A DNA stretch of 64,000 nt. Source: Luteibacter jiangsuensis. GTDB taxonomy: Bacteria; Pseudomonadota; Gammaproteobacteria; Xanthomonadales; Rhodanobacteraceae. Location: NCBI RefSeq assembly GCF_030812295.1, contig NZ_JAUSSK010000003.1, forward strand, positions 779,803 through 843,802, in the 5' to 3' direction. Below the pieces are notes generated by a model. It was not told the DNA's origin and made no database searches. It worked only from the letters and a program-made list of their open reading frames with translations. Numbering within the stretch: the stretch's first letter is position 1; each line of letters starts with the position of its first letter. Made by a program: the position numbers and the translations under genes. Of this stretch, positions 1-64,000 are shown piece after piece.

Positions 1-2277
1 CGCGATGATGTCGAACAGGAGGTCGCTCTTCACGCCGCCGACATCGCGTGGGCTACCCACGTAGCAGACGGCGACGAAGGTCATCGCCGCGCGGTCGATG
101 TTGTCGAGCGTGACGGAGGCCGCAGGCGTTTCCTGCACCGACGGGTGCGCATGCATGGCTTCCAGCATGTGCTCGCGTACGTCCAACGGGTCGCTGTCGA
201 GCGGCATGGGCAGCTTGATCAGCACGCGGCCCTGCGGGTTGGCCATCGTCATGTTGCGCACGGGCTTGGTGATGAACGACGAGTTCGGCACGATGATGGT
301 CGAGCGGTCGGCCACCTGGATCTCGGTGGCGCGCACGTTGATGCGGCGGATATCGCCTTCCGCATCGTCCAGCACCACCCAGTCGCCGACCTTCACCGGT
401 CGCTCCGCGAGCAGGATCAGGCCGGAGATGAAGTTCTGCACGATCGCCTGCAGGCCGAAGCCGATACCTACCGAGAGCGCGGAGGCCACCCAGGTCACGT
501 TCTGCACGGAGAGGCCCATCGCCAGCAGGGCGATCGCCACCACGATGACGATGCCGACATAGCCAAGGAGGGTGGTCAGCGAACTGCGCATGCCCGGGTC
601 GAGGTTCGTCCTGGGCAGGTATTGCTCGGACATCCAGTTCTTGACCACCCGCACGGCCAGCAGGCCGAGGAAGAACAGCGCGATCGAGGTGATGATCTGG
701 CTGGGCTTCAGTTCGACATCGTAGATCTTCAGCGACTGCAGCTTGCTTCCGAGCGTGAGGAGGTCGGTCGCGCCGGTGCCGAAACCGGACATCACGGCGG
801 TGATGCCGAACAGGAAAAGACCCAGGCGGACCACGCCCGAAAGCAGTACGCCGGCTTGGTCGAGCAGCTTGGGATGGGTGCCGAAGATCGCCTGTGCGCG
901 GGCGCTCATCGGCCCTTTTTCGGAAAGCAGCGTCTCGAACAGGTCGTCGACCAGGCGCATGGCGAGATACGTCGCGGCGATCACGATCGCCGTCCAGACC
1001 ACCTGGCCGGCCATGAACGAGGCGAACGAGATGAAGCCGGTCAGGAGGGCGATCCACGACGCGACAATCGCGACCCATGCCGCGGCGATAAGCACGCTGG
1101 CCCAGATGGGACGAGGTGCCGGTGGCGTGCCGTCTTCGTCGAACTCGTGCGTACGGCCCAGCCGCAACAGGGCGAGGGCGCTGAGAACGGTGAAGACGAT
1201 CGCCTGCAGGCTGCTGGTGAGCACGGTGGCGGCGAGGCTGGTGCCGATCGTGTGGTTCAGCTGCTGGAGAAAGTAGAACAGCACCACGGCCAGGGAGATC
1301 AGCATCGGGAAACGACGCAGGTCGATCGCTGTCTGGTCGGGAATGGCCGGCAGGCGCCACGACGGCCGCTTCGCCGAGATCAACGACCTGCCGAGGCCGG
1401 CGATGAAGGCGCCGAAGAAGACGAATTGCACGATCGTGCGCGCGATCTCGTCGGTTTCCTGGCTGAAGGTGTCGTTCCAGTTCAGGCCCAGGTAAAGCAG
1501 TTGCGTGCCCAGGCCGGTGGTGAGCGTGGAGGTAAGGGCGATGCCGAGGATCAGCGCCGAGCGGCGCAGCCTCCCGGGCGGCATGCGGTTGGCGGTCAGG
1601 TGACGCACCCGGTGTTCGATGTAGAAGCGGACACCGGTCATGAGCAGCAGGCCTAGCAGCGCGCAGGTGATCAGGGCCGTGCGATTGCCGTCGTTCCAGC
1701 TGGCGGCGACATCGGTCTTCACCGTGCCGGCGAATTCGCGGAGGTTGGCCGCGTCACGGGGAAAGGCCGCCGCCGGCTCCGACCAGAACAGCCGCGACAA
1801 TGGCGAGTTCGTGCGTTGCGAGATGAGTTCCTGGAAGCGGATGCGGCGCAGGTCGGAGAGCTGGTTCGCCGTCTGCTGGGCTTCGAGCGCGATGCCATCC
1901 GTCTGTTTGACCTGCGCATCCACCGCGTCGAACGCCTTTTGCGCGTCCTTCCGCGTGGCGGCGAGTTCCGGTGCCTCCTTGGTGCCGATGGCTGGCGGTG
2001 GTCCCAACTGGTCGAGCCGGGCCTTCGCCGACTCCCGGTTCTGCTGCAGGGAAGCGGACAGTTTTTGCGCGTCGCCCGCGATGTCCCCGGACTTGCCGCG
2101 CAGGTCGTCGATGATCGTATCGGTGATCTTGTCGTCCTTCATCGCCTTCTCGATCTGGTCGAGGCGGCCGCGCAGGTCGTCGATCTGCTGCGATGTGCTG
2201 GGGGCGTCCGCCTGCGCGAACGCGCCGCCGGAGCCGGCGAGGAGGAGGGCGATGAAGAGGATTCTCAGGATGCGCAT
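1..2277 (-). CDS. MscS-family mechanosensitive channel with DUF3772 N-terminus (3' end off window)
   Basis: 759 codons are present from ATG at 2277; the C-terminus runs off the left edge. The protein starts with a signal peptide (MRILRILFIALLLAGSGG..., cut near AFAQA). A periplasmic coiled-coil region of about 170 residues follows (DUF3772 type, rich in Asp, Gln and Arg heptads), then about ten hydrophobic segments. It ends in the conserved MscS pore and beta domain, visible as GIGFGLQAIVQNFISGL followed by ERPVKVGDWV and the IVPNSSFITKPVRN stretch. Members of this family open under membrane tension and release solutes during hypo-osmotic shock; the large periplasmic domain places it with MscK/YbiO-type relatives. 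The reading frame is inferred by translating the reverse strand. It reads away from tpiA, so the 2278-2438 gap holds divergent promoters. Confidence 0.9.
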   Translation of the reverse strand, partial: MRILRILFIALLLAGSGGAFAQADAPSTSQQIDDLRGRLDQIEKAMKDDKITDTIIDDLRGKSGDIAGDAQKLSASLQQNRESAKARLDQLGPPPAIGTKEAPELAATRKDAQKAFDAVDAQVKQTDGIALEAQQTANQLSDLRRIRFQELISQRTNSPLSRLFWSEPAAAFPRDAANLREFAGTVKTDVAASWNDGNRTALITCALLGLLLMTGVRFYIEHRVRHLTANRMPPGRLRRSALILGIALTSTLTTGLGTQLLYLGLNWNDTFSQETDEIARTIVQFVFFGAFIAGLGRSLISAKRPSWRLPAIPDQTAIDLRRFPMLISLAVVLFYFLQQLNHTIGTSLAATVLTSSLQAIVFTVLSALALLRLGRTHEFDEDGTPPAPRPIWASVLIAAAWVAIVASWIALLTGFISFASFMAGQVVWTAIVIAATYLAMRLVDDLFETLLSEKGPMSARAQAIFGTHPKLLDQAGVLLSGVVRLGLFLFGITAVMSGFGTGATDLLTLGSKLQSLKIYDVELKPSQIITSIALFFLGLLAVRVVKNWMSEQYLPRTNLDPGMRSSLTTLLGYVGIVIVVAIALLAMGLSVQNVTWVASALSVGIGFGLQAIVQNFISGLILLAERPVKVGDWVVLDDAEGDIRRINVRATEIQVADRSTIIVPNSSFITKPVRNMTMANPQGRVLIKLPMPLDSDPLDVREHMLEAMHAHPSVQETPAASVTLDNIDRAAMTFVAVCYVGSPRDVGGVKSDLLFDIIA

Positions 2278-2438
2278 GAAGGGATCATCGGAGCCGGTGT
2301 CGACCAGGTCAAATGCCCGATGCATGCGTTACCCTCGGTGAACGGCGCATGCGGCGCCCTCCATGCGGCAATGCAGCTTTGCCGCGGAAGGTGGCGCCGT
2401 TATCCTGCCGCCCCCTTTCTCCACGCCTGGAATGCCCC

Positions 2439-3188
2439 ATGCGCAAGAAGCTGGTCGCCGGTAACTGGAAGATGCATGGCTCGCGCGCCATGGCCGACGC
2501 CCTGGTCAGGGAGATCGTCGAGAACCGGCCGGACGGCGTGGATGTCGTTGTCTTCCCGCCCGATGTTTACCTGGACGGCCTGACGCGCGGGTACGGCGAC
2601 CGCGGCCTGGGCTTCGGCGCGCAGGACCTTTCGGAGCATCATGTGCAGGGCGCCTATACCGGCGAGATCGCGGGCGGCATGTTGCACGACGTCGGTGCCC
2701 GTTGGGTCCTGGTGGGCCATTCGGAGCGGCGCCAGTACCAGCACGAAGGCGACACGCTGCTGGCCAAGAAGTTCGAGGCGGCGTGCAGGGCCGGGCTCAC
2801 GCCGATCCTTTGCGTGGGTGAAACCCGTGAGGAGCACGAGGCGGGCAGGGCCGAGGACGTGATCGGCCGCCAGCTGGCCGCGGTGCTGGAGCACAACGGC
2901 ATCGGCTCGTTCCGCGAGGCCGTCGTCGCCTATGAACCGGTCTGGGCCATCGGTACGGGACTGACGGCGACCCCGGAGAAGGTGCAAAAAATTCATGCCT
3001 TCATCCGTAGCCAACTGGCAAAAAAGGATGCTAATATCTCGCTCCTGACCCGGGTGCTTTACGGCGGAAGCGTCAAGCCGGCCAATGCGGCCGAACTTTT
3101 CGCCCAACCGGACGTGGACGGGGGACTCATCGGTGGCGCCGCCCTGGTGGCTTCCGATTTCCTGGATATATGCGCCGCGGCGCGATAA
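2439..3188 (+). CDS. tpiA: Triose-phosphate isomerase
   Basis: 249 residues, the usual size for a bacterial triose-phosphate isomerase. It interconverts dihydroxyacetone phosphate and glyceraldehyde 3-phosphate in glycolysis and gluconeogenesis in the cytoplasm. The start is set at the MRKKLVAGNWKMH motif rather than at an in-frame codon 126 bases upstream. Catalytic residues are all visible: Lys11 in GNWKMH, His94 in LVGHSERR and Glu166 in AYEPVWAIGTG, plus the phosphate-binding LYGGSVKP and GGLIGGAAL loops. secG follows after 25 bases, the common tpiA-secG pairing in proteobacteria. Confidence 0.98.
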   Translation: MRKKLVAGNWKMHGSRAMADALVREIVENRPDGVDVVVFPPDVYLDGLTRGYGDRGLGFGAQDLSEHHVQGAYTGEIAGGMLHDVGARWVLVGHSERRQYQHEGDTLLAKKFEAACRAGLTPILCVGETREEHEAGRAEDVIGRQLAAVLEHNGIGSFREAVVAYEPVWAIGTGLTATPEKVQKIHAFIRSQLAKKDANISLLTRVLYGGSVKPANAAELFAQPDVDGGLIGGAALVASDFLDICAAAR

Positions 3189-3213
3189 TCGCGACACGGC
3201 AAACCAAGAAGAC

Positions 3214-3669
3214 ATGTTCATTCTCTTCAGCGTTTTCTATATCCTGATCGCCGCGGCGATGATCGTGCTGATTCTCATGCAGCGCGGCGCCGGTGCGGAG
3301 GCAGGTTCCGGCTTCGGTGGCGGTGCTTCCGCCACGGTGTTCGGTGCGCGTGGCTCGTCGAGCTTCATGACCCGCGCCACGGCCGTCCTTGCAGCCCTGT
3401 TTTTCTTGCTCAGCCTCGGCATGGGCATCTACCTCGGTCGCTCGGGCAATCCCCAGCCGGCCGCGGATCTTGGCGTGATGTCCGGTGTTACCACGCCGGC
3501 CGCTCCCGCCAACAACGCTCCGGTGACCCCGGCCGCGTCGGACGTGCCCCGCGCACCCGCCGCAGCGAACGGTGACACCCCGGCCGCCACGGCGCCGGCA
3601 GCGAACAACGATGTTCCGGCCCCGAAGCAGGATGCCACCAAGGCTCCCGCCGAACCGGCCAAGAAGTAA
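3214..3669 (+). CDS. secG: Protein translocase subunit SecG
   Basis: 151 residues. Two hydrophobic segments (about residues 2-21 and 52-75) flank the conserved cytoplasmic loop with LMQRGAGAEAGSGFGGGASATVFGARGS, the signature of SecG. SecG associates with SecY and SecE in the inner membrane and helps SecA-driven protein export. The C-terminal half is an Ala/Pro/Asn-rich low-complexity tail of about 75 residues, longer than in E. coli SecG but common in Xanthomonadales. It follows tpiA by 25 bases, and tRNA-Leu lies 33 bases downstream, so the three may be co-transcribed. Confidence 0.96.
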   Translation: MFILFSVFYILIAAAMIVLILMQRGAGAEAGSGFGGGASATVFGARGSSSFMTRATAVLAALFFLLSLGMGIYLGRSGNPQPAADLGVMSGVTTPAAPANNAPVTPAASDVPRAPAAANGDTPAATAPAANNDVPAPKQDATKAPAEPAKK

Positions 3670-3702
3670 TCAGAAAGACGCGCGACACGCTGTAAAAGTT
3701 AT

Positions 3703-3787
3703 GCCCAGGTGGCGGAATTGGTAGACGCACTACCTTGAGGTGGTAGCGGCTTAGGCTGTGGGGGTTCGAGTCCCCCCTTGGGCACCA
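3703..3787 (+). tRNA. tRNA-Leu (anticodon GAG)
   Basis: 85 bases including an encoded CCA. The acceptor stem GCCCAGG pairs with CTTGGGC (one G-U pair). The anticodon stem CTACC/GGTAG encloses the loop TTGAGGT with anticodon GAG at 3737-3739. A long variable arm and the T-loop GGGTTCGAGTCCC are present, as expected for a class II tRNA. Its 3' end is the attachment site of the element that follows, and the intact copy is kept on the left side. Confidence 0.97.
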
Positions 3788-3788
3788 A
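3772..3788 (+). repeat. attL (tRNA-Leu 3' end)
   Basis: CCCCCCTTGGGCACCAA, the last 16 bases of the tRNA plus one. Its partner at 24172-24187 is the same apart from one missing G. Integration into a tRNA 3' end that leaves a direct repeat is typical of P4-type integrases. Confidence 0.8.
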
Positions 3789-3832
3789 ACGTGAGTTTCG
3801 GGTCGTACCATCCCGACTCAACAGGTATAGAG

Positions 3833-3857
3833 AACCCGCCCCAGTGGCGGGTTTTTT
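3833..3857 (+). terminator. Rho-independent terminator after tRNA-Leu
   Basis: An 8-bp stem AACCCGCC/GGCGGGTT with loop CCAGT is followed by a T tract. It lies inside the element, 45 bases past the tRNA. A very similar hairpin lies just outside attR (24229-24254), which would be the tRNA's original terminator before integration. Confidence 0.85.
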
Positions 3858-3912
3858 ATTGGTTGGCTGTCCCAGAGTGTCGCTAGCGGTCCCAGCACAT
3901 CCCCTATTGCGT

Positions 3913-3972
3913 GTGAGTAACTTTGTGAGTAGAGTTGGCCCGTACTCACACAGATGACGCCCGGTTACTCAC
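3913..3972. promoter_or_regulatory. Probable integrase arm-type sites, left cluster
   Basis: Four copies of a GTGAGTAAC-like motif lie between attL and the integrase ATG: two direct (3913-3921, 3925-3931) and two inverted (3943-3949, 3964-3972). The last abuts the integrase start codon, so bound integrase could also repress its own gene. Two more direct copies lie by attR. Binding is inferred from position and repetition. Confidence 0.6.
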
Positions 3973-5199
3973 ATGCTTACCGACGCGAAGCTACGTGCGC
4001 TGAAACCAAAGGACAAGCTGTATCGGGTCACTGATGCGGCGGGCCTAGTGGTTGAGGTACCTGTAAGCGGTGGGCTCCGCTGGCGCTTCCGATATCGCTT
4101 TAACGGTATCCCGAAGATGCTGAGCCTGGGGACTTATCCGAGTATTTCTCTGGCCCAGGCCCGGGCACGCCGGGATGCGGCTCGTGCGCAGGTAGCAAAT
4201 GGCATCGATCCAAGCGCTAGCCGTCAGGAGGCGAAGCGGGAACGAGCGTTGGCTCTTGCTCCGGTCCATACTTTCAGGTCGGTAGCCGAGCTTTGGATGG
4301 TCCGACAGGACGTGGCGGAGGCGACGGCGAGCAAGTCACGCTGGATATTCAACACGTTCCTTTATCCAGACCTTGGCGACCGGCCGATAAAGGAAATCAC
4401 CGGCCGTGACCTGCTGGAAACTCTGCGCAAGGTCGAAGGGAAAGACATGCTTGAGACGGCGAAGCGCGCCAAGATCAAGGCAGGGCAGGTCTTCCGTTTT
4501 GCGATCATCGAAGGCTTCGCGGACGTCGATCCCACTACGAGCCTCAGGGGTGCTCTGAAAGCACCTAAGGTGAAGCATCATGCTGCCATCGTGGACCCAC
4601 ACAAGGTCGGCGAGCTATTGCGCGCTATTGATGGCTTCTCGGGTCAATACGTGACCCTCTGTGCCCTCCGATTCGCCCCACTGGTCTTCGTGCGCCCAGG
4701 GGAGCTTCGGCAGGCCGAATGGTCCGAGTTCGATCTCGACGCAGCGGTTTGGCGGATTCCGGGGGGCCGCATGAAGATGAAGGCCGCCCACATCGTGCCG
4801 CTGTCGAAACAGGCTGTTGCGATCCTGCGCGAACTCCAAGGCTTCACCGGTCACGGGCGCTTCGTGTTCCCGAGTATCCGCTCGGCCTCTCGGCCCATGA
4901 GCGAGAACACCATCAACGCAGCGTTACGCCGCCTTGGGTACACGGGCGACGAAATGACGGGTCATGGGTTCCGCAGCTTGGCCGCTACACGTCTGAACGA
5001 AATGGGTTGGAATGCTGACGCCATCGAGCGTCAGTTGGCCCACGCCGAATCGAACAAGGTCCGTGACGCTTACACCCACGCTGCTCAGTACCTCAAGGAG
5101 CGCACGCGGATGATGCAGGCGTGGGCGGACTACCTCGACGCCCTAAAGGCGGGTGGCAAGGTCGTTGCATTCAAGTCGCAGGCGGGGTCTGCGGCGTAA
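3973..5199 (+). CDS. P4-type tyrosine integrase
   Basis: 408 residues. The N-terminal DUF4102 arm-binding domain (about residues 1-85, LTDAKLRALKPKDKLYRVTDAAGL) is followed by a SAM-like core-binding domain and the C-terminal catalytic domain. Catalytic landmarks are the RPGELRQAEW box (first Arg), GHGFRSLAATRLNE (His-x-x-Arg) and the nucleophile Tyr in RDAYTHAAQYLKER. Such enzymes insert and excise islands at tRNA genes, and this gene starts 183 bases from the tRNA-Leu end it would use. The ATG at 3973 directly follows a putative arm site. The gene ends in TAA and has a 7-bp hairpin (TTCTGAC/GTCAGAA) a few bases downstream. Confidence 0.95.
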   Translation: MLTDAKLRALKPKDKLYRVTDAAGLVVEVPVSGGLRWRFRYRFNGIPKMLSLGTYPSISLAQARARRDAARAQVANGIDPSASRQEAKRERALALAPVHTFRSVAELWMVRQDVAEATASKSRWIFNTFLYPDLGDRPIKEITGRDLLETLRKVEGKDMLETAKRAKIKAGQVFRFAIIEGFADVDPTTSLRGALKAPKVKHHAAIVDPHKVGELLRAIDGFSGQYVTLCALRFAPLVFVRPGELRQAEWSEFDLDAAVWRIPGGRMKMKAAHIVPLSKQAVAILRELQGFTGHGRFVFPSIRSASRPMSENTINAALRRLGYTGDEMTGHGFRSLAATRLNEMGWNADAIERQLAHAESNKVRDAYTHAAQYLKERTRMMQAWADYLDALKAGGKVVAFKSQAGSAA

Positions 5200-5289
5200 G
5201 AATTCTGACGCGAAAGTCAGAAGCGGCGGGACAGGGTATTGCAGTACCCCGCCCGCCTAACCACCACCACGACACATGGAGTCGCGATC

Positions 5290-5502
5290 ATGGCTAACAA
5301 CATTGTAGCTGCACGCTTGTCCTCACCAGCGTCCCGTTTGGGGGCCCCTTCGGTCCCGCCCATCGTTTTCGCGGAAACGGCTCAGGAGCAGGAACTACTG
5401 GACCTGTTCCGTCATCTGTCGCCCCGGAACAAGGTGGCAATTCTCGCAGCCGTGCGGACCCTCGCCGACATGTCCGCCCTCGCCACCAGTGCAAAGAACT
5501 GA
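5290..5502 (+). CDS. Small hypothetical protein
   Basis: 70 residues. I do not recognise a family. The N-terminal 35 residues are rich in Ala, Ser and Pro. The C-terminal half forms a likely amphipathic helix pair (QEQELLDLFRHLSPRNKVAIL), a pattern often seen in small phage regulators. The start at 5290 is chosen because an in-frame upstream codon would begin in a hairpin-rich stretch. It sits 10 bases before the S24-like gene, so the two are probably transcribed together and end at the 5894-5921 terminator. Confidence 0.6.
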   Translation: MANNIVAARLSSPASRLGAPSVPPIVFAETAQEQELLDLFRHLSPRNKVAILAAVRTLADMSALATSAKN

Positions 5503-5512
5503 GGACACGGCC

Positions 5513-5872
5513 ATGGGTAACGAACTGCATGCTAGCCGCGCGTTCAATGGCAATCTCGCGGATTTTCTGGATAGCCAGCCCTCAATAAAGCGTCTTCGCG
5601 TTCTCGATGACGCCATGGTCGGTACCATCGCTGCTGGAGACATCATTACCGTCGATATGGGTAACCGCGAGGTCGATAGCGGTCATTGCTATCTCATCCT
5701 TTCGGAGGGAACCGTGCGGGTACGTCGCCTTGCAGTTAGCGACGGGGTGCTAAGCGTTAATGCCGATAGCACGGACAAGACTCTTTACCCTGACATGACC
5801 ATCGCGGGGGATTCCCCTGACTTCGCCGTACTGGGTCGAGTGACCGAGCGGCAGAGTGATAAAGGACTTTAA
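5513..5872 (+). CDS. S24/LexA-fold protein without catalytic residues and without HTH
   Basis: 119 residues that follow the pattern of the C-terminal domain of CI/LexA-type repressors: LDDAMVGTIAAGDIITVD, then HCYLILSEGTVRVRRLAV and a final FAVLGRVTER strand. In active S24 peptidases the first motif reads D-S-M with the nucleophile Ser and the second reads V-K-R-L with the general-base Lys. Here these positions are Ala34 and Arg71, so self-cleavage is not expected. The N-terminal DNA-binding domain is absent. It may act as a dimerisation partner or anti-repressor-like decoy for a full-length repressor; that is inference. It is followed by a strong terminator. Confidence 0.65.
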   Translation: MGNELHASRAFNGNLADFLDSQPSIKRLRVLDDAMVGTIAAGDIITVDMGNREVDSGHCYLILSEGTVRVRRLAVSDGVLSVNADSTDKTLYPDMTIAGDSPDFAVLGRVTERQSDKGL

Positions 5873-5893
5873 TCCTCGCAGATATCGCCACAG

Positions 5894-5921
5894 AGCCCGC
5901 CCTAACCGGCGGGCTTTTTTT
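5894..5921 (+). terminator. Rho-independent terminator
   Basis: A perfect 8-bp stem AGCCCGCC/GGCGGGCT with a 6-base loop is followed by seven T. It closes the integrase-side transcription unit 20 bases past the S24-like gene. Confidence 0.9.
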
Positions 5922-6002
5922 GTTGCATAGATGATTCGGTTGCCGCAGTCGTCTCGTAGGCGTACGGTGTGAGTAGTCCGCCTAAACGGTTGGGACTCAC
6001 CC

Positions 6003-7847
6003 ATGCCCCGCAAGAGCGCCCCTGGCAGGGCCAAAGCCACCGTTAGGGCGGCTGAATACGTGCGGATGTCTACGGACCAGCAACAGTATTCGACCCAGAA
6101 CCAGTCTGCCGCTATTGCGGCCTATGCCGCTGCTCACGCTATGACTATCGTCAAGAGCTACCGTGACGAGGGTCGAAGCGGCGTGCGGATAAAGGGGCGA
6201 CGCGCCCTTCAAGATCTACTCGCGGACATTCGCAGCGGCGAGAAGGACTACGACGTCGTTCTCGTGTACGACGTTAGCCGATGGGGCCGGTTTCAGAATC
6301 CAGATGAGGCGGCGTACCACGAGTTCGTGTGCAACCTAGGCGGCGTAAGCGTCGTCTACGTGGCGGAGTCGTTCTCCAACGACGGAACGCCATTTTCAGC
6401 TGTACTGAAGGGCCTGAAACGGGTAATGGCTGGCGAATATAGCCGTGAGCTTTCGGCAAAAGTCTATGCTGGACAGTGCAGGCTTATCGGCATGGGATAT
6501 CGGCAAGGCGGCTCAGCTGGTTATGGCTTAAGACGCATGCGACTGGATGCTTTAGGACGACCTCGGGGCATCTTGGAGCATGGACAGAGAAAGGCAGTAA
6601 TCACCGACAGAGTGATCCTCGTGCCTGGTCCCATGGATGAGGTTCGGATAGTGCGCAGGATATTCCGGGAGTTCGCCGCTGGGATGGGCGCAGCTGCGAT
6701 CGCACGCGGACTAAATGCAGAAGCGATCAGTTTCCTTGACGGTAAAAGTTGGAATAACCATCGCATCCGGGCGCTACTGAAGAACGCGAAATATGTTGGA
6801 GACAATGTGTTTGGACGTACCCACGGGAGCTTTCAACTGCCTCGGGTTAATGTGCCCGAGGATGCTTGGGTTATGCGGAAGTCCTCCTTTAAACCCCTCG
6901 TGTCGCGTCAATTGTTCCTCAAGGCCAGAGAGCGCTTTGAGCAGATGGCTAAGAAGAGTGACGAAGACGTGTTGTCTCCCCTTAGAGAAATCCTTGCGAG
7001 GGAAGGGCAGATCAATAGCCGGCTGATCCGGGAAGACCGGCAGGCGGTGTCCGTGCCAACGCTCGTGCGCCGTTTCGGCGGTCTCAGGCACGTATATCGA
7101 CTCATCGGGTTTACGCCCAAAAAGAATCTCGCCTATGCGGACGCCCGGGCCCATTTTCTTGGGGTGCGGGAGAGCACAATGGCCGACGTTAAGGCCATGT
7201 TTGAGCAAGTGGGGTTGCCCGTGACTCGCCAGGGTTGGCGGCTTCAGATCGAGCACGCGTGGTCACTGTCCGTTGCGGTTGTAAGGACATCGCTTTATCA
7301 CGAGACCGAACGCTGGTACGTCAGACAGGTTCCCGACGATGCGGACATTGTGATATTTGTGCGCCTATCGGCCGACGGTTCCACCATCAGAGACTACGTA
7401 TTTTGGCCCGCTGCGATCTACGGGTTCATCCCGGAGAATGTTTCTGGACGAACCTATCCGGCCGTAGCGGCATATACGTCGGGTTCGCTTCTCTCGCTAG
7501 CTCGCTGCCTGGGACGAGGGTCGGTCGACGCACCGCCTCTCGATCACGCAACCGATATTCATGGGCTGGCGCAGAGGTGCAGAAAGCGCGGCCAGTCGAT
7601 TTCAGAAGCACTGATCATCGTCGAAGGTTTTCTGGAACTCGCGAAAGAGGGGGCGAACTTCGGTGCGCTGGAGAATGCTCCGGAAGGCGACGGGGAAACG
7701 ATCCTTCGATACGTATTGCTATCCCGGCAAGGCAGCGTCCAACTAGAAAATGCCGCCCTGGTTTGTTGGCTGGCGAGGCATCACCAAGCGGCATTGACCG
7801 TACTCCAATGGGCCTCGGATGACCTCCTGACGGGAATGGGGGGATGA
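6003..7847 (+). CDS. Large serine recombinase with fused C-terminal accessory domain
   Basis: 614 residues. The N-terminal resolvase domain has the nucleophile Ser23 in YVRMSTDQQ, the GRSG Arg58 and both catalytic arginines of the SRWGR box (Arg93, Arg96). The recombinase (DUF-type zinc-ribbon-less) domain follows, with GYRQGGSAGYGLRRM and NAKYVGDNVFGR. The region after about residue 340 is specific to this pair of proteins, and the last ~100 residues match a separate small gene at 11562-11960. Large serine recombinases perform site-specific integration, excision or inversion. Because a tyrosine integrase already serves the tRNA site, this enzyme may act on an internal or different site. A homologue in opposite orientation lies at 11951-13495. 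The 130 bases upstream carry a GTGAGTAG motif like the arm sites. Confidence 0.9.
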   Translation: MPRKSAPGRAKATVRAAEYVRMSTDQQQYSTQNQSAAIAAYAAAHAMTIVKSYRDEGRSGVRIKGRRALQDLLADIRSGEKDYDVVLVYDVSRWGRFQNPDEAAYHEFVCNLGGVSVVYVAESFSNDGTPFSAVLKGLKRVMAGEYSRELSAKVYAGQCRLIGMGYRQGGSAGYGLRRMRLDALGRPRGILEHGQRKAVITDRVILVPGPMDEVRIVRRIFREFAAGMGAAAIARGLNAEAISFLDGKSWNNHRIRALLKNAKYVGDNVFGRTHGSFQLPRVNVPEDAWVMRKSSFKPLVSRQLFLKARERFEQMAKKSDEDVLSPLREILAREGQINSRLIREDRQAVSVPTLVRRFGGLRHVYRLIGFTPKKNLAYADARAHFLGVRESTMADVKAMFEQVGLPVTRQGWRLQIEHAWSLSVAVVRTSLYHETERWYVRQVPDDADIVIFVRLSADGSTIRDYVFWPAAIYGFIPENVSGRTYPAVAAYTSGSLLSLARCLGRGSVDAPPLDHATDIHGLAQRCRKRGQSISEALIIVEGFLELAKEGANFGALENAPEGDGETILRYVLLSRQGSVQLENAALVCWLARHHQAALTVLQWASDDLLTGMGG

Positions 7848-7960
7848 CACGGCCCGTATGGTCTGTCCCGTTGCAATTCGCACAGCTTGGGCGCATATTG
7901 TGTCCGTCGCCGCAAATTCGGTGACCGGGCGTAGGAACCCGTAAATTACGAGGCGCAACG

Positions 7961-7981
7961 GCGCCTATGGCGCTTTTTTTG
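7961..7981 (+). terminator. Probable terminator after the first serine recombinase
   Basis: A GCGCC/GGCGC hairpin with loop TAT runs into seven T. An alternative fold with AGGCGC at 7951 overlaps it. The rest of the 7848-8123 gap shows no coding frame. Confidence 0.75.
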
Positions 7982-8123
7982 TGTCTGTTGCGACACGCCT
8001 GCTTTCTGGTGGGCGTGCAGGGCAGCCTTCGGGCTGGTCGGTTACCTCGTATTCCGGCATTCCTACCCCTGCACGTCCGCCACCTTACGTGTCGGTCATT
8101 CCTCTTCAGCATCGAGGTGTGCC

Positions 8124-8426
8124 ATGGGTAACGAAAGTGCAGTCGCCAAAGTCTCCGAACTGTTCTCATTCAACGGCAAATACTCCATCCCCGATGAAAA
8201 CAGGCCACATCAGCTGCTCAACGACGCCTCCAATTTCCTGTCGAGCGCGATCGAGATCTTCCTCGGTGAGATAGAGGGTATCGACTGCTTGTCACGAAGC
8301 GCCGGAGACCTCGGCCGAGGTCAGCGTCTCTGGGGGGCGTACCACCTATTCCAGATGGCTCAGGGGACGGTGGATGCCGCCAATTCGCGCCTCGGCCGCA
8401 CTCGGGGCGGGGAGGGGCAGTCATGA
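8124..8426 (+). CDS. Hypothetical protein of the early operon
   Basis: 100 residues, acidic in the middle and basic at the end; no family recognised. It is mostly helical in appearance (LLNDASNFLSSAIEIFLGEIEGI). The start at 8124 has the same MGNE beginning as the S24-like protein at 5513. Its stop overlaps an ATG at 8423 (ATGA), which suggests translational coupling to the next frame, the one that carries an internal TAG. Confidence 0.6.
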   Translation: MGNESAVAKVSELFSFNGKYSIPDENRPHQLLNDASNFLSSAIEIFLGEIEGIDCLSRSAGDLGRGQRLWGAYHLFQMAQGTVDAANSRLGRTRGGEGQS

Positions 8427-9049
8427 GCGCCCAAGTTCTGACCCTCCCTGTCGGCGGGCAGCGACACAAGGCCCCATCCGTCACGGCCTGCACGGTTCTC
8501 CGGTTCCCCACGAATGACCGGACAAGGCCGATCAGCGACGAAATGTAGGCCGTGTGGGAGACGCGTTGCCCGCCTGGCCGTGACCTCTATGCCTTCCGTG
8601 CTGACATCCTTTCAATCCTTCGGGACGCATTCCCGCAATACGGAGCCACCTTCGACACTATGTATGGCACAGAGGCAGCAGCCGGAGGACGGCCCTGCTC
8701 TGAGCTAGGCTTTGAATTAAATCAATCAATCAAACAGGGGGAGGTTCGCCTCTCCCGCCATGAGCAGGCGGAGTCATGGAACAGGAAAAGCACGACGACA
8801 TTAGTGCCACGTTGCAGCGAATGGCCGAAGAGTTTTCGGCCAAGGTCTCGCGATATTCGGAGGTGTCTGGGCTTTCGAACCTCCAGGCTCGGAAGGTTCT
8901 GCTTGCGATCAGTGGTTTGCGTTCGACTCGGGAAAAGATTCGGAACTTGCGAGGCAGGGCCGATCTTCCCGTCAGTTCAGACACCGAATCGCTGTTTGAG
9001 AGCCTATCTATCGGACAAGCATTCCTTGCTGGCGGTGAGCGGGAGGTAG
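8423..9049 (+). CDS. Candidate early gene with one internal TAG (3' end uncertain)
   Basis: The frame opens at an ATGA overlap with the previous gene and meets TAG at 8546-8548 (codon 42), then stays open. Codon use looks coding on both sides of the TAG, up to about 8700, with residues such as DEM-TAG-AVWETRCPPGRD and ADILSILRDAFPQYGATFD. This is the same pattern as in the virion genes, so TAG may again stand for Gln. The formal end at 9049 is another TAG and overlaps the next gene by 274 bases, so the true end is unclear. A frameshift or an earlier stop near 8700-8740, where a GGGGGAGG/CCTCTCCC hairpin lies, is possible. No family recognised. Confidence 0.45.
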
Positions 9050-9366
9050 ACGTTGCCATTGAGCGAGCCGAGCAGGATGACTTCCTTGCCGCCTTCGTAG
9101 CTACCGTCCATGTGGTGAGCGACATCGCCATAGCTCTGGACTTCCTCGCGAGCGAGGAGCGGCAATCCAAAGCGTCGCGGGCTGCTGTTGCGCGGCACCT
9201 CGTAGATAACAAGCGCAAGGAAGACGCCTTTGAGCTGTTCCTATCGCGAGAGTGGAAGTTCAAGGCCGATGCAGCCAGGGCCATCGAGCGGGTGTTCCAC
9301 GTCACGTACAAGACCGCTGAGCGCTGGATTAGCGAATGGACCCGTCCAATCCCCCCGTCTACGTAG
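8776..9366 (+). CDS. Hypothetical helical protein with C-terminal HTH-like segment
   Basis: 196 residues, largely alpha-helical. The end (AARAIERVFHVTYKTAERWISEW) looks like a helix-turn-helix. I do not recognise the family. The start ATG follows AGGCGGAG closely. It ends at TAG (9364-9366); if TAG is decoded here the frame would run 20 codons further to TAA at 9424-9426. It lies in the operon that leads to alpA and the replication gene. Confidence 0.6.
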   Translation: MEQEKHDDISATLQRMAEEFSAKVSRYSEVSGLSNLQARKVLLAISGLRSTREKIRNLRGRADLPVSSDTESLFESLSIGQAFLAGGEREVDVAIERAEQDDFLAAFVATVHVVSDIAIALDFLASEERQSKASRAAVARHLVDNKRKEDAFELFLSREWKFKADAARAIERVFHVTYKTAERWISEWTRPIPPST

Positions 9367-9447
9367 CAGAGAGGGGATTCTCCTGCGCTCAGTTGGGCTT
9401 CTGCTCGGCAAACATGGGCGAAATAAACCCCTGTCGGATATAGGTTA

Positions 9448-9473
9448 GGCATCACCCAACACAAGGTGATGCC
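9448..9473 (+). promoter_or_regulatory. Inverted repeat abutting the alpA start codon
   Basis: A perfect 9-bp inverted repeat GGCATCACC/GGTGATGCC with an 8-base spacer ends one base before the alpA ATG and contains its AAGGTG ribosome-binding site. It could be an operator for AlpA or another dimeric repressor, or an mRNA hairpin that hides the ribosome-binding site. Confidence 0.65.
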
Positions 9474-9680
9474 ATGCAGTCCCCTGATGCAATCCGCTTC
9501 TCCCGACTCCCCGAGGTCTGCCATCAGACAGGGTTGAGTCGAACCCACATTTACCGCCTTGAGTCCAAGGGTCGGTTTCCCCGTCGAATCCGCTTAACGG
9601 AAGCCACTACCGCCTGGGTCGAATCTGAGATCCAGCAGTGGTGTGCGGAGCGCATCGCCGCGTCACGAGGTGATGCATGA
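9474..9680 (+). CDS. alpA: AlpA-family transcriptional regulator
   Basis: 68 residues, typical for AlpA. The winged HTH pattern is clear: FSRLPEVCHQTGLSRTHIYRLESKGRFPRRIRL, then WVESEIQQWCAERI. AlpA-type proteins of P4-like satellites and cryptic prophages activate or repress integrase, excision and late functions. It starts right after a 9-bp inverted repeat and its stop overlaps the next ATG (ATGA), so it is the first gene of a coupled set alpA - Cys-rich protein - replication protein. Confidence 0.88.
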   Translation: MQSPDAIRFSRLPEVCHQTGLSRTHIYRLESKGRFPRRIRLTEATTAWVESEIQQWCAERIAASRGDA

Positions 9681-10069
9681 ATGGGGCGGTACGTTGTCCC
9701 CGTTTCGACTCGTGCAGCGCTCCCATCTGCCCACTCGACCCAAAATGGCCCACCGCCCAGCACATCCAGGGCGAACGTGTCTGTGGGCTTCTGACCGAAG
9801 TGGTGAAGGTTGGCGGCCAGCAACGTGTGGGGAGCGTCCTGTTCGCCGATCAGTTCGCCACGCTCGTTCGCGAGTGGCCGAAGGTGGAGGCACGATGGGC
9901 AGACATCCGGGCTCGCCTCCGGGCATCGGCCAAGACGGGCTCACGTATTGACCGCGCAATAGCCAATTTCCGTACCCCATCATCGGGAACGCAGGCCATA
10001 CCCCTACCTACCCCCTTCGTCCCCCCTGAATCCTCGATGGTTGGGGCCTTTTCAGGGGGTGCCGAGTGA
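9677..10069 (+). CDS. Small cysteine-containing hypothetical protein
   Basis: 130 residues. The N-terminus has a tight cysteine cluster (CPRFDSCSAPICPLD) and a further Cys in GERVCGLL, which could bind a metal; this opening is common in small proteins of phages and islands, but I know no assigned function. The middle is helical and the end Pro/Ser-rich. It overlaps alpA and the downstream replication gene by 4 bases on each side, so translation is probably coupled. Confidence 0.65.
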   Translation: MNGAVRCPRFDSCSAPICPLDPKWPTAQHIQGERVCGLLTEVVKVGGQQRVGSVLFADQFATLVREWPKVEARWADIRARLRASAKTGSRIDRAIANFRTPSSGTQAIPLPTPFVPPESSMVGAFSGGAE

Positions 10070-10560
10070 CGACAAAAAAGCGTTGGAAAGAAAAGGGGCG
10101 CCGAGATTCCGGGCCTTTTGTCCGAATCCCTCATGAGCTTCAAGACTCTGAGAATTGGAAGGCTTGCGGCGGGTCCGCTCTTAAGCTGCTGTGTGCCCTG
10201 GCCCGTCAATACAACGGCAAGAACAACGGCGATCTGGGAGCGTCAATACGTGTACTAGGCCCCCGTGGCTGGCGCTCATCCGACACGCTGGATAGATCCC
10301 TAAAAGAATTGCTGCATTTTGGGTTCATCTCGCTGACGCGCCAAGGCGGTCGCAACTCGCCCAGCCTCTACGCAATCACATGGCGGCCCATCGACGAGTG
10401 TGGCGGGAAGCTTGATTGCCCAGCTACCAACATTGCGTCGAATGATTGGAAGGAGCCGCGAGGGCCGTTCAAGCGCCTTTCAAAAATCGCATCGTCAAGT
10501 TCGGAATCCGGAGCAACTAGATACGGAATCCGGAGCAGTGCTGTTTCTAGGGCTGCATGA
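10066..10560 (+). CDS. Probable replication initiator (HTH protein)
   Basis: 164 residues. The core (GPFVRIPHELQDSENWKACGGSALKLLCALARQYNGKNNGDLG, then WRSSDTLDRSLKELLHFGFISLTRQGG) has the winged-helix pattern of plasmid and phage replication initiators and related helix-turn-helix proteins. Support for a replication role comes from four copies of CGGAATCCGGAGCA that begin within its 3' end and continue just beyond it, an arrangement like an iteron origin. It is coupled to the upstream Cys-rich gene by an ATGA overlap. The residues after about 130 are encoded by the repeat region and are probably unconstrained as protein. Confidence 0.6.
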   Translation: MTTKKRWKEKGRRDSGPFVRIPHELQDSENWKACGGSALKLLCALARQYNGKNNGDLGASIRVLGPRGWRSSDTLDRSLKELLHFGFISLTRQGGRNSPSLYAITWRPIDECGGKLDCPATNIASNDWKEPRGPFKRLSKIASSSSESGATRYGIRSSAVSRAA

Positions 10561-10619
10561 TTGCTCCGGAATCCGGAGTTGTCAGCGCACTTTTCGGTAA
10601 TTCCTTGCTCCGGATTCCG
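10502..10619. repeat. Palindromic iterons, probable replication origin or operator array
   Basis: CGGAATCCGGAGCA occurs at 10502-10515 and 10524-10537 (direct), at 10567-10578 as part of a near-perfect palindrome CTCCGGAATCCGGAG (10564-10578), and inverted at 10606-10619. The unit is itself nearly palindromic. The cluster overlaps the end of the probable initiator gene and the 96-base gap that follows. Confidence 0.7.
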
Positions 10620-10656
10620 AACACCTTTATAGATATATACCAAGGGGTCTCTGTTT

Positions 10657-10938
10657 ATGACCGTCCACTATCTCCCCGGATACGTCCAAACGACCTCCGG
10701 TGGCGCGTCGAAGTTGTTCGCGTCGAAAGAGGACACGCCCGGATCCGATATAACGGGCCGTAACGCTCTAAGTAACGCCCTAGCCGTTACTCAACGGTCT
10801 CCGGGCTGGAACAACCGCAGACCCGATGTCCAGCGAGTCCAGATCGGTGCTTGCACGCTGTTGGCGGTGCCGTACCGCCGTTGGGCTTGGCGACGCTACG
10901 AGCTTCGCGTCGCCGAACAGCGACGCCGGGAAGCCTGA
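10657..10938 (+). CDS. Hypothetical protein
   Basis: 93 residues, basic at the C-terminus (RRWAWRRYELRVAEQRRREA). No family recognised. It follows the iteron cluster by 37 bases and its TGA stop abuts the ATG of the next gene, so the two are probably one unit. Confidence 0.5.
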   Translation: MTVHYLPGYVQTTSGGASKLFASKEDTPGSDITGRNALSNALAVTQRSPGWNNRRPDVQRVQIGACTLLAVPYRRWAWRRYELRVAEQRRREA

Positions 10939-11556
10939 ATGACTATCGGCAGGCGGGCCGATACGGACGAGGAAACAATCGAGCGAGCCGCGCGACTTCT
11001 CGCAGGGGCGCTTGGTTACGGGAGTCCGTGGTTTGCAACGACCATTGACTCCCCTTATGTGCCGGGGACTGACAATGATCCCAAGAACCATGCACTGACG
11101 GTGTGCAGTCCCGGGCTGGTGACGGAGCAGGCTGCATGGAGCGTTGATGGCTCTCGGCACGTGAGGCGACAGCGGGCATGGCGTCAGTCGGCCTACCGAG
11201 TAGCCACACCGGTCTGTAAGCCAAGGCATAGCGTCCTTGCAGCGTTGTCTCTGGCAAAGCTGGACGGTCCCCTTGAATCAGTCCTTTTTCTCTACGTAAC
11301 CGGTGACGTTGGGCGGTTCTGGCCGGACGTGGAGCGGTTCGGGCTGGCATGCGTTAGTGGTGCGTTTGCGTCGGAAGCGCTTAACGACGCCATGGAACGA
11401 ATCATGTTCCGGAGAGCGTCCATTTCTCAGGATGCGAGGGCGAAGACGCTGGGAATTCGTGCGAGTGGCTATCGTGCTGCTACACGTGCCGCCGAGGTCC
11501 GTCTGCGCTCCTGGCTGCTCATGGCATCTAGACGCCTCTTGGTGGCCCTCGGCTAA
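10939..11556 (+). CDS. Hypothetical protein with C-terminal sigma-70-like HTH
   Basis: 205 residues. The C-terminal part (SQDARAKTLGIRASGYRAATRAAEVRLRSWLLMASRRLL) has the look of a region-4-type helix-turn-helix seen in small phage regulators, including some antitermination Q-like proteins; the assignment is tentative. It begins immediately after the previous stop and is the last plus-strand gene before the convergent second recombinase unit. Confidence 0.6.
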   Translation: MTIGRRADTDEETIERAARLLAGALGYGSPWFATTIDSPYVPGTDNDPKNHALTVCSPGLVTEQAAWSVDGSRHVRRQRAWRQSAYRVATPVCKPRHSVLAALSLAKLDGPLESVLFLYVTGDVGRFWPDVERFGLACVSGAFASEALNDAMERIMFRRASISQDARAKTLGIRASGYRAATRAAEVRLRSWLLMASRRLLVALG

Positions 11557-11561
11557 GGAGC

Positions 11562-11960
11562 CTAATCACGCTGTGGCCCGCTACGATCGTTAGCTAGAGG
11601 ACGCAATTCGACCTCTAGCATTCCTTGTAGTGTCCTCAGGTGTCCTGGCTCGTGGCGTGCAAGCCAGTTCACAAGTTCTGCTTGTCTCAGCAGCCTAGCG
11701 ATGCTTCCCCTAAGAATGACAAATTCCAGAATGTGAACCCCTTCGTCCGTCCCGCTGCGGGCTGCCCTAGCGGAATGAACGAGCGCATTCGCGGCCAGCC
11801 CGTGTCGCGCAAGCAAGGCCGCGAATGAAGTGTCGGTTTTGAGATATTCAAGGGCCGCCCCCGCACTGACGATGCAGGCCTCGCACATCGTGACAAAGTT
11901 CGAAAGAGCTATCTGCTCATTACGAAGCCGTGCCGCAGTAGCTAGCTCGGTCAACCACAC
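11562..11960 (-). CDS. Detached C-terminal accessory domain of the second serine recombinase
   Basis: 132 residues starting at GTG 11960, which overlaps the end of the second recombinase by 10 bases. Its C-terminal half (EFVILRGSIARLLRQAELVNWLARHEPGHLRTLQ) resembles the last part of the first recombinase (RYVLLSRQGSVQLENAALVCWLARHHQAALTVLQ), where the same module is fused in frame. So one paralogue carries the module as a domain and the other as a separate coupled gene. Function unknown; a subunit or regulator of recombination is an inference. Confidence 0.65.
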   Translation of the reverse strand: MWLTELATAARLRNEQIALSNFVTMCEACIVSAGAALEYLKTDTSFAALLARHGLAANALVHSARAARSGTDEGVHILEFVILRGSIARLLRQAELVNWLARHEPGHLRTLQGMLEVELRPLANDRSGPQRD

Positions 11961-13495
11961 GCCACTGCACTCATGGCAGACACGATTGCGAGATCGCGGA
12001 GTACATGTAGGGACGTAAAGGTGTGCGCCTCAAGGAGAGGCCCGTTCTCGTTCCGGAGGCTTATCCGCCCAGGGCCGCACGCGATGCGAGGGAGTACCAC
12101 GTAATCAATGGGCACTGCGCCGTCCGGGGTCATCCTGGCGAAGACCACGATATCAGTGTTCATGGGCGTGCGGCGAGATACCCACCGGGGACGGCCTTTG
12201 TACTGAGATGCCTGAAGAATGACTGCGCTTATCGTCCATGCGTCATCAACATGTATTACCCAACCGTCTCTGCGGGTTCGTGAACCTGACTCATCGATGA
12301 TCTCAGTGATAAAAGTCGTCAGGCTTTCTCTCCACCCCTTAAGGCGCAGCCTAGGTACGACGAAATCCAGGTTTCTTTGGGCTTTGTAGCCCACTATCTC
12401 GTAAAGCTCTCGCATGCTCCCAAAGCGGTTCCTGTACTGCGAATACACCACGCCCGGTTCATCGCGAATTTGCTTGATGCTGAGAAAGCCATCCCTCGCC
12501 AAAATCCGCCGTGCGGTCTCCAGCATCTCGCTCGTAGTGGGTTCCTCCCGCTGGCGTGCTAGACGCTCTGCTGCTTTATAGAACAGGCCTGGGGGAACGA
12601 TTCCCTCAAAGGCTGAATCTTTTCGGGCCCATGCCGATGGAGGGTTGTAAACGGTTCGTTGCTTGAGCTTCTTGCTACAGCGGGAGAAAACGTTGTTGCC
12701 AATGTATTTTTCGTTTACGAGTATGCGCCTGATGGCACCATAGACCCAGCGACGACCGAGAAGATTAGGAATTTCATCGGCATTTAGCCGAATCGCTATC
12801 TGACGTAGAGATCTTCCGCCGACGTACTCACGAAATATCCGCCTGACGACAGCCACTTCGTTTGCTGGGCCCGGTACGAGGATAATTCTATCGGTGTAGA
12901 TGCTTTTCCGCTGACCGAACTGGAGTATGCCCTTTCGGGCTCCCTCCGCATCAATCAGCATCCGCCTCATTCCATAACCCGAGTAACCTCCTTGCCGGAA
13001 CCCTAGGCATGTCCCCCTGTATTGTCCCGCATACACTTTTTCAGACAGTTCGCGACTGAATTCGGCGGCCATGGTGCGTTTCAGGCCCTTGAGGATCATC
13101 GCCAGCGGCGAACCGTCATTGTCGAATAGCTCGGCGACGTAGCAGACCTTTATTCCAGCCTGCGTACACAGGAATTCGTAGTAGGCGGCTTCGTCCGAAT
13201 TCTGGAATCGGCCCCAGCTACTGACGTCGTACACAAGGACTACCTTGAACTCTGCATAGCCTGACTGCACGTCTGTAATTAGCCGTTGCAGGGCATCCCT
13301 CCCGCCAATATCCAGGCCGCTTCGTCCCTGATCGAAGTAGCTTCGGACGACACGCATGCCGTGTTCTTGCGCATAGGCTGCTATGGCGATGGATTGATTG
13401 ACCGGGGAGCATATCTGGAGATCCGTGGACATGCGGATATACTCCGCCGCTGGGACGGGCAATCGACCCCTGCCTGTAGGGTCCGGGGCGCTCAT
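11951..13495 (-). CDS. Second large serine recombinase, one catalytic arginine replaced
   Basis: 514 residues, collinear with the first recombinase for its N-terminal domain (same residue numbers through the active site). Nucleophile Ser23 (YIRMSTDLQ), Arg58 (GRSG) and Arg96 are kept. The position that matches Arg68 of gamma-delta resolvase in the DRLGR-type box is Ser93 (VSSWGR, codon AGC at 13217-13219) instead of Arg. That Arg is essential in characterised serine recombinases, so this copy may be inactive or act only in a hetero-complex. It has the FRQGGYSGYGMRRM and NEKYIGNNVFSR blocks of the recombinase domain. It lies convergent to the replication operon. Confidence 0.88.
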   Translation of the reverse strand: MSAPDPTGRGRLPVPAAEYIRMSTDLQICSPVNQSIAIAAYAQEHGMRVVRSYFDQGRSGLDIGGRDALQRLITDVQSGYAEFKVVLVYDVSSWGRFQNSDEAAYYEFLCTQAGIKVCYVAELFDNDGSPLAMILKGLKRTMAAEFSRELSEKVYAGQYRGTCLGFRQGGYSGYGMRRMLIDAEGARKGILQFGQRKSIYTDRIILVPGPANEVAVVRRIFREYVGGRSLRQIAIRLNADEIPNLLGRRWVYGAIRRILVNEKYIGNNVFSRCSKKLKQRTVYNPPSAWARKDSAFEGIVPPGLFYKAAERLARQREEPTTSEMLETARRILARDGFLSIKQIRDEPGVVYSQYRNRFGSMRELYEIVGYKAQRNLDFVVPRLRLKGWRESLTTFITEIIDESGSRTRRDGWVIHVDDAWTISAVILQASQYKGRPRWVSRRTPMNTDIVVFARMTPDGAVPIDYVVLPRIACGPGRISLRNENGPLLEAHTFTSLHVLRDLAIVSAMSAVACG

Positions 13496-13560
13496 GGATG
13501 AGGCCGAAGATTAGATATCTTGGACGCTACGCCGAGCGGCGTCACTTAGCAACGCTCTAG

Positions 13561-13589
13561 GATTCGGGGAGTGGGTAACTCCCCGAATC
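13561..13589. repeat. 11-bp perfect inverted repeat
   Basis: GATTCGGGGAG and CTCCCCGAATC are separated by 7 bases. It lies 8 bases past the lectin gene stop (minus strand) and upstream of the second recombinase. No T tract follows on either strand, so it is either a Rho-independent-like stem without a tail or a binding site. Confidence 0.6.
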
Positions 13590-13596
13590 ACCAGCT

Positions 13597-14148
13597 TTAG
13601 ACCCCGATCATCTTCCAACGCGTGGACTGGTCATTCGTCGCCCCACATCCATTTGCTTCAAATGGGCGATAGAACGTCGCATCTGCCTTCAGGCACCAAT
13701 GGGTTGCCACGCTGACGATGTGGCGGGCAAGAAGGGGGATAGGGAACGTATTCGTCCCGACGGTGAGGCTTTGGGTGGGCGCCTCAATCGTAAATTGCTG
13801 AAGTGGGTCATTGACATTGCACACGTGCTGGCGAAGCCCGATGGCTCCTGTCGTCGGGTCTACGTTCTCTGCAGCAGCACACATCCCCGAGCCCACGTTA
13901 ACGATCCTAGCCATGGAAGCACCCGAACTAAATGCGTACACCTGAAAGGCCCACGACTGATTGGACGTGCCCGTGCACGGATACAGCTGAATAATCGCTC
14001 CGTCGGCGGTAGAGAAGTCCACGACGTCCCAGCACTGGTTTGTGAGGTTCGACACGATTGCGGACGAAGGCGCTGCCTGGGCATTTGCGTGGGGCGTCAT
14101 CACTAGCCCGGCGAAAGCCAAGAAAAGGCCGAGGATACTGTTCTTCAT
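13597..14148 (-). CDS. Secreted ricin-type (R-type) lectin domain protein
   Basis: 183 residues. A signal peptide (KNSILGLFLAFAGLVMTPHANA) is followed by one beta-trefoil-like domain with QxW-type motifs (NQSWAFQVY and a final STRWKMIG) and paired cysteines (CWDVV, YPCTG, MCAAA, HVCN, WCLK, NGCG). R-type lectin domains bind sugars. A secreted lectin has no evident role in element transfer, so it may be a lysogenic-conversion cargo gene that alters the host surface or its environment. It is oriented like the immunity-side genes and has its own promoter region upstream (14149-14267). Confidence 0.75.
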   Translation of the reverse strand: MKNSILGLFLAFAGLVMTPHANAQAAPSSAIVSNLTNQCWDVVDFSTADGAIIQLYPCTGTSNQSWAFQVYAFSSGASMARIVNVGSGMCAAAENVDPTTGAIGLRQHVCNVNDPLQQFTIEAPTQSLTVGTNTFPIPLLARHIVSVATHWCLKADATFYRPFEANGCGATNDQSTRWKMIGV

Positions 14149-14267
14149 ATATCTTCCCTTTGGAGCCGCGATATGGCGGCGACGTATCCTCCATAATGCA
14201 AGGGGTGCTGTCTGTAGGTTTCCGCCTACAATCGTAAGCGCCGACCTACGTCAGTACTATAAGCACG

Positions 14268-14504
14268 TCACGGCAGGTCGGCTTGGTGGTCTTCGTCCAC
14301 CCAATAAATCGGTTTGTGAGCGGACCATTCGATCTCGCGGGCTAGGGAGTCGTCCATGGGATTGCCCTTGAGGATGGCCTCGACCATGCGCTCTGAGGTT
14401 CCTAGGATGTCAGCCTGCTCACGTAAGCTGCTCACGCCGTCCGCCTCCAATTCGCGCAAAACCGTGGCGAGGTTGGCCCGCCTGATCTCGGAGATACTGG
14501 TCAT
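14268..14504 (-). CDS. Small HTH regulator (Cro/CI-like)
   Basis: 78 residues from the ATG at 14504; an in-frame codon further up would overlap the neighbouring gene more. The order (ANLATVLRELEADGVSSLREQADILGTSERMVEAILKGNPMDDSLAREIEW) fits a lambda-repressor-like fold. It is transcribed away from the virion genes, and the gene upstream ends 10 bases before it. A role as immunity repressor or Cro is inferred from size and place. Confidence 0.7.
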   Translation of the reverse strand: MTSISEIRRANLATVLRELEADGVSSLREQADILGTSERMVEAILKGNPMDDSLAREIEWSAHKPIYWVDEDHQADLP

Positions 14505-14514
14505 GACTGAAGGA

Positions 14515-14796
14515 TCACAAAGGATCAAAGCCGATGGCATCGAGAGCGTGGGCTAAGGCGAGCATTGCCTCGCCATAGTTCTGCCGTGGGGCGGAGCCGG
14601 GCGGGCCGAGCCTGTCCAGCACTCTAGCGCCAGCCAAGACGATATCTTCCAGGCCCGCCGCGTCAGCCTTGGCGATAACTAGCTGTGCACGAAACCTCGC
14701 TTCGTCGAAGTCACGGGCAAGGGCCGCATCGTTCATGGCTGCCGAGTCACGCACGATCGCGGCGATAGTAAGGATGCTCTCGGTAGCAGGTTTCAT
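14515..14796 (-). CDS. Hypothetical helical protein
   Basis: 93 residues, Ala-rich and helical, no family recognised. It is the first gene of the leftward immunity-side unit. Its start at 14796 faces the virion genes across a 193-base divergent region that must contain promoters for both directions. Confidence 0.55.
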   Translation of the reverse strand: MKPATESILTIAAIVRDSAAMNDAALARDFDEARFRAQLVIAKADAAGLEDIVLAGARVLDRLGPPGSAPRQNYGEAMLALAHALDAIGFDPL

Positions 14797-14916
14797 CGGC
14801 TGAGTGTAGCCAGGACGATAAACCAGCGAGTTTATCTTTCATGGGACGGAAATACATCCCGAGGACGACTATATACGCAGGGACCCTTGCCGCCTCAAGG
14901 CCCTACCTCGCCCGAC

Positions 14917-14948
14917 GCCGTGCCGGGTAATGCACGGCTCTTCTTTTG
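14917..14948 (+). terminator. Hairpin with T-rich tail upstream of the virion genes
   Basis: GCCGTGC/GCACGGC with an 8-base loop is followed by TCTTCTTTT, a rightward terminator 41 bases before the first virion gene. Late transcription would have to start downstream of it or read through by antitermination. Confidence 0.65.
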
Positions 14949-14987
14949 CCAGTGGGCGGAACTGGTCTAACTATCATCGAGGCAAAA
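14944..14987 (+). promoter_or_regulatory. Inverted repeat enclosing the leader of the first recoded gene
   Basis: TTTTGCC (14944-14950) is complementary to GGCAAAA (14981-14987). The right arm overlaps the GAGG ribosome-binding site of the 14990 gene, so the stem could hide it. The left arm also overlaps the terminator tail above, so the two folds exclude each other, as in attenuators. Inference from sequence only. Confidence 0.4.
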
Positions 14988-14989
14988 TC

Positions 14990-15970
14990 ATGGGCGGCGG
15001 AAGCTCTCAACCAAAAAACACGACGACCACGACGAAGACCGAACTCCCGCCGTGGCTGGCGAATGCGTATCAGGGCTTCTTCAATTAGACGAATGCCGTC
15101 AATGACAAGCCCTACCAGTCCTATCAGGGCCCCCTGAACGCTAATCCGACCATCGATCAAACCTACGCGCTGGAATTGGCCCGTTCTGGTGCGCAAGGCA
15201 ATCCATAGCAGACGGCCGCGCTCAATCAGCTTCTCGGCGGAAGCCAGAACGTGCAGGCGCAAGCCAGCCCCTATGCTGGTCCGAACCAGTATCTCGATCA
15301 GGTTATCGGTAATTCCAACCGGGACATCACTGATGCCTATCAGCGAGGTGCTGGCGTTGGGTTACCCACGCAGTTCGCCTAGGGTGGAGCCTTTGGTGGC
15401 TCGGCGATGTAGCAGGCGCAGGACTCAAGCAAATACCAGCTTGCACAGACTCTCGCCGACAACACAAGCAGCCTTCGATATCAGGACTACAACGCCCAAG
15501 CTGATCGCTGGCAGCAGGGGTTCCAAAACCAGCTAGCCGCATCTCAGAACAACTCGCAGAACATCCTGGGCGCATCTTCGGGCCTTAATGGTGCGGGTGC
15601 GCTATAGGCGCAGTTCAACGGCCAATACGGCCAGCTTGCGCAGATCCAGCAGGACAAGGCTCAGGGCGACATCGACCAGGCTTACAACGACTGGTACCAG
15701 CAGAAGTTCGGCTACGACCAGCAGCGGCTTGCGAACTACGGCAACGCGCTCAACTCCGTTGCGGGCCAGTTCCAGGGATCGGCTACGTCCGGGCTTAACC
15801 CGGCATATAAGCCTCGCACTGTCGGCGGTGCGGTTGCTGCCGGTGCGGGTGGTGCTGCGACTGGTGGAGCGATTGGTGCCGCCATTGCGGGTGGCTCGGC
15901 GGGTTCCGTCGCCCCAGGTTGGGGCACTGCCATCGGTGCCGCCGCTGGCCTCGCGTCCTACTACCTCTAA
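14990..15970 (+). CDS. Virion (ejection/tail-type) protein with five in-frame TAG codons
   Basis: 327 codons from ATG (GAGG ribosome-binding site 7 bases upstream) to TAA. TAG occurs in frame at 15086, 15206, 15380, 15410 and 15605 (codons 33, 73, 131, 141, 206); no TAA or TGA interrupts it. Codon use and composition are constant across all five. The product opens MGGGSSQPKNTTTTTKTELPP, is rich in Gln, Asn, Tyr and Gly, and ends in an Ala/Gly-rich membrane-active glycine-zipper segment. This is a common plan for small podovirus virion or DNA-ejection proteins. TAG contexts such as NP-TAG-QTAALNQ and SAM-TAG-QAQD fit Gln. A standard-code annotation would break it into fragments or miss it. Confidence 0.85.
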
Positions 15971-15979
15971 GGGGGCCAT

Positions 15980-16273
15980 ATGGAATACCTGATTGTGCTT
16001 ACCCCCGAGAGCGTTGCCGCAAGGGCTCACGTGATGCCGGGCGGAATGCCGTACTGGCTTCCGAGTGACGACGCCGAGACCAGGATCATTTGCCCAACCC
16101 TACGGTGCACGTGGATAGACGGCTCTCTTCCGAGCTTCCTGCGGGTCGAAATGCTTCCGGACCACAACGGCATCCGGAACATTGTGTGGTTGCCGACAAA
16201 TGAGGTCGTCACCATCTTTGAGCCAAACCATAATCCAAGCGTGGCCGTTAACGCGCCCACACTCGTGCACTAA
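15980..16273 (+). CDS. Small hypothetical protein between virion genes
   Basis: 97 residues, no internal TAG, TAA stop. It starts 9 bases after the first recoded gene with GGGGG upstream. Mixed beta-like composition (YLIVLTPESVAARAHVM, LRVEMLPDHNGIRNIVWL); no family recognised. Its place inside the block suggests a virion or assembly role. Confidence 0.65.
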   Translation: MEYLIVLTPESVAARAHVMPGGMPYWLPSDDAETRIICPTLRCTWIDGSLPSFLRVEMLPDHNGIRNIVWLPTNEVVTIFEPNHNPSVAVNAPTLVH

Positions 16274-16285
16274 GGCGGACAACAC

Positions 16286-17704
16286 ATGGCAATTCTCGAT
16301 GGGCTTCTCGGGCCCACCCCAGGCATCACGGACGACGAACGTCGCTAGCTTGCTAATAGCGGACTGCTTAATGCTGGTCTGTCTATCCTGGCTGCTAACA
16401 GTCAACCGGGCGTGACACCAATTTAGGCGATCTCCGGTGGTCTGCTGGGTGGCATCAACTCCGCTCAACAGGGAGCGCGGCAGCTTCAGGACGACAAGTC
16501 TCAACAGCAGCGGATGCAGTTTCAGCAAACGCAAATGGCAGATCAGCAGGAACAAATGCAGCGTCGTCGGGCAATTCAGGATTTGGCTCTGAAACACGTC
16601 ACGCCGGGCCCTGACGGAAAGCCGGTTTTCGACCAGCAGGGATATGTTGCGGAACTGGCGAGCATGGACCCACAGGCCGCGATGGAATTGCACCAGAACG
16701 AACTGCGCAACAAGCTAACGGAACTCCAGACCCAGAAAACGCAAGATGAATTGAACACGAGGGACATCACGCAGGGCTCCAACGTTCTCCATCAGACGCG
16801 GCCTAGTGCTGACGCACCGTGGGTGACTGAAAGCACGGCTCCGCGCTGGCAACGGCCGTCTGGCGGAGGTGGTGAGCAAACGGCCATTGAGCGGAATGCG
16901 GGCTTCCTGATGAAGCAGGGTTATTCCCGTGAGCAGGCGCTCCAAGCTCTCGGCCTGCCTCTCCCTGGAGGTACGACAGACGCACAGGGCTATGCTCCCG
17001 GCACTCCCAACGGCGAGGACTTCCTCAAGACGCTTCCGGCTGACCGTCAGGGCGTTGTCCGTGCAGTGGTGGAAGGCCGCTACCCCGTTCCCACGGGTAA
17101 AGCTGCGACCTCGCCGTGGTGGCAATCTGTCGTACAGGATGCGCAACAGGTCGACCCGACGTTTGAGGCGGGCAGTTATCAGGCACGCGCAGCGGCACGT
17201 AAGGATTTCACGTCAGGGGCTACCGCGAAGAACATCACGGCACTCAACACGGTAGCCCACCATCTCGACCAACTGCTTGAGCAGGGAAAGCAACTCAACA
17301 ATGGTCGTTTCCCGCTCTGGAACAGCATTGCGAACTCGGCAGGCACGCATGTGGGCAAGGATGCAGTGAACAATTACAACCTCAATGCGGACGCTGTTGC
17401 CGACGAACTGGCGAAGGTCTTCGCGGGTAGTAGTGGGGCACTGGCCGACCGCGAACAGATCCGCTCCCGCCTCGATGCCAGCCTGTCACCGACACAGCAG
17501 GAGGGTTTTGGACGCACAGCGGCCAGCTTGATCGAGGGCCGCCTCGCGGGTCTTCAGGCACAGCTTGACCAGGGTTTGGGGTACGGGTCCAAGAACATTC
17601 AACTCGTAAGCCCTGATGCCAACGCGTTGTTCACCAAGTTCAAGGGCGGAGAGAAACCCAAAGCTGCGGCGAACGGTGGCTGGTCTGCACGGAGGGTCGA
17701 CTGA
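16286..17704 (+). CDS. Internal virion/ejection-type protein with two in-frame TAG codons
   Basis: 473 codons from ATG 16286 to TGA 17704. TAG at 16346-16348 (codon 21, after GITDDERR) and 16424-16426 (codon 47, after QPGVTPI) lie in the first tenth; the remaining 426 codons are open. Without decoding, the frame would have to start at an internal Met at 16514 and lose the conserved-looking LANSGLLNAGLSILA and AISGGLLGGINSA segment. The protein has a Gln-rich coiled-coil stretch (residues about 62-95) and a helical C-terminal half, in keeping with long helical ejection proteins of podoviruses. It overlaps the next ATG by one base (TGATG). Confidence 0.82.
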
Positions 17705-19935
17705 TGCCTGTTTTTCACGTTACCGGCCCGGACGGACACACGTACGAAATCAACGCCCCGGAAGGCGCTACCGAACAGGACGCTATCCAGTACGCCCAGG
17801 CGAACCTCGCTCAGCCAAGCGGGGGTGCTCCCGCGCCCACCCAACCGCAGCCTTCTGCCGCTCAGCCGGAACAATCCTTCATGGATAAGTTGGGCGATCA
17901 GCTGACGTACCAGTACGACCAGTTGAACCAATTCGGTAACAACCTCGTTGATCCGATCGCACACCACTTCGCGAGTATCCCGGTTGGCCTCGCCCAGCTT
18001 GGCATGCATGGCGCAAAGGCCGTCGGTGACGTCATAGCCCCCGCAGACAACACGCTCTCCGGCCTGATTACCGGAAAGCAGGATGGGAACTGGATCGACC
18101 GACAAACCGCCGCCTACGACAAGTGGGTGCAGGACCGCGAGAACGCCTACCAGTAGTCGGTGCCGGACAATTACGCGAGCTATGCGGGCGCCACGATTGG
18201 CGAAGTGCTCCCATGGGCAACCGGGCTCGGTGAGGCTAGGGCGCTTGGGCTACTCCCTACCGCCACCAAATTGGGCGGTAAGCTAGGCCTACTTGGTGCT
18301 GAAGGCGCCGTCATGGGCGCGACCCAGCCCGTTACGAACGGCGGGCAGAATTACGCCATTGATAAGGCGATTCAGGTAGGTGCGGGTGCAGCTACGGGGC
18401 CGGTACTTTATGGCCTTGGCGCGGCAAGCAAGGGTATAGGCAACGCTGCCCAACACATCACTAATCCGCAGGCCATCGCCGACGCGAACATTGCCCGCCT
18501 GTATGGGGCCGATGATGCGACGGTGCAGCGATTGGCTAATGCCCCGGCGTTCGTCCCCGGGGAGGTTCCTTCGGCTGCCCAGGTGTTGCAGACGCCAGAG
18601 GCGGTGCAGGCCGAACGGATGCTCCGGAATAACCCTGCATCGGCACCGGCTTTCGTCGCGCAGGACAATTCCAACAACGCAGCGCGCATGGGGCTGTTGC
18701 AGCAGATCGCGGGTACGGACGACGACCTGGCGGCAGCGGTGCAGGCACGCCGTGACGCCACGTCCCCACACTTCAAGGACTATCTGTCGCCCAGCAACCC
18801 GCAGCAGCGTTACAAGACGGCAGTGGGGCTGTTGGGAGACGTGAAAGGGCAGGTATTCCGACCCGACTACGAGGCCCTTCAGCAAGCGAAGTCCATCGCC
18901 TCCAAGGTCGCTCGTGGGACGCTGGACGAGGGGCAGGGTGCCGACCTTCTGAACCAGATCACGGTGAAGACCAAGAAGGCGCAGAAGGTGCTCGACCAGG
19001 CCATCACCGCCATCAATCAGAATATGGTGGACCCCAGCCGGATCGCTAGCCAGCTTGCGGAGCTTACGAAGTCCGGCAATCCCACCGTGGCAGGGGCGGC
19101 CCGCCAGCACCTCGACCTGATCGCCCGAAACGCCGACGAAACCGGAATGGTCCCTGCTCGGGCCCTTGACGATATGCGGCAGAACATAGGGAATATGCTG
19201 TCCGCAAACGCCACTAACGGCGTTGTCGGCTCTCAAGAGGCTGCCCTGTATGGACCGGTCACCGCCAAAATTGTCTCTACTCTCGACCGAGCGATACCGG
19301 GCTATCGTAATAACCTGGCGACGTACGCCAAGCTTTCGCAGCCCATCAACGACATGCAGGCCATCCGAGGGCTACTTGACCCTAACGCTCCGGGTAGCCT
19401 TAACACTGCTGGCGATCCACAGCTTGCAGTCGCTCGTGTAAAGCAGGCCCTACGGTCGGACGACAAGGCCAACTACGGCCTGAGTGACCAGGCACGGGCT
19501 CAGTTGGAGAGCGTACGGGACAGCCTCCAGCGTCGCGGGATCTCCGATCAGAAGATCGCAGCGGCGGGTCCGGGGACGGCAGCTGACCTTCAAGCCCAAG
19601 GGCTGCTCTCAGGGGCCATTTTCGGCAAGAACCTGGGGAACCACGGCGGGTGGCTGGGCCGATCCATCGGTAGCGGCATTGGGGGCCTCCTGGGCTCCGG
19701 CCTGGGCGGCATCGAGGGTGGTCTCCTGGGCTCCAGTCTCGGCCTGGGCGTTAGCGACGCTATCGGAGCAGCCAATTCACGCGTAGCGGCTCGTACAGGG
19801 CAGACGGCGGCAGACGCGGGAGCTACGGCAGAGGCCATCAGGCGTTGGATTGGGAAGCAGCCCAAGGCCCAGCGGCAAGGACTGCTTGACCATTACCTTT
19901 ACGGCCTTCCCGCAGCCACAGCCAACGAGCCCTGA
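17704..19935 (+). CDS. Large internal virion/ejection-type protein with one in-frame TAG codon
   Basis: 744 codons from ATG 17704 to TGA 19935. A single TAG (18154-18156, codon 151) splits it under the standard code; the halves are in the same frame with no gap, and nothing like a start site lies after the TAG. The join reads RENAYQ-TAG-SVPDNYASYAG. The N-terminus (FHVTGPDGHTYEINAPEGAT) is a short domain often seen at the front of phage injection proteins. Ala/Gly-rich hydrophobic stretches lie around 165-250 and 640-690 (glycine-zipper type), with helical regions between. A role in DNA ejection through the envelope is inferred from this plan. Confidence 0.82.
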
Positions 19936-19985
19936 TCGGGTAAAGGGGTCTGGTACTATTTCACTGGGACGGGAGTTGGCTCTAA

Positions 19986-21182
19986 GTGGAACGTAACTCT
20001 ATCAATCCGGCGGTACTTGTCTGGGCGCGGGAATCCGCAGGTCTGGACTTGGCTGAAGCTGCTCGAAAGATCGGGCTGTCCGCGAGCCGTAACCTAAGCC
20101 CTGCTGAGAAACTTGCTCAAATCGAGCAAGGTGCGCGAGCCGTCACCGCCTCGCTACTAGAATGCATGAGCAAGGCGTACCACCGCCCACTCATTGCATT
20201 TTACGCGGCTACGCCGCCCCCAACAGGAGAGCGCGGGGCGGATTTTCGGACCCTGCCTCCTGACCGACGACGTGAAGATGCGCCAACAATTGACGCGCTC
20301 ATCCGCGATATTAAGGCACGTCAAGCCCTTGTCCGAGAGTTAGTTGAAGACGATGAAGGGGTCGAGCCGATCCGCTTCGTCAATTCTCTAACAATGGATA
20401 CGCCCATCAACATAGCTGCGCAGGCCATAGCTGGAGCACTAGGGTTCACTAGCCGAGAGTTCAGGCGTGGACCGGTCGAGGCTGGGTTCGCGTACTTAAG
20501 GGAGTTGGTAGAGCGCACCGGCGTATTCGTGCTGCTAATGGGAAATTTAGGTTCCAGTCACACCAACATTAGCGCGGAGGTCTTCCGAGGCTTTGCTGTC
20601 GCAGATCGGTTTGCTCCGTTCGTGGTTATAAATGACCAAGATGCCAAGGTTTCTTGGTCATTTACGCTTCTGCATGAGTTGGTACATATATGGCTCGGCG
20701 AGTCAGGAATCAGCGGCGGTTCCGCGGACAGTCGAATTGAGCGGTACTGTAACGACGTAGCGAGTGCACTCCTCTTGGATCAGGCGGAGCTTGAGCGTTT
20801 TGTCTGGACTGGCGACGACCAAGCGCTAGAAGCCATAAATCAGATTGCGCACGAGGCAAGGGTCAGCCGAAGTCTTGTTGCCTACCGTCTGTTTCGCTCG
20901 CACGTTGTAACGGAGATAGTTTGGCGCACGCTCACTGACCGTTTTAGGCAGGAATGGCTGGCAGAGCGCGAGCGCCTGAAAGCGATTGAGAGATCAGCAA
21001 GAAAAGAAAAGCCTGGGGGCCCTAGTTATTACGTCGTGAAGCGCCACAAGCTAGGTGATGCGCTGGTCGACCTTGTTCGACGTTCCGTGACTGAAGGTAA
21101 CCTGACACCTTCGAGGGCAGGACAAGTCTTGGGTGTTAGCGCAATGAATGTCCAGCCGCTTATCAGCGGCAAAGCGGCATAG
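19986..21182 (+). CDS. XRE-ImmA/IrrE-type regulator-protease (antitoxin-like)
   Basis: 398 residues. An N-terminal XRE-like HTH (VWARESAGLDLAEAARKIGL) is followed by an ImmA/IrrE metallopeptidase domain with the zinc motif HELVH in SFTLLHELVHIW and a third ligand region ESGISGGSADSRIERYCN. A second HTH-like segment ends the protein (TPSRAGQVLGVSAMNVQPL). Such proteins pair with PIN-like DUF4411 toxins, and one follows here after 8 bases. The gene ends at TAG used as a real stop, unlike the virion genes just upstream. Codon use and higher AT content set it apart; it is probably independently acquired defence or addiction cargo. Confidence 0.88.
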   Translation: MERNSINPAVLVWARESAGLDLAEAARKIGLSASRNLSPAEKLAQIEQGARAVTASLLECMSKAYHRPLIAFYAATPPPTGERGADFRTLPPDRRREDAPTIDALIRDIKARQALVRELVEDDEGVEPIRFVNSLTMDTPINIAAQAIAGALGFTSREFRRGPVEAGFAYLRELVERTGVFVLLMGNLGSSHTNISAEVFRGFAVADRFAPFVVINDQDAKVSWSFTLLHELVHIWLGESGISGGSADSRIERYCNDVASALLLDQAELERFVWTGDDQALEAINQIAHEARVSRSLVAYRLFRSHVVTEIVWRTLTDRFRQEWLAERERLKAIERSARKEKPGGPSYYVVKRHKLGDALVDLVRRSVTEGNLTPSRAGQVLGVSAMNVQPLISGKAA

Positions 21183-21190
21183 GGATTGTG

Positions 21191-21697
21191 ATGCTTTATC
21201 TACTTGACGCGAATGTCCTCATAACGGCGAACAATCAGTACTACGCTCTCGATGCGGTCCCTGAGTTCTGGGACTGGATGCTCCATGTCGCGGGAGCGGG
21301 GCACGTGAAGATGCCTCGGGAGACGTTGGCAGAGTTGAAGGGAGGCAATGCCCAAAAGGATGCTCTCCACGCCTGGGCGGCTAGGCAAGACGTCAGGGAC
21401 GCTTTAGCCCTACGAGAGGACGTAGATGCTGATTTGGTGAGGAAGGTGATTGCTGAGGGATACGCCCCAGATCTACGCGATGACGAGTACGATCTTCTCG
21501 GGCAAGATCCCTTTCTGATCGCCCACGCACTTCGCGCTCCCCAGGACCGTGTCGTAGTCAGCATGGAGGTATCAAAGCCGTCACTCGCTCGGGCTAGGCG
21601 GAAGGTGCCCGATGTGTGTAAAACCTTGAACCTCAGGTGCCGTGACACTTTCCAGTTCCTTCGCGAGATGGGCTTTCGGACCAACTGGAAGACGTAG
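21191..21697 (+). CDS. DUF4411-type PIN-domain toxin
   Basis: 168 residues. The PIN fold shows at the start (YLLDANVLITANNQYY), with further acidic residues in ETLAELKGG and GQDPFLIAHAL. ATG 21191 is preferred over GTG 21188 because AGGG lies 6 bases upstream. PIN domains are usually RNases; in this family the upstream XRE/ImmA-IrrE protein acts as partner or antitoxin. The gene ends in TAG. The pair may stabilise the element or exclude other phages; that is inference. Confidence 0.85.
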   Translation: MLYLLDANVLITANNQYYALDAVPEFWDWMLHVAGAGHVKMPRETLAELKGGNAQKDALHAWAARQDVRDALALREDVDADLVRKVIAEGYAPDLRDDEYDLLGQDPFLIAHALRAPQDRVVVSMEVSKPSLARARRKVPDVCKTLNLRCRDTFQFLREMGFRTNWKT

Positions 21698-21770
21698 TGC
21701 CGGTCGTTGTCGTGATTCGTTTTCCGACGCTATAAAAGAGACGGAAGGTGGGTTTTCTGACACGTAAAAG

Positions 21771-22073
21771 TCAGTCAGTCGATTTCTTCCGTGGTTTGTA
21801 TGGTCGCAGCCGTGTCGGTGAAAGATTGCGATAGGGTGCCAGCGGGGAGGCGGCAGCAGCCAGAGGAATGGCCGGTTGGTCCCAGGGCAGCGACTTGGCG
21901 ATGGCATCGTAAAGGGCTACCCGCTCGTACAACTTCTTCCCCATGAAGCGCCTGGCCGACAGGCCATAGTCGCTTTCCCTGGCTTTGAACTGGCTCACCG
22001 ATACCCCGCAGTAGTGCGCGGCCTCGTCGACGGTGAACCAGTCCTTGCCCGCGATGTTGAATTCGTTGGGCAT
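21771..22073 (-). CDS. Excisionase-like MerR-fold DNA-binding protein
   Basis: 100 residues. The N-terminal half (DWFTVDEAAHYCGVSVSQFKARESDYGLSARRFMGKKLYERVALYDAI) is a winged HTH of the excisionase/MerR type; the rest is Pro/Ala-rich and ends in a basic tail. Small proteins of this kind act as directionality factors for tyrosine integrases. It is near the right end, pointing inward, and could serve the tRNA-Leu integrase. Confidence 0.7.
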   Translation of the reverse strand: MPNEFNIAGKDWFTVDEAAHYCGVSVSQFKARESDYGLSARRFMGKKLYERVALYDAIAKSLPWDQPAIPLAAAASPLAPYRNLSPTRLRPYKPRKKSTD

Positions 22074-22172
22074 GGGCCCTCCCGTTGGTTGGCATGCTGG
22101 TGGTTCGATGGTATCTAAGGGCAGCCAATACCAATGCAGCCATCCGGTTCAATGCCAAGGATGCCGTTCCGC

Positions 22173-22724
22173 ATGAAACCCTGTCTCTCCCTCGCGACAA
22201 TGTCTCTCGTTGCGTGCCTGGGTTTTTCGTCACTCGCCTTGGCTGATGTTTCCGAGTTCAAGTACCTGAGAGACGCCATCGCCACGAACCCGATCCTGAC
22301 GACGTTCCAAAAGGTCGCGAAGTATGCATATCCGCCGGAATGGGATCAGATAATTTCTCGCTTTGCACCCGTGGACGGCTCATGCAGCGCGGAGACTTCC
22401 GCCAAGCTTGCGGCCATGAACAAGAGTGACGCCCGGCGCTTCGTGGACGAGCATTCCGTCCTGGGGCATTTCGTGGTTCGTGGCAGCGCTGATCCATCGG
22501 TAGGCAAGCCGGTCGGCGTCGTACTGTTCTTCCCCATGGACTTTTCGAAGACCATTAAGGAGGGGGAGACTCTGAACCTTACGAGCCTTGCCAAGACGCC
22601 GATCACCGTGCGAATCGTAAACGGGGAGGTATTTGTCGGTGGCTATAAGGTTGACTGGGAGAACTCCGTAAATACTGACGAGGGTGCAATTATCGCCATC
22701 GATGGGTGCGAGGCGCTGAATTGA
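22173..22724 (+). CDS. Secreted hypothetical protein
   Basis: 183 residues from ATG 22173, chosen because it gives a compact signal peptide (MKPCLSLATMSLVACLGF... cut near LALA-DV) and has AAGGA 11 bases upstream. The mature part has two cysteines that may pair (GSCSAET and IDGCEALN). I recognise no domain. It is cargo of unknown role at the right end of the element. Confidence 0.6.
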   Translation: MKPCLSLATMSLVACLGFSSLALADVSEFKYLRDAIATNPILTTFQKVAKYAYPPEWDQIISRFAPVDGSCSAETSAKLAAMNKSDARRFVDEHSVLGHFVVRGSADPSVGKPVGVVLFFPMDFSKTIKEGETLNLTSLAKTPITVRIVNGEVFVGGYKVDWENSVNTDEGAIIAIDGCEALN

Positions 22725-22864
22725 TCTTGCGGCTAGGACCGCCTACAGAGGGGTGTCTATCGGAGGACATGCCCGGCACCTATAGGGTGGTAGCACCCCA
22801 GGAAGCTATGCCCCGTAGTGACCCCCTTCCAGGCGGCTTCAGCGCATTTCTAAAGTAGAGGCTG

Positions 22865-23083
22865 TTAGACCGGCTGAGCGACGAAGTTGGGATTCTTCTG
22901 AAAGCTGCCGGCAATAATTTCGCCTGCGACATCGACCTTCCAGGCACCCACGATCGCGTGCGGTGGCACGGTATCCGAGGGGCCGAAGTTTCCAGAAATC
23001 ACGTAGACCCAGCCACCCGGGTTTTGTCTGGCCTCTTCGCGCATGGCATCGCTAATCTGTGTCGCGGGATCGAATTCCGTCAT
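22865..23083 (-). CDS. Small hypothetical protein
   Basis: 72 residues, acidic, with a conserved-looking centre (ARQNPGGWVYVISGNFGPSDTVPPHAIVGAWKVD). I recall similar short proteins as orphan or immunity-like genes, but cannot name a family with confidence. The upstream region 23084-23320 has a TTGAT/ATCAA inverted repeat and two GGGGTACTCC repeats and no further gene. Confidence 0.55.
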   Translation of the reverse strand: MTEFDPATQISDAMREEARQNPGGWVYVISGNFGPSDTVPPHAIVGAWKVDVAGEIIAGSFQKNPNFVAQPV

Positions 23084-23320
23084 TCGAGCTTCCTTGAGGG
23101 CGATTGATTTATATCAATGAATCAAACGACCGCCGTGTGCTCTCCGGTCGCATGCTGGAGTGACCCGAAATCGCCCTCTAGGGGGTACTCCATCGAGGAT
23201 GCGGCGATGACCCGGTAGGGTGGTAGCGGGTAGGGCGGTAGGTACGATGGAGGGGTACTCCAGAGGCAGGAGCCTAGATCACTAAAGTAGTGATGAATAG
23301 CAACGGAACGACATGGCCTC

Positions 23321-23596
23321 TCACTTGATACGTGTTGCCTCAACGGTCTCGTTGTCATCCGTGTTGATTAGCTTGTCATCACACACCACGATTTCTGTCA
23401 TTGGCAGCCAAAGCGAGCTGTCGATGCGGTCGAGCGACGACACTTCCCATATTGTTCCGTCGTTGAGGACGATGATTCCTCCATCGTCGGTCACAGACCG
23501 AACCCAGTAGCCACTTTCGCACGCGAGAGCTTCAACTGACGTTGCGCCAAGGGTGATGATGACGATTATTCGCCAGTACTTATCGAGTGACAGCAT
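23321..23596 (-). CDS. Small exported hypothetical protein
   Basis: 91 residues with an N-terminal hydrophobic segment (YWRIIVIITLGATSVEALA) that looks like a signal peptide, then a beta-rich part (GGIIVLNDGTIWEVSSLDRIDSSLWL). Its start overlaps the end of the lipoprotein gene by 17 bases, so both are probably translated from one transcript. Confidence 0.6.
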   Translation of the reverse strand: MLSLDKYWRIIVIITLGATSVEALACESGYWVRSVTDDGGIIVLNDGTIWEVSSLDRIDSSLWLPMTEIVVCDDKLINTDDNETVEATRIK

Positions 23597-24041
23597 ATGC
23601 CTTCATCCGGTACTTGTTGCGGATGCTCGACTGGATAAAGGCCACGTCGAACGCCTGGACGCCCTCTGGCTGGCCCTTGAAGCAGCGGACCATGAGCTTG
23701 CTGTTGGGCTTTACCATCGGGAACACGCCGCCCGTAGAGACAGCCGTGTTATCCCCGTAGGCGGCCGTGTTGACCGTGACCGCCCCCGTGGTCGAGGACT
23801 CCGCCCCATTGAGGATGGCGAAGTGGTCGCAGCCCAGGGCCTCCGACTTGTCTGCCGCCCGTAGAATTGCGAAGTCCGAAGCCTGCTCGGGCGTCGTGTA
23901 GGCATTGGCCGCGAAGTTGACCATGAACGTGTCTGGCGACAGTTGGGTCTCGCTGAACCCCCCGGACCAGCCCTTGGTTTGGTATCCCGTTGCACAGCCT
24001 GCCAGGCCCACGGCCAGCACGGCGAGAATTGCCTTCCTCAT
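23580..24041 (-). CDS. CC0125/CC1285-type lipoprotein
   Basis: 153 residues from ATG 24041, preferred over ATG 24047 because GAGGGGG is then about 6 bases upstream. The lipobox is LAVGLAGC, so the protein is lipid-anchored. The mature part (GYQTKGWSGGFSETQLSPDTFMVNFAANAYTTPEQASDFAILRAAD) matches a small family of outer-membrane or periplasmic lipoproteins of unknown function found in proteobacteria. First gene of a leftward pair at the right end of the element. Confidence 0.7.
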   Translation of the reverse strand: MRKAILAVLAVGLAGCATGYQTKGWSGGFSETQLSPDTFMVNFAANAYTTPEQASDFAILRAADKSEALGCDHFAILNGAESSTTGAVTVNTAAYGDNTAVSTGGVFPMVKPNSKLMVRCFKGQPEGVQAFDVAFIQSSIRNKYRMKAYAVTR

Positions 24042-24103
24042 GCCCATCCCCCTCAGTGGCTCACCCCGGGGCATATTTTAGGCTCATTTAGGCTAATCAG
24101 TTC

Positions 24104-24124
24104 GTGAGTAACTATGTGAGTAAC
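24104..24124 (+). promoter_or_regulatory. Probable integrase arm-type sites, right cluster
   Basis: Two direct GTGAGTAAC copies (24104-24112, 24116-24124) match the cluster at 3913-3972. They lie 48 bases before attR, as expected for integrase arm sites on both sides of the core. Confidence 0.6.
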
Positions 24125-24171
24125 TGCTGTATATGCGACTCAGATACATTGCAAAAACTTCGGTTGTGGTG

Positions 24172-24187
24172 CCCCCCTTGGCACCAA
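24172..24187 (+). repeat. attR
   Basis: CCCCCCTTGGCACCAA, a copy of the tRNA-Leu 3' end that lacks one G. No tRNA body precedes it. It marks the right boundary of the element. Confidence 0.75.
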
Positions 24188-24228
24188 CAACGGTTTCAGC
24201 GGAGGCACTCCGTATCGAAACCACAGAG

Positions 24229-24254
24229 AAACCCGCCATCTGGCGGGTTTTTTT
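24229..24254 (+). terminator. Rho-independent terminator, probably the original tRNA-Leu terminator
   Basis: A 9-bp stem AAACCCGCC/GGCGGGTTT with loop ATCT is followed by a T tract, 42 bases outside attR. Confidence 0.85.
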
Positions 24255-24420
24255 GTGCCCGTAGAATGCCGGCCGATCTCACGGCGTCCCAGTGACCGAC
24301 GCGAATGCGCCACCTTTGGCACATGGCGAACGGGACACTCCGTGACAGCTTCACATTGCCTCTCGCGGCTGGTTGCGACGCCGGTTCCCGTACGGCGAGG
24401 CGGAACGCGTCCTTTTCGAC

Positions 24421-25068
24421 ATGGAGACAGGTATGTTTGGCCAGCGATTTCTTGTGATCTATTCAGGCGTCCTCACTGCGGTTTTTGCGGTGTCGATGCT
24501 GACGGGTTTTACGAAAACCCCTGCTACGTCGTTCGATGAGCTCAATGTGCAGCGAATTAACGTGCGAGAGGCTGACGGCACGCTTCGGATGATTATCACT
24601 AACGGCGCGAGAATGCCTGGGGTGATCGTCAAGGGCAAAGAACAGCCGAAGGTGGATCGACCACAGGCCGGAATGATCTTTTACAACGATGAAGGCTCGG
24701 AGAACGGCGGTCTGATTTTTGGCGGAAAGCGGCTCGCCAACGGAGACGTCGTGGATGCTGGAGGAAGCCTGTCGTTCGATCGCTATAACGCGAATGAAGT
24801 CGTGAAGCTCATAGGTGTCAACGAGAAGACCGATAGCTTCGCGGGTCTGGCCATCTCGGACAGCGAGGAAGGCGGTCCGAACCATCGACGTGTATGGGTG
24901 GGACGGTCCGATGACGGGTCGGCGTCGCTATCCCTGATGGATGCCACGGGGCATGAACGCATTCAATTGTCCGTGCCTGCCACCGGCACGCCCCGGATCG
25001 CGTTTCTCGACGAGCATGGCAAGGTCGTAAAAACCTTGAGCGGCGGTGGCGATTCCGGCCAACGATAA
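24421..25068 (+). CDS. Membrane-anchored hypothetical protein
   Basis: 215 residues from ATG 24421. One hydrophobic segment near the N-terminus (FLVIYSGVLTAVFAVSML) anchors a beta-rich domain of repeated short strands (LNVQRINVREADGTLRMIITNGARMPG, IQLSVPATGTPRIAFLDEHGKVV). Proteins with this INV-EPDG-LR pattern are frequent in Xanthomonadales and other bacteria without a known function. It is the first chromosomal gene right of the element and has its own terminator. Confidence 0.7.
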   Translation: METGMFGQRFLVIYSGVLTAVFAVSMLTGFTKTPATSFDELNVQRINVREADGTLRMIITNGARMPGVIVKGKEQPKVDRPQAGMIFYNDEGSENGGLIFGGKRLANGDVVDAGGSLSFDRYNANEVVKLIGVNEKTDSFAGLAISDSEEGGPNHRRVWVGRSDDGSASLSLMDATGHERIQLSVPATGTPRIAFLDEHGKVVKTLSGGGDSGQR

Positions 25069-25086
25069 CCAAAAGGGGCACAAAAG

Positions 25087-25109
25087 ACCCCGCTGATGCG
25101 GGGTTTTTT
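25087..25109 (+). terminator. Rho-independent terminator
   Basis: ACCCCGC/GCGGGGT with a 4-base loop and six T, 19 bases after the preceding gene. Confidence 0.88.
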
Positions 25110-25168
25110 GTTTCAGCATGATTCCCGTATCGAACTTCGCTCCGAAACATTGACGCGGCCGTGGAGTT

Positions 25169-26110
25169 TCATCGGATGGCTACCGGGTTGATGTTGACCT
25201 GGGTGGAACCGACGTAGAGCGGCTGGCCGAGCACGAACAGGAATTCCCAAGCCTTGTCGCGAACCAGTGCGCGGCTGTCGATCAGTTCCAGGTTGTAGAT
25301 GCCGCGCTTGGCGAGCATGTACTGGTTGACCGGGAACTCGTCTTTGCCATGTGGGTTCGGATAGACCTCGGAGGCCCACGTGTCACCGCCGAAGGCGACG
25401 ATGCCCTGGTCGGCCAGCCATTTCGCCGCTTCCATGCCGATGCCGGGTTCAACTTCCAGGAACTGCTGGTTGTCCTTGCCGATCAGTTCCAGCCAGCCCG
25501 TGTTGAACAGCACCACGTCCGCCTTGCGCAGGGTGATGCCCTGCGTCTTCAGCACGGACTGGATGTCTGCCACGCTGAACTCGGTGCCGCCCGGCACAAT
25601 GGTCTTGCCGTAGTACGCGGTCATGTCCAGCACAACGCCACGGGTCACTATCGGCGGAACCTTTTCCACGCCGAGCTTGGTGACACCATCGATGGTCACG
25701 AAATCGGCGGCGCGGTTGCCGTTGTAGTAAACGTTGTCGATGCCGATGTGGCCGATGCCGTTGAGCTGGGTGCCGACTCCGGTCCATGCGTTCACCAGTT
25801 CATCGTTGAAAGTGAACTTATTGGGACCGAGCGATTTGCCGGCCTGCTGGCCGACCTGCACGTTGTACAGACGGAAGCTGCGGTGGCGGAAGGCCGGAAG
25901 GTTCTTGTCCACCGGCACGGCCAGCGGGTAAGTCTTTCCCGTCTTGACCAGACCGACCGCCTGCCTGACCACTTCCGGGGTCAACAAGTTTGCGGCGCCG
26001 ATCTCGTCGTTAGGACCGTAGGATGAGGGATGGCAGTCGGCCGCAGGCGCAACCTGCATGGCCAGCGGCAATACGGCGGCCAGCGCGAGCTTTGTAAGGG
26101 TCTTCATCAT
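25169..26110 (-). CDS. Exported cyclase-family protein (kynurenine formamidase fold)
   Basis: 313 residues. A signal peptide (KTLTKLALAAVLPLAMQVAPAAD) leads into a putative-cyclase domain. The metal-binding HxGxxxD-type motif is visible as GHIGIDNVYYN, with the later FGGDTWASEVYPNP region typical of the family. Members hydrolyse amides or cyclic substrates, for example N-formylkynurenine; the substrate here is unknown and the location is periplasmic. The start overlaps the old yellow enzyme stop by 4 bases (ATGA), so it is the last gene of an operon with that enzyme and the aldo-keto reductase. Confidence 0.85.
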   Translation of the reverse strand: MMKTLTKLALAAVLPLAMQVAPAADCHPSSYGPNDEIGAANLLTPEVVRQAVGLVKTGKTYPLAVPVDKNLPAFRHRSFRLYNVQVGQQAGKSLGPNKFTFNDELVNAWTGVGTQLNGIGHIGIDNVYYNGNRAADFVTIDGVTKLGVEKVPPIVTRGVVLDMTAYYGKTIVPGGTEFSVADIQSVLKTQGITLRKADVVLFNTGWLELIGKDNQQFLEVEPGIGMEAAKWLADQGIVAFGGDTWASEVYPNPHGKDEFPVNQYMLAKRGIYNLELIDSRALVRDKAWEFLFVLGQPLYVGSTQVNINPVAIR

Positions 26111-27240
26111 GCTTCCAGGTTTTCGGCGGACTGCGCCAGCGTGGGGTAGTCGGTCAGGCCGCGCTCGTCGCCGCCGAATAGGGTGTCGCGGTCGTGCGGG
26201 TTGAGCGATGCGCCCGTACGCAAGCGCTCCGGCAGGTCGGGATTGGCGACGAACGGACGGCCGAAACCGATCAGGTCTGCCCAACCTTCACGCAATGCCG
26301 CGCGAGCGCGTTCGGCGTTGTAGTGGCCGGCGTAGATCATTGCGCCGGGGAATACTTCCCGGAGTCGCTGCTTGAACCCGACCGGCATATCCGGTGCATC
26401 GTCCCAATCGGCCTCGGCGATGTGGATGTAGCCCACGCCGATTTCGCCGAGCAGCTTCGCCGCTGCGATGTAGGTGGTCTCGGGATCGTCATCGAAGCAG
26501 CCGTTGAGCGTGGTCAGCGGGGCCAGGCGGATGCCGACGCGGCCCTTGTCGCCCGTGCCTTCGGCCAGGGCCTGCGCCACCTCGCCGAGAAAGCGCAGGC
26601 GGTTCTCCAGTGAACCGCCGTACTCATCGCTGCGTCCGTTGGCGCCGGAGTCGATGAACTGGTTGATCAGGTAGCCGTTGGCGGCATGCAGTTCCACGCC
26701 GTCGAAGCCGGCTGCCATCGCATTGCGCGCGGCCTGACGGAACTCGTCGATGATGGTGTGGATTTCCTCCAACTTGAGCGCACGCGGCTTGGACGCTTGC
26801 ACGAAACCCGGCTTGCCATCGCCCTCGGCGATGAACACGTTGACGCCCTCTGCCTGCAGGGCTGTGGAAGACACCGGGGCCTGCCCGTCGAGCAGGCTGA
26901 TGTGGCTCAAGCGACCGACGTGCCAGAGCTGCGCAAAGATGCGTCCGCCCGCGGCATGTATTGCCTTGGTGACTTTGCGCCAGCCGGCGACCTGCGTCGG
27001 GGTATGGATGCCTGGCGTCCACGCATAGCCTTTGCCGAGCGGGGAGATCCAGGTGCCTTCGCTGATGATCAGTCCGGCACCGGCACGCTGCGCGTAGTAC
27101 TCGGCCATCAGATCGTTCGGCACATCGCCGGGTTGGCTGGCGCGCGAACGCGTCATCGGCGGCATCACGATGCGATTGGGCAGTTCGAGGCTACCCAGGG
27201 AATAAGGTTGGAACAGGGGGTCTTGGGTATCAGGCATCAT
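26107..27240 (-). CDS. Old yellow enzyme family alkene reductase (NemA-like)
   Basis: 377 residues, FMN-dependent TIM barrel. Family marks are MPPMTRSRA, the substrate-binding pair in ELHAANGYLINQF (His-x-x-Asn then Tyr), NGRSDEYGGSLENR and the phosphate loop DLIGFGRPFVANPDLP. It reduces activated C=C bonds or nitro groups of electrophiles with NAD(P)H. Either of two adjacent ATGs (27240, 27237) may be the start; GGAG fits the second slightly better. It lies between the aldo-keto reductase and the cyclase in one leftward unit, which looks like an electrophile or xenobiotic detoxification set. Confidence 0.93.
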   Translation of the reverse strand: MMPDTQDPLFQPYSLGSLELPNRIVMPPMTRSRASQPGDVPNDLMAEYYAQRAGAGLIISEGTWISPLGKGYAWTPGIHTPTQVAGWRKVTKAIHAAGGRIFAQLWHVGRLSHISLLDGQAPVSSTALQAEGVNVFIAEGDGKPGFVQASKPRALKLEEIHTIIDEFRQAARNAMAAGFDGVELHAANGYLINQFIDSGANGRSDEYGGSLENRLRFLGEVAQALAEGTGDKGRVGIRLAPLTTLNGCFDDDPETTYIAAAKLLGEIGVGYIHIAEADWDDAPDMPVGFKQRLREVFPGAMIYAGHYNAERARAALREGWADLIGFGRPFVANPDLPERLRTGASLNPHDRDTLFGGDERGLTDYPTLAQSAENLEA

Positions 27241-27378
27241 GGGGCTCCGCGATAGGCGCAATCGCGCCGATCGGTAGGGTCTGGAAATGCGGTGACAGGT
27301 ATCCGGCGATCTCACGGAAAGTCTCGCCGAACGGGCGTCGGTCGCGGCGGAACCGCAGGCTGAAGAAGGTCTCCTTCC
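27230..27378 (-). pseudogene. Possible C-terminal remnant of a gene between akr and OYE
   Basis: Directly after the aldo-keto reductase stop there is a good ribosome-binding sequence (GGAAGGAG) but no start codon. An open frame (FFSLRFRRDRRPFGETFREIAGYL...) then ends at TGA overlapping the old yellow enzyme start. It resembles the end of a LysR-type regulator or another oxidoreductase neighbour and may be all that is left of a deleted gene. Weak evidence. Confidence 0.3.
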
Positions 27379-28182
27379 TCAGTCCCAGACGGGAGCCAGG
27401 CCTTCGGGACTGACTTCGCGCCCGTTGCGTTCCAGCAGTGCGATCCTGGTCATGTCGTCGGCGTCCAGGCGCAGGTCTCGGGCCAGCAGGTTGCTGGCGA
27501 GGTTCTCGCGCCGGGTCGAGGACGGAATCACGGCATAGCCCAGTTGCAGCGCCCAGGCCAGCGCCACCTGCGCCACCGTGGCCTGATGCTTGTCGGCGAT
27601 CTGCGCCAACACCGGGTCCTTGAGTATCTTGCCGTAGGCCAGGGTCATGTAGGACGTGACGGTGATGCGCTGTTCCTTCAGGAACGCAGTCAGCGTGTGG
27701 CTCTGCAAGTAAGGGCTGAGTTCGATCTGGTTGGTGGCGATCTCGTCTTTGCCAACCGCGGCGATGGCCTGCCTGGTCAACTCGATATTGAAGTTGGAGA
27801 TACCTATCTGGCGGGTAAGGCCCAGCGCCTTGGCCTCGGCCAGCGCAGTCATGTATTCGACCAGTTCGACGCCATTGCCCGGTGCCGGCCAGTGGATCAG
27901 GGTCAGGTCCACGTAGTCGGTACGCAGCTTCGTCAGGCTCTCGCGCAAGCTGGGAACCAACGTGTTCCTGGCGTAGTTGTCAGTCCAGATCTTGGTCGTG
28001 ACGAACAGCTCGGCACGCTCGACGCCGCTTTCGGCGATGGCCTGGCCGACGTCGGCCTCATTGCCGTAAATCTGCGCGGTATCGACCGCGCGGTAACCCA
28101 GTTCCAGTGCGCTGCGCACCGAATCGATGACGGTCTGGCCGGTCAAACGGAAGGTGCCGACGCCGAAGGAAGGAACGCTCAT
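27379..28182 (-). CDS. dkgB: Aldo/keto reductase (2,5-didehydrogluconate reductase B type)
   Basis: 267 residues, the same length as E. coli DkgB. The (beta/alpha)8 reductase signature residues are visible: Asp and Tyr in [13 protein letters not shown], Lys in VTTKIWTD and His in LTLIHWP, plus the NADPH-binding [14 protein letters not shown]. It reduces 2,5-diketo-gluconate, methylglyoxal and related aldehydes. The ATG at 28182 has AGGAG 6-7 bases upstream, so the TTG two codons earlier is rejected. First gene of the leftward akr-OYE-cyclase operon; the AT-rich stretch 28240-28300 holds its promoter. Confidence 0.92.
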
Positions 28183-28338
28183 GATCAACTCCTGGAACCA
28201 GTGGGTTAAGTGATGGTTCGCAGTTTGCGGAGTTTACATTTGTAGATTAAGCCATGTATGGATTAAATATATTTGGTTTAAAGTCAATTATTGAGACGGC
28301 GCTGGATGAATGCAGGCGTTTGTTGCCATCCCGGCTCC

Positions 28339-28689
28339 TTAGAGCAGCCGGATACCAAACGGCCTGACAGCGAGCGCGAACAGGCCGAAGCTGGCGATCG
28401 TGACGAGTGCGCTCATCGCCAGCGCAGGCCAGAAACCGAACCGGGCCAACAGCGTCGGGAACAACAGGAACATGGGCAGCGTAGGCACCACATACCAGAA
28501 TGTGTACCAGGCATGGTTGGCGATCTTCTCGGCCGGTTGCCGTTCGACGTATAGCCAGACCAGGGCGAGCAGGGTGACAAGAGGCAGTGAGGCCAGCAGG
28601 GCGCCCAGGCGGTCGCTTCGCTTGGCTACTTCTGAAACGACCACGACCACCGCGGCGGTGATGGCGTATTTGGTGATGATCCAAAGCAT
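28339..28689 (-). CDS. DUF3147 family membrane protein
   Basis: 116 residues with four predicted membrane helices and the family pattern ITKYAITAAVVVVVSEVAKRSDRLGALLASLPLVT. Function unknown; small inner-membrane proteins of this family are widespread. It stands alone between the akr operon and the SDR gene, in the same direction. Confidence 0.85.
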   Translation of the reverse strand: MLWIITKYAITAAVVVVVSEVAKRSDRLGALLASLPLVTLLALVWLYVERQPAEKIANHAWYTFWYVVPTLPMFLLFPTLLARFGFWPALAMSALVTIASFGLFALAVRPFGIRLL

Positions 28690-28749
28690 GCGCAACTCCA
28701 ACGGGTGCTTAAGCATGCCATGCTTTCGAACGCGACCATCCGGCGGTCG

Positions 28750-29448
28750 CTACCAGGGCACGGTCCGGCCCATATAGTCCACGTAGTGGAGCCCGCCACG
28801 CCCTTGATGGGCCTCCATCGTATCGAGCAGGTTGGGAATGCTTTCCTCGATGCTCAAGCGGGCATCGGGGCCACCCATGTCCGTCCGCACCCATCCCGGC
28901 GCCATGAGAAGCAAGGTGCGTGGATCGCCGGCGTGCCGCGCGGCGAAGCTGCGCATGAACATGTTGAGCGCGGCCTTGCTGCCGCGATAGACCTCGTGGT
29001 TGCCGTTGGTGTTATTGGTCAGGCTGCCCTGGCCGGACGACATCAGCCCGATGGTCCCGTCAGGGCGCACCAGGTCCTGGAAGGTCTCGACCACTCGCAT
29101 GGGGCTCAATGAGTTCGTCACCATCACGCGGATGAATTCCTCCGTGGAGACATCGGCGATGGTTTCACAGTGGTCGTTCGTGACACCGGCATTCACGAAA
29201 AGGACGTCCAGGGGCCTGTCCGAGAGGCTGGCACGAAGGTTGGCGACCTGTTTCGGAAGGGTGGTGTCGACGACTTCGACGTCGAGTGCATCGGGACATG
29301 AAGCCGCGAGCTGGCGAAGCCGGTCTGTCGAATCGGCTCGCCCCGTGGCGATCACCTTCCAGCCACGGCGCAGGTATTCTTCCGTCATGGCGAACCCGAG
29401 GCCACGGGATGCACCGACAAGCAGAACGGTTTTTGGGGAGGTTTTCAT
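28750..29448 (-). CDS. Short-chain dehydrogenase/reductase
   Basis: 232 residues. The Rossmann nucleotide-binding site is LLVGASRGLGFAM, the NAG motif is LFVNAGVTND, and the catalytic set is Ser in MSSGQGS, Tyr and Lys in YRGSKAALNMF. It is an NAD(P)-dependent oxidoreductase of unknown substrate. It is divergent from a LysR regulator 121 bases away, the standard layout for a LysR target gene. Confidence 0.9.
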   Translation of the reverse strand: MKTSPKTVLLVGASRGLGFAMTEEYLRRGWKVIATGRADSTDRLRQLAASCPDALDVEVVDTTLPKQVANLRASLSDRPLDVLFVNAGVTNDHCETIADVSTEEFIRVMVTNSLSPMRVVETFQDLVRPDGTIGLMSSGQGSLTNNTNGNHEVYRGSKAALNMFMRSFAARHAGDPRTLLLMAPGWVRTDMGGPDARLSIEESIPNLLDTMEAHQGRGGLHYVDYMGRTVPW

Positions 29449-29569
29449 CGATCGGTCCTTAAGAGCGGTCTCCCCAGGATAGGGACGGATCGGATAGGCG
29501 GAAGGCGCGCGGGCCGCAGGTATTCGTTGCGCTGAACGCCTTGTCGCGGCGGCTGTCGTAGGATGAGCC

Positions 29570-30496
29570 ATGACCGAGCCAGACCTGAACCTGCTGATCG
29601 CGCTCGACGCGCTGCTTGCCGAAGGGAGCGTGGCGAAGGCATCCCGCCGCCTGGGGTTGAGCGACTCGGCCATGAGCCGGACGCTTGCCCGCCTGCGCGT
29701 CGTCACCAGTGATCCTTTGCTCGTTCGGGCGGGGCGGGGCATGGTGTTGACGCCGTATGCGGAAGTACTTCGCGGACGCACACGGGACCTCGTCCACGAG
29801 GCCGTCGCCATGCTTCGACCCCCGGTCAGCGAGACCGATGTCACGACCTTGCGTCGGACGTTCACGATCCGGACGAACGACGGTTTCGTGGAAGCGTTCG
29901 GACCCCTGCTCATCGCCGAAGCGGCAAGGGAAGCGCCGTGCGTGTGTCTGCGCTTCGCACCGAAGGCCGAGAAAGCATCGACGTACCTGCGCGAAGGCCT
30001 GGCAGATCTGGAGATCGGCGTCGTCGCCAAAATGGGGCCGGAAGTTCGCGTGCAGGCGCTATTTCGCGATCGTTTCGTGGGTGTGGTGAGGAGGGGGCAT
30101 CCGCTGGCCGCGAAAAAGAGCGTGACACCCGAGCACTATGTCGCGTTCGGCCATGTCGTCGCATCGCGCACGGGGCGTACGGCTGGCCCTGTCGACGACG
30201 CGCTCGCGTCGCTCGGTATGGACCGGCATATCGCCGCGGTGCTGCCGAGCTTTCCGGCCGTGCTGGCCGTGGTACGGACGTCGGATCTCATCGGTCTCGT
30301 GCCCGCCTCCTTCGTCCAGGCGATATCCCGTGGGGAAGGCAACGCCGGACCCCGTGCGATCCGTGCCTTCGAGCTTCCCTTGAGAACGCCTGGCATCACG
30401 GTCTCGCAAATGTGGCATCCGCGGCTGGATCGGGATTCCGCCCATCGCTGGCTTCGGAAGCTGGTGCGGGTCGCTTGCCGCGGCGAAGCGGATTGA
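29570..30496 (+). CDS. LysR-family transcriptional regulator
   Basis: 308 residues. The N-terminal winged HTH (DLNLLIALDALLAEGSVAKASRRLGLSDSAMSRTLARLR) is canonical, followed by a periplasmic-binding-protein-like effector domain (RRTFTIRTNDGFVEAFGP...). It probably controls the divergent SDR gene from the shared 29449-29569 region. Effector unknown. Confidence 0.94.
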   Translation: MTEPDLNLLIALDALLAEGSVAKASRRLGLSDSAMSRTLARLRVVTSDPLLVRAGRGMVLTPYAEVLRGRTRDLVHEAVAMLRPPVSETDVTTLRRTFTIRTNDGFVEAFGPLLIAEAAREAPCVCLRFAPKAEKASTYLREGLADLEIGVVAKMGPEVRVQALFRDRFVGVVRRGHPLAAKKSVTPEHYVAFGHVVASRTGRTAGPVDDALASLGMDRHIAAVLPSFPAVLAVVRTSDLIGLVPASFVQAISRGEGNAGPRAIRAFELPLRTPGITVSQMWHPRLDRDSAHRWLRKLVRVACRGEAD

Positions 30497-30553
30497 CTCC
30501 TCGCCAGCGAAGGCTTGTAGTCTAGGCATTCCCTCCCCGCTGACGGCACGCGC

Positions 30554-31186
30554 ATGCCTTGCTGCGATTGTGAATCCACCGGTGAATCGCTGGCTCGTTC
30601 CAGGGCGCAGCGGCGCGTCTTGTGGGCGGTGCTCTGCATCAACGTCCTGATCTTCGCAGGCGAGTTCGGTGCTGGCGTATGGGCGGATTCGACGGCGCTC
30701 CAGGGCGATTCCCTGGATAGCCTGGGCGATGCCCTGGTTTACGCGGTCAGCCTCGTCGTCGTCGGGCGCTCGTTGCGTTCGCGTGCGGGCGCGGCGTTGA
30801 TGAAGGGCTTCGTGCAGTTGCTGTTCGCGGGCCTGGTGCTGGCCGAGGTCATCCACAAACTCATCGTCGGGCCGGCACCTTTGCCCGGAGTGATGGCGGT
30901 GGCGGCGAGCCTGGCACTCCTGGGTAACAGCGCATGCCTCGCGTTGCTCACGCGGTTTCGTTCGCACGATATCAACATGCGCTCGGTCTGGTTGTGCTCG
31001 CGCAACGACGTCATCGGCAATGCAGGCGTGCTGGTCACCACAGGCCTCATCGCATGGACGCACCAGCCGTGGCTGGACTTGCTGTTCGGCGGTGCCCTTG
31101 CACTGCTATTCGCGCGCACCGGTGTCCATGTCGTATCCGTCGCCTGGCGGGATTTCCGTTCGCCACGGCCGATCGCGCACGGATGA
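30554..31186 (+). CDS. Cation transporter of the CDF family, short form
   Basis: 210 residues with six hydrophobic segments and almost no cytoplasmic C-terminal domain, so shorter than the usual ~300. Metal-site residues fit helices 2 and 5: GDSLDSLGDAL and SRNDVIGNAGV. The N-terminus is cysteine-rich (MPCCDCES), which may take part in metal handoff. Cation diffusion facilitators export Zn, Co, Cd or similar ions. Which ion is not clear, as the first His of the classical H-x-x-x-D site is replaced. Confidence 0.82.
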   Translation: MPCCDCESTGESLARSRAQRRVLWAVLCINVLIFAGEFGAGVWADSTALQGDSLDSLGDALVYAVSLVVVGRSLRSRAGAALMKGFVQLLFAGLVLAEVIHKLIVGPAPLPGVMAVAASLALLGNSACLALLTRFRSHDINMRSVWLCSRNDVIGNAGVLVTTGLIAWTHQPWLDLLFGGALALLFARTGVHVVSVAWRDFRSPRPIAHG

Positions 31187-31274
31187 GCGAGCCCAGGTCG
31201 CCTTTCTTCATCATCTGACTTACGATCCCCTTTCCGCTGCCGCAGGCGGCATGCGATTCGATCGGGGAGTGGCC

Positions 31275-31703
31275 ATGGCTGTGACGCAGGAACAACTGGA
31301 GAAGCTGTTCGGCTTCGCGGTGGAGTTCGCCCAGGACATGTTGCAGAAGAACGGCGAGTTCTATCCGTTCGGCGCGACGCTGGGACGGGATGGCCAGATC
31401 GCCGCGGAGGGTGGCTACGACGGGGACGACGACCACCCCAGCACGCAGGATGTCTACGTGGCCGTGTCCGATCGCCTGGCCGCCGCGGGTGCCGACGGAC
31501 GCATCCACGCCGCCGCCCTGGTGGCGAACGCGACCGTGCCGGACGAACTGGAGGCACCCTCGCGCGATGCGATCCGCGTGCGCCTGGAGGCGGACGGCTT
31601 CGCGCGCTTCATCTATGTTCCCTACGAGCCGTCGTCGGAGCAGTCCATTCGACTGTACGATCCGGTGCTGATCGACATCGATCCGGCCTTCTTTCCCGTC
31701 TGA
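31275..31703 (+). CDS. Hypothetical protein
   Basis: 142 residues, acidic, soluble, mixed alpha/beta (QEQLEKLFGFAVEFAQDMLQKNGEFYPFGATL, then RLEADGFARFIYVPYE). Similar proteins occur widely in proteobacteria and actinobacteria without assigned function. Stands alone; ends 14 bases before the convergent UBP zinc-finger gene. Confidence 0.75.
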   Translation: MAVTQEQLEKLFGFAVEFAQDMLQKNGEFYPFGATLGRDGQIAAEGGYDGDDDHPSTQDVYVAVSDRLAAAGADGRIHAAALVANATVPDELEAPSRDAIRVRLEADGFARFIYVPYEPSSEQSIRLYDPVLIDIDPAFFPV

Positions 31704-31717
31704 CGGCGGGCTCGTCG

Positions 31718-32068
31718 TCAGACGAGCAGGCGCTGCCAGCGCGGAGGCACGCGTCCCTCGGGGCCGGGCACCGGCTGGTCGACCGGGTGGCTATGCGGTG
31801 GCGCCAGGGCCGGGCCTTCGAACATATCGTCGTTACGGTAGTCGTAGAACCAGTCCTCGCCCGGCTCGAAACTCTGGATGATCGGGTGACCCGTTTCACG
31901 GGCGTGCTTGCTGGCGTGCTTGTTGAGCGAGTCGTCGCAGCAACCGATATGCCCGCACTGGGCGCAGCGGCGCAGATGGAGCCACCAGCTGCCGGTCTGC
32001 TCGCATTCGACGCAGCCAGTGCCGCTGGGCCGCGCCTTTGGGTCGATTCCGTCACTCTCGGTCGTCAT
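31718..32068 (-). CDS. UBP-type zinc finger protein
   Basis: 116 residues. Zinc ligands of the UBP finger are clear: CVECEQTGSWWLHLRRCAQC, then CC and two His clusters in NKHASKHARETGHPIIQSFEPGEDWFYDY. In eukaryotes this fold binds free ubiquitin C-termini. Bacterial copies are stand-alone proteins of unknown role. Confidence 0.9.
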   Translation of the reverse strand: MTTESDGIDPKARPSGTGCVECEQTGSWWLHLRRCAQCGHIGCCDDSLNKHASKHARETGHPIIQSFEPGEDWFYDYRNDDMFEGPALAPPHSHPVDQPVPGPEGRVPPRWQRLLV

Positions 32069-32149
32069 GGGTAACGCTCCGCGGGGTTCGTATCGATCCT
32101 ACCCCGGCGGCGAGGTCGTCCGCTTGTCCCCGCATGCCGTCACGAATGT

Positions 32150-32437
32150 TCAGAAGAGGTGGCCGGCTCTGCGCATCGCCGTGTGCTGCATGCTGTCCAC
32201 CGAGCTGGCCAGGAAGCGAAGGGCGATCCGCAGTTCCATCGCATTCGGGTAGCCGCAGGCCAACAGGGATTCGATGCGTTCGGCCGCGTCGGCCACGCTG
32301 AGGTGCTCGTGCTGCAAGGCGTGGCGTGCCACGTGGTTGGCGCGGAACTGGGCTTCGTCGTAATCGTGATGCAGCAGCGCCTGGAGCAGCCCAAGGGCCT
32401 CCAGAGATATCTCCTGGGCTGCCATGACGTAATGCAT
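32150..32437 (-). CDS. Hypothetical helical protein
   Basis: 95 residues if started at ATG 32437; ATG 32425 is also possible and neither has a clear ribosome-binding site. Entirely helical in appearance (LEALGLLQALLHHDYDEAQFRANHVARHALQ). The layout DEAxFRA then LERxxxLL loosely resembles the small protein at 14515-14796 in the element, perhaps only by shared helix composition. No known function. Confidence 0.55.
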   Translation of the reverse strand: MHYVMAAQEISLEALGLLQALLHHDYDEAQFRANHVARHALQHEHLSVADAAERIESLLACGYPNAMELRIALRFLASSVDSMQHTAMRRAGHLF

Positions 32438-32576
32438 CCGGCGATTAAGGCTGAATCCCGTGTCCGATCGCAATCAGCCATCTGGCCTACTAAAGGAATA
32501 CGCGAAACGACCGATGGGACGCGGCGGCCGCCTTAACGGCTATTCTTTGCACCATCCCCTCGACGCAGGATAGCGC

Positions 32577-32936
32577 ATGACCCTCGCCGCCACCGTGCTC
32601 ACCGTGCTGGTGCTCCTGATCCACGTGTACATCGTGATCCTCGAGATGGTCCTGTGGCGCAGCCGCGGACCGAAGGTCTTCGGGATCAGCGAGCAGTTCG
32701 CCCGCGACAGTGCCGCGCTGGCCTCCAACCAGGGCCTGTACAACGGGTTCCTGGTGGTAGCCCTGCTGCTGGGCCTGAGCCTGCGTGAACCCTTCGCCAC
32801 GGCATTCCTGTTCTACGGCCTGGGTTGCGTGGTGGTGGCTGGTGTATGGGGTGGGCTGACTGCCAGCCGGCGCATCCTCTACGTGCAGGCCTTGCCCGCC
32901 GCCCTTGCGCTGGCGGCGCAGTGGCTCGCCCGCTGA
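32577..32936 (+). CDS. DUF1304 family membrane protein
   Basis: 119 residues, four membrane helices. Family marks: HVYIVILEMVLWRSRGPKVFG, then ASNQGLYNGFLVVALLLGL. Integral inner-membrane protein of unknown function. It has its own upstream region and is followed by the patatin gene after 81 bases. Confidence 0.9.
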   Translation: MTLAATVLTVLVLLIHVYIVILEMVLWRSRGPKVFGISEQFARDSAALASNQGLYNGFLVVALLLGLSLREPFATAFLFYGLGCVVVAGVWGGLTASRRILYVQALPAALALAAQWLAR

Positions 32937-33017
32937 TACCCGGAAACGTGGTGACGATCGGAGTTTGACCGGGGGCGTTCGCGGATAATCCCGCAGGACC
33001 TATCGACGGGAGCGGGC

Positions 33018-34730
33018 ATGCCCGACACCGATCTTCCCCTCGCGCACCCGGACATCACGCCACCGCCGCGCGAACGCACGTTCGAACTCGGCCTCGCCCT
33101 TGCCGGGGCGGTTTCCGGAGGGGCTTACGCCGCCGGGGTGCTCGACTTCCTGTATGAGGCGCTGGACCGCTGGTATGCGGCCAAGGATGCCGGCTTGCCC
33201 GTGCCGGACCACGACGTGTTGCTGCGCGTGGTTTCCGGGGCATCGGCGGGCAGCATCAACGGCGTGATCTCGGCGGTGGCACTGCCGTACGCTTTTCCGC
33301 ATGTGCACGCCTCGGAAGGCGAAGCGGCGGTGGCCAACCCCTTCTACGACGCCTGGGTGAAGCGGGTGGACATCCGCCACTTCCTCGGCACGAACGATCT
33401 CGCGGACAAGGACCTGCCGATCGCCTCGTTGCTGGATACGCGCTGCCTGGACGAGATCGCCGCGAATGCGCTGCGCTTCCAGGGTGAGCCGCGCATGCGC
33501 CGGTACATCGCGAATCCGTTGAAGTTCGTCTTCACGGTCACCAACCTGCGTGGGGTGCCCTATGCGGTGCCCTTCGCCGGCAATGGCACGCAAGCGGGCC
33601 ACGGCATGGTGGCGCATGAGGACTACCTGCGTTTTTCCGTCGACACGGGGCAGGGTATCTACGACCGCGCCTGGCAATACCCGGACGATCTCTACGTGGC
33701 GCACCCCAAGCATCTTCCCGACCGGGGCTGGAATGCCTTGATGACCGCCGCACTGGCATCCTCGGCGTTCCCCGGTGGCTTGCGACACCGGGAGGTGGAG
33801 CGGCGCTGGAGCGACTACCTTCAACGCAGCGTCGTGATTCCCGACGAGCGAGGGATGTCGCGCGTGGTGAACATCGAGCCGAAGCGAGACGTGCTCGACC
33901 GGGGCTCCGCCACCTATCGCTTCGTGGGTGTCGATGGCGGCGCGATGGACAACGAGCCGTTCGAACTGGCCAGGACCGAGCTGGCGGGCATGCTCGGGCG
34001 CAATCCACGCAGGGGCGACCAGGTGAACCGTATCGTGCTGATGGTGGACCCGTTCCCCGAGCCGGACGACCTCGGCCCCGAATACGCGGCGCCGCTCAAT
34101 GTCGTCGGTGCGCTCGCTGCCCTCTTCGCATCCTGGAAGCAGCAGGCACGGTTCAAGCCCCGGGAGATCGCACTGGCGATGGATGACGCCGTGTATAGCC
34201 GCTTCCTCATCGCACCGACCCGTTCGTCGACGGACGGCTCCGCGCGCTGGTTGGGAGCGCGCGCGGTGGCGGCGGGAGCGCTGGGAGGATTCTCCGGGTT
34301 CTTCGCCGAGGCCTATCGCCGCCACGACTTCCTGCTTGGCCGGCGCAATGCGCAACGGTTCCTCGCCGAGCATTTCCTGGTTCCCGCCGGGAACCCCATC
34401 GTCGCCTCGTGGACGGCCGACCCCGCCATGGCCGGTTACCTGCGGACGCGCGACGGCGTCCTCCATGCGCCGGTCATTCCTCTGGTCGCGGAGTGCGATC
34501 CGGCCCGGCGCGAGGACTGCCTGCCGGACTGGCCCAGGGGCGCGTTCGATCCCGCGACCCTCATGCCGGCGGTAGGCAAGCGCATGGATGCGCTCTATGC
34601 CGTTGCCACCGACAAGTGGAAGGACAAGCTGCTGACCTGGTTGGCATGGCATACCTATGCCCGCCGGAAGCTGCTGGCCCTGGCCTCGCGCCGGCTCGTG
34701 GATGCCTTGCGCAAGCACGACCTCTGGTGA
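33018..34730 (+). CDS. Patatin-like phospholipase
   Basis: 570 residues. The patatin fold has the oxyanion segment GAVSGGAYAAGVL, nucleophile Ser in VVSGASAGSING (G-x-S-x-G) and the catalytic Asp in GVDGGAMDNEPF. It hydrolyses acyl chains from lipids in a Ser-Asp dyad mechanism. It is larger than minimal patatins: about 240 residues after the Asp motif form a C-terminal extension with Trp-rich and helical parts. No signal peptide, so it acts in the cytoplasm or at the inner membrane, unless secreted by another route. Confidence 0.9.
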   Translation: MPDTDLPLAHPDITPPPRERTFELGLALAGAVSGGAYAAGVLDFLYEALDRWYAAKDAGLPVPDHDVLLRVVSGASAGSINGVISAVALPYAFPHVHASEGEAAVANPFYDAWVKRVDIRHFLGTNDLADKDLPIASLLDTRCLDEIAANALRFQGEPRMRRYIANPLKFVFTVTNLRGVPYAVPFAGNGTQAGHGMVAHEDYLRFSVDTGQGIYDRAWQYPDDLYVAHPKHLPDRGWNALMTAALASSAFPGGLRHREVERRWSDYLQRSVVIPDERGMSRVVNIEPKRDVLDRGSATYRFVGVDGGAMDNEPFELARTELAGMLGRNPRRGDQVNRIVLMVDPFPEPDDLGPEYAAPLNVVGALAALFASWKQQARFKPREIALAMDDAVYSRFLIAPTRSSTDGSARWLGARAVAAGALGGFSGFFAEAYRRHDFLLGRRNAQRFLAEHFLVPAGNPIVASWTADPAMAGYLRTRDGVLHAPVIPLVAECDPARREDCLPDWPRGAFDPATLMPAVGKRMDALYAVATDKWKDKLLTWLAWHTYARRKLLALASRRLVDALRKHDLW

Positions 34731-34894
34731 GGAAAGCCTGCCGAAATCGTGCGCCTAAATCGTGACAAAAATGCATGCTTCCGCATCCGTGAAGACGCAG
34801 GTCTCATTTCGATGAAAAATCTGTCGAGTGGTATATAGCGGTGGCGTTCGTTCGGTAGTAGGTTGGGGCCGGGCAACTCTTACGCGGGTAACGT

Positions 34895-35266
34895 ATGAGC
34901 ATCACCGCCTCTCCTCGCGTCATCGTGTTCGAAGATCATTCCGGACTTGCTTCGGCGCTTACCGACCTGCTCGAGGAGCGGCTTGGCTACGACGTGGCCG
35001 CTTGCGCGGGCTGCATCGAGGAGGCGATCCGCGTCGCCCATGTCGAGCGTTGCGACGTCGCGGTCGTCGATCTCGATCTACAGGGCGTGATGGCCTATCC
35101 GGCGCTCGACGAACTCCAGCGCCGCGGTATTCCCTATGTGCTTGCCACCGGGGCCATGCCGGTCGACATCCCCGGCCGTTACCGCGCACCCTTGGTGCAC
35201 AAGCCCTATAGCGCACATCAACTCGAACGGGCGATCCGCGAGGCGAGTGGGCAGCCCGCCTGTTGA
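34895..35266 (+). CDS. Stand-alone response regulator receiver domain
   Basis: 123 residues, receiver only. Acidic pocket residues are in VIVFEDHSG, the phosphoacceptor Asp is in VAVVDLDLQG, and the switch Thr/Ala and Lys are in YVLATGAM and PLVHKPYS. Without an output domain it probably works as a phosphate relay or by protein contact. The partner kinase is not obvious; a hybrid kinase lies 10 kb downstream. Confidence 0.88.
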   Translation: MSITASPRVIVFEDHSGLASALTDLLEERLGYDVAACAGCIEEAIRVAHVERCDVAVVDLDLQGVMAYPALDELQRRGIPYVLATGAMPVDIPGRYRAPLVHKPYSAHQLERAIREASGQPAC

Positions 35267-35278
35267 TGCCCGTATCGT

Positions 35279-35878
35279 TCAATCCAGCGAAGGCTCGTCG
35301 AACATGCCACGTTCGCCGCGGCGTTCCTCCGCCGGTTCGCCGCGGCGAACGCGGAGGGTGTTTTCCACGTCCTTGACTCCGATGGCGTCGGCGACGGCGT
35401 CTTCGGCGAGGTGTTTCATATGGCGCCCGGGTACCTCGCCACTCAACTGGACGATGCCCCCGGCGACCCGGACCTCGATCCCGGAGGCATCGATGGCGTC
35501 GTGTTCGGCCAGCCGCTCGCACAGGTCTTCGCGGATGCGTTCATCCGTCCGTGAATAGCCCTTGGGACCGACTCCTCGATAGCCCCCCGGATAACCCGAG
35601 GCGCTCCAGTCGCGTTCATCCCTGTCATAGTGCCCCGGCGATTCGCCACGGCCGAAATCGCGGTGGCCCGGATGTGGTCCGACGCCGTAGCCGTGTCTTC
35701 CACCGAAGTCGCGGTGTCCCGGGTGCCGCTGGCCTTGGCGGGGATCGCGGCCTGCTTCGTAGGGGCTGCCGCCGAAGTCGCGGGCATCGCGATAGCCGTA
35801 GGTGCCGCCGAACTCGTCCCCTGGGTAGCGGGTGTCGTCGTGGCGCCTCTTGTCGTAGCGTTCGTCGAAGCGGTGCAT
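35279..35878 (-). CDS. BON-domain protein with Gly/His/Arg-rich N-terminus
   Basis: 199 residues from ATG 35878 (GGGAG 8 bases upstream). The first ~120 residues are low-complexity, with repeated HPGHRDFG-like units. The C-terminal ~70 residues form a BON domain (DERIREDLCERLAEHDAIDASGIEVRVAGGIVQLSGEV). BON domains bind phospholipids or stabilise envelope proteins. No signal peptide is evident. Convergent with the receiver gene, 12 bases apart. Confidence 0.82.
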   Translation of the reverse strand: MHRFDERYDKRRHDDTRYPGDEFGGTYGYRDARDFGGSPYEAGRDPRQGQRHPGHRDFGGRHGYGVGPHPGHRDFGRGESPGHYDRDERDWSASGYPGGYRGVGPKGYSRTDERIREDLCERLAEHDAIDASGIEVRVAGGIVQLSGEVPGRHMKHLAEDAVADAIGVKDVENTLRVRRGEPAEERRGERGMFDEPSLD

Positions 35879-36006
35879 GCGGGGTGCTCCCATGGATGGC
35901 GGCGACACAGGGGCCAGTCTTGTCCTGGCGGCATGCAATGCGTGTTGCCAGTGCGTCAACGGCGTGTCGCTGAGCGGGCTTTGTTCACTATCGAAGCGGG
36001 GGAGAC

Positions 36007-36420
36007 ATGTCGCGAATCAGTTTCGACGAACCGTGGACATTCGGCGGGCATCCGTGGCGGAGCCTGAAGGATACGTCTTTCGGCGTCATCGTCGCCGATG
36101 GGGAGGGCGAGATCGTCCACGTGAATGAACGTGCGGCCGAGCTGCATGGATGGGTGCGCCTGGCGGTCGGTCCGGACGATTACAGCCGGATGTACAGCCT
36201 GTTCACCGAAGAGGGGAGACCGTATCCCTCAGCCGATCTTCCATTGACCCGCGCCGTGCGCCAGGGCGAGACCACGCGGCACGCGCGGTGGGTCGTGCGC
36301 CGGCCGGATGGATCGCGGCAGACCCTGCAGGGTTCGGCCTATCCGGTTTGCGACGCCCGTGGGAAACAGGTGGCTTCGGTGCTGGTCCACGACGCGATCG
36401 AGCGCCCTGGCGGTGCTTGA
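36007..36420 (+). CDS. Single PAS-domain protein
   Basis: 137 residues. PAS pattern: DTSFGVIVADGEGEIVHVNERAAELHGW, then ARWVVRRPDGSRQTLQGSAYPV. It has no output domain, so it is a sensor or adaptor for another signalling protein. It ends 3 bases before the convergent HAD gene. Confidence 0.82.
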   Translation: MSRISFDEPWTFGGHPWRSLKDTSFGVIVADGEGEIVHVNERAAELHGWVRLAVGPDDYSRMYSLFTEEGRPYPSADLPLTRAVRQGETTRHARWVVRRPDGSRQTLQGSAYPVCDARGKQVASVLVHDAIERPGGA

Positions 36421-36423
36421 GCG

Positions 36424-37119
36424 CTAGTGCGCCCGTGCTTCGGCGGCGGGGCCACACGCGCCACGCAACCAGGCGTTCACTTCGTCGAGGTCGCCTACGA
36501 CACCGGCGCACAGGCGCCTCAGTTCGGCGGATGGCTGCTGCAGGTCGGGCACCATGATCGTCGGCAGGCCCGCCGCCACCGCGGAGCGCACCCCCGCCTG
36601 GGAATCCTCCAGGGCAAGGCAGCTGCCGGTGGGCTTGTTGAGGATGCGCGCGGCCCGCAGGTACGGGTCTGGATATGGCTTGCAGCGTTCGCAGTCGCCC
36701 GACGCCACGAGGGCGTCGAAGCGGTCGCGCAGGCCGAAGGCTTCGAGATGATGGATCGCGGTGCCGTGCGAGGACGAGGTGGCGATCGCACGTGGCAGGC
36801 CGAGTTCATCGAGGGTATCGAGCAGCGCCGTCACGCCCGGCTTCAAGCGGAGGTCGGTATCGAGCATCGCGCGGTAACGCTCGGAGGTGCCGGTCCAGAT
36901 GGTGTCCAGGTCGGTATCGTCACCGACGTGTTCGTGAAGGAGCACGCGCGCCGCGTGCCCATGCAATCCGACCATGCGCTGGCAAAGCGACAGCGGCATG
37001 TGGACGCCCGCCTCGGTGGCGGCGGCGAGCAGGGCGTCGCGGTACAGCGCCTCGGTATCGAAGAGGATGCCGTCGAGATCGAACACGATCGCCTGTGGTA
37101 TCGCGGGAAAACGGACCAT
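36424..37119 (-). CDS. HAD-family phosphatase (beta-phosphoglucomutase-like)
   Basis: 231 residues. Motif I is VFDLDGILFDTE, motif II is ATSSSHG, the Lys is in CERCKPYPDPYL and motif III is LALEDSQAGVRSA. The cap and the Asp-x-Asp nucleophile mark the subfamily of small-sugar phosphatases and phosphomutases. Substrate unknown. ATG 37119 follows a G-rich ribosome-binding stretch; the longer in-frame start is less likely. Confidence 0.9.
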   Translation of the reverse strand: MVRFPAIPQAIVFDLDGILFDTEALYRDALLAAATEAGVHMPLSLCQRMVGLHGHAARVLLHEHVGDDTDLDTIWTGTSERYRAMLDTDLRLKPGVTALLDTLDELGLPRAIATSSSHGTAIHHLEAFGLRDRFDALVASGDCERCKPYPDPYLRAARILNKPTGSCLALEDSQAGVRSAVAAGLPTIMVPDLQQPSAELRRLCAGVVGDLDEVNAWLRGACGPAAEARAH

Positions 37120-37261
37120 GCCACCCCCCGAACCGCCTTGCCGGGCGACGTGCCCGGTTCGCCCCGAAAATAGCGCGGTTTGTCGCACGGTGCCATAGCT
37201 CGGCGGTCAACGGGCGGTGCAAGTGTTTGCGTTCGCGTTCGGCACAGGCCACGCTTCGGCG

Positions 37262-38302
37262 ATGAAGAAAGATCGGCGCATGCTTGCCCACGGTGCCGCG
37301 GGCGTCCTGGCCGCCGTCGCGTTGTTCCTCTCGGGTGCCTGGGGAGCCTTCGCGCTGGCCTTCCGTTTCCCGGGCGTCCGCGCGGTGCGCCTGGTGGCCG
37401 CCTCCGCATGGGCCCTCGGCTGCCTCGCGCTCTGGGCAGCCTGGTTCGGTTGGCGTGCCTGGTGGGCGCTCCCCGGCCTGCTGGCCTCCTTCGCCGCGCT
37501 GCTCGCCTGGTGGGCGACCATTCGGCCGCGCAACGACCGGGTCTGGGCGGACGATGTCGCGCGCCTCCTGCATGGCGAGGTCGACGGCCCGCGCGTCGTG
37601 TTGCACAACGTGCGCGACTTCGAGTGGCGCGGCGACGATGACTACGACGTGCGCTGGGACACCCGGGAATATCGCCTGGACCGCCTCGCCGGCGTGGACG
37701 CGATCCTTTCCTACTGGTCGGGTGAGGCGATTGCCCACGCGATGCTCTCGTTCGGCTTCGACGACGGTCGCCACGTGGTGTTCTCCGTCGAGATACGGCG
37801 CAAGCGGGGCGAGGCTTTCTCCGAGATCGGCGGCTTCTTCAGGCAGTTCGAATTGATCCTGATCGCCGCCGACGAACGCGACATCGTCCGGGTCCGCAGC
37901 AACGTGCGTGGCGAGGACGACTACCTCTTTCCATTGCGGATGCCGCGCGAGGCCATGCGCTCACTGTTTCTTTCCTACGTGGACGCCGCCAACGAACTGG
38001 CCAGGACGCCGCGCTTCTACAACACGGTGACATCCAATTGCACCACCATCGTCTATCGCATGGCGAAACGAATCGATGGCGCCTTGCCGTTCGACCTGCG
38101 CCTGCTGCTGACCGGCTACCTGCCCGAATACCTTGGCGACAGCGGGACACTCGACCCCCGCTTCGGCGTGGACGAATGGCGCCGGCTGGGAAGAATTACG
38201 GAGCGGGCGAGGGCGACCCGCCCGGAGGATGATTTCTCGGCGGCGATCCGCGTCGGCATCCCGCCGGCTTACTCGCCCCCGTCGGGGGACTCCACGGCAT
38301 AG
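37262..38302 (+). CDS. DUF4105 family membrane protein
   Basis: 346 residues from ATG 37262. Three N-terminal hydrophobic segments (to about residue 88) precede a DUF4105 domain with WDTREYRLDRLAGVDAILSYW, HAMLSFGF and the conserved NTVTSNCTTIVYRM cysteine. The Cys/His arrangement resembles NlpC/P60-like peptidases, and family members occur next to envelope genes, but no activity is established. It ends with TAG, showing that the host uses TAG as a stop, and overlaps the convergent GumN-like gene by 34 bases. Confidence 0.85.
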   Translation: MKKDRRMLAHGAAGVLAAVALFLSGAWGAFALAFRFPGVRAVRLVAASAWALGCLALWAAWFGWRAWWALPGLLASFAALLAWWATIRPRNDRVWADDVARLLHGEVDGPRVVLHNVRDFEWRGDDDYDVRWDTREYRLDRLAGVDAILSYWSGEAIAHAMLSFGFDDGRHVVFSVEIRRKRGEAFSEIGGFFRQFELILIAADERDIVRVRSNVRGEDDYLFPLRMPREAMRSLFLSYVDAANELARTPRFYNTVTSNCTTIVYRMAKRIDGALPFDLRLLLTGYLPEYLGDSGTLDPRFGVDEWRRLGRITERARATRPEDDFSAAIRVGIPPAYSPPSGDSTA

Positions 38303-39294
38303 CCTCGTTCCTTCAGGGCCTCGAGGTAGCCGTGCGCGCCGAGCAAGTCGTCGATGGATACGATCGCCACCGCCTGCGTGTTGGCCGCGACCGCCGCGTC
38401 GACCGCGGTGAGCCAGCGCGCCCGGATGGTCCCAGGCACATCGGCGAGGCCGATGCGTTGCGCCACGCCGCCTTCGGTGACGGCATTGAGGCACGCGAGG
38501 CGTTGCTTCGCCCGCCGGTCGTCGCGCAGCGCGGCGACATCGCCGGTGGCCCAGGCATTCGCGCGCGCGGCCATGTCGGCGAGTTGCGCATCGATGTTGT
38601 CGATGCTCTGGGTGAAGCAGGAGACATCGTCCAGCGTGGAACGCTTGAACGCCTTGACCGCCGCGCGTGGATCGTCCACCAGCAAGGTGTACGTCACTTC
38701 GACCTGCGCGACGCCGTGCTTCTTCGCGAGCGCCGCGACCGTGCGGGTGATGTCTCCCGATCTTGCGAGACCGCTCTTCTTCACCGCGTCCTTGTAGAGT
38801 TCGATGGCGGCGAAGATCGGGCGGTAGCGTTCCACGCCGCGGTCGCTGCCGATATAGCGTGCCTTCACCGCCAGCCAGCGCGCATAGACGTCGGCGGGCA
38901 CGCTGTCTTTCAGCGTCGCTCCGTCCGGCGCGTTGCGCACGCCTATGAGCGACGGGAGCAGGGCGAGGCGGCCGAAGAAGCCGGTATTCGGCTTGATTTC
39001 CACGTGGGGCGGCATGAGGAGCGCGCCCGCATGCGCGAGCGCCTCGTCGATCTCGTCGGTCTTCCAGGTCATCTTCCGCGGCAGCGGCGTGAGGGTGCCC
39101 AGGATCAGCAGCGTGTGCCCGTCGCGCGTGGCGCGCCAAAGGCCGGGACCGGGCTGCTCGCCACTGACGGTCACGGCTTCCAGTGTCGGTACGGAGGTAT
39201 CGGGCGGTGGCGTCTGCGCCCGGGCCGCGGTCGCCAGCCACGCGGAGCAGAGCAGGGCAGGGAACACGAGGAGGCGGACAGGGAAATGGCGCAT
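38269..39294 (-). CDS. TraB/GumN family protein
   Basis: 341 residues from ATG 39294, with signal peptide (RLLVFPALLCSAWLATAARAQ). The family opening LWRATRDGHTLLILGTLTPLP and an ending YLEALKERGYAVESP are present. In active TraB/GumN relatives the first motif is H-G-T; here it reads L-G-T, so activity is uncertain. Family members occur near xanthan genes, but no gum cluster is seen here. Confidence 0.85.
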   Translation of the reverse strand: MRHFPVRLLVFPALLCSAWLATAARAQTPPPDTSVPTLEAVTVSGEQPGPGLWRATRDGHTLLILGTLTPLPRKMTWKTDEIDEALAHAGALLMPPHVEIKPNTGFFGRLALLPSLIGVRNAPDGATLKDSVPADVYARWLAVKARYIGSDRGVERYRPIFAAIELYKDAVKKSGLARSGDITRTVAALAKKHGVAQVEVTYTLLVDDPRAAVKAFKRSTLDDVSCFTQSIDNIDAQLADMAARANAWATGDVAALRDDRRAKQRLACLNAVTEGGVAQRIGLADVPGTIRARWLTAVDAAVAANTQAVAIVSIDDLLGAHGYLEALKERGYAVESPDGGE

Positions 39295-39356
39295 CGGCGA
39301 AATTCTAGTGTCTTCACGGAAGAGCGGGAAGCAGGCACAAGAGTTCTCCATGCCCC

Positions 39357-39429
39357 GGTGGGAGAAGTCCTTCGCACCCTGGTGGGAGAAGTCCTCCACA
39401 CCTTGGTGGGAGCCGACCCTGTCGGCGAT
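39357..39429 (+). repeat. Three 24-base tandem units ending in a REP-like element
   Basis: GGTGGGAG starts at 39357, 39381 and 39405, exactly 24 bases apart; the first two continue AAGTCC and the third continues into the REP core (39408-39429) shared with 60869-60890 and, inverted, 60925-60946 and 63877-63893. It lies in the gap between the GumN-like gene and the divergent reductase gene. Confidence 0.8.
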
Positions 39430-39550
39430 GGGGTGCTTGCTTCAGCCTGGCCGAGCCCCCGACACCCCGCGCACCATGCTCACCGAACACTCGCTCGGCA
39501 TTCACGCGGAATGACGAGAATCGATCTTTTTCGCCGAGGCGGAGACAGCC

Positions 39551-40246
39551 ATGAAGATTGGCATCATCGGGGCCGGCAACATCGGCGGCACCCTCGCGAG
39601 GCGTTTTCGCGAACTCGGGCACGAGGTGTTCATCGCCAATTCCCGAGGGCCGCATACGCTGACCGGCCTCGAGAACGAAACGGGCGCAGTGGCCGTCACC
39701 GCGCGCGAGGCGGCGCGTGCCGGTGAGGTCGTGGTCGTCACCATTCCCGAATCGAAGATCCCGGACTTGCCGGCGGATCTGTTCGCGGGCGTGGCCGACG
39801 ACACCGTGGTGGTCGATACCGGCAACTACTATCCACGGCAGCGCGATGGGCGCATCGGCCCCATCGAGGAAGGCGTACCGGAAAGCCAATGGGTGTCGGA
39901 CAGGCTCGGCCGCCCGGTCGTCAAGGCGTTCAACAACATCTACGCCGATCATCTCCTGAAGCGGGGCAAGCCGGCCACGGCGGAGGGACGTATCGCCTTG
40001 CCGGTAGCGGGCGACGATGCGAACGCAAAGGCGAAGGTATTGAAGCTGGTGGATGAACTCGGCTTCGACGGCGTCGACGCCGGTACGCTCGCCGATTCAT
40101 GGCGCCAGCAGCCAGGTTCACCCGTGTATACGACAGATCGCGACCTGGAAGGCGTGCAACGGGCACTGCTCGCGGCGGTGCGGGAACGCCAGCCCGAGTG
40201 GCGGGCGACGGATGCCAGTCCCGGCGATTTCGATACGCCGCGCTAG
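39551..40246 (+). CDS. NADPH-dependent F420 reductase-like NAD(P)-binding protein
   Basis: 231 residues. Rossmann start MKIGIIGAGNIGGTLARRFRELGHEVFIANSRGP, then VVVVTIPESKIPDLP and VKAFNNIYADHLLKRGKP. The fold is that of F420-dependent NADP reductases, but the Xanthomonadales do not make F420, so it more likely reduces another flavin, metal or small molecule with NADPH. Single gene with ribosome-binding site upstream; ends in TAG. Confidence 0.87.
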   Translation: MKIGIIGAGNIGGTLARRFRELGHEVFIANSRGPHTLTGLENETGAVAVTAREAARAGEVVVVTIPESKIPDLPADLFAGVADDTVVVDTGNYYPRQRDGRIGPIEEGVPESQWVSDRLGRPVVKAFNNIYADHLLKRGKPATAEGRIALPVAGDDANAKAKVLKLVDELGFDGVDAGTLADSWRQQPGSPVYTTDRDLEGVQRALLAAVRERQPEWRATDASPGDFDTPR

Positions 40247-40405
40247 CCGCCCGGCGTGACCTTCGCGTGAAGGAACGGCATACGCGGTCTTCCGTTGTGG
40301 GGGCCCGTGGGAACGGATAATCTTGCGCACCTGACGATGTAGCCGTGACACCCATGGACCTTGGGGCCTCCGGTCTTCCGCCTAGCGAGGTTACTCATTA
40401 CTTCC

Positions 40406-40651
40406 ATGGCCCTGGTGATCTACGATATTCCGTTCCATCCGGATATGGCGGGCTTGTGGCACGTGCAGATGAATGGCGTGCCTACCGAGAATTTCGAGAC
40501 CCGTATCGCGGCCATCGCCTATGCGGTGCAGCAGTCGAAGCTGTTGGGCATGCAGAACGGCTTGCAGGTGCTGGTTTCGGTGGAAGGCGCCGACGGCATC
40601 TGGCGGGAATTCGAATCGAACGCGAAGCGCCCGGTCGGCAGGCTGCAATAG
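40406..40651 (+). CDS. Small DUF2188-like hypothetical protein
   Basis: 81 residues from ATG 40406. The pattern (WHVQMNGVPTENFETRIAAIAYAVQQSKLLGM ... QVLVSVEGADGIWREF) matches small proteins with a DUF2188-like beta-alpha-beta fold. Function unknown. Ends in TAG. Confidence 0.7.
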   Translation: MALVIYDIPFHPDMAGLWHVQMNGVPTENFETRIAAIAYAVQQSKLLGMQNGLQVLVSVEGADGIWREFESNAKRPVGRLQ

Positions 40652-40715
40652 CGCTGCACGTCGCGTTGATCCGCGATCCTTACGATGGGGGACGATAAGG
40701 AGGATCATCCCACCC

Positions 40716-40952
40716 ATGACGCATCGAAAAATCGGTTACTTCGACGTGGAAGGCACGTGCTACGTGGCCAAGCCAGGCCGCTGGCGTGGCAAGTACGTCA
40801 TCAGCGAAGACGGCGAGGAATTGCAGGAGAAGTTGTGCACGACCCTGCATGAAAACGAAGAAGATGCCTGCGCGGAAGGCCTGACACTCGGGATCGCCGC
40901 CGCTCGCAGGCTCATGCGCGAGCGCGAGGGATTCGACCCCGGCGGCGAGTGA
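40716..40952 (+). CDS. Small hypothetical protein
   Basis: 78 residues, starting at ATG 40716 with AAGGAGG 11-12 bases upstream. Content (GYFDVEGTCYVAKPGRWRGKYVISEDGEEL) suggests a small beta-sheet protein similar in plan to its left neighbour. No function known. Confidence 0.7.
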   Translation: MTHRKIGYFDVEGTCYVAKPGRWRGKYVISEDGEELQEKLCTTLHENEEDACAEGLTLGIAAARRLMREREGFDPGGE

Positions 40953-41149
40953 CACCGGCGGTGGCGCGTGCATAGGCCGTGCCATCGCTTGCCGCTTTTT
41001 GTCCATCGCAACATATTACGAATGGCCGATGGTGCGCCTTGTTTACACGGCGTAAGTTTTCCTTGCGTCCCTGTGAATGCCGCGTTGCGAACTCATTCCC
41101 GGAGCCGCCAAGTCCCAGCCCCACTCCCCTAAGGCTCCGGAGACTCACA

Positions 41150-44005
41150 ATGAAAACGACATCCCAGAAGGCGCTTCGGCGTCACGGCCTCGCTTTGTCC
41201 ATCGCCACCGCATTGGCATGCACCTGTGGCGCCACGGTTGCGCAGGATGCGCCCGCGCAGGCCCCGCGAAATACTCCTCCAGCAGCCCCGGCGAACCAGC
41301 AGGAACAGCAGACGACGGAACTTCAGGCCATCACCGTCACCGGCTCGGCGTTACCTCGCATCGACGTGGAAACGCCTTCTCCGGTGACGACGATCACGGC
41401 CGAGCAGATCCAGAAGAGCGGCCTCACCACGGTGTCCGATGTGGTGCGCGCCGTGTCGGCGGACAATAGTGGATCGATACCGGCCTCGTTCACCGCCGGC
41501 TTCGCCGCCGGCTCGTCGGGCGTCGCGCTGCGCGGCCTGACCGTCAATTCCACCCTCGTACTGATCGACGGCCGTCGCGCGGCGAACTATCCCCTGGCCG
41601 ATGACGGCCAGCGCTCCTTCGTCGATCTCAACACCATCCCGTCGAATGCCATCGAGCGCATCGAGGTGCTGAAGGACGGCGCATCGTCGTTGTATGGTGC
41701 GGATGCCATCGCCGGCGTGGTCAACATCATCCTTCGGCCAGGCTATCAGGGCACCGAGTTCACCGCCGATGTCGGCACCTCGCAGCATGGTGGCGGCACG
41801 ACCCGGCGCGCCACGGTGCTGTTCGGTGGCGGCGATCTCAACAAGGACGGCTGGAACGCGTATTTCAGCGCCGAATACCAACACGACGACGAGATACTCA
41901 CACGTCAGCGCGGATATCCCTACAACACGGCCGATACCCGGCGCAGTGGCGGCAACAATCTCATCGGAGGGCAGCCTTCGCAGAACTCCGGCTCGATCTA
42001 CGGCACGGTGACGCCCGGTACGCTGTCGCGTCCGGGCGACGTGACATCGGGCGTCCCGGATCCGGATGCGGTGGCACAGCCACTGGTTCCCTGCGGATCG
42101 CGGGGCACGCTGGTCACCGATGATCCGGCCAATCCCGGAAGCTACTGCGCGCAGAACTTCGCGCGTTATACCGCCATCCAGCCGACGATGGACCGGCGTG
42201 GCCTGTATGGACGTTTCACCATCAAGCTGTCCGACACGAGCAAGGCGTATCTCGCCGCCAGCTATTACGAGGTGAAGACCTCCTTCCCCGGCGTGCCTGC
42301 ACAGATCCAGGCGGGCACGCCGCGCAATACGAACTCGATCGCCTTGCCGGCGACCCTGCCCGACGGCTCGCTCAATCCGAACAACCCGTTCGCCGCCGAA
42401 GGCAAGGCGGCGCTCATCAACTACGGGTTCCCGAGCGCGTTGGCAAGCGGCGAGAACGACAACCACAACCTGCGTCTCGTCGGCGGTCTGACCGGTTCGT
42501 GGGGTGACTGGAGCTACGACACCGCCTTGGTCTTCAACCATTCGTCACTGGACACGCGCCTCTCGGGCTTCCTCAACTACGACAGGCTGATCGATGCGGT
42601 GACCAACGGTACGTACAACTTCATCGATCCTGGCGCTAACTCGCGCGAGTTCCTCCGCGCGCTGGCGCCGCCGCTCAAGAAGACCTCGACCAGCGACTTG
42701 CAGTCATTCGATTTCCGCGTGACGCGTCCGTTGATGGACCTGGCCGGCGGCTCGCTGGGTCTCGCCGCGGGCCTCGATGTTCGTCACGAGGAACAGGACG
42801 ATCCAGACCTCAATCCGAACCTGGCCGCGCAAGGCCTGGGCATCGCCCACGTGAAGGGCGACCGCACCGTCTCGGGCCTCTATGTCGAGCTGGATGCGCC
42901 GTTCCTCGAGTCGCTGGAGGTCGATGTCTCGGGTCGCTACGATCACTATTCCGACTTCGGCAACAATTTTTCGCCCAAGATCGGCATCAAGTGGAAACCG
43001 ATCGAGGAGCTGGCGTTCCGCGGCACCTTCTCCAAGGGATTCCGCGCGCCGAGTTTCGCCGAGAATGGTTCGAGCGAAGCGGAAGGGTTCGCTACCTATA
43101 CGCCGCCGGAGGATTTCCAGGCGGCGCACGGCAATAGCGGCTACGTGCAGCCGTATGGTCTCGGGTTCCTCACACGGGCCAACCCGAACATCAAGCCGGA
43201 ACGCTCGAAGAGCTGGACCTTCGGCATCCTGTACCAGCCCACGCCGGACCTGAGCGCGTCGCTGGACTACTATCGGATCAAGAAAACCGGAGTGATCGCG
43301 CAGCAGAGTGCGAGCGCGGTGCTGGATGCGTACTACGCGGGGCTGCCGTTACCGCCGGAGTCGGCGATCGTGCAGGATGTGCCCGATCCCGCCGCACCGG
43401 ATGCCTTGCCGCGCCCACTCGTGGTCGCCGCGCCTTACGTCAACCAGAACGCGCTGGAGACCAAGGGCCTGGACCTGAACCTCAAGGCCGGGTACGACTT
43501 CAGTGAGAATGTGCGCTTCACCAGCGAATTGAACCTGACGAAGATCATCAGCTGGCAGCTGACCCTCGAGGATGGAAGCACGTTGCAGTTCGTGGGCACG
43601 CACGGTCCTTATGGCCTGTCGTCGGGCGCGGGCACGCCGCGCTACCGGGGTTCCTGGGCGAACAGCATCCAGTTCGGCAAGGCCACCGTCACCGGCACGC
43701 TGTACTACACGAGCGGAATCAAGCTGACCGCGCCCGACATCACCACGGGATGTTTCTCGACCAACACGGACACGGGTGCGAACGTCCCCGCCGATTGCCG
43801 CATGTCCTCGTTTACGGACTTCGACCTGACCGGGCGCTACGACATCAGCGACAAGGTGGCGATCACCGGCTCGATCATGAACGTGTTCGACAAGAAGGCG
43901 CCATTCGATCCGCTGAACTACGCGGCGCTCAACTACAACCCGACCTATGCGCAGAACGGCGTGATCGGCCGCTTCTTCACGCTGGGGGTGCGGGTGAAAC
44001 TATGA
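41150..44005 (+). CDS. TonB-dependent outer-membrane receptor
   Basis: 951 residues. Signal peptide to about residue 31, a Gln/Pro-rich linker, then a TonB box-like ELQAITVTGS. The plug domain follows (PVTTITAEQIQKSGLTTVSDVVRAV, RGLTVNSTLVLIDGRR, IERIEVLKDGASSLYGADAIAGVVNI), then a 22-strand barrel that ends in Leu after FFTLGVRVKL. It imports a scarce large substrate (siderophore, cobalamin, oligosaccharide or peptide) with energy from TonB-ExbBD. The RRTG-type plug and lack of iron genes nearby make a carbohydrate or peptide at least as likely as a siderophore. Convergent with the FNR-like gene. Confidence 0.95.
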   Translation: MKTTSQKALRRHGLALSIATALACTCGATVAQDAPAQAPRNTPPAAPANQQEQQTTELQAITVTGSALPRIDVETPSPVTTITAEQIQKSGLTTVSDVVRAVSADNSGSIPASFTAGFAAGSSGVALRGLTVNSTLVLIDGRRAANYPLADDGQRSFVDLNTIPSNAIERIEVLKDGASSLYGADAIAGVVNIILRPGYQGTEFTADVGTSQHGGGTTRRATVLFGGGDLNKDGWNAYFSAEYQHDDEILTRQRGYPYNTADTRRSGGNNLIGGQPSQNSGSIYGTVTPGTLSRPGDVTSGVPDPDAVAQPLVPCGSRGTLVTDDPANPGSYCAQNFARYTAIQPTMDRRGLYGRFTIKLSDTSKAYLAASYYEVKTSFPGVPAQIQAGTPRNTNSIALPATLPDGSLNPNNPFAAEGKAALINYGFPSALASGENDNHNLRLVGGLTGSWGDWSYDTALVFNHSSLDTRLSGFLNYDRLIDAVTNGTYNFIDPGANSREFLRALAPPLKKTSTSDLQSFDFRVTRPLMDLAGGSLGLAAGLDVRHEEQDDPDLNPNLAAQGLGIAHVKGDRTVSGLYVELDAPFLESLEVDVSGRYDHYSDFGNNFSPKIGIKWKPIEELAFRGTFSKGFRAPSFAENGSSEAEGFATYTPPEDFQAAHGNSGYVQPYGLGFLTRANPNIKPERSKSWTFGILYQPTPDLSASLDYYRIKKTGVIAQQSASAVLDAYYAGLPLPPESAIVQDVPDPAAPDALPRPLVVAAPYVNQNALETKGLDLNLKAGYDFSENVRFTSELNLTKIISWQLTLEDGSTLQFVGTHGPYGLSSGAGTPRYRGSWANSIQFGKATVTGTLYYTSGIKLTAPDITTGCFSTNTDTGANVPADCRMSSFTDFDLTGRYDISDKVAITGSIMNVFDKKAPFDPLNYAALNYNPTYAQNGVIGRFFTLGVRVKL

Positions 44006-44013
44006 GGTGTCCC

Positions 44014-44721
44014 TCAGCGAAGCAGGGACGCTTCGTCGAGCACGTCGACGCCGTCGGCGCGGATGGCAAGCACGCCCTCGGCACGGAGTTTCGCCAGCAT
44101 CCGCGTCACGGTCGCCGAACTCATGCCCAGGTAGGAGCCGATGTCATCGCGCGACATCGGCAAGGGCACGAAAGGCGAGGGGCCTTCGATGCGCCGCCGG
44201 CGTTCGAGCAGGTCGGCAAGGAAAGCGCGCACGCGCTCGATGGCGGAACCTTCCGCGGCATGGGGCGTCTTCCCGCGCTCGCGCCTGCGCAGCGTGCGCA
44301 GGTGCCGGGCGATGTCCTCGTTGTGTTCGCATAGCGCGTCGGTCGCGGCGCGGGGGAAGCGACAGAACCATGTCTTGCCGATGGCCACCACCGATGCGCC
44401 ATGGGTTTGGCTGCGCGCGATGTCGAGGGCGAACAATTCGCCGGGTAGGTGGAAAGCAAGCACGCGGCCGCCGCCGACGCTCATGGCCAGGCCCGAAAGC
44501 ACGGCGAAGGCCGCGCGGTGCGGCGCTTCCGGTTGGACGAGACGGTCGCCTTCGAAGAAGGGGCCGACCCGCTCCACCACGCCACGCATCTCCAGCAGGT
44601 TGCCGTCGCCGCCGCGGGTCGCTTCGCATGCGCCGGCATGACGGCAGGACGCGCTGCAATGCACGGCCGCCCGCGTTGCCGGGAAGGTGGCGTGCTGGAC
44701 CTGTGCGCAAGCTTGGGACAT
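44014..44721 (-). CDS. Crp/Fnr-family regulator with FNR-like cysteines
   Basis: 235 residues. Cys22-x3-Cys26-x5-Cys32 resembles the 4Fe-4S cluster motif of FNR, and a further Cys sits in GKTWFCRFP about where FNR has its fourth ligand. A cyclic-nucleotide-binding-type fold follows, then the HTH SRDDIGSYLGMSSATVTRMLAKLR. It is thus a candidate oxygen sensor for anaerobic or microaerobic genes. The DNA-recognition helix is of the E-SS--TR type (here MSSATVTRM), as in FNR. Confidence 0.88.
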   Translation of the reverse strand: MSQACAQVQHATFPATRAAVHCSASCRHAGACEATRGGDGNLLEMRGVVERVGPFFEGDRLVQPEAPHRAAFAVLSGLAMSVGGGRVLAFHLPGELFALDIARSQTHGASVVAIGKTWFCRFPRAATDALCEHNEDIARHLRTLRRRERGKTPHAAEGSAIERVRAFLADLLERRRRIEGPSPFVPLPMSRDDIGSYLGMSSATVTRMLAKLRAEGVLAIRADGVDVLDEASLLR

Positions 44722-44910
44722 GACGGGACCTCGCTCTTTGCTGGTGCGTGCAAGACCATTCTAGGATCGCGGCGGACCGGGTCCATTCGCCGTCAGCCAG
44801 ATGTGCGCTTATGTCGCATGCCCCCCGGGGTGTCCGTGCCCATTGACGTGGCCGGATTTTTGCTTTAGTTACGCATCCTGGGGGAATGTCAACAGGGGGC
44901 CGTCAAGGCC

Positions 44911-45111
44911 ATGGCAAGTCGATTCACACATTTCAATCCGATTACCGAAGATGCCGGCGCCGCGGTGGCGGCCCTGCCTGATGGCTTCGTGCCAGGCACC
45001 GTGGCACCCTTCGTGATGCGCTACGGCACGGATTTCCTGATGGCCATGCAACGCGCCGCGGCGATTCACGACGTATCGCGCCCGACGACGGCCGAGACCG
45101 AACCGGCCTGA
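44911..45111 (+). CDS. Small hypothetical protein
   Basis: 66 residues, beginning MASRFTHFNPITEDAG. No family recognised. The upstream 44722-44910 region has ribosome-binding sequence GGGGGCCGT at a long distance only, so the start is uncertain. Ends 17 bases before the convergent kinase gene. Confidence 0.5.
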   Translation: MASRFTHFNPITEDAGAAVAALPDGFVPGTVAPFVMRYGTDFLMAMQRAAAIHDVSRPTTAETEPA

Positions 45112-45128
45112 TAGCGCGCCTGGCCCCG

Positions 45129-47144
45129 TCAGGGGCGCGTGCCGTCGAGCAGGTCGGCCACGGCCTCGGCCAGCGCGTGAAGGGAAAACGGCTTGCCGAG
45201 GATGGCCGTGCGTTCGGGTAGTCGCGGTGTGTCGGCGAAAGCCTCCCACGCATAGCCGGTGATGAACAGGACGGGCAGGTCCGGCAACGATTCGCGCGCC
45301 GATGCCGCCAGTCGCCGGCCGTCCATGCCGGGCAGGCCGACATCGGTCACCAGGATGTCCACGGCATTGCCTGCGCGCAATTGACGCAGCGCCTCGTCGC
45401 CGTCACCGCATTCGCTGACCGAATACCCCGCTTCTTCGAGCACTTCGCGCGACAGGGTGCGCAGCATGTGTTCGTCCTCCACCAGCAGCACGCGCTTGCC
45501 GTCGCCGCGACGCGCGCCTCGTTCGATATGTGCGTGCGAGGCCGCCGTGTCACCGACATGGCGTGGCAGCCACAGGCTGACGGTGCTGCCCCGGCCCGGT
45601 TGCGACTCGATGATCGCGCGACCTCCGGTCTGTCGTGCGAAACCGTCCACCATCGAAAGGCCCAGTCCGGTGCCTTGGCCGATCGCCTTGGTGGTGAAGA
45701 ACGGATCGAAGGCTTTTTCGACCACGGACCGCGACATGCCGGTACCGGTGTCGGATACGGCGATGACGACGTAGTCGGCGCGGCCCAGGCCAATATCCGC
45801 TCCCTCGACATTGCGTGTCGCGATCCTCAGCGTGCCGCCACCGGGCATCGCATCGCGCGCGTTGATGGCGAGATTGAGGATGGCGCTTTCGAGTTGGCTG
45901 GCATCGGAAAGCGTGCGCCAGAGACCGGCTTCCATGCGTAGGTCCAGGGCCACTTGCTTACCCAGCAGCGGACGCAGCAACAGGTCGAGGCCGCGCACGA
46001 TGGCATTGGCATCCACGTCCGACAAGGACAGGGCTTGTTGGCGCGAATAGGCGAGCAGCCGGTGGGTGAGCCCCGCGGCCCGCTTCACCGCACCGCCCGC
46101 GGCATCGAGGAGGCGGCGTGCCCCGTCGATCCGGCCGTTCTCCAGCCGTTCGGTGAGTACCTCGATGGCACCGCCAATACCGCCCAGGATGTTGTTGAAG
46201 TCATGCGCGATGCCACCCGTGAGACGGCCCAGCGCTTCCAGCTTCTGTGCGTGGCGCAATTGGTCCTCCATGTCGCGCCGGCGCTGGATGTCACGCCCCA
46301 TGCCGTAGACCACGTCGCCGTCCGGCACGTAGGTCCAGGCGAACCAGCGGAACTCGCCATCGTACGCACGTATGCGCACCTCCAGGTCCTCCACCACCTC
46401 TCCATCGAACAGTTGAGAGACGGCGTCGTGCGAACGTTCGAGGTCGTCCGGATGGACGAGTTCCTCGAAGCCCAGGCCGACCAGGTCGCTGACCTCGTAG
46501 CCCAACTCGATGCGCCATGCGGGATTGACGTTGCGATAATGGCCGTCACGGCCCATGACCACATAGAGGTCGCGTGATATGCCCCAGATCTGGTCTCGCT
46601 CGCGGGTGCGTTCATCGATTTCCCGCTCCAGCGATGCGTTCAGTTCACGCAGGGCGAGTGCGGAGCGAACGCCACGCGTGGTCTCGTTGGTGACGGCGTA
46701 CATGCCGATGATGCCGCCGTTCTCGTCACGCAGCGGCGCGTACGAAAAGCTCCACCATGTTTCCTCGTCATAGCCATGCCGGGTCATTCGCAGGGGCAGG
46801 TCGCGGTGCATCGACCCTTCGCCAGCGAGTGCCCGTTCCACGTGCACGGACACATCGTCCCAGACGTCCTCCCACAGCGTGTCGAACGAGTGACCGATCG
46901 CGCCCGCCAGGCGTCCGCCGAGCATGAGGCGGTAGGGATCGTTGAAGAAGAACATCTTGCCGGGCTCGGCGGAGACGAACATCGGTTGTGGCGTGTCGAA
47001 CATCGTGGCGAGCATCGATCGCAGGGCGTTCGGCCAACGGTCGACCGAACCCAGCGGCGTACCGCTCCAGTCGAAGGCGCGGATTTCCGCGGCGGTCGGC
47101 GAGTCGACCGGGAGGAACGCGAAAGGATCGGCGTGCCGGTTCAT
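45129..47144 (-). CDS. PAS-containing hybrid sensor histidine kinase/response regulator
   Basis: 671 residues from ATG 47144; a GTG at 47234 would add 30 residues of unconserved look. Two PAS regions (about 60-180 and 210-330; the second contains YRNVNPAWRIELGYEVSDLVG) precede a HisKA domain with His in GGIAHDFNNILGGI. The ATPase has N box NLAINARDAMP, G1 VSDTGTGM and G2 GTGLGLSM. A C-terminal receiver follows, with Asp in VDILVTDVGLPGMDG and Lys in AILGKPFS. No membrane segment, so it is cytosolic. The His phosphoryl group likely passes to its own receiver. Convergent with the 66-residue gene. Confidence 0.92.
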   Translation of the reverse strand: MNRHADPFAFLPVDSPTAAEIRAFDWSGTPLGSVDRWPNALRSMLATMFDTPQPMFVSAEPGKMFFFNDPYRLMLGGRLAGAIGHSFDTLWEDVWDDVSVHVERALAGEGSMHRDLPLRMTRHGYDEETWWSFSYAPLRDENGGIIGMYAVTNETTRGVRSALALRELNASLEREIDERTRERDQIWGISRDLYVVMGRDGHYRNVNPAWRIELGYEVSDLVGLGFEELVHPDDLERSHDAVSQLFDGEVVEDLEVRIRAYDGEFRWFAWTYVPDGDVVYGMGRDIQRRRDMEDQLRHAQKLEALGRLTGGIAHDFNNILGGIGGAIEVLTERLENGRIDGARRLLDAAGGAVKRAAGLTHRLLAYSRQQALSLSDVDANAIVRGLDLLLRPLLGKQVALDLRMEAGLWRTLSDASQLESAILNLAINARDAMPGGGTLRIATRNVEGADIGLGRADYVVIAVSDTGTGMSRSVVEKAFDPFFTTKAIGQGTGLGLSMVDGFARQTGGRAIIESQPGRGSTVSLWLPRHVGDTAASHAHIERGARRGDGKRVLLVEDEHMLRTLSREVLEEAGYSVSECGDGDEALRQLRAGNAVDILVTDVGLPGMDGRRLAASARESLPDLPVLFITGYAWEAFADTPRLPERTAILGKPFSLHALAEAVADLLDGTRP

Positions 47145-47246
47145 CTCGGGCGAAGCCGGAGCATGGGAATGTCCTTCGTGGCGGTGACCGTCATGGAATA
47201 ATGCACGGAGCGCGAAGACAATGTCGTCTACCACGGAGCCCCCCCC

Positions 47247-48395
47247 ATGTCGTCAGCGAGCCTACCGCGCAGCCCGGGCATCGACACACTGCGGGGCGCC
47301 AGCATCTTGCTGGTCGTGATACACCACCTTGGCCTTCGCCTTCCTTTACACAAGACGGACGCGGCGGACTGGTTGCCGGCTCCGTTCCTGAAGGGCCTGA
47401 TCCAGAACGGCTACGAAGCCGTCTTCATTTTCTTCGTCATATCCGGCTTCCTCATTACACGGCACGCGCTGGAGCGCGATGGGCCGTTGCGCGAGATCGA
47501 CTGGCGGGCCTTCTACGTGCGCCGCATCGCTCGCATCGTGCCCTGCCTCCTGGGCATCGTCCTGATCCTGCTGGCCTGTCACGCATTGCGCCTGCCGAAC
47601 TACACGATCGATCGCGCGGGCCAATCGCCCTGGGCGGCCACCCTTTCGGCACTCACCTTCACGCTCAACCTCTATGAGGGGCGCACCGGCTGGTTGCCCG
47701 GGGGCTGGGACGTGCTCTGGTCGTTGTCGATCGAGGAGGTGTTCTACCTGGGCTTCCCGCTGGTGTGCCTTTCACTGGGGCGGACGAGGTGGCTGGTGCC
47801 GTCCCTGCTGTTGCTGGTGTTGTCGGTGCCGTTCGCGCGTGCCGCGATCGTGGACAACGAGATCTGGCAGGAAAAAGCCTACTTGCCGGGCATGGGGGCG
47901 ATCGCCGCCGGTGTCCTTGCCGCACTGGCGGTGGGTGCGGGGCCCGCGCGCTCCTTCGCGGGCCGGGGGAGGCGGGCACTGCTCGCGGTGGTCGGCCTCG
48001 TGAGTCTCTCCCTGGTCATGTTTTCCGGTGGCTGGTTGTGGAGGGCGATCCATGAGGGCTACATGCTCGTGCTGATCGGTGCGTCGGTGTGCCTCGTGCT
48101 CGCTTCGCCGGAAGGTGGCCGGGCGTGGCCGGGCTTCGGCTGGCTCCGCGCGATGGGAAGGGCGAGCTATGAAATCTATCTCACCCACATGTTCATCGTG
48201 TTTTCGCTGGTGGGATGCGCACGCGCCACGGGTACGGACACGGTGGACGGCTGGATATGGTATGTGCCGGCGGTGCTGGGGTCGTGGGCGCTGGGCTGGC
48301 TTGTCGCCCGGTTTTTTTCGGAGCCGGCCAACCGCTGGCTACGCTCGCGCTTTCACGCGGGGGAGGCCCGGGAACCCGTCGTCGAGGCGGCGTGA
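47247..48395 (+). CDS. Acyltransferase-3 family membrane protein (OafA-like)
   Basis: 382 residues and about ten membrane helices. Family motif at the start (PGIDTLRGASILLVVIHHLGLRLP), then FFVISGFLITR with catalytic-type residues and RIARIVPCLLG. Such integral enzymes O-acetylate polysaccharides, lipids or antibiotics. No glycan cluster lies next to it. Divergent from the hybrid kinase with about 100 bases between the starts. Confidence 0.92.
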   Translation: MSSASLPRSPGIDTLRGASILLVVIHHLGLRLPLHKTDAADWLPAPFLKGLIQNGYEAVFIFFVISGFLITRHALERDGPLREIDWRAFYVRRIARIVPCLLGIVLILLACHALRLPNYTIDRAGQSPWAATLSALTFTLNLYEGRTGWLPGGWDVLWSLSIEEVFYLGFPLVCLSLGRTRWLVPSLLLLVLSVPFARAAIVDNEIWQEKAYLPGMGAIAAGVLAALAVGAGPARSFAGRGRRALLAVVGLVSLSLVMFSGGWLWRAIHEGYMLVLIGASVCLVLASPEGGRAWPGFGWLRAMGRASYEIYLTHMFIVFSLVGCARATGTDTVDGWIWYVPAVLGSWALGWLVARFFSEPANRWLRSRFHAGEAREPVVEAA

Positions 48396-48435
48396 CGCGG
48401 TGCGCGGGAGCCGGCGGCTCCCGCGCGGGGCGGGA

Positions 48436-48621
48436 TCAATGGCGGCGGTCGTTGTCGCGTGCGCGATCAACGGCCTTGCCGGCCTCCCGCTGGACCTTGC
48501 CGGCATTCTTCTCGATATGGCCCGCGGCTTCTTTCGCATGGTTACCGGTGATCTTGCCGGCGGCTTCCTTCATGGAACCCTTGACCTCGTGTTTCATGCC
48601 CTCGGTACGGTTCTTGTCCAC
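48436..48621 (-). CDS. CsbD family stress protein
   Basis: 61 residues with the CsbD pattern (GMKHEVKGSMKEAAGKITGNHAKEAAGHIEKNAGKVQREAGKAVD). Small, very hydrophilic, probably disordered or helical; members are general-stress induced, role unknown. Convergent with the acyltransferase. Confidence 0.92.
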   Translation of the reverse strand: MDKNRTEGMKHEVKGSMKEAAGKITGNHAKEAAGHIEKNAGKVQREAGKAVDRARDNDRRH

Positions 48622-48743
48622 GTCGGTTTCCTCGCTTGCACTGCGTTATCCGCAGCGGCACCGGTTTACGCCGTTTCGTGATTAGCACCGCGTGAAGCCG
48701 GCGTGCGGCGGCTTTCATCCGCGAATCCCGTTACGATGCGGCC

Positions 48744-50063
48744 ATGTTTCCCTTGCCCAAGACGGCGACCGCGCCGTTCTGCCCGTCGGAAGTCGCCGGG
48801 TCCATCATCGTTCCCTTCGATCTGCCCTGGTGGAAAAAGGCCGCGCGTTTTGCCGGCCCCGGCCTGCTCGTTTCCGTGGGCTACATGGATCCAGGTAACT
48901 GGGCCACCGATATCGAGGCGGGCTCGCGGTTCGGCTATCGCCTGCTGTTCGTCGTGCTGCTTTCCAGCCTCGCCGCCATCGTGCTGCAGTGCCTGGCCGC
49001 GCGGCTGGGCATCGCCACCCGGAAGGATCTCGCCCGGCTCTCGAGCGAGCGTTACCCGAAGGCCATCGGGCGCATCCAATGGGTGTTCGCTGAGATATCG
49101 ATCATCTCCTGCGACCTCGCCGAAGTGCTCGGGAGCGCCCTGGCGTTCAAGCTGCTCTTCGGGGTCTCGTTACCCGTCGGTGTCGCCTTGACGGCGCTGG
49201 ACACCTTCATCGTCCTTGGCTTGCAGGGCAGGGGCTTCCGCCGGATCGAGTCGATCGTCCTCGGACTGGTCGGCACCATAGGCATCTGCTTCGTGGTGCA
49301 ACTGTTCCTGCTGGGCCCCGACTGGGCCAGGGTCGCCGCGGGATTCGTGCCTTCGTGGCACGCGGTGTCGGCGCAGGAGCCGCTCTACCTGGCGATCGGC
49401 ATCCTCGGCGCGACGATCATGCCGCACAACCTCTACCTGCATTCGTCGATCGTGCAGACGCGCGCGGTTTCAGGCGAGGAAGGCAAGCGTGCCGCGATCC
49501 GCCTGACCCGCGTGGATACCATCTGCTCATTGAGCCTGGCCTTGCTCATCAACGCGGCGATCCTGATCGTGTCGGCCACCGCGTTCCATGCCAGCGGGCG
49601 CACGGACGTCGCCGACATCGGCGATGCCTACCAACTGCTCGCTCCCATCGCGGGAACCACCGTCGCCGCCGTAGCCTTCGCCATCGGCTTGTTCGCCTCG
49701 GGACAGAGTTCCACCTTCACCGGCACCATCGCGGGGCAGGTGATCATGGATGGCTTCCTGCAACTGAAGATACCCTGCTGGCAGCGCCGGCTCGTCACGC
49801 GGGGGCTGGCGATCGTTCCTGCCTTCATCGGCGTGGTGACCATGGGCGATCGTGCCATCGGTGCCTTGCTGGTGGCGAGCCAGGTCGTGCTCAGCATCCA
49901 GCTGCCCTTCGCCATGTACCCGCTGATCCGCTTCACCGACGACCGGGCCTTGATGGGAGGCTTCGTCAACACGCGCCTGGTGTCCTGTACGGCGTGGTTC
50001 CTTTTCGTCGTGATCTCCGCCGCGAACGCGTGGCTCGTAGCCCAGGTGTCGGGACTCGCGTGA
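48744..50063 (+). CDS. mntH: Nramp divalent metal transporter (MntH-like)
   Basis: 439 residues, eleven predicted membrane helices. Metal-site motifs are YMDPGNWATDI in helix 1 and TIMPHNLYLHSS in helix 6, as in proton-coupled Mn/Fe importers, plus the GQSSTFTGTIAGQVIMDGFL signature. It imports Mn(II) and other divalent ions with protons. Single gene; no MntR site recognised. Confidence 0.95.
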   Translation: MFPLPKTATAPFCPSEVAGSIIVPFDLPWWKKAARFAGPGLLVSVGYMDPGNWATDIEAGSRFGYRLLFVVLLSSLAAIVLQCLAARLGIATRKDLARLSSERYPKAIGRIQWVFAEISIISCDLAEVLGSALAFKLLFGVSLPVGVALTALDTFIVLGLQGRGFRRIESIVLGLVGTIGICFVVQLFLLGPDWARVAAGFVPSWHAVSAQEPLYLAIGILGATIMPHNLYLHSSIVQTRAVSGEEGKRAAIRLTRVDTICSLSLALLINAAILIVSATAFHASGRTDVADIGDAYQLLAPIAGTTVAAVAFAIGLFASGQSSTFTGTIAGQVIMDGFLQLKIPCWQRRLVTRGLAIVPAFIGVVTMGDRAIGALLVASQVVLSIQLPFAMYPLIRFTDDRALMGGFVNTRLVSCTAWFLFVVISAANAWLVAQVSGLA

Positions 50064-50171
50064 CGCGGGGCATACATATGCATCACGCGTAGCCGCGCAG
50101 TCTCGGCTGCCGGCGACACCGACGGCCTCCCTCTCGATCCCTGACCCACACTCCCCGGAGGAGACCAAGTC

Positions 50172-50702
50172 ATGCCTGAGAAAAAGACCATTGCCAAGGC
50201 ACGGAAGGATAAGCGCGAAGGAAAGTCGCCCTCGACCCAGGCCGGGGAATTCGTGCACGAGGAAATCGAGCACGTGCGCGAAGGCAAGCACGGCGCCCGG
50301 TCGACCAGGCAGGCGATCGCCATCGGCTTGTCCAAGGCGCGGCGGGCCGGCGTGAAGAACAAGCCCTCGAAGACGGCGAGCAAGGCCACGAAGAAGAAGG
50401 CGGCGCAGGAGTCGCGTGCGGCCACCCGGAAACGGTCGACGGGCACGGCGGCGAAGAAGTCCACGGCGCGCAAGCGCGCGGCGGGCACACCGCGGAAGTC
50501 CAGCGCCAAGAAGGCCACGGCGAAGAAATCGGCGACGCGCTCGCGGGCTACTACCAGGGCGTTGAAGCGTGAAGGGCATTCCGCCGCGTCCAAGCGTGCG
50601 TTATCTGCCCAGGGTCGCAAGAGCGCGGCGAAGCGCACTTCGTCCAGCCGGTCGACGGCGGCCAAGAAGGCCGCTCGAACGAGGGCGCGCCAGGCGTCCT
50701 GA
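50172..50702 (+). CDS. Lys/Ala-rich basic protein (DUF6496, histone-H1-like tail)
   Basis: 176 residues. The first 60 residues (KTIAKARKDKREGKSPSTQAGEFVHEEIEHVREGKHG...) form a DUF6496-type domain; the remainder is Ala/Lys/Arg/Ser repeats like the tails of bacterial histone-H1-like proteins. Such proteins bind nucleic acid through the tail. A ribosome-binding site (GGAGGAG) lies 7 bases upstream of ATG 50172 and a terminator follows at once. Confidence 0.85.
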   Translation: MPEKKTIAKARKDKREGKSPSTQAGEFVHEEIEHVREGKHGARSTRQAIAIGLSKARRAGVKNKPSKTASKATKKKAAQESRAATRKRSTGTAAKKSTARKRAAGTPRKSSAKKATAKKSATRSRATTRALKREGHSAASKRALSAQGRKSAAKRTSSSRSTAAKKAARTRARQAS

Positions 50703-50708
50703 CAGCCG

Positions 50709-50737
50709 AAGGCCCGCCGCGAGGCGGGCCTTCTTTA
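50709..50737 (+). terminator. Rho-independent terminator
   Basis: A 10-bp stem AAGGCCCGCC/GGCGGGCCTT with loop GCGA and a T-rich tail. Confidence 0.9.
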
Positions 50738-50778
50738 TATTCGCAGTACGGAGCGCGGCCCGGTCGGGGCGAATCGCG

Positions 50779-50940
50779 TTAGACCGAATCGCCGCTCAGG
50801 CGGCTGGCCACTTCGCCCAGCCAGTCGTAACCGTCCATCTCGCCACCGAAGAGGTCGAGACCGCCGTGGGCGTCCGCGACGCGGTAGCCAGCGGAGTATT
50901 CGAAGGTGGTGATGCCGTATTCGTTACGAAGTTCGTTCAT
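50779..50940 (-). CDS. Short ORF for a 53-residue acidic protein
   Basis: ATG at 50940 has GGGAGAC seven bases upstream and the frame runs 54 codons to TAA. The product (MNELRNEYGITTFEYSAGYR ... LDLFGGEMDGYDWLGEVASRL) has coding-like composition with G/C in most third positions. No family recognised. It lies in an otherwise gene-free stretch and was found by reading the minus strand. Confidence 0.6.
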   Translation of the reverse strand: MNELRNEYGITTFEYSAGYRVADAHGGLDLFGGEMDGYDWLGEVASRLSGDSV

Positions 50941-52582
<1,642 letters not shown>

Positions 52583-52590
52583 GCCCCTCG

Positions 52591-53007
52591 ATGAACGAAA
52601 CGATCGATCTGATCCGCCGCTACTACGACGCCTTCAACCGCGGTGACTGGGCCTCGATGCTGGCCCTGCTCGACGAACATGTCGCGCACGACATCAACCA
52701 GGGCGGACGCGAAACCGGCCGAGACCGCTTCGCCGCTTTCCTGGAGCGCATGAACATGAGCTACAGCGAGCAGTTGAAGAACATCGTGGTGATGGCCAAC
52801 GAGACCGGTACACGTGCCGCCGCGGAATACGTGGTCCACGGCGTGTACAAGGCCACGGACGAAGGCCTGCCGCTGGCCCAGGGCCAGAGTTATGTCCTTC
52901 CGGGCGGCGCGTTTTTCGAAGTGGCCCAGGGCCACATCACCCGGATCAGCAACTACTACAACCTGGAAGACTGGCTGGCCCAGGTGCGCCGGGTGGAAGT
53001 CGACTGA
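52591..53007 (+). CDS. NTF2/SnoaL-like protein
   Basis: 138 residues of the cone-shaped NTF2 fold (IDLIRRYYDAFNRGDWASMLALLDEHVAHDINQGG, final ITRISNYYNLEDWLAQV). Such proteins are ketosteroid isomerase-related, enzymes or binding proteins. It starts 8 bases after frmA, so it is probably in that operon; a role in formaldehyde handling is possible but unproven. Confidence 0.87.
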   Translation: MNETIDLIRRYYDAFNRGDWASMLALLDEHVAHDINQGGRETGRDRFAAFLERMNMSYSEQLKNIVVMANETGTRAAAEYVVHGVYKATDEGLPLAQGQSYVLPGGAFFEVAQGHITRISNYYNLEDWLAQVRRVEVD

Positions 53008-53073
53008 AACCTTGAAGTGCCGGAAGACGGGCCGCAGGTCTGCTGCGACCCGTTTCTTCCACAAGGTTGCGCC

Positions 53074-54060
53074 ATGGCCTGGACCAATCCGCACTACGAC
53101 CGTTCCAAGGCGCACCATGCGCCGGAAGGCTTCCGCAACCTCGAGCCGGACACCCGCGAACCGGGTGGCCTGCAGCGCTGGCGCAAGGAGCGCAAGGAGC
53201 AGGGGCTGCCGCGGCCACCCACGGAGGGCTACGACGCGTTCGTCCGCCGCTGGTGGCAGCGCGCGGATGTCGGCGGTACCGACGATGCCGCTTGGTGGCT
53301 GGGGCATGCGACCGCACTCGTCCGTCATCGCGGGCTGACCGTGCTCACCGATCCGGTGCTTGGACGGCGCGCTTCACCCGTGCCGTTCGCGGGCCCGGCG
53401 CGCCGGACCCCGCCACCGGTGGATGTTGCCGGCCTGCCTCCGGTCGACGTCGTGCTGATTTCGCACAACCACTACGACCATCTCGATGCCGGCACGGTGC
53501 GTGCACTATCGCGCCGGTTTCCACAGGCCGTGTTCCTCGTGCCGCTCGGATTGAAGGCATGGTTCGACCGTCGGCGCATCGGCAACGTGCGTGAACTGGA
53601 CTGGTGGGCGAGCACGGACGTGCGTGGCGCGATGTTCACCTTCGTGCCCGCCCGTCATTGGAGCGCGCGAACGCTGTGGGACCGCAACCGCTCGCTCTGG
53701 GGTGGCTGGGTGATGGCGCAGGAGAGTTTCCGCTTCTGGTTCGCGGGCGACACCGGCTACTCGGACAAGCTGGCCGAGATCGGGCGCCGTGCCGGCCCGA
53801 TCGACCTCGCCGCGATCCCGATCGGCGCGTATGCGCCACGCTGGTTCATGCGTGGCCAGCATGTCGATCCGGCGGAGGCGCTGCGCCTGCATCGGGAAAT
53901 CGGCTGTCAGCGGTCGATCGCGATCCACTGGGGCGCGTTCGAGCTGGCCGACGACCAACTGGACGAGCCACCGCGCCTGTTGGGTGAAGCGCTCGCGGAG
54001 GCGGGGATGGAGACGGATGAATTCATGTTGCTCAGCATCGGCGGCCGAATTGCGCTCTAA
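53074..54060 (+). CDS. MBL-fold metallohydrolase (NAPE-PLD/RomA-like)
   Basis: 328 residues from ATG 53074. The metallo-beta-lactamase metal site is ISHNHYDHLD, with further ligands in PARHWSART, FAGDTGYSD and IHWGAFEL. The N-terminal region (HHAPEGFRNLEP and W-R-K stretch) and the ALVRHRGLTVLTDPVL segment match the subgroup related to N-acyl-phosphatidylethanolamine phospholipase D. It may act on lipids or lactones. Third gene of the apparent frmA unit; its TAA overlaps an ATG of the next frame. Confidence 0.9.
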   Translation: MAWTNPHYDRSKAHHAPEGFRNLEPDTREPGGLQRWRKERKEQGLPRPPTEGYDAFVRRWWQRADVGGTDDAAWWLGHATALVRHRGLTVLTDPVLGRRASPVPFAGPARRTPPPVDVAGLPPVDVVLISHNHYDHLDAGTVRALSRRFPQAVFLVPLGLKAWFDRRRIGNVRELDWWASTDVRGAMFTFVPARHWSARTLWDRNRSLWGGWVMAQESFRFWFAGDTGYSDKLAEIGRRAGPIDLAAIPIGAYAPRWFMRGQHVDPAEALRLHREIGCQRSIAIHWGAFELADDQLDEPPRLLGEALAEAGMETDEFMLLSIGGRIAL

Positions 54061-54092
54061 TGGCGGCCTTCCCGCCGCATAGCCGCCTCCCC

Positions 54093-54317
54093 ATGCCGTT
54101 CCATGAATTCCGCCTCGAAGGCGAGTACGTCGAGCTCAACCTCCTTCTGAAACTCACCGGCATCGCCGCCAGCGGAGGGGAAGGCAAGCACATGGTCGCC
54201 GACGGCCTGGTCACGGTGGACGGTGTGGTCGAGTTGCGCAAGACCTACAAGGTGCGCGCAGGACAGCTGGTGAGGATCGGCGACAACGAGATCAGCGTGC
54301 TTCCCGAGATCGATTGA
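54093..54317 (+). CDS. S4-domain RNA-binding protein (YbcJ-like)
   Basis: 74 residues from ATG 54093, the start that fits the family; an ATG at 54060 overlapping the previous stop is also possible. S4 pattern: YVELNLLLKLTGIAASGGEGKHMVADGLVTVDGVVELRKTYKVRAGQLVRIG. Small S4 proteins bind structured RNA, often ribosomal. Ends just before a bidirectional terminator. Confidence 0.9.
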   Translation: MPFHEFRLEGEYVELNLLLKLTGIAASGGEGKHMVADGLVTVDGVVELRKTYKVRAGQLVRIGDNEISVLPEID

Positions 54318-54342
54318 CACCTTATGCCCAACAGGGCATGAA

Positions 54343-54376
54343 AAAACCCGGCGCCTCACGGCGCCGGGTTTTTTCG
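54343..54376. terminator. Bidirectional terminator between convergent genes
   Basis: A 13-bp stem AAAACCCGGCGCC/GGCGCCGGGTTTT with loop TCAC. T tracts occur on both strands, so it can serve the S4 gene and the leftward gene that ends at 54392. Confidence 0.92.
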
Positions 54377-54391
54377 TTCATGCGCTTGCGA

Positions 54392-54676
54392 TCACATGCC
54401 CGACGTGGAGGACTTCGCCGGTTCGGTCGAGGTGCCGCTCTTCTTGTGTTTCTTGTGGGTCGACTTCATGGAATCGCTGGCGCCGGATTTCATCGAGTCG
54501 TGGCTCATCGAATCCTGGCTCATGGAGTCGCCGGTCTTCTTCATCGAATCGTTGGTCGTCTGCGTAGGCGTGGCGGCGGTCGACGCCGGTGTGGGTGTGG
54601 CGCTTTGGGCGAGGGCTGCGCCGCTCACGGTCATACAACCAGCCAGCATGGCGAGGATCAGTTTCGTGTTGCGCAT
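54392..54676 (-). CDS. Exported protein with repeated DSM motifs
   Basis: 94 residues from ATG 54676. Signal peptide (NTKLILAMLAGCMTVSGAALA), then a low-complexity Thr/Ala/Pro linker, five DSM units (NDSMKK, GDSMSQ, DSMSH, DSMKS, SDSMKS) and a Lys/His tail. Similar small periplasmic proteins are frequent in Xanthomonadales and Burkholderiales, function unknown; the Met/His content could allow metal binding. The upstream 54677-54906 region has no gene. Confidence 0.75.
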   Translation of the reverse strand: MRNTKLILAMLAGCMTVSGAALAQSATPTPASTAATPTQTTNDSMKKTGDSMSQDSMSHDSMKSGASDSMKSTHKKHKKSGTSTEPAKSSTSGM

Positions 54677-54906
54677 GACGAAATCTCCTGGAACTTTGTG
54701 GCGCCTGGGGAACATCGCGATGCATGGCGCGAAAAAGCATCGCTCCCGGTAAGACCTTAAGACCGGACCTTGCGGGGTTTGCTGACGCTATTCCTTTTTC
54801 GATGAATGTTGCTCTTGCAAAGCAGCAATTCGCGGGGAACCGTTCAGGAGAAAATTAGCTACGGTTAAGTGACGGCAAGGGTCGTGCCACGTGAGCGTTG
54901 GATCAC

Positions 54907-57900
54907 TTAGTGGAAGTCGCGCGACACGGAGGCCATGGCCGGCAGCAGGTCGCTGAAATCGTGCAGCCGGCTCGCCACGAGGTGGCGCACACCGTCGATC
55001 GATTGCCATCGTCCATCGACCGCCAGCAACACGGCATCGAGCAAGGCTTGTCGGCACGCTTCGGCGACCTTCGGCCTTACGATCACATTGACCTGGCCGG
55101 TTTCATCCTCGAGCGTGACGAAGGTGATTCCACTGGCGGTCTGCGGCCGCTGGCGCACGGTCACCAGGCCCGCGTGGCGCAGCCAGGCGCCATTGCGCTC
55201 CCGCTCGAGATCGCTGGCCCGGCGCGCCCGCCGCGCCAGCAAGTTCTTGCGAATGAGGCTCAGGGGATGCGCGGCGAGTGAGAGGCCATGCGTGGCGTAG
55301 TCGGCGAAAACGTTTTCCGTGAGCGTGGGTGGGCGGAGCGTGGGGCGCGCCTCGGCCACCATGTCGATCAAGGGCAGGCTGCGCTCGATGCCGGAACTCT
55401 CCCAGCGCGCGCGGTGGCGATGTCCACTGAGCAGGCGCAGTGCGCCGGCATCGGCGAGGCGTTCGCGTTCGAAGCGAGTCATGCCGGCGCGGCGGGAAAG
55501 ATCGGCCAGGTCGCGCAGGGGCGCTTCCGTGCGTGCGGCCGCGATGCGCGTGCCGAGTCCGGCGGACAACCCGTTGATCAGGCGCAGGCCGAGTCGCAAG
55601 GCATATGTGCCCGGCTTCCCGGTGATGGGTTCGAGCGTGCAATCCCAGTCACTGGCGGTGACATCGGGCGGCCGTACTTCCACGCCGTGCCGGCGCGCGT
55701 CGGCGACGAGCTGCGCGGGCGCATAGAAGCCCATGGGCTGGCTGTTGAGCAGCGCGCAGGTGAAGATTTCCGGATGGTGACACTTCAGGTACGAGGAGGC
55801 GTAGGCGATCAGGGCGAAACCGGCCGCATGCGATTCGGGAAAGCCATAACTGCCGAAGCCCTGGATCTGGTCGATGATCTGCTGGGTGAATTCGGGGGAA
55901 TAGTTGTTCTTCGCCATGTTGCGGCGAATCCTTGGCTCGAATTTTTCCAGGCCGCCACGGCGTTTCCACGCCGCCATGGAACGGCGCAACTCGTCCGATT
56001 CGCCTGCCGTGAAATCGGCCACCACTTGCAGGAGGGCCATCACCTGTTCCTGGAAGATGGGCACGCCAAGCGTGCGTTGGAGCACATCGCGCACGCCCGG
56101 TTCGTAAGCGATGTCTTCCTTGGGCAGTTTTCGCCGTTGCAGGAAGGGATGGACCATGCCGCCCTGGATAGGCCCGGGACGGACGATCGCGACCTGGATC
56201 ACCAGGTCGTAGTATTCCTTCGGCAACAGGCGCGGCAGCATCGACATCTGCGCGCGTGATTCGATCTGGAACACGCCCACCGTGTCCGCTTTCTGGATCA
56301 TCGCGTAGGTCGGGCCATCGTCCATGGGAATGTCGGCGAGGCGGCGGTAGTCGATGCCGCGATGCTTGCGCAACAGGTCGATCGCCTTGCGCATGCAGGT
56401 GAGCATGCCCAGGGCGAGGCAGTCGACCTTGAGCAGTTTCATGGTTTCCAGGTCGTCCTTGTCCCACTGGATGATCGTGCGGTCGTCCATCGCGGCGTTC
56501 TCCACCGGTACGAGATGGTGCAGCGGCGTATCGGAGATGACGAAGCCGCCCACGTGCTGCGACAGGTGGCGGGGCATGCCGTTGAGTTCTTCCACCAGCA
56601 CCATGAGCTGGCGGATGGTGCGACTGGTGATGTCGAAGCCTCGTTCGCTCAGGCGCAGGGCGATGGATACCTCGCCATGCGCATGCGAATAGGCCCGGCT
56701 CAACTGGTCGAGCTGGTCTTCGGAAAGGCCCAGTGCCCGGCCCACGTCACGCGCGGCGCTCTTGTGCCGGTAGCTGATGACCGTGGCGGCGAGCGCGGCC
56801 CGGTCGCGACCATACTTGTTGAACACGTACTGCAGGACTTCCTCGCGTCGCTCGTGTTCGAAGTCCACATCGATGTCGGGCGGTTCGTCGCGCTCGATCG
56901 AAATGAAGCGCTCGAACAGGGTGGATATCTGCGCGGGATTCACCTCGGTGATACCCAGGCAGAAGCAGACCACCGAATTGGCCGCCGAGCCACGGCCCTG
57001 GCAGAGGATGTTCTTCGAGCGTGCGAACCGGACGATGTCCTGCACGGTGAGGAAGAAGGCCTCGTATTTCATGTGGGCGATGAGTTCGAGTTCCTTCTCG
57101 ATGCGCTCGACGATCGTGGGCGCGATACCCTCGGGCCAGCGCGTTGCGGCGCCTTCATAGGCGAGCTGGCGAAGGTAGGCCGGCGCATCGAGGCCTTCCG
57201 GAACCAGCTCGCGCGGATAGACATAGTTGATGTCGCGCAGGTCGAAGCCGGTGCAGCGCGCGGCGACGGCGAGGGTTTCATCGATGATGTCGCGCGGATA
57301 GATGCGGGCGATCGTTTCGCGTCGGCGCAGGTGGCGCTCGCCGTTGGGGAACAGGTCGTGCCCGGCCTCGGATACGGGTTTGTTGAGCCTGATGGCGGTC
57401 ATGATGTCCTGCAACGCGCGCCGGCGGCGCAGGTGCATGTGGACGTCCCCCGCGGCGACGCAGGGCAGGCCGTGGCGTTCGCCGAGATCGCGCAGGGCCG
57501 CCAGTTCGGCATCGTCGTGCTGGCCGCGGTGCAGTTCCACGGCGAGCCAGGCACGACCATGGAAATGAGCTGACACCCAGGCCGCGCGATCTTCATGCGT
57601 GGCCGCATCGTTGGCCGGGAGGGGGCCGGGTGCCCAGAGTACGCCGAGGCCTGGCCCGAGGCATTCGAAGTCGCCACGGTCCAACTCGTAGCAACCTTTC
57701 GATGCGCGACGGCGGCCGAGCGTGATGATCCGGCACAATTCGGCGTAGCCCGCCTGGTTTTCCACCAGCAGGATCATCACGGTGCCGTCGGTGAGACGGA
57801 ACTCGCTGCCGACGATGAGAGGGACGCCGGTTTCCAGCGATGCCTCCAGGCCACGCACGATGCCCGAAAGCGAGCATTCGTCGGTGATGGCGAGTGCCGT

Positions 57901-58053
57901 GTAACCGATGTCCTTCGCCCGCTCGAACAACTCGTGCGCACGGGATGCGCCACGCTGGAAACTGAAGTCGCTGAGTGCGTGCAGTTCGGCATAGGCGGGG
58001 ACGGCGGTGTCCTCGTCGTTGGCGGGTGTCAGGTGGGATGTATCGATCTTCAT
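54907..58053 (-). CDS. dnaE2: Error-prone DNA polymerase DnaE2 (ImuC)
   Basis: 1048 residues from ATG 58053. PHP domain at the start (YAELHALSDFSFQRGASRAHELFERA), then the C-family polymerase palm with the catalytic acidic pair in PPDIDVDFEHERREEV and later FGSYGFPESHAAGFALIAYASSYLKCHHP, and an OB domain near the end. It lacks the C-terminal beta-binding and tau-binding tail of DnaE1, as DnaE2 proteins do. It does translesion synthesis as part of the mutasome with ImuA and ImuB. Last gene of the lexA2-imuA-imuB-dnaE2 operon, 13 bases after imuB. Confidence 0.97.
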   Translation of the reverse strand: MKIDTSHLTPANDEDTAVPAYAELHALSDFSFQRGASRAHELFERAKDIGYTALAITDECSLSGIVRGLEASLETGVPLIVGSEFRLTDGTVMILLVENQAGYAELCRIITLGRRRASKGCYELDRGDFECLGPGLGVLWAPGPLPANDAATHEDRAAWVSAHFHGRAWLAVELHRGQHDDAELAALRDLGERHGLPCVAAGDVHMHLRRRRALQDIMTAIRLNKPVSEAGHDLFPNGERHLRRRETIARIYPRDIIDETLAVAARCTGFDLRDINYVYPRELVPEGLDAPAYLRQLAYEGAATRWPEGIAPTIVERIEKELELIAHMKYEAFFLTVQDIVRFARSKNILCQGRGSAANSVVCFCLGITEVNPAQISTLFERFISIERDEPPDIDVDFEHERREEVLQYVFNKYGRDRAALAATVISYRHKSAARDVGRALGLSEDQLDQLSRAYSHAHGEVSIALRLSERGFDITSRTIRQLMVLVEELNGMPRHLSQHVGGFVISDTPLHHLVPVENAAMDDRTIIQWDKDDLETMKLLKVDCLALGMLTCMRKAIDLLRKHRGIDYRRLADIPMDDGPTYAMIQKADTVGVFQIESRAQMSMLPRLLPKEYYDLVIQVAIVRPGPIQGGMVHPFLQRRKLPKEDIAYEPGVRDVLQRTLGVPIFQEQVMALLQVVADFTAGESDELRRSMAAWKRRGGLEKFEPRIRRNMAKNNYSPEFTQQIIDQIQGFGSYGFPESHAAGFALIAYASSYLKCHHPEIFTCALLNSQPMGFYAPAQLVADARRHGVEVRPPDVTASDWDCTLEPITGKPGTYALRLGLRLINGLSAGLGTRIAAARTEAPLRDLADLSRRAGMTRFERERLADAGALRLLSGHRHRARWESSGIERSLPLIDMVAEARPTLRPPTLTENVFADYATHGLSLAAHPLSLIRKNLLARRARRASDLERERNGAWLRHAGLVTVRQRPQTASGITFVTLEDETGQVNVIVRPKVAEACRQALLDAVLLAVDGRWQSIDGVRHLVASRLHDFSDLLPAMASVSRDFH

Positions 58054-58066
58054 GGCGAAGAAGGAG

Positions 58067-59476
58067 TCAGGCGAACCAGCCGTGCAGCATCCAGCCGTCG
58101 AGGGTGCCGGGGGGCAGGTAGGCCCAGGCTTGCTGCCCGTGCACGGTGCGCACGATGTAGTAATCGCGCCGTGCGTCGTCGCCATCCCACCAGCCGCTCT
58201 CGATGCGCTCGGGGCCGGCCAGGACGGCCGCCGGGTCGGGGCGCATCGGCATCGGTCGTGGCAGCAACCAGAGCGGACGGCGCCGGCGCGGCAGCGAGAC
58301 CGTGGCACCGGGCGTGCCGTAACGCGAGGCACGTTCGGGGCGATGGTCGGCCACCAGCGCGATCTGGCGCAGCGCCGCATCGCCCAGGCGTGCGCGCAGC
58401 CGTTCGTCGAGCGCGGGCCAGTCGAGGCCGTCACCGCGGACCGGTTCGAACAGGTCGCGCAGCGGTGGCCGGAACACCGGCAATTCCTCGGCATCGAGTT
58501 CGATCGCACGCGCCGGGGCTGGCAACGTGACGCGCTCCAACCGTGTACGGGCCAGTTCGAACAGGCGCTCGGCATCGCGTTGCGGCGCGGCCATGGCGAC
58601 CACGACACGGGTGGATTCGCCGCGTGCATGATCGAGGGTGAGGGTGAAACGCTGCACGCCTCCGTCGCGCGCGGCCAGCAGGTTCGCCAGTGCGCGGGTG
58701 AGGCGGCGCAGGGGAAACAGCAGTGGCTGGCTGCCATCCAGTTCGCCGTCGAACTCGATCTTCTGGCGGAAGTTGGCCGGCGGCTGCCAGGCGGGCAGGG
58801 CGTCGGCGGCTTCCCCACGGATGCGATCAAGCCAGTTCACGCCTTCGCGCCCGATGCGCCGGGTGAGTTCCGGGCGTGGCAGGCGGAAAACCTCCTCCAG
58901 GCGGCGAAAGCCCATGGCATGCAGCGATGTCACCGTGGCGACGGGCAGCCCACTCTGGTTCAGCGGCAAGGCGCCCAGCATGCGCCGCACGCCTTCGCGC
59001 TCCGGCAGCACCATGCCGTCGGCATGGGCGGCGAACACCCAGGAAGCGGCGGCGAACGGCGTCGCCGCCAGCGTATGCGCATGACCTTGCGCGGCGAGCC
59101 CGCTGCGCAGGCGCTCCGCCAGCACGGGCCAGCCGTCGAACAGGCGCAGGCTGGCACCGACTTCCATCAGGATCGCGTGCGGTGGAACCAGGCTCACGTG
59201 GCCGCTGAACTGGTAGCACCAGGCGGCTAGTTCGGCGAGCAGCCGGCCTTCCGCATCGGGATCGCGGGGGCGTACTTCCAGGGAGGAGCACAAGGCACGG
59301 GCGGCGGCGAGACTTTGTCCACGGCGCACACCATGGGTGGTGGCTTCGGCGTTAGCCGCGGCGATCAGGCGTTGGCGGGTCCGATGGTCGAGCAAGGCAG
59401 AGGGGCCTGCCTCCGGTGTCGCGGCGAAGGCGGCGGAGAACGCCAGGCCGGGAAAGCGGAGACAGGCCCAAAGCAT
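58067..59476 (-). CDS. imuB: ImuB, Y-family polymerase-like mutasome subunit
   Basis: 469 residues. The Y-family fold is recognisable (CLRFPGLAFSAAF, THGVRRGQSLAAARALC, SLRLFDGWPVLAERLR) but the catalytic acidic residues are missing, as in all ImuB proteins: it is a scaffold that brings DnaE2 and ImuA to the beta clamp. A C-terminal tail of the ImuB type (PRRRRPLWLLPRPMPM, WWDGDDARRDYYIVRTV) is present. Starts 73 bases after imuA. Confidence 0.95.
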   Translation of the reverse strand: MLWACLRFPGLAFSAAFAATPEAGPSALLDHRTRQRLIAAANAEATTHGVRRGQSLAAARALCSSLEVRPRDPDAEGRLLAELAAWCYQFSGHVSLVPPHAILMEVGASLRLFDGWPVLAERLRSGLAAQGHAHTLAATPFAAASWVFAAHADGMVLPEREGVRRMLGALPLNQSGLPVATVTSLHAMGFRRLEEVFRLPRPELTRRIGREGVNWLDRIRGEAADALPAWQPPANFRQKIEFDGELDGSQPLLFPLRRLTRALANLLAARDGGVQRFTLTLDHARGESTRVVVAMAAPQRDAERLFELARTRLERVTLPAPARAIELDAEELPVFRPPLRDLFEPVRGDGLDWPALDERLRARLGDAALRQIALVADHRPERASRYGTPGATVSLPRRRRPLWLLPRPMPMRPDPAAVLAGPERIESGWWDGDDARRDYYIVRTVHGQQAWAYLPPGTLDGWMLHGWFA

Positions 59477-59549
59477 GACTGCGTAGGAAGGGCGACGACG
59501 GCGCGTCCGTCATGACGGCGTGGAGAACGCGGCGTCATGAAGGAAACCA

Positions 59550-60179
59550 TCAGGCCCGCATGCGCAGCAGTGGAGCGGTGGTGGTCAGCAGGCCACGCGA
59601 CTTGAGCACGTCGACATAGGTGGCCTCGTCGCTGTTGCTGACCTTGAGCCGCAGCGCAGCCGGGCTGTTCTGCGCGGCATGTGCGGCGGGCCGGAAAATC
59701 ATGGCGCAGGCATCGCCGCTTTCGGCGGCCAGTTGCAAGCGCCGCAGGCTGCGGTAATCGATATCCGGCAACCAGCCGACCACGGCACCGCAGCAACCCG
59801 AACGCAGGCACTGTTCCATGCTCCAGGCGGCTTCGGTGCTGCCGGCCTGGATCTCGTGCAGGAAACGCAGGTCCACGCCGGCGGCGGCGAGGGCGGGTGC
59901 ATAGGGCAAGTAGGGCGGCGCGACGAAGATCACCCGGCGGTGTTCCTGGGTGAGTGCCGCCAGCGCGGGCATCACCAGGTCCAGTTCACCGAGGCCATCG
60001 TGTTCGAACAGGATCTCGCTGAGCGCGCCTTGCGGCCAGCCCCCACCCGGTAGCTTCGCATCCAGCGAGGTCCAGCCCGTGGACAGCGCGCGCACGCGCG
60101 GCTGACGGTCGGCGGAACGGCGCCAGATACCGGGGTGGTCGAGCACCTGGGCGAGGGTCGGGGTGGCGATGGCGTTCAT
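59550..60179 (-). CDS. imuA: ImuA, RecA-like mutasome accessory protein
   Basis: 209 residues. RecA/SulA-like core with TGWTSLDAKLPGGGWPQGALSEIL, where RecA has its Walker A; the P-loop Lys-Thr is missing, as usual for ImuA. It modulates RecA and assists DnaE2/ImuB mutagenesis. It begins 2 bases after lexA2, so the two are co-translated closely. Confidence 0.94.
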   Translation of the reverse strand: MNAIATPTLAQVLDHPGIWRRSADRQPRVRALSTGWTSLDAKLPGGGWPQGALSEILFEHDGLGELDLVMPALAALTQEHRRVIFVAPPYLPYAPALAAAGVDLRFLHEIQAGSTEAAWSMEQCLRSGCCGAVVGWLPDIDYRSLRRLQLAAESGDACAMIFRPAAHAAQNSPAALRLKVSNSDEATYVDVLKSRGLLTTTAPLLRMRA

Positions 60180-60181
60180 GG

Positions 60182-60808
60182 TCAGGTCCTACGGATGATG
60201 CCGACGTAACGCCCTTCGATGGCGAACGCGTGGCGGCGAGGGTCGACTTCGATCGGCGTGAAGTCGGGGTTTTCGGGCAACAACAGGAGACGGTCGCGTT
60301 CGTGCTTCAACCGCTTCACGGTGACTTCGTCGTCGAGGCGGGCCACGACGATCTGGCCGTCGCTGGCGGTGGCCGTCTTGTGCACGGCCAGGAGGTCGCC
60401 GTCGAGAATGCCGACATCGCGCATGCTCATGCCGACGACGCGCAGGAGGTAGTCGGCGCGCGGTCGGAACAGCGCGGGGTCGACCTCCAGTTGCGCCTCG
60501 ATATTTTCCTCGGCGAGGATGGGCGAACCGGCGGCGACACGCCCGATGAGTGGCAGGTCGTTCGCGGCGGCCATGCGCAGCAGGGCGGCGTTGCCGGCCG
60601 GGAGGCGTAGCCCGCGATGTTGCGGCGAGCGCTCCAGCACGCCTTTACGTACCAGGGACTCCACGCAGGCCTGGGCGGAACTGTGGCTGGAGAAGCCGAG
60701 GGCGTCGGCGATCTCCCGCAGCGTCGGCGGCAGGCCTTGCGCCCGCAGGTATTCCTGCAGGAAGGCGAGGGTCTTTTGCTGGCGCTCGGTAAGGGTAGGT
60801 GTCGACAT
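60182..60808 (-). CDS. lexA: LexA-type SOS repressor (LexA2)
   Basis: 208 residues. N-terminal winged HTH (LTERQQKTLAFLQEYLRAQGLPPTLREIADALGFSSHSSAQACVESL), Ala-Gly cleavage site in GRVAAGSPI, catalytic Ser in VVGMSMRDVGI and Lys in VTVKRLK. The ATG at 60808 is set by the operator three bases upstream. It represses the imuA-imuB-dnaE2 operon it heads until RecA-stimulated self-cleavage. The chromosome probably has another LexA elsewhere. Confidence 0.95.
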   Translation of the reverse strand: MSTPTLTERQQKTLAFLQEYLRAQGLPPTLREIADALGFSSHSSAQACVESLVRKGVLERSPQHRGLRLPAGNAALLRMAAANDLPLIGRVAAGSPILAEENIEAQLEVDPALFRPRADYLLRVVGMSMRDVGILDGDLLAVHKTATASDGQIVVARLDDEVTVKRLKHERDRLLLLPENPDFTPIEVDPRRHAFAIEGRYVGIIRRT

Positions 60809-60810
60809 GC

Positions 60811-60822
60811 GTACATTTGTAC
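60811..60822. promoter_or_regulatory. LexA2-type operator
   Basis: GTACATTTGTAC, a GTAC-N4-GTAC dyad whose edge lies two bases from the lexA2 start codon. It fits the GTAC-N4-GTGC-like boxes described for the second LexA of Pseudomonas and Xanthomonadales. Confidence 0.75.
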
Positions 60823-60865
60823 AGATGTCGGCGAAGCGGCGCAAGGGGAAAATCGTGTCGTGCCT

Positions 60866-60949
60866 GGCGGGAGCCGACCGTGTCGGCGATGGGTGCTTGC
60901 CACAACCTGGCCCGCTGCCGCGGGATCGCCGACAAGGTCGGCTCCCACC
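60866..60949. repeat. Pair of inverted REP-like elements
   Basis: 60869-60890 and 60925-60946 are reverse complements of each other except for one central base, with 34 bases between. They share the core of the element at 39408-39429. The pair can form a long hairpin between the SOS operon and the MFS operon, as BIME elements do. Confidence 0.85.
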
Positions 60950-61015
60950 CGGTCTCGGCAAGGGCACGTGGCACGGCGAGCGGTGCTCTTTCCTTCCAGC
61001 CCACCCCCGTGTCCA

Positions 61016-61153
61016 GAGAGCTGCCGGGCGCCACCCCCGCCCGACCGTCCGAGCCCGCCGGGGCGCAGCCATCGGACACGGCCGCGCCAGCGGCTTTCCT
61101 TACCCAAGGGACGGCGACTACCGTCGCGCCGAGGGTGGCGCCCGGCAGCTCTC
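61016..61153. mobile_element. MITE-like repeat with 21-bp perfect terminal inverted repeats
   Basis: 61016-61036 (starting GAGAGCTGCCGGGCGCC) is the exact reverse complement of 61133-61153, with 96 GC-rich bases between that themselves hold smaller dyads. No coding frame inside is credible. It looks like a non-autonomous repeat of the kind scattered in Xanthomonadales genomes. The bases from 61154 to 61294 hold the promoter of the MFS gene. Confidence 0.65.
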
Positions 61154-61294
61154 CTCGCCGCACACAACGAACGCGAGGGCGAGGCCGAGCCAAGCACCGC
61201 CCCCTCTCGCGAGAAACAAAACATGCCCAAAGAGCTTGCACGTTTATGCACGTTTTCATACATTGATGCGCATTCGTCATCCATGGAAGTCCGC

Positions 61295-62413
61295 ATGAAG
61301 CCTGCGCGCGCCACCCGATTGATCTTTCTCCTTTCCGGTATCGGCATGGCCAGCTGGGCTCCGATGGTGCCGTATGCCAAGGCGAGGCTCGGGCTCGACG
61401 ATGCGGCGCTTGGTCTGGTGCTCCTGAGCATGGGCTGCGGGGCGGTCGCCGCCATGCCCCTGGCGGGGTTCCTGACCAATCGGTACGGGAACCGCGATGT
61501 CATCGGTGTCAGCGGATTGCTGGTCTGCGTGGCTTTGCCCCTGCTGACGATCGCTACGAACGCCTATTGGCTTGGCGCTGCCCTGTTGTTCTTCGGTGCT
61601 GCGCTGGGTGTGGTCGACGTGGCCATGAATGCCCACGCGGTGGACGTGGAAAAGCATGCGGGTAAGCCGATGATGTCGGGTTTCCATGGCCTTTTCAGCG
61701 TAGGCGGCCTCGTCGGTTCGGCAGGCATGGCGGCACTGTTGAAGGCGGGGGCGCCACTGACCGGCAGCGCGTTGGCCGTGTCGGCGGCCTTGCTCGTCAT
61801 CGTCGTGACGCAGTGGAGGCACTTCCTCGTTCGACTCGACGATGCCGGCCAGTCGCATTCCATCTTCCGCGTGCCCTCGGCCTCGGTCTTCCTGCTGGGT
61901 TTCCTCTGCCTGGTGGTGTTCCTCGCCGAAGGCGCGATGTTGGACTGGAGCGCGGTGTTCCTGCGTTTCTCGCGCGGATTCGATCCTTCGCTGGCTGGCC
62001 TGGGCTATGCCGCGTTCTCCATCGCGATGGCCTGCGGCCGCCTGCTCGGCGATCGCATCACGGCCTCGGTGGGGCCCGTGACGATCGTGCGTGTGGGCGC
62101 CCTCCTGGCCGCGCTCGGTTTTTTCCTCGCCACCATCTTGCCCTGGGGGCCGGCCGCGATGCTGGGCTTCATCCTGGTAGGCATCGGCGCATCGAACATC
62201 GTCCCCGTGTTGTTCAGCGCGGCCGGACGCCAGCCGGGCATGTCGCCCGGCATCGCCATCGCCACGGTCACTTCGCTGGGCTACGCGGGCATGCTCGCCG
62301 GACCGGCGGTCATCGGCTTCGCCGCCCACCTGAGCAGCCTCTCGCTGGCCCTTTGTGGCGTGGCCGTGTTGCTCGTGGTCGTTTCAACCTGCGCGTCCAT
62401 CGCGCGCCGCTAA
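61295..62413 (+). CDS. MFS transporter (YbjJ-like)
   Basis: 372 residues, twelve predicted helices. MFS loop signatures are GFLTNRYGNRDVIGVSG and the mid-protein GRLLGDRI. ATG 61295 is preferred over 61283 because GGAAG lies 6 bases upstream. Substrate unknown; the neighbours suggest sugar or sugar-phosphate metabolism. It begins an operon with a HAD phosphatase (10 bases) and a DeoR regulator (overlap). Confidence 0.9.
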   Translation: MKPARATRLIFLLSGIGMASWAPMVPYAKARLGLDDAALGLVLLSMGCGAVAAMPLAGFLTNRYGNRDVIGVSGLLVCVALPLLTIATNAYWLGAALLFFGAALGVVDVAMNAHAVDVEKHAGKPMMSGFHGLFSVGGLVGSAGMAALLKAGAPLTGSALAVSAALLVIVVTQWRHFLVRLDDAGQSHSIFRVPSASVFLLGFLCLVVFLAEGAMLDWSAVFLRFSRGFDPSLAGLGYAAFSIAMACGRLLGDRITASVGPVTIVRVGALLAALGFFLATILPWGPAAMLGFILVGIGASNIVPVLFSAAGRQPGMSPGIAIATVTSLGYAGMLAGPAVIGFAAHLSSLSLALCGVAVLLVVVSTCASIARR

Positions 62414-62423
62414 GGATTGTTCC

Positions 62424-63044
62424 ATGCATACCAAACGCGATGTCGTCATCTTCGATTTCGGCGGTGTCCTGATCGACTGGAATCCGCGCTACCTGTACCG
62501 CAAGCTGTTCGGCGACGACGAGCAGGCGATGGAAACCTTCCTGGCCGAGGTGACCACGCCGGAGTGGAACCTTCAACAGGATGCCGGCCGCTCCTGGGAC
62601 GAGGCGGTGCGCCTGCTCACCGCGGAGCATCCCACCAAGGCCGAACTCATCGCGGCCTACCAGCACCGCTGGGAAGAAACACTCGGTGGCGCGATCGACG
62701 ACAGCCTGCATATCCTGCGCGAACTGAAGGAGGCAGGGCATCCTCTCTATGGCCTCACCAACTGGTCGCACGAGACCTTTCCATTCGCCCGCGAGCGCTT
62801 CGGTTTCCTCACCCTTTTCGATGGCATCGTCGTCTCGGGCGAGGAGGGCATGATCAAGCCGGACCCGAAGCTCTACCAGACCTTGCTCGAGCGCTACGAC
62901 ATCGATCCCACGCGCGCGGTGTTCATCGACGACAACAAGGTCAACGTGGATGCCGCCGAAGCGCTGGGTATCCATGGCATCCACTTCCATACGTCCCGGC
63001 AACTGCGTGCGGAGCTGATCGGACTGGGCTTCCTCCCGGCATGA
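62424..63044 (+). CDS. HAD-family hydrolase (haloacid dehalogenase/epoxide hydrolase-like YihX group)
   Basis: 206 residues. Motif I DVVIFDFGGVLIDWNP, motif II YGLTNWSHETF, Lys in GMIKPDPKLYQ and motif III VFIDDNKVNVDAAEALG. The FDFGGVLIDWNP form matches the YihX-type sugar-1-phosphate phosphatases. Its stop overlaps the next start (ATGA). Confidence 0.92.
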   Translation: MHTKRDVVIFDFGGVLIDWNPRYLYRKLFGDDEQAMETFLAEVTTPEWNLQQDAGRSWDEAVRLLTAEHPTKAELIAAYQHRWEETLGGAIDDSLHILRELKEAGHPLYGLTNWSHETFPFARERFGFLTLFDGIVVSGEEGMIKPDPKLYQTLLERYDIDPTRAVFIDDNKVNVDAAEALGIHGIHFHTSRQLRAELIGLGFLPA

Positions 63045-63811
63045 ATGCGCCGCTCGATACGACGCTGCCCCGCGAGCGCCAACAGCTGATCCTCGAGCGC
63101 TTGCGCCGCGAGGGCAAGGTCGTCGCCGCCGACCTCGCGCAGGAGTTCCGTGTATCGGAGGATTCGATCCGTCGCGACTTGCGTGATCTCGCCGCACAGG
63201 GGCTATGCCGTCGCGTGTATGGCGGTGCCTTGCTCGCGGTGAATATCCCACCGCTGGGCGAGCGTCACGCCGAGCGGGCGGAACTCAAGCGCGAACTCGC
63301 GCGGACGGCGCTCGGTCTCATCGGGCGCGGGCAGATACTGTTCATCGATGCGGGCTCGACCAATACCGCGCTGGCGAAGATGTTGCCGGAAAATAGTGAT
63401 CTTACCGTGGTGACGAATGCGCCGGACGTGGCGTTGGCGGTGCTCGGCCGTCCCGGTTTCGATGTCATCGTGCTGGGTGGAAAGCTCGATCCGGCCATTG
63501 GCGGTGCGATCGGCTCACGTACGGTTCGCCAGGCACAGGACATTCGCGCGGATCTCTGTTTTCCGGGGGTGTGCGCCATCGATCCCGAACGTGGGCTATG
63601 GACCTACGACGAGGAAGAGACCGTGTTCAAGCAGGCGATCATCGAGGCAAGCGGTGAGACGGTGGCGATCGCCACGCCGGACAAGCTGGTGGCGTCGGCG
63701 ACGCACCATACGGTGCCGATCACCGGCATCGCACACCTGGTGGTGGCGGTGGATACGGACGCGGCGGTGGTGGAGCGGTATCGTGCGGCGGGCGTGACGG
63801 TGCATATGTAG
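63041..63811 (+). CDS. DeoR/GlpR-family transcriptional regulator
   Basis: 256 residues. HTH at the start (RERQQLILERLRREGKVVAADLAQEFRVSEDSIRRDLRDLAAQG), then the sugar-phosphate sensing domain (GQILFIDAGSTNTALAKML, VLGGKLDP, FPGVCAID). DeoR repressors release DNA on binding a phosphorylated sugar. Being translationally coupled to the HAD phosphatase, it may sense a substrate of that enzyme and control this operon. Ends in TAG. Confidence 0.93.
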   Translation: MNAPLDTTLPRERQQLILERLRREGKVVAADLAQEFRVSEDSIRRDLRDLAAQGLCRRVYGGALLAVNIPPLGERHAERAELKRELARTALGLIGRGQILFIDAGSTNTALAKMLPENSDLTVVTNAPDVALAVLGRPGFDVIVLGGKLDPAIGGAIGSRTVRQAQDIRADLCFPGVCAIDPERGLWTYDEEETVFKQAIIEASGETVAIATPDKLVASATHHTVPITGIAHLVVAVDTDAAVVERYRAAGVTVHM

Positions 63812-63893
63812 GTCGATCGCCGCTGAAGCGGCTCCCACAAGAAGCGGCTCCTGCAAAAGCAGCCGCTGTAAAGAGCATCGCCGACAGGGTCGG
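63812..63893 (-). repeat. Truncated REP-like element and GAAGCGGCTCC repeats
   Basis: GAAGCGGCTCC occurs twice (63825, 63841 region), and 63877-63893 is the inverted REP core seen at 39.4 and 60.9 kb. It is cut after GGTCGG, where the sequence turns into G/C runs. Confidence 0.7.
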
Positions 63894-64000
63894 GGGGCCC
63901 CCCCCCGGGGGGGGCCGGGGGGGGGCCGCCCCCGGGGCGGCGGGGGGGCGGGGCGCCCCCCCCCCGGTGCTGGGGGCCGCCGCCCGCCCGCCCGCCGAGC
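63894..64000. other. G/C homopolymer stretch, probable sequencing or assembly artefact
   Basis: About 107 bases made almost only of G and C in runs up to ten, starting in the middle of a REP element. No natural feature fits; it is probably a low-quality contig end. Confidence 0.8.

Follow-up and report, generated by a model that had tools for sequence, protein, structure and literature searches.

TAG codons that probably stand for glutamine in the DNA-ejection genes of a satellite-like Luteibacter island

How can genes crossed by in-frame TAG codons serve an element for which neither it nor its host appears to possess a tRNA that reads TAG? We met this question in a 64,000-nucleotide stretch of the Luteibacter jiangsuensis genome (contig NZ_JAUSSK010000003.1, positions 779,803 to 843,802), called the window below, in which the first-pass annotation had described three consecutive virion genes reading through eight TAG codons. 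Reading of the frames placed a TAG at each of the eight positions (15086, 15206, 15380, 15410, 15605, 16346, 16424 and 18154), that is at codons 33, 73, 131, 141 and 206 of the first gene, ejA, codons 21 and 47 of ejB and codon 151 of ejC. No internal TAA or TGA was present, and the frames end in TAA, TGA and TGA, respectively. The three full-length frames are therefore as described, but they are not strictly consecutive, a further TAG-free gene lying between the first two. As for their virion nature, ejA belongs to a DNA-ejection family, whereas ejB and ejC can be assigned only by position and homology.

14990..15970, + strand: ejA, DNA-ejection protein of 326 codons with five TAG (phrog_4287, E 7.5e-12)
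15980..16273, + strand: ejX, small gene without TAG; homologues in the islands G101 and G178, no PHROG match
16286..17704, + strand: ejB, likely internal virion/ejection protein with two TAG; phage homologues in the corresponding position
17704..19935, + strand: ejC, likely internal virion/ejection protein with one TAG

The PHROG search gave no match of its own for ejB or for ejC. The latter is 74-77% identical to its counterparts in the phages L119, L117 and L110 (77% to L119), and ejA is 72% identical over 260 residues to that of the prophage G494; no good structure model was obtained for ejA (pLDDT 41, pTM 0.26).

We then asked how much weight the TAGs can carry. A probability of (1/3)^8, or 0.00015, had been advanced for eight TAG out of eight under decay. 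This value is too strong because CAG is commoner than CAA in the three genes (115 against 32 codons); 62-71% of the single-step nonsense changes in them yield TAG, and the decay model gives a probability of 0.022-0.065. On their own, the eight TAGs of the window are only suggestive, and it is the relatives that carry the weight of the case. Across the eight islands of the family described below, the window's counted, ejA holds 39 TAG and no TAA or TGA, for which the same model, shared ancestry being ignored, gives P values of 3e-7 to 1e-3. The proposal that TAG fits glutamine agrees with the homologues, which show Gln at 58 of the 99 residues in the window's TAG columns. In phage TAG columns, Gln makes up 856 of 2001 residues against a background of 7.4%, these counts coming from 10 phages that include near relatives and not from independent events. 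Columns of CAA codons, taken as a control, contained 41% Gln, similar to the TAG columns in phages, and CAG columns contained only 9% because the other CAG codons were left out of this control by design. In the more distant relative G018, which has no TAG, Gln occupied only 22 of 133 columns. The portal gene holds TAG in all 16 phage contigs (portal identity 59-99%), and pN/pS is low in the ejA segments on either side of the TAGs. Judging from these alignments, the eight TAGs of the window most likely stand for glutamine.

What kind of element carries these genes? The three ejection genes lie in a 20.4-kb island at a tRNA-Leu gene, with the integrase beside the attachment site and both limits defined.

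3703..3787, + strand: tRNA-Leu(gag), attachment site (ARAGORN; attL assigned to its final 20 nt, 3768-3787)
3973..5199, + strand: tyrosine integrase (PF00589, PF13356, phrog_1)
5489..5872, + strand: S24/CI-like repressor (PF00717; phrog_6201 on the longer frame 5276-5872)
6003..7847, + strand: large serine recombinase (phrog_95), with relatives in the islands
7906..7980, + strand: isrK RNA of a P4-type immunity region (Rfam RF01394, 56.7 bits; also in the G068 island)
8002..8087, + strand: C4 antisense RNA (Rfam RF01695, 64 bits; also in the G068 island)
9474..9680, + strand: AlpA regulator (PF05930 on frame 9336-9680; start at 9474 picked by eye)
10066..10560, + strand: replication-type gene (weak DnaD-like helicase-loader match, phrog_186, E 2e-4)
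10939..11556, + strand: conserved island gene, no Pfam match; homologues in G033, G062, G068, G101 and G178
11951..13495, - strand: second large serine recombinase (PF07508, PF00239)
14515..14796, - strand: conserved island gene, no Pfam match; homologues in G033, G062, G101 and G178
19986..21182, + strand: cargo, IrrE-like (M78) protease with similarity to regulators (PF06114, phrog_2439, RmrA-like PADLOC match)
21188..21697, + strand: cargo, DUF4411 protein (PF14367)
24171..24187, + strand: attR at the island's right limit, where the 3' end of tRNA-Leu recurs as a degenerate copy

The first-pass annotation had spoken of an element with amber-recoded late genes. This is supported for the ejection genes, but the element itself is not a recoded phage: a tRNA model, a custom scan and ARAGORN found no CUA tRNA in the island, and the island proteins scanned gave no match to terminase, portal or capsid. 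The host genome has 46 tRNAs, none of them CUA. The arrangement of the genes matches a satellite-like island, and the recoding phages with a suppressor tRNA are separate elements, found in bacteria related to the host. The empty-site comparison covered 24 loci; in one of them, in the Luteibacter genome G010 (L258), 73 nt from window position 24192 on (86%) adjoin tRNA-Leu(gag), and L264 gave a weak match of 43 nt.

The window island belongs to a family. Six islands compared in detail, the window's among them, have the integrase, AlpA and further genes in common; G134 besides has a partial AlpA homologue, and the integrase is 82-84% identical to the window's in four Luteibacter islands and 32% in G068. 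The replication-type gene has homologues in G033, G062 and G101 and no Pfam match, and the G068 island carries an AAA_25/primase-like gene. C4 and isrK RNAs stayed below the gathering threshold in the loci of G178 and G062 that were scanned and in those portions of G101, G033 and G134 that the scan covered. Seven of the eight islands adjoin a tRNA-Leu gene, none having been found near G033. Cargo of a toxin-antitoxin- or defence-like kind occurs in the islands, such as an MqsA-like gene in G178.

Two further features precede ejA.

14843..14875, + strand: promoter-like block (GGGACGG...TATATA), conserved among the islands ahead of ejA
14880..14938, + strand: structured leader RNA with two nested covarying helices and an invariant hairpin

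The hairpin may take part in a CCCG/CGGG pseudoknot. Eight of the 20 leader pairs have changed on both sides, a number reached by none of 500 shuffles. Since folding of single sequences was no better than that of shuffles (z -0.38, 0.97, -1.54 and -0.99), the case for the structure is one of covariation only; an Rfam search of the leader gave nothing above a chance-level match. The exact leader core is present in 8 of 233 genomes of the bacterial family, and in all eight, which are Luteibacter and Dyella islands, it stands with an intact ejA bearing 3-9 TAG. It is absent from the amber prophages G053 and G494, and the promoter-like block from the phage loci examined. Several candidates were dropped: one-mismatch leader matches (G183, G166, G113, two in G045, G181) and L281, the sole exact viral match, showed no ejA in the loci examined, and a late promoter shared by helper and island was given up after a relaxed scan of 21 phage sequences yielded 2 matches and the control 1. 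Of the captured genes, only ejA is constant: five of the eight islands lack a recognisably intact set of the others, ejB being split in G101 and ejB/ejC broken or unrecognised in G033, G062, G134 and G094. Between the window and four other Luteibacter islands the dN/dS of ejA is 0.07-0.26, silent sites being near saturation, and the broken ejB pair of G101 and G068 gives 0.98 over 88 codons. In the ejA tree, island copies fall among amber phages at several places, outside the TAG-free clade; because ejA appears to move between islands and phages, their divergence is not cleanly separable.

Where, then, is the decoding tRNA? A clade of podovirus-like phages from Luteibacter, Dyella and metagenomes has TAG-rich late genes. 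Its helper-type members are prophages of Rhodanobacteraceae, podovirus-like and about 40 kb long; in G494 (Luteibacter sp. Sphag1AF) and G053 (Dyella sp. SG609), the late genes are rich in TAG and the early genes nearly free of it, and G053 has terminase, portal and capsid genes. A CUA tRNA, predicted to read TAG, with Gln-like ends and an encoded GCCA was found in 21 of the 33 virus records searched, upstream of the terminase gene. These tRNAs amount to 13 distinct sequences, all with an unpaired 1:72 and G73, and only that of L162 is without the G3-C70 pair. The best chromosomal match of the CUA tRNA model was tRNA-Gln(CTG) in 23 of 23 Luteibacter genomes. In the zero-TAG relatives L117 and L120 the region is covered and contains no CUA tRNA. 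Among the six recoded records without it, five do not include the region; the sixth, L057, is a contig that reaches upstream of a partial terminase gene and looks rearranged. ARAGORN alone was not retained for suppressor tRNAs, as it missed the G053, G494 and L161 forms, and L028:4770-4822, which by eye resembles the 3' portion of tRNA-Arg(CCT), was dropped as a candidate. Gene-finder counts of TAG (58 among 18471 codons of early genes, 324 among 31299 of late genes) were set aside because small training regions gave poor early-gene calls. A portal search in 398 genomes of the order matched G053, G086 and G255 only, and an island was never seen alongside a complete amber prophage in one genome.

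According to these results, it is probable that the island is satellite-like and carries glutamine TAGs without the CUA tRNA, so that full-length products arise only when a phage of the amber clade supplies it. This proposal builds on features read from sequence, namely the interchange of TAG and Gln, the phage CUA tRNA, the host without one, the island family and the conserved leader. As no CUA tRNA was found in the island, full-length ejection proteins would be made only with phage supply. The island would be mobilised by amber-clade phages, its conserved promoter would fire during helper growth, and a host enzyme would charge the CUA tRNA with Gln. The island-made ejection proteins could then enter helper particles and deliver the packaged island DNA. 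The ambers would thereby act as a translational lock, opened solely by a helper with the right code.

A lock would predict TAGs unusually early in the ejection genes, and this is what we found. In the islands, the first TAG came at 23.5 among the Gln codons against 67.1 expected (P 0.0002). The pooled tests count related genes repeatedly, and per-phage tests were run separately: P was below 0.01 in seven of eight phages, that of L047 not being significant (P 0.055 and 0.069), and the CAA control was not early in any of the eight. Early TAG in late genes may be the statistical signature of an amber gate against premature late expression. Such gating has already been proposed for recoded phages, as cited in PMC11210395 and PMC13059738, the second of which cites Borges 2022 on late-gene timing. 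On balance, we lean towards a class of code-locked satellites, whose virion genes are written in the helper's alternative code while the decoding tRNA is left to the helper, the code serving as a signal for helper recognition. The signature of this class would be early ambers kept by selection, a single leader common to the islands, and an ejA captured several times, each from another amber phage.

Alternatively, the island might be what is left of an amber-recoded prophage that has lost its head genes and suppressor tRNA, in which case the inherited TAGs no longer matter. The closeness of ejA (72%, G494) and ejC (77%, L119) to recoded phages, the state of ejB/ejC in five of the eight islands and the host without CUA tRNA would suit such a history. 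However, a remnant accounts poorly for AlpA and the isrK/C4 RNAs, for a promoter found only in islands with a covarying leader common to eight of them in Luteibacter and Dyella, for the genes common to six islands, for an ejA intact in eight of eight at low dN/dS, and for one conserved leader over ejA of different phage lineages; we consider it unlikely. Still more doubtful is a low expression without helper, through natural readthrough or an unrecognised suppressor, for some other purpose, for instance to hinder incoming phages. That ejA alone of the trio is intact in all eight islands, and that islands bear cargo resembling toxin-antitoxin or defence genes (IrrE/DUF4411 for the window, an MqsA-like gene for G178), could be understood in this way, but chance readthrough of five TAGs in ejA would presumably be very inefficient, and neither the island loci nor the host yielded a CUA tRNA to the tRNA model, the custom scan or ARAGORN. 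Ordinary pseudogenes with random nonsense mutations are hardly credible, for although eight TAG of eight alone has a P of 0.02-0.07, CAG being common, the homologues already contradict decay through Gln in the TAG columns (58 of 99), as do the 39 TAG against no TAA or TGA in the islands, the portal TAG in 16 of 16 phage contigs and the low pN/pS on both sides of the ejA TAGs.

If dependence on a phage-supplied CUA tRNA is the right reading, one mobile element would depend on the genetic code of another. The small prophages in isolate genomes of Luteibacter and Dyella would also offer a test ground for late-gene recoding in temperate phages. In the literature covered, mostly outside subscription papers, we found neither amber-recoded phages of these genera nor satellites needing a helper's suppressor tRNA. 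The helper-type portal had 300 matches among known phage records, all below 60% and, among the 12 matches listed, at 30-36%; ejA had no match there.

Code 15 phages (Crassvirales and others) read TAG as Gln in standard-code hosts, many with a CUA tRNA (PMC11210395, PMC9523058, PMC10879173), and about half of those known are without a suppressor tRNA (PMC11210395); the recoded phages described are mostly gut phages (PMC11210395, PMC10879173). The window resembles them in its in-frame late-gene TAGs, its otherwise open frames and the Gln of its homologues, but here the element has the recoded genes without the tRNA, and with no terminase, portal or capsid match among its proteins scanned. P4-like satellites (PMC8628076) share the integrase, AlpA, C4/isrK-type RNAs and the lack of a capsid of their own, whereas a Pfam scan of window proteins matched none of psu, delta, epsilon and alpha; sid, for which that study used a profile of its own, was likewise not recognised among the proteins scanned. 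Gram-negative PICIs (PMC10111431) share the integrase, AlpA, C4/isrK in some, a late zone with genes captured from prophages and perhaps a replication zone. The window differs from them in that no primase is recognised, terS and ppi had no family match among the proteins scanned (several genes being without any family), and AlpA follows the immunity RNAs. It also has two serine recombinases, and its captured genes are DNA-ejection genes in an alternative code, preceded by a conserved leader RNA. Finally, the PICMIs of marine Vibrionaceae (PMC10803314) are likewise small islands without capsid-remodelling genes, but they integrate at fis, whereas seven of the eight islands described here lie beside tRNA-Leu and carry ejection genes.

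The three TAG-bearing genes of the window stay open as first described, with eight in-frame TAG (amber) codons, no TAA or TGA inside, and TAA, TGA and TGA as terminal stops. They belong to a satellite-like island, laid out as follows.

3788-24187: island, from the 3' end of tRNA-Leu(gag) to a degenerate copy thereof
10499-10622: inverted repeats of 30 nt, 83% complementary, located where the replication-type gene ends and just past it
13597-14148, minus strand: small ricin-type lectin ORF
14843-14875: promoter-like block
14880-14938: leader, a structured RNA
14990-15970: ejA
16286-17704: ejB
17704-19935: ejC

The first-pass annotation had set the chance of eight TAG out of eight by decay too low; the recomputed P is 0.02-0.07, because Gln is most often written CAG here and 62-71% of one-step nonsense changes lead to TAG. 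The ejA product is a DNA-ejection protein according to PHROGs (phrog_4287, E 7.5e-12); ejB and ejC gave no match in the PHROGs search and are homologous to phage genes occupying the same place. At the eight TAG columns of the window, Gln made up 58 of the 99 residues in homologues, which supports the proposed reading of TAG as Gln. An ejC-protein search of 197 family genomes found a match in 17, and the long homologues carried 10 TAG in G068, 9 in G053, 1 in G101 and none in G178 and G018.

G053 holds an apparently complete Dyella prophage in which the TAG codons are concentrated in late genes. In its joined stretch, 35 early genes (7605-25004) contain none, and 16 late genes (28015-43884), including terminase, portal, scaffold, major head protein, ejection gene and tail fibre, contain 57; single TAG codons occur in each of three small frames (25006-25881), in a frame at 6208-7239 and in the integrase frame. 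Read by eye, a frame with one in-frame TAG sits between the prophage's CUA tRNA and its late genes (L027:7440-7742), and is HNH-endonuclease-like, judging by a motif. The G053 portal matched 34 IMG/VR loci, and all 16 of those at 59-99% identity carried TAG in frame within their own portal gene. Thirteen gene families from 10 phages, aligned by codon, gave 260 TAG columns, where Gln accounted for 856 of 2001 aligned residues (715 as CAG) over a background of 7.4%, the runner-up being Ala with 126. Control CAA columns were 41% Gln, and the TAG columns therefore act like a Gln codon; CAG columns gave 9%, other CAG being excluded by design. In G018, a more distant, TAG-free relative, Gln stood at 22/133. 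At the level of sequence comparison, these alignments show that TAG and Gln are equivalent in these genes.

The phages also encode a predicted suppressor tRNA. In G053, the Rfam tRNA model has a sub-threshold match of 23.3 bits, some 0.9 kb upstream of terminase, with the anticodon loop CUCUAAA, anticodon CUA, G73 and an encoded CCA. A model built from eight such tRNAs matched at full length in 21 of 33 virus records, among which all eight training tRNAs fall (two as IMG/VR copies). CUA and GCCA were present in 21/21, representing 13 distinct sequences, the smallest of which are missed by ARAGORN. GlnRS prefers a weak 1:72 pair, G2-C71, G3-C70, G73 and U35. Position 1:72 was unpaired in all 13, one tRNA (L162) lacked G3-C70, and the top chromosomal match of the model was tRNA-Gln(CTG) in 23/23 Luteibacter genomes. 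Two CUA tRNAs (L047:3408-3494 and L048:8081-8170) have a long variable arm of class II shape, with an acceptor end and G73 matching the short Gln-like forms. The model found no CUA tRNA in 12 of the 33 records. Three of these, L117, L120 and L124, are closely related and have zero TAG in called genes (L124 being a 10-kb fragment without the tRNA region), and L132-L134 are distant. L054, L058, L113, L121 and L128 are recoded but start inside or after the terminase or portal genes. L057, a recoded 7-kb virus contig without a CUA tRNA, extends upstream of a partial terminase gene and looks rearranged, with early genes leading directly into that gene and a piece of the portal.

The window island carries genes for an integrase and two serine recombinases, an S24 repressor and AlpA, the isrK and C4 RNAs, a replication-type gene, the ejection genes and, as cargo, IrrE/DUF4411; the inverted repeats are a possible origin. 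In one of 24 loci compared (G010), sequence from window position 24192 on (73 nt, 86%) adjoins the tRNA, resembling an empty site, and one further match was weaker. Terminase, portal and capsid found no match among the island proteins scanned, and a CUA tRNA was found neither in the island nor among the 46 tRNAs (43 anticodon types) of the window's genome. Of the earlier amber-phage claim, TAG as Gln is supported, and the element itself as a recoding phage is not. The same genome carries a second, decayed fragment near tRNA-Leu(taa) (G000:C3:616007-616827; L021, L040), with an ejC piece (73% identical, 3 TAG) followed by a piece with TGA.

Leader and ejA are common to the window island and seven others, four from its genus (G101, G178, G033, G062), two from Dyella (G068, G134) and G094 from the same genus as G068; integrase, AlpA and other genes recur in all six islands that were examined closely, that of the window among them. 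Measured from the window, divergence at silent sites lies at about 0.4-0.8 in most shared island genes and at 0.5-0.77 in the ejection genes. The IrrE/DUF4411 cargo is far nearer to that of G033 (0.16-0.18) and has therefore moved separately or more recently. The G178 island has an MqsA-like antitoxin in that place (L037:12203-12721). Upstream of ejA in the islands lie the promoter-like block and the leader, in which 8 of 20 pairs changed on both sides, a count reached by 0 of 500 shuffles; its hairpin and possible pseudoknot are invariant and so uninformative by themselves. The exact leader core occurred in 8 of 233 family genomes, directly before ejA each time, and was absent from the phage loci compared.

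ejA is intact in all eight islands, with 3-9 TAG each (39 in total) and no TAA or TGA. Its dN/dS between the window and islands of the genus ranged from 0.07 (G033) to 0.26 (G101), and was 0.24 against G068, silent sites being near saturation. G101 has a split ejB, and G033, G062, G134 and G094 have ejB/ejC that are broken or unrecognised. The ejB of the Dyella marensis island (L042:8282-10294, minus strand) matches transglycosylase/endolysin-domain virion families, a match that the window ejB lacks. A tree built from 30 ejA proteins places the island copies among amber phages: G134 with L054 (98/94), G094 with L048/L049 (100/100), G068 inside the G053 group (100/100), and the window and G033 with the Luteibacter prophage G494 and the L110 group (100/99). 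G178, G062 and G101 form a group of their own (98/96), and no island copy groups with the clade that is free of TAG (three rows, 99/99). Because unlabelled phage rows lie between, the count of labels does not yield a number of transfers.

The first ejA TAG falls at codon 6-33 in 8/8 islands, on average at 23.5 as against 67.1 for random placement among Gln codons (P 0.0002, inflated by shared ancestry). A separate test for each phage, on 11-13 late genes of which some were truncated at the locus ends, placed the first TAG early at P < 0.01 in 7 of 8 phages (L047, P 0.055). The CAA control gave P of 0.06 or more in all eight, so the effect is not a general 5' codon bias. Drawing one phage per gene family gave a median P of 0.007 (range 0.000-0.120). 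From this placement we propose that the ambers may serve as a lock.

The islands would then be satellites, and their helpers amber podovirus-like phages such as G494. Helper infection or induction would turn on the leader promoter and supply the suppressor tRNA, and island-made ejection proteins would load into helper capsids. Of this chain, the sequences show the TAG/Gln equivalence, the phage CUA tRNA and its absence from the tRNAs found in the window's genome, the island family, the leader and the low dN/dS. Against this mechanism, no known packaging gene was recognised among the island proteins scanned, no co-resident island and amber prophage was found among the genomes searched, ejB/ejC are broken or unrecognised in 5/8 islands, and the islands' promoter is not common to the phages.

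Phages that are recoded and carry suppressor tRNAs have been described before, with a Sup-CTA tRNA in 375 of 715 table-15 phages (PMC11210395). Gram-negative PICIs, in the account of PMC10111431, carry integrase, AlpA, C4/isrK RNAs, replication genes and captured helper late genes, with AlpA in 203/203 fis satellites versus 1/169 prophage models; the window island likewise has the integrase, AlpA, C4/isrK RNAs and captured late genes. Captured genes in a code unreadable by the island alone are a combination that we did not find in the literature searched. If true, a code-locked satellite would be more than a variation on known recoded phages or PICIs.
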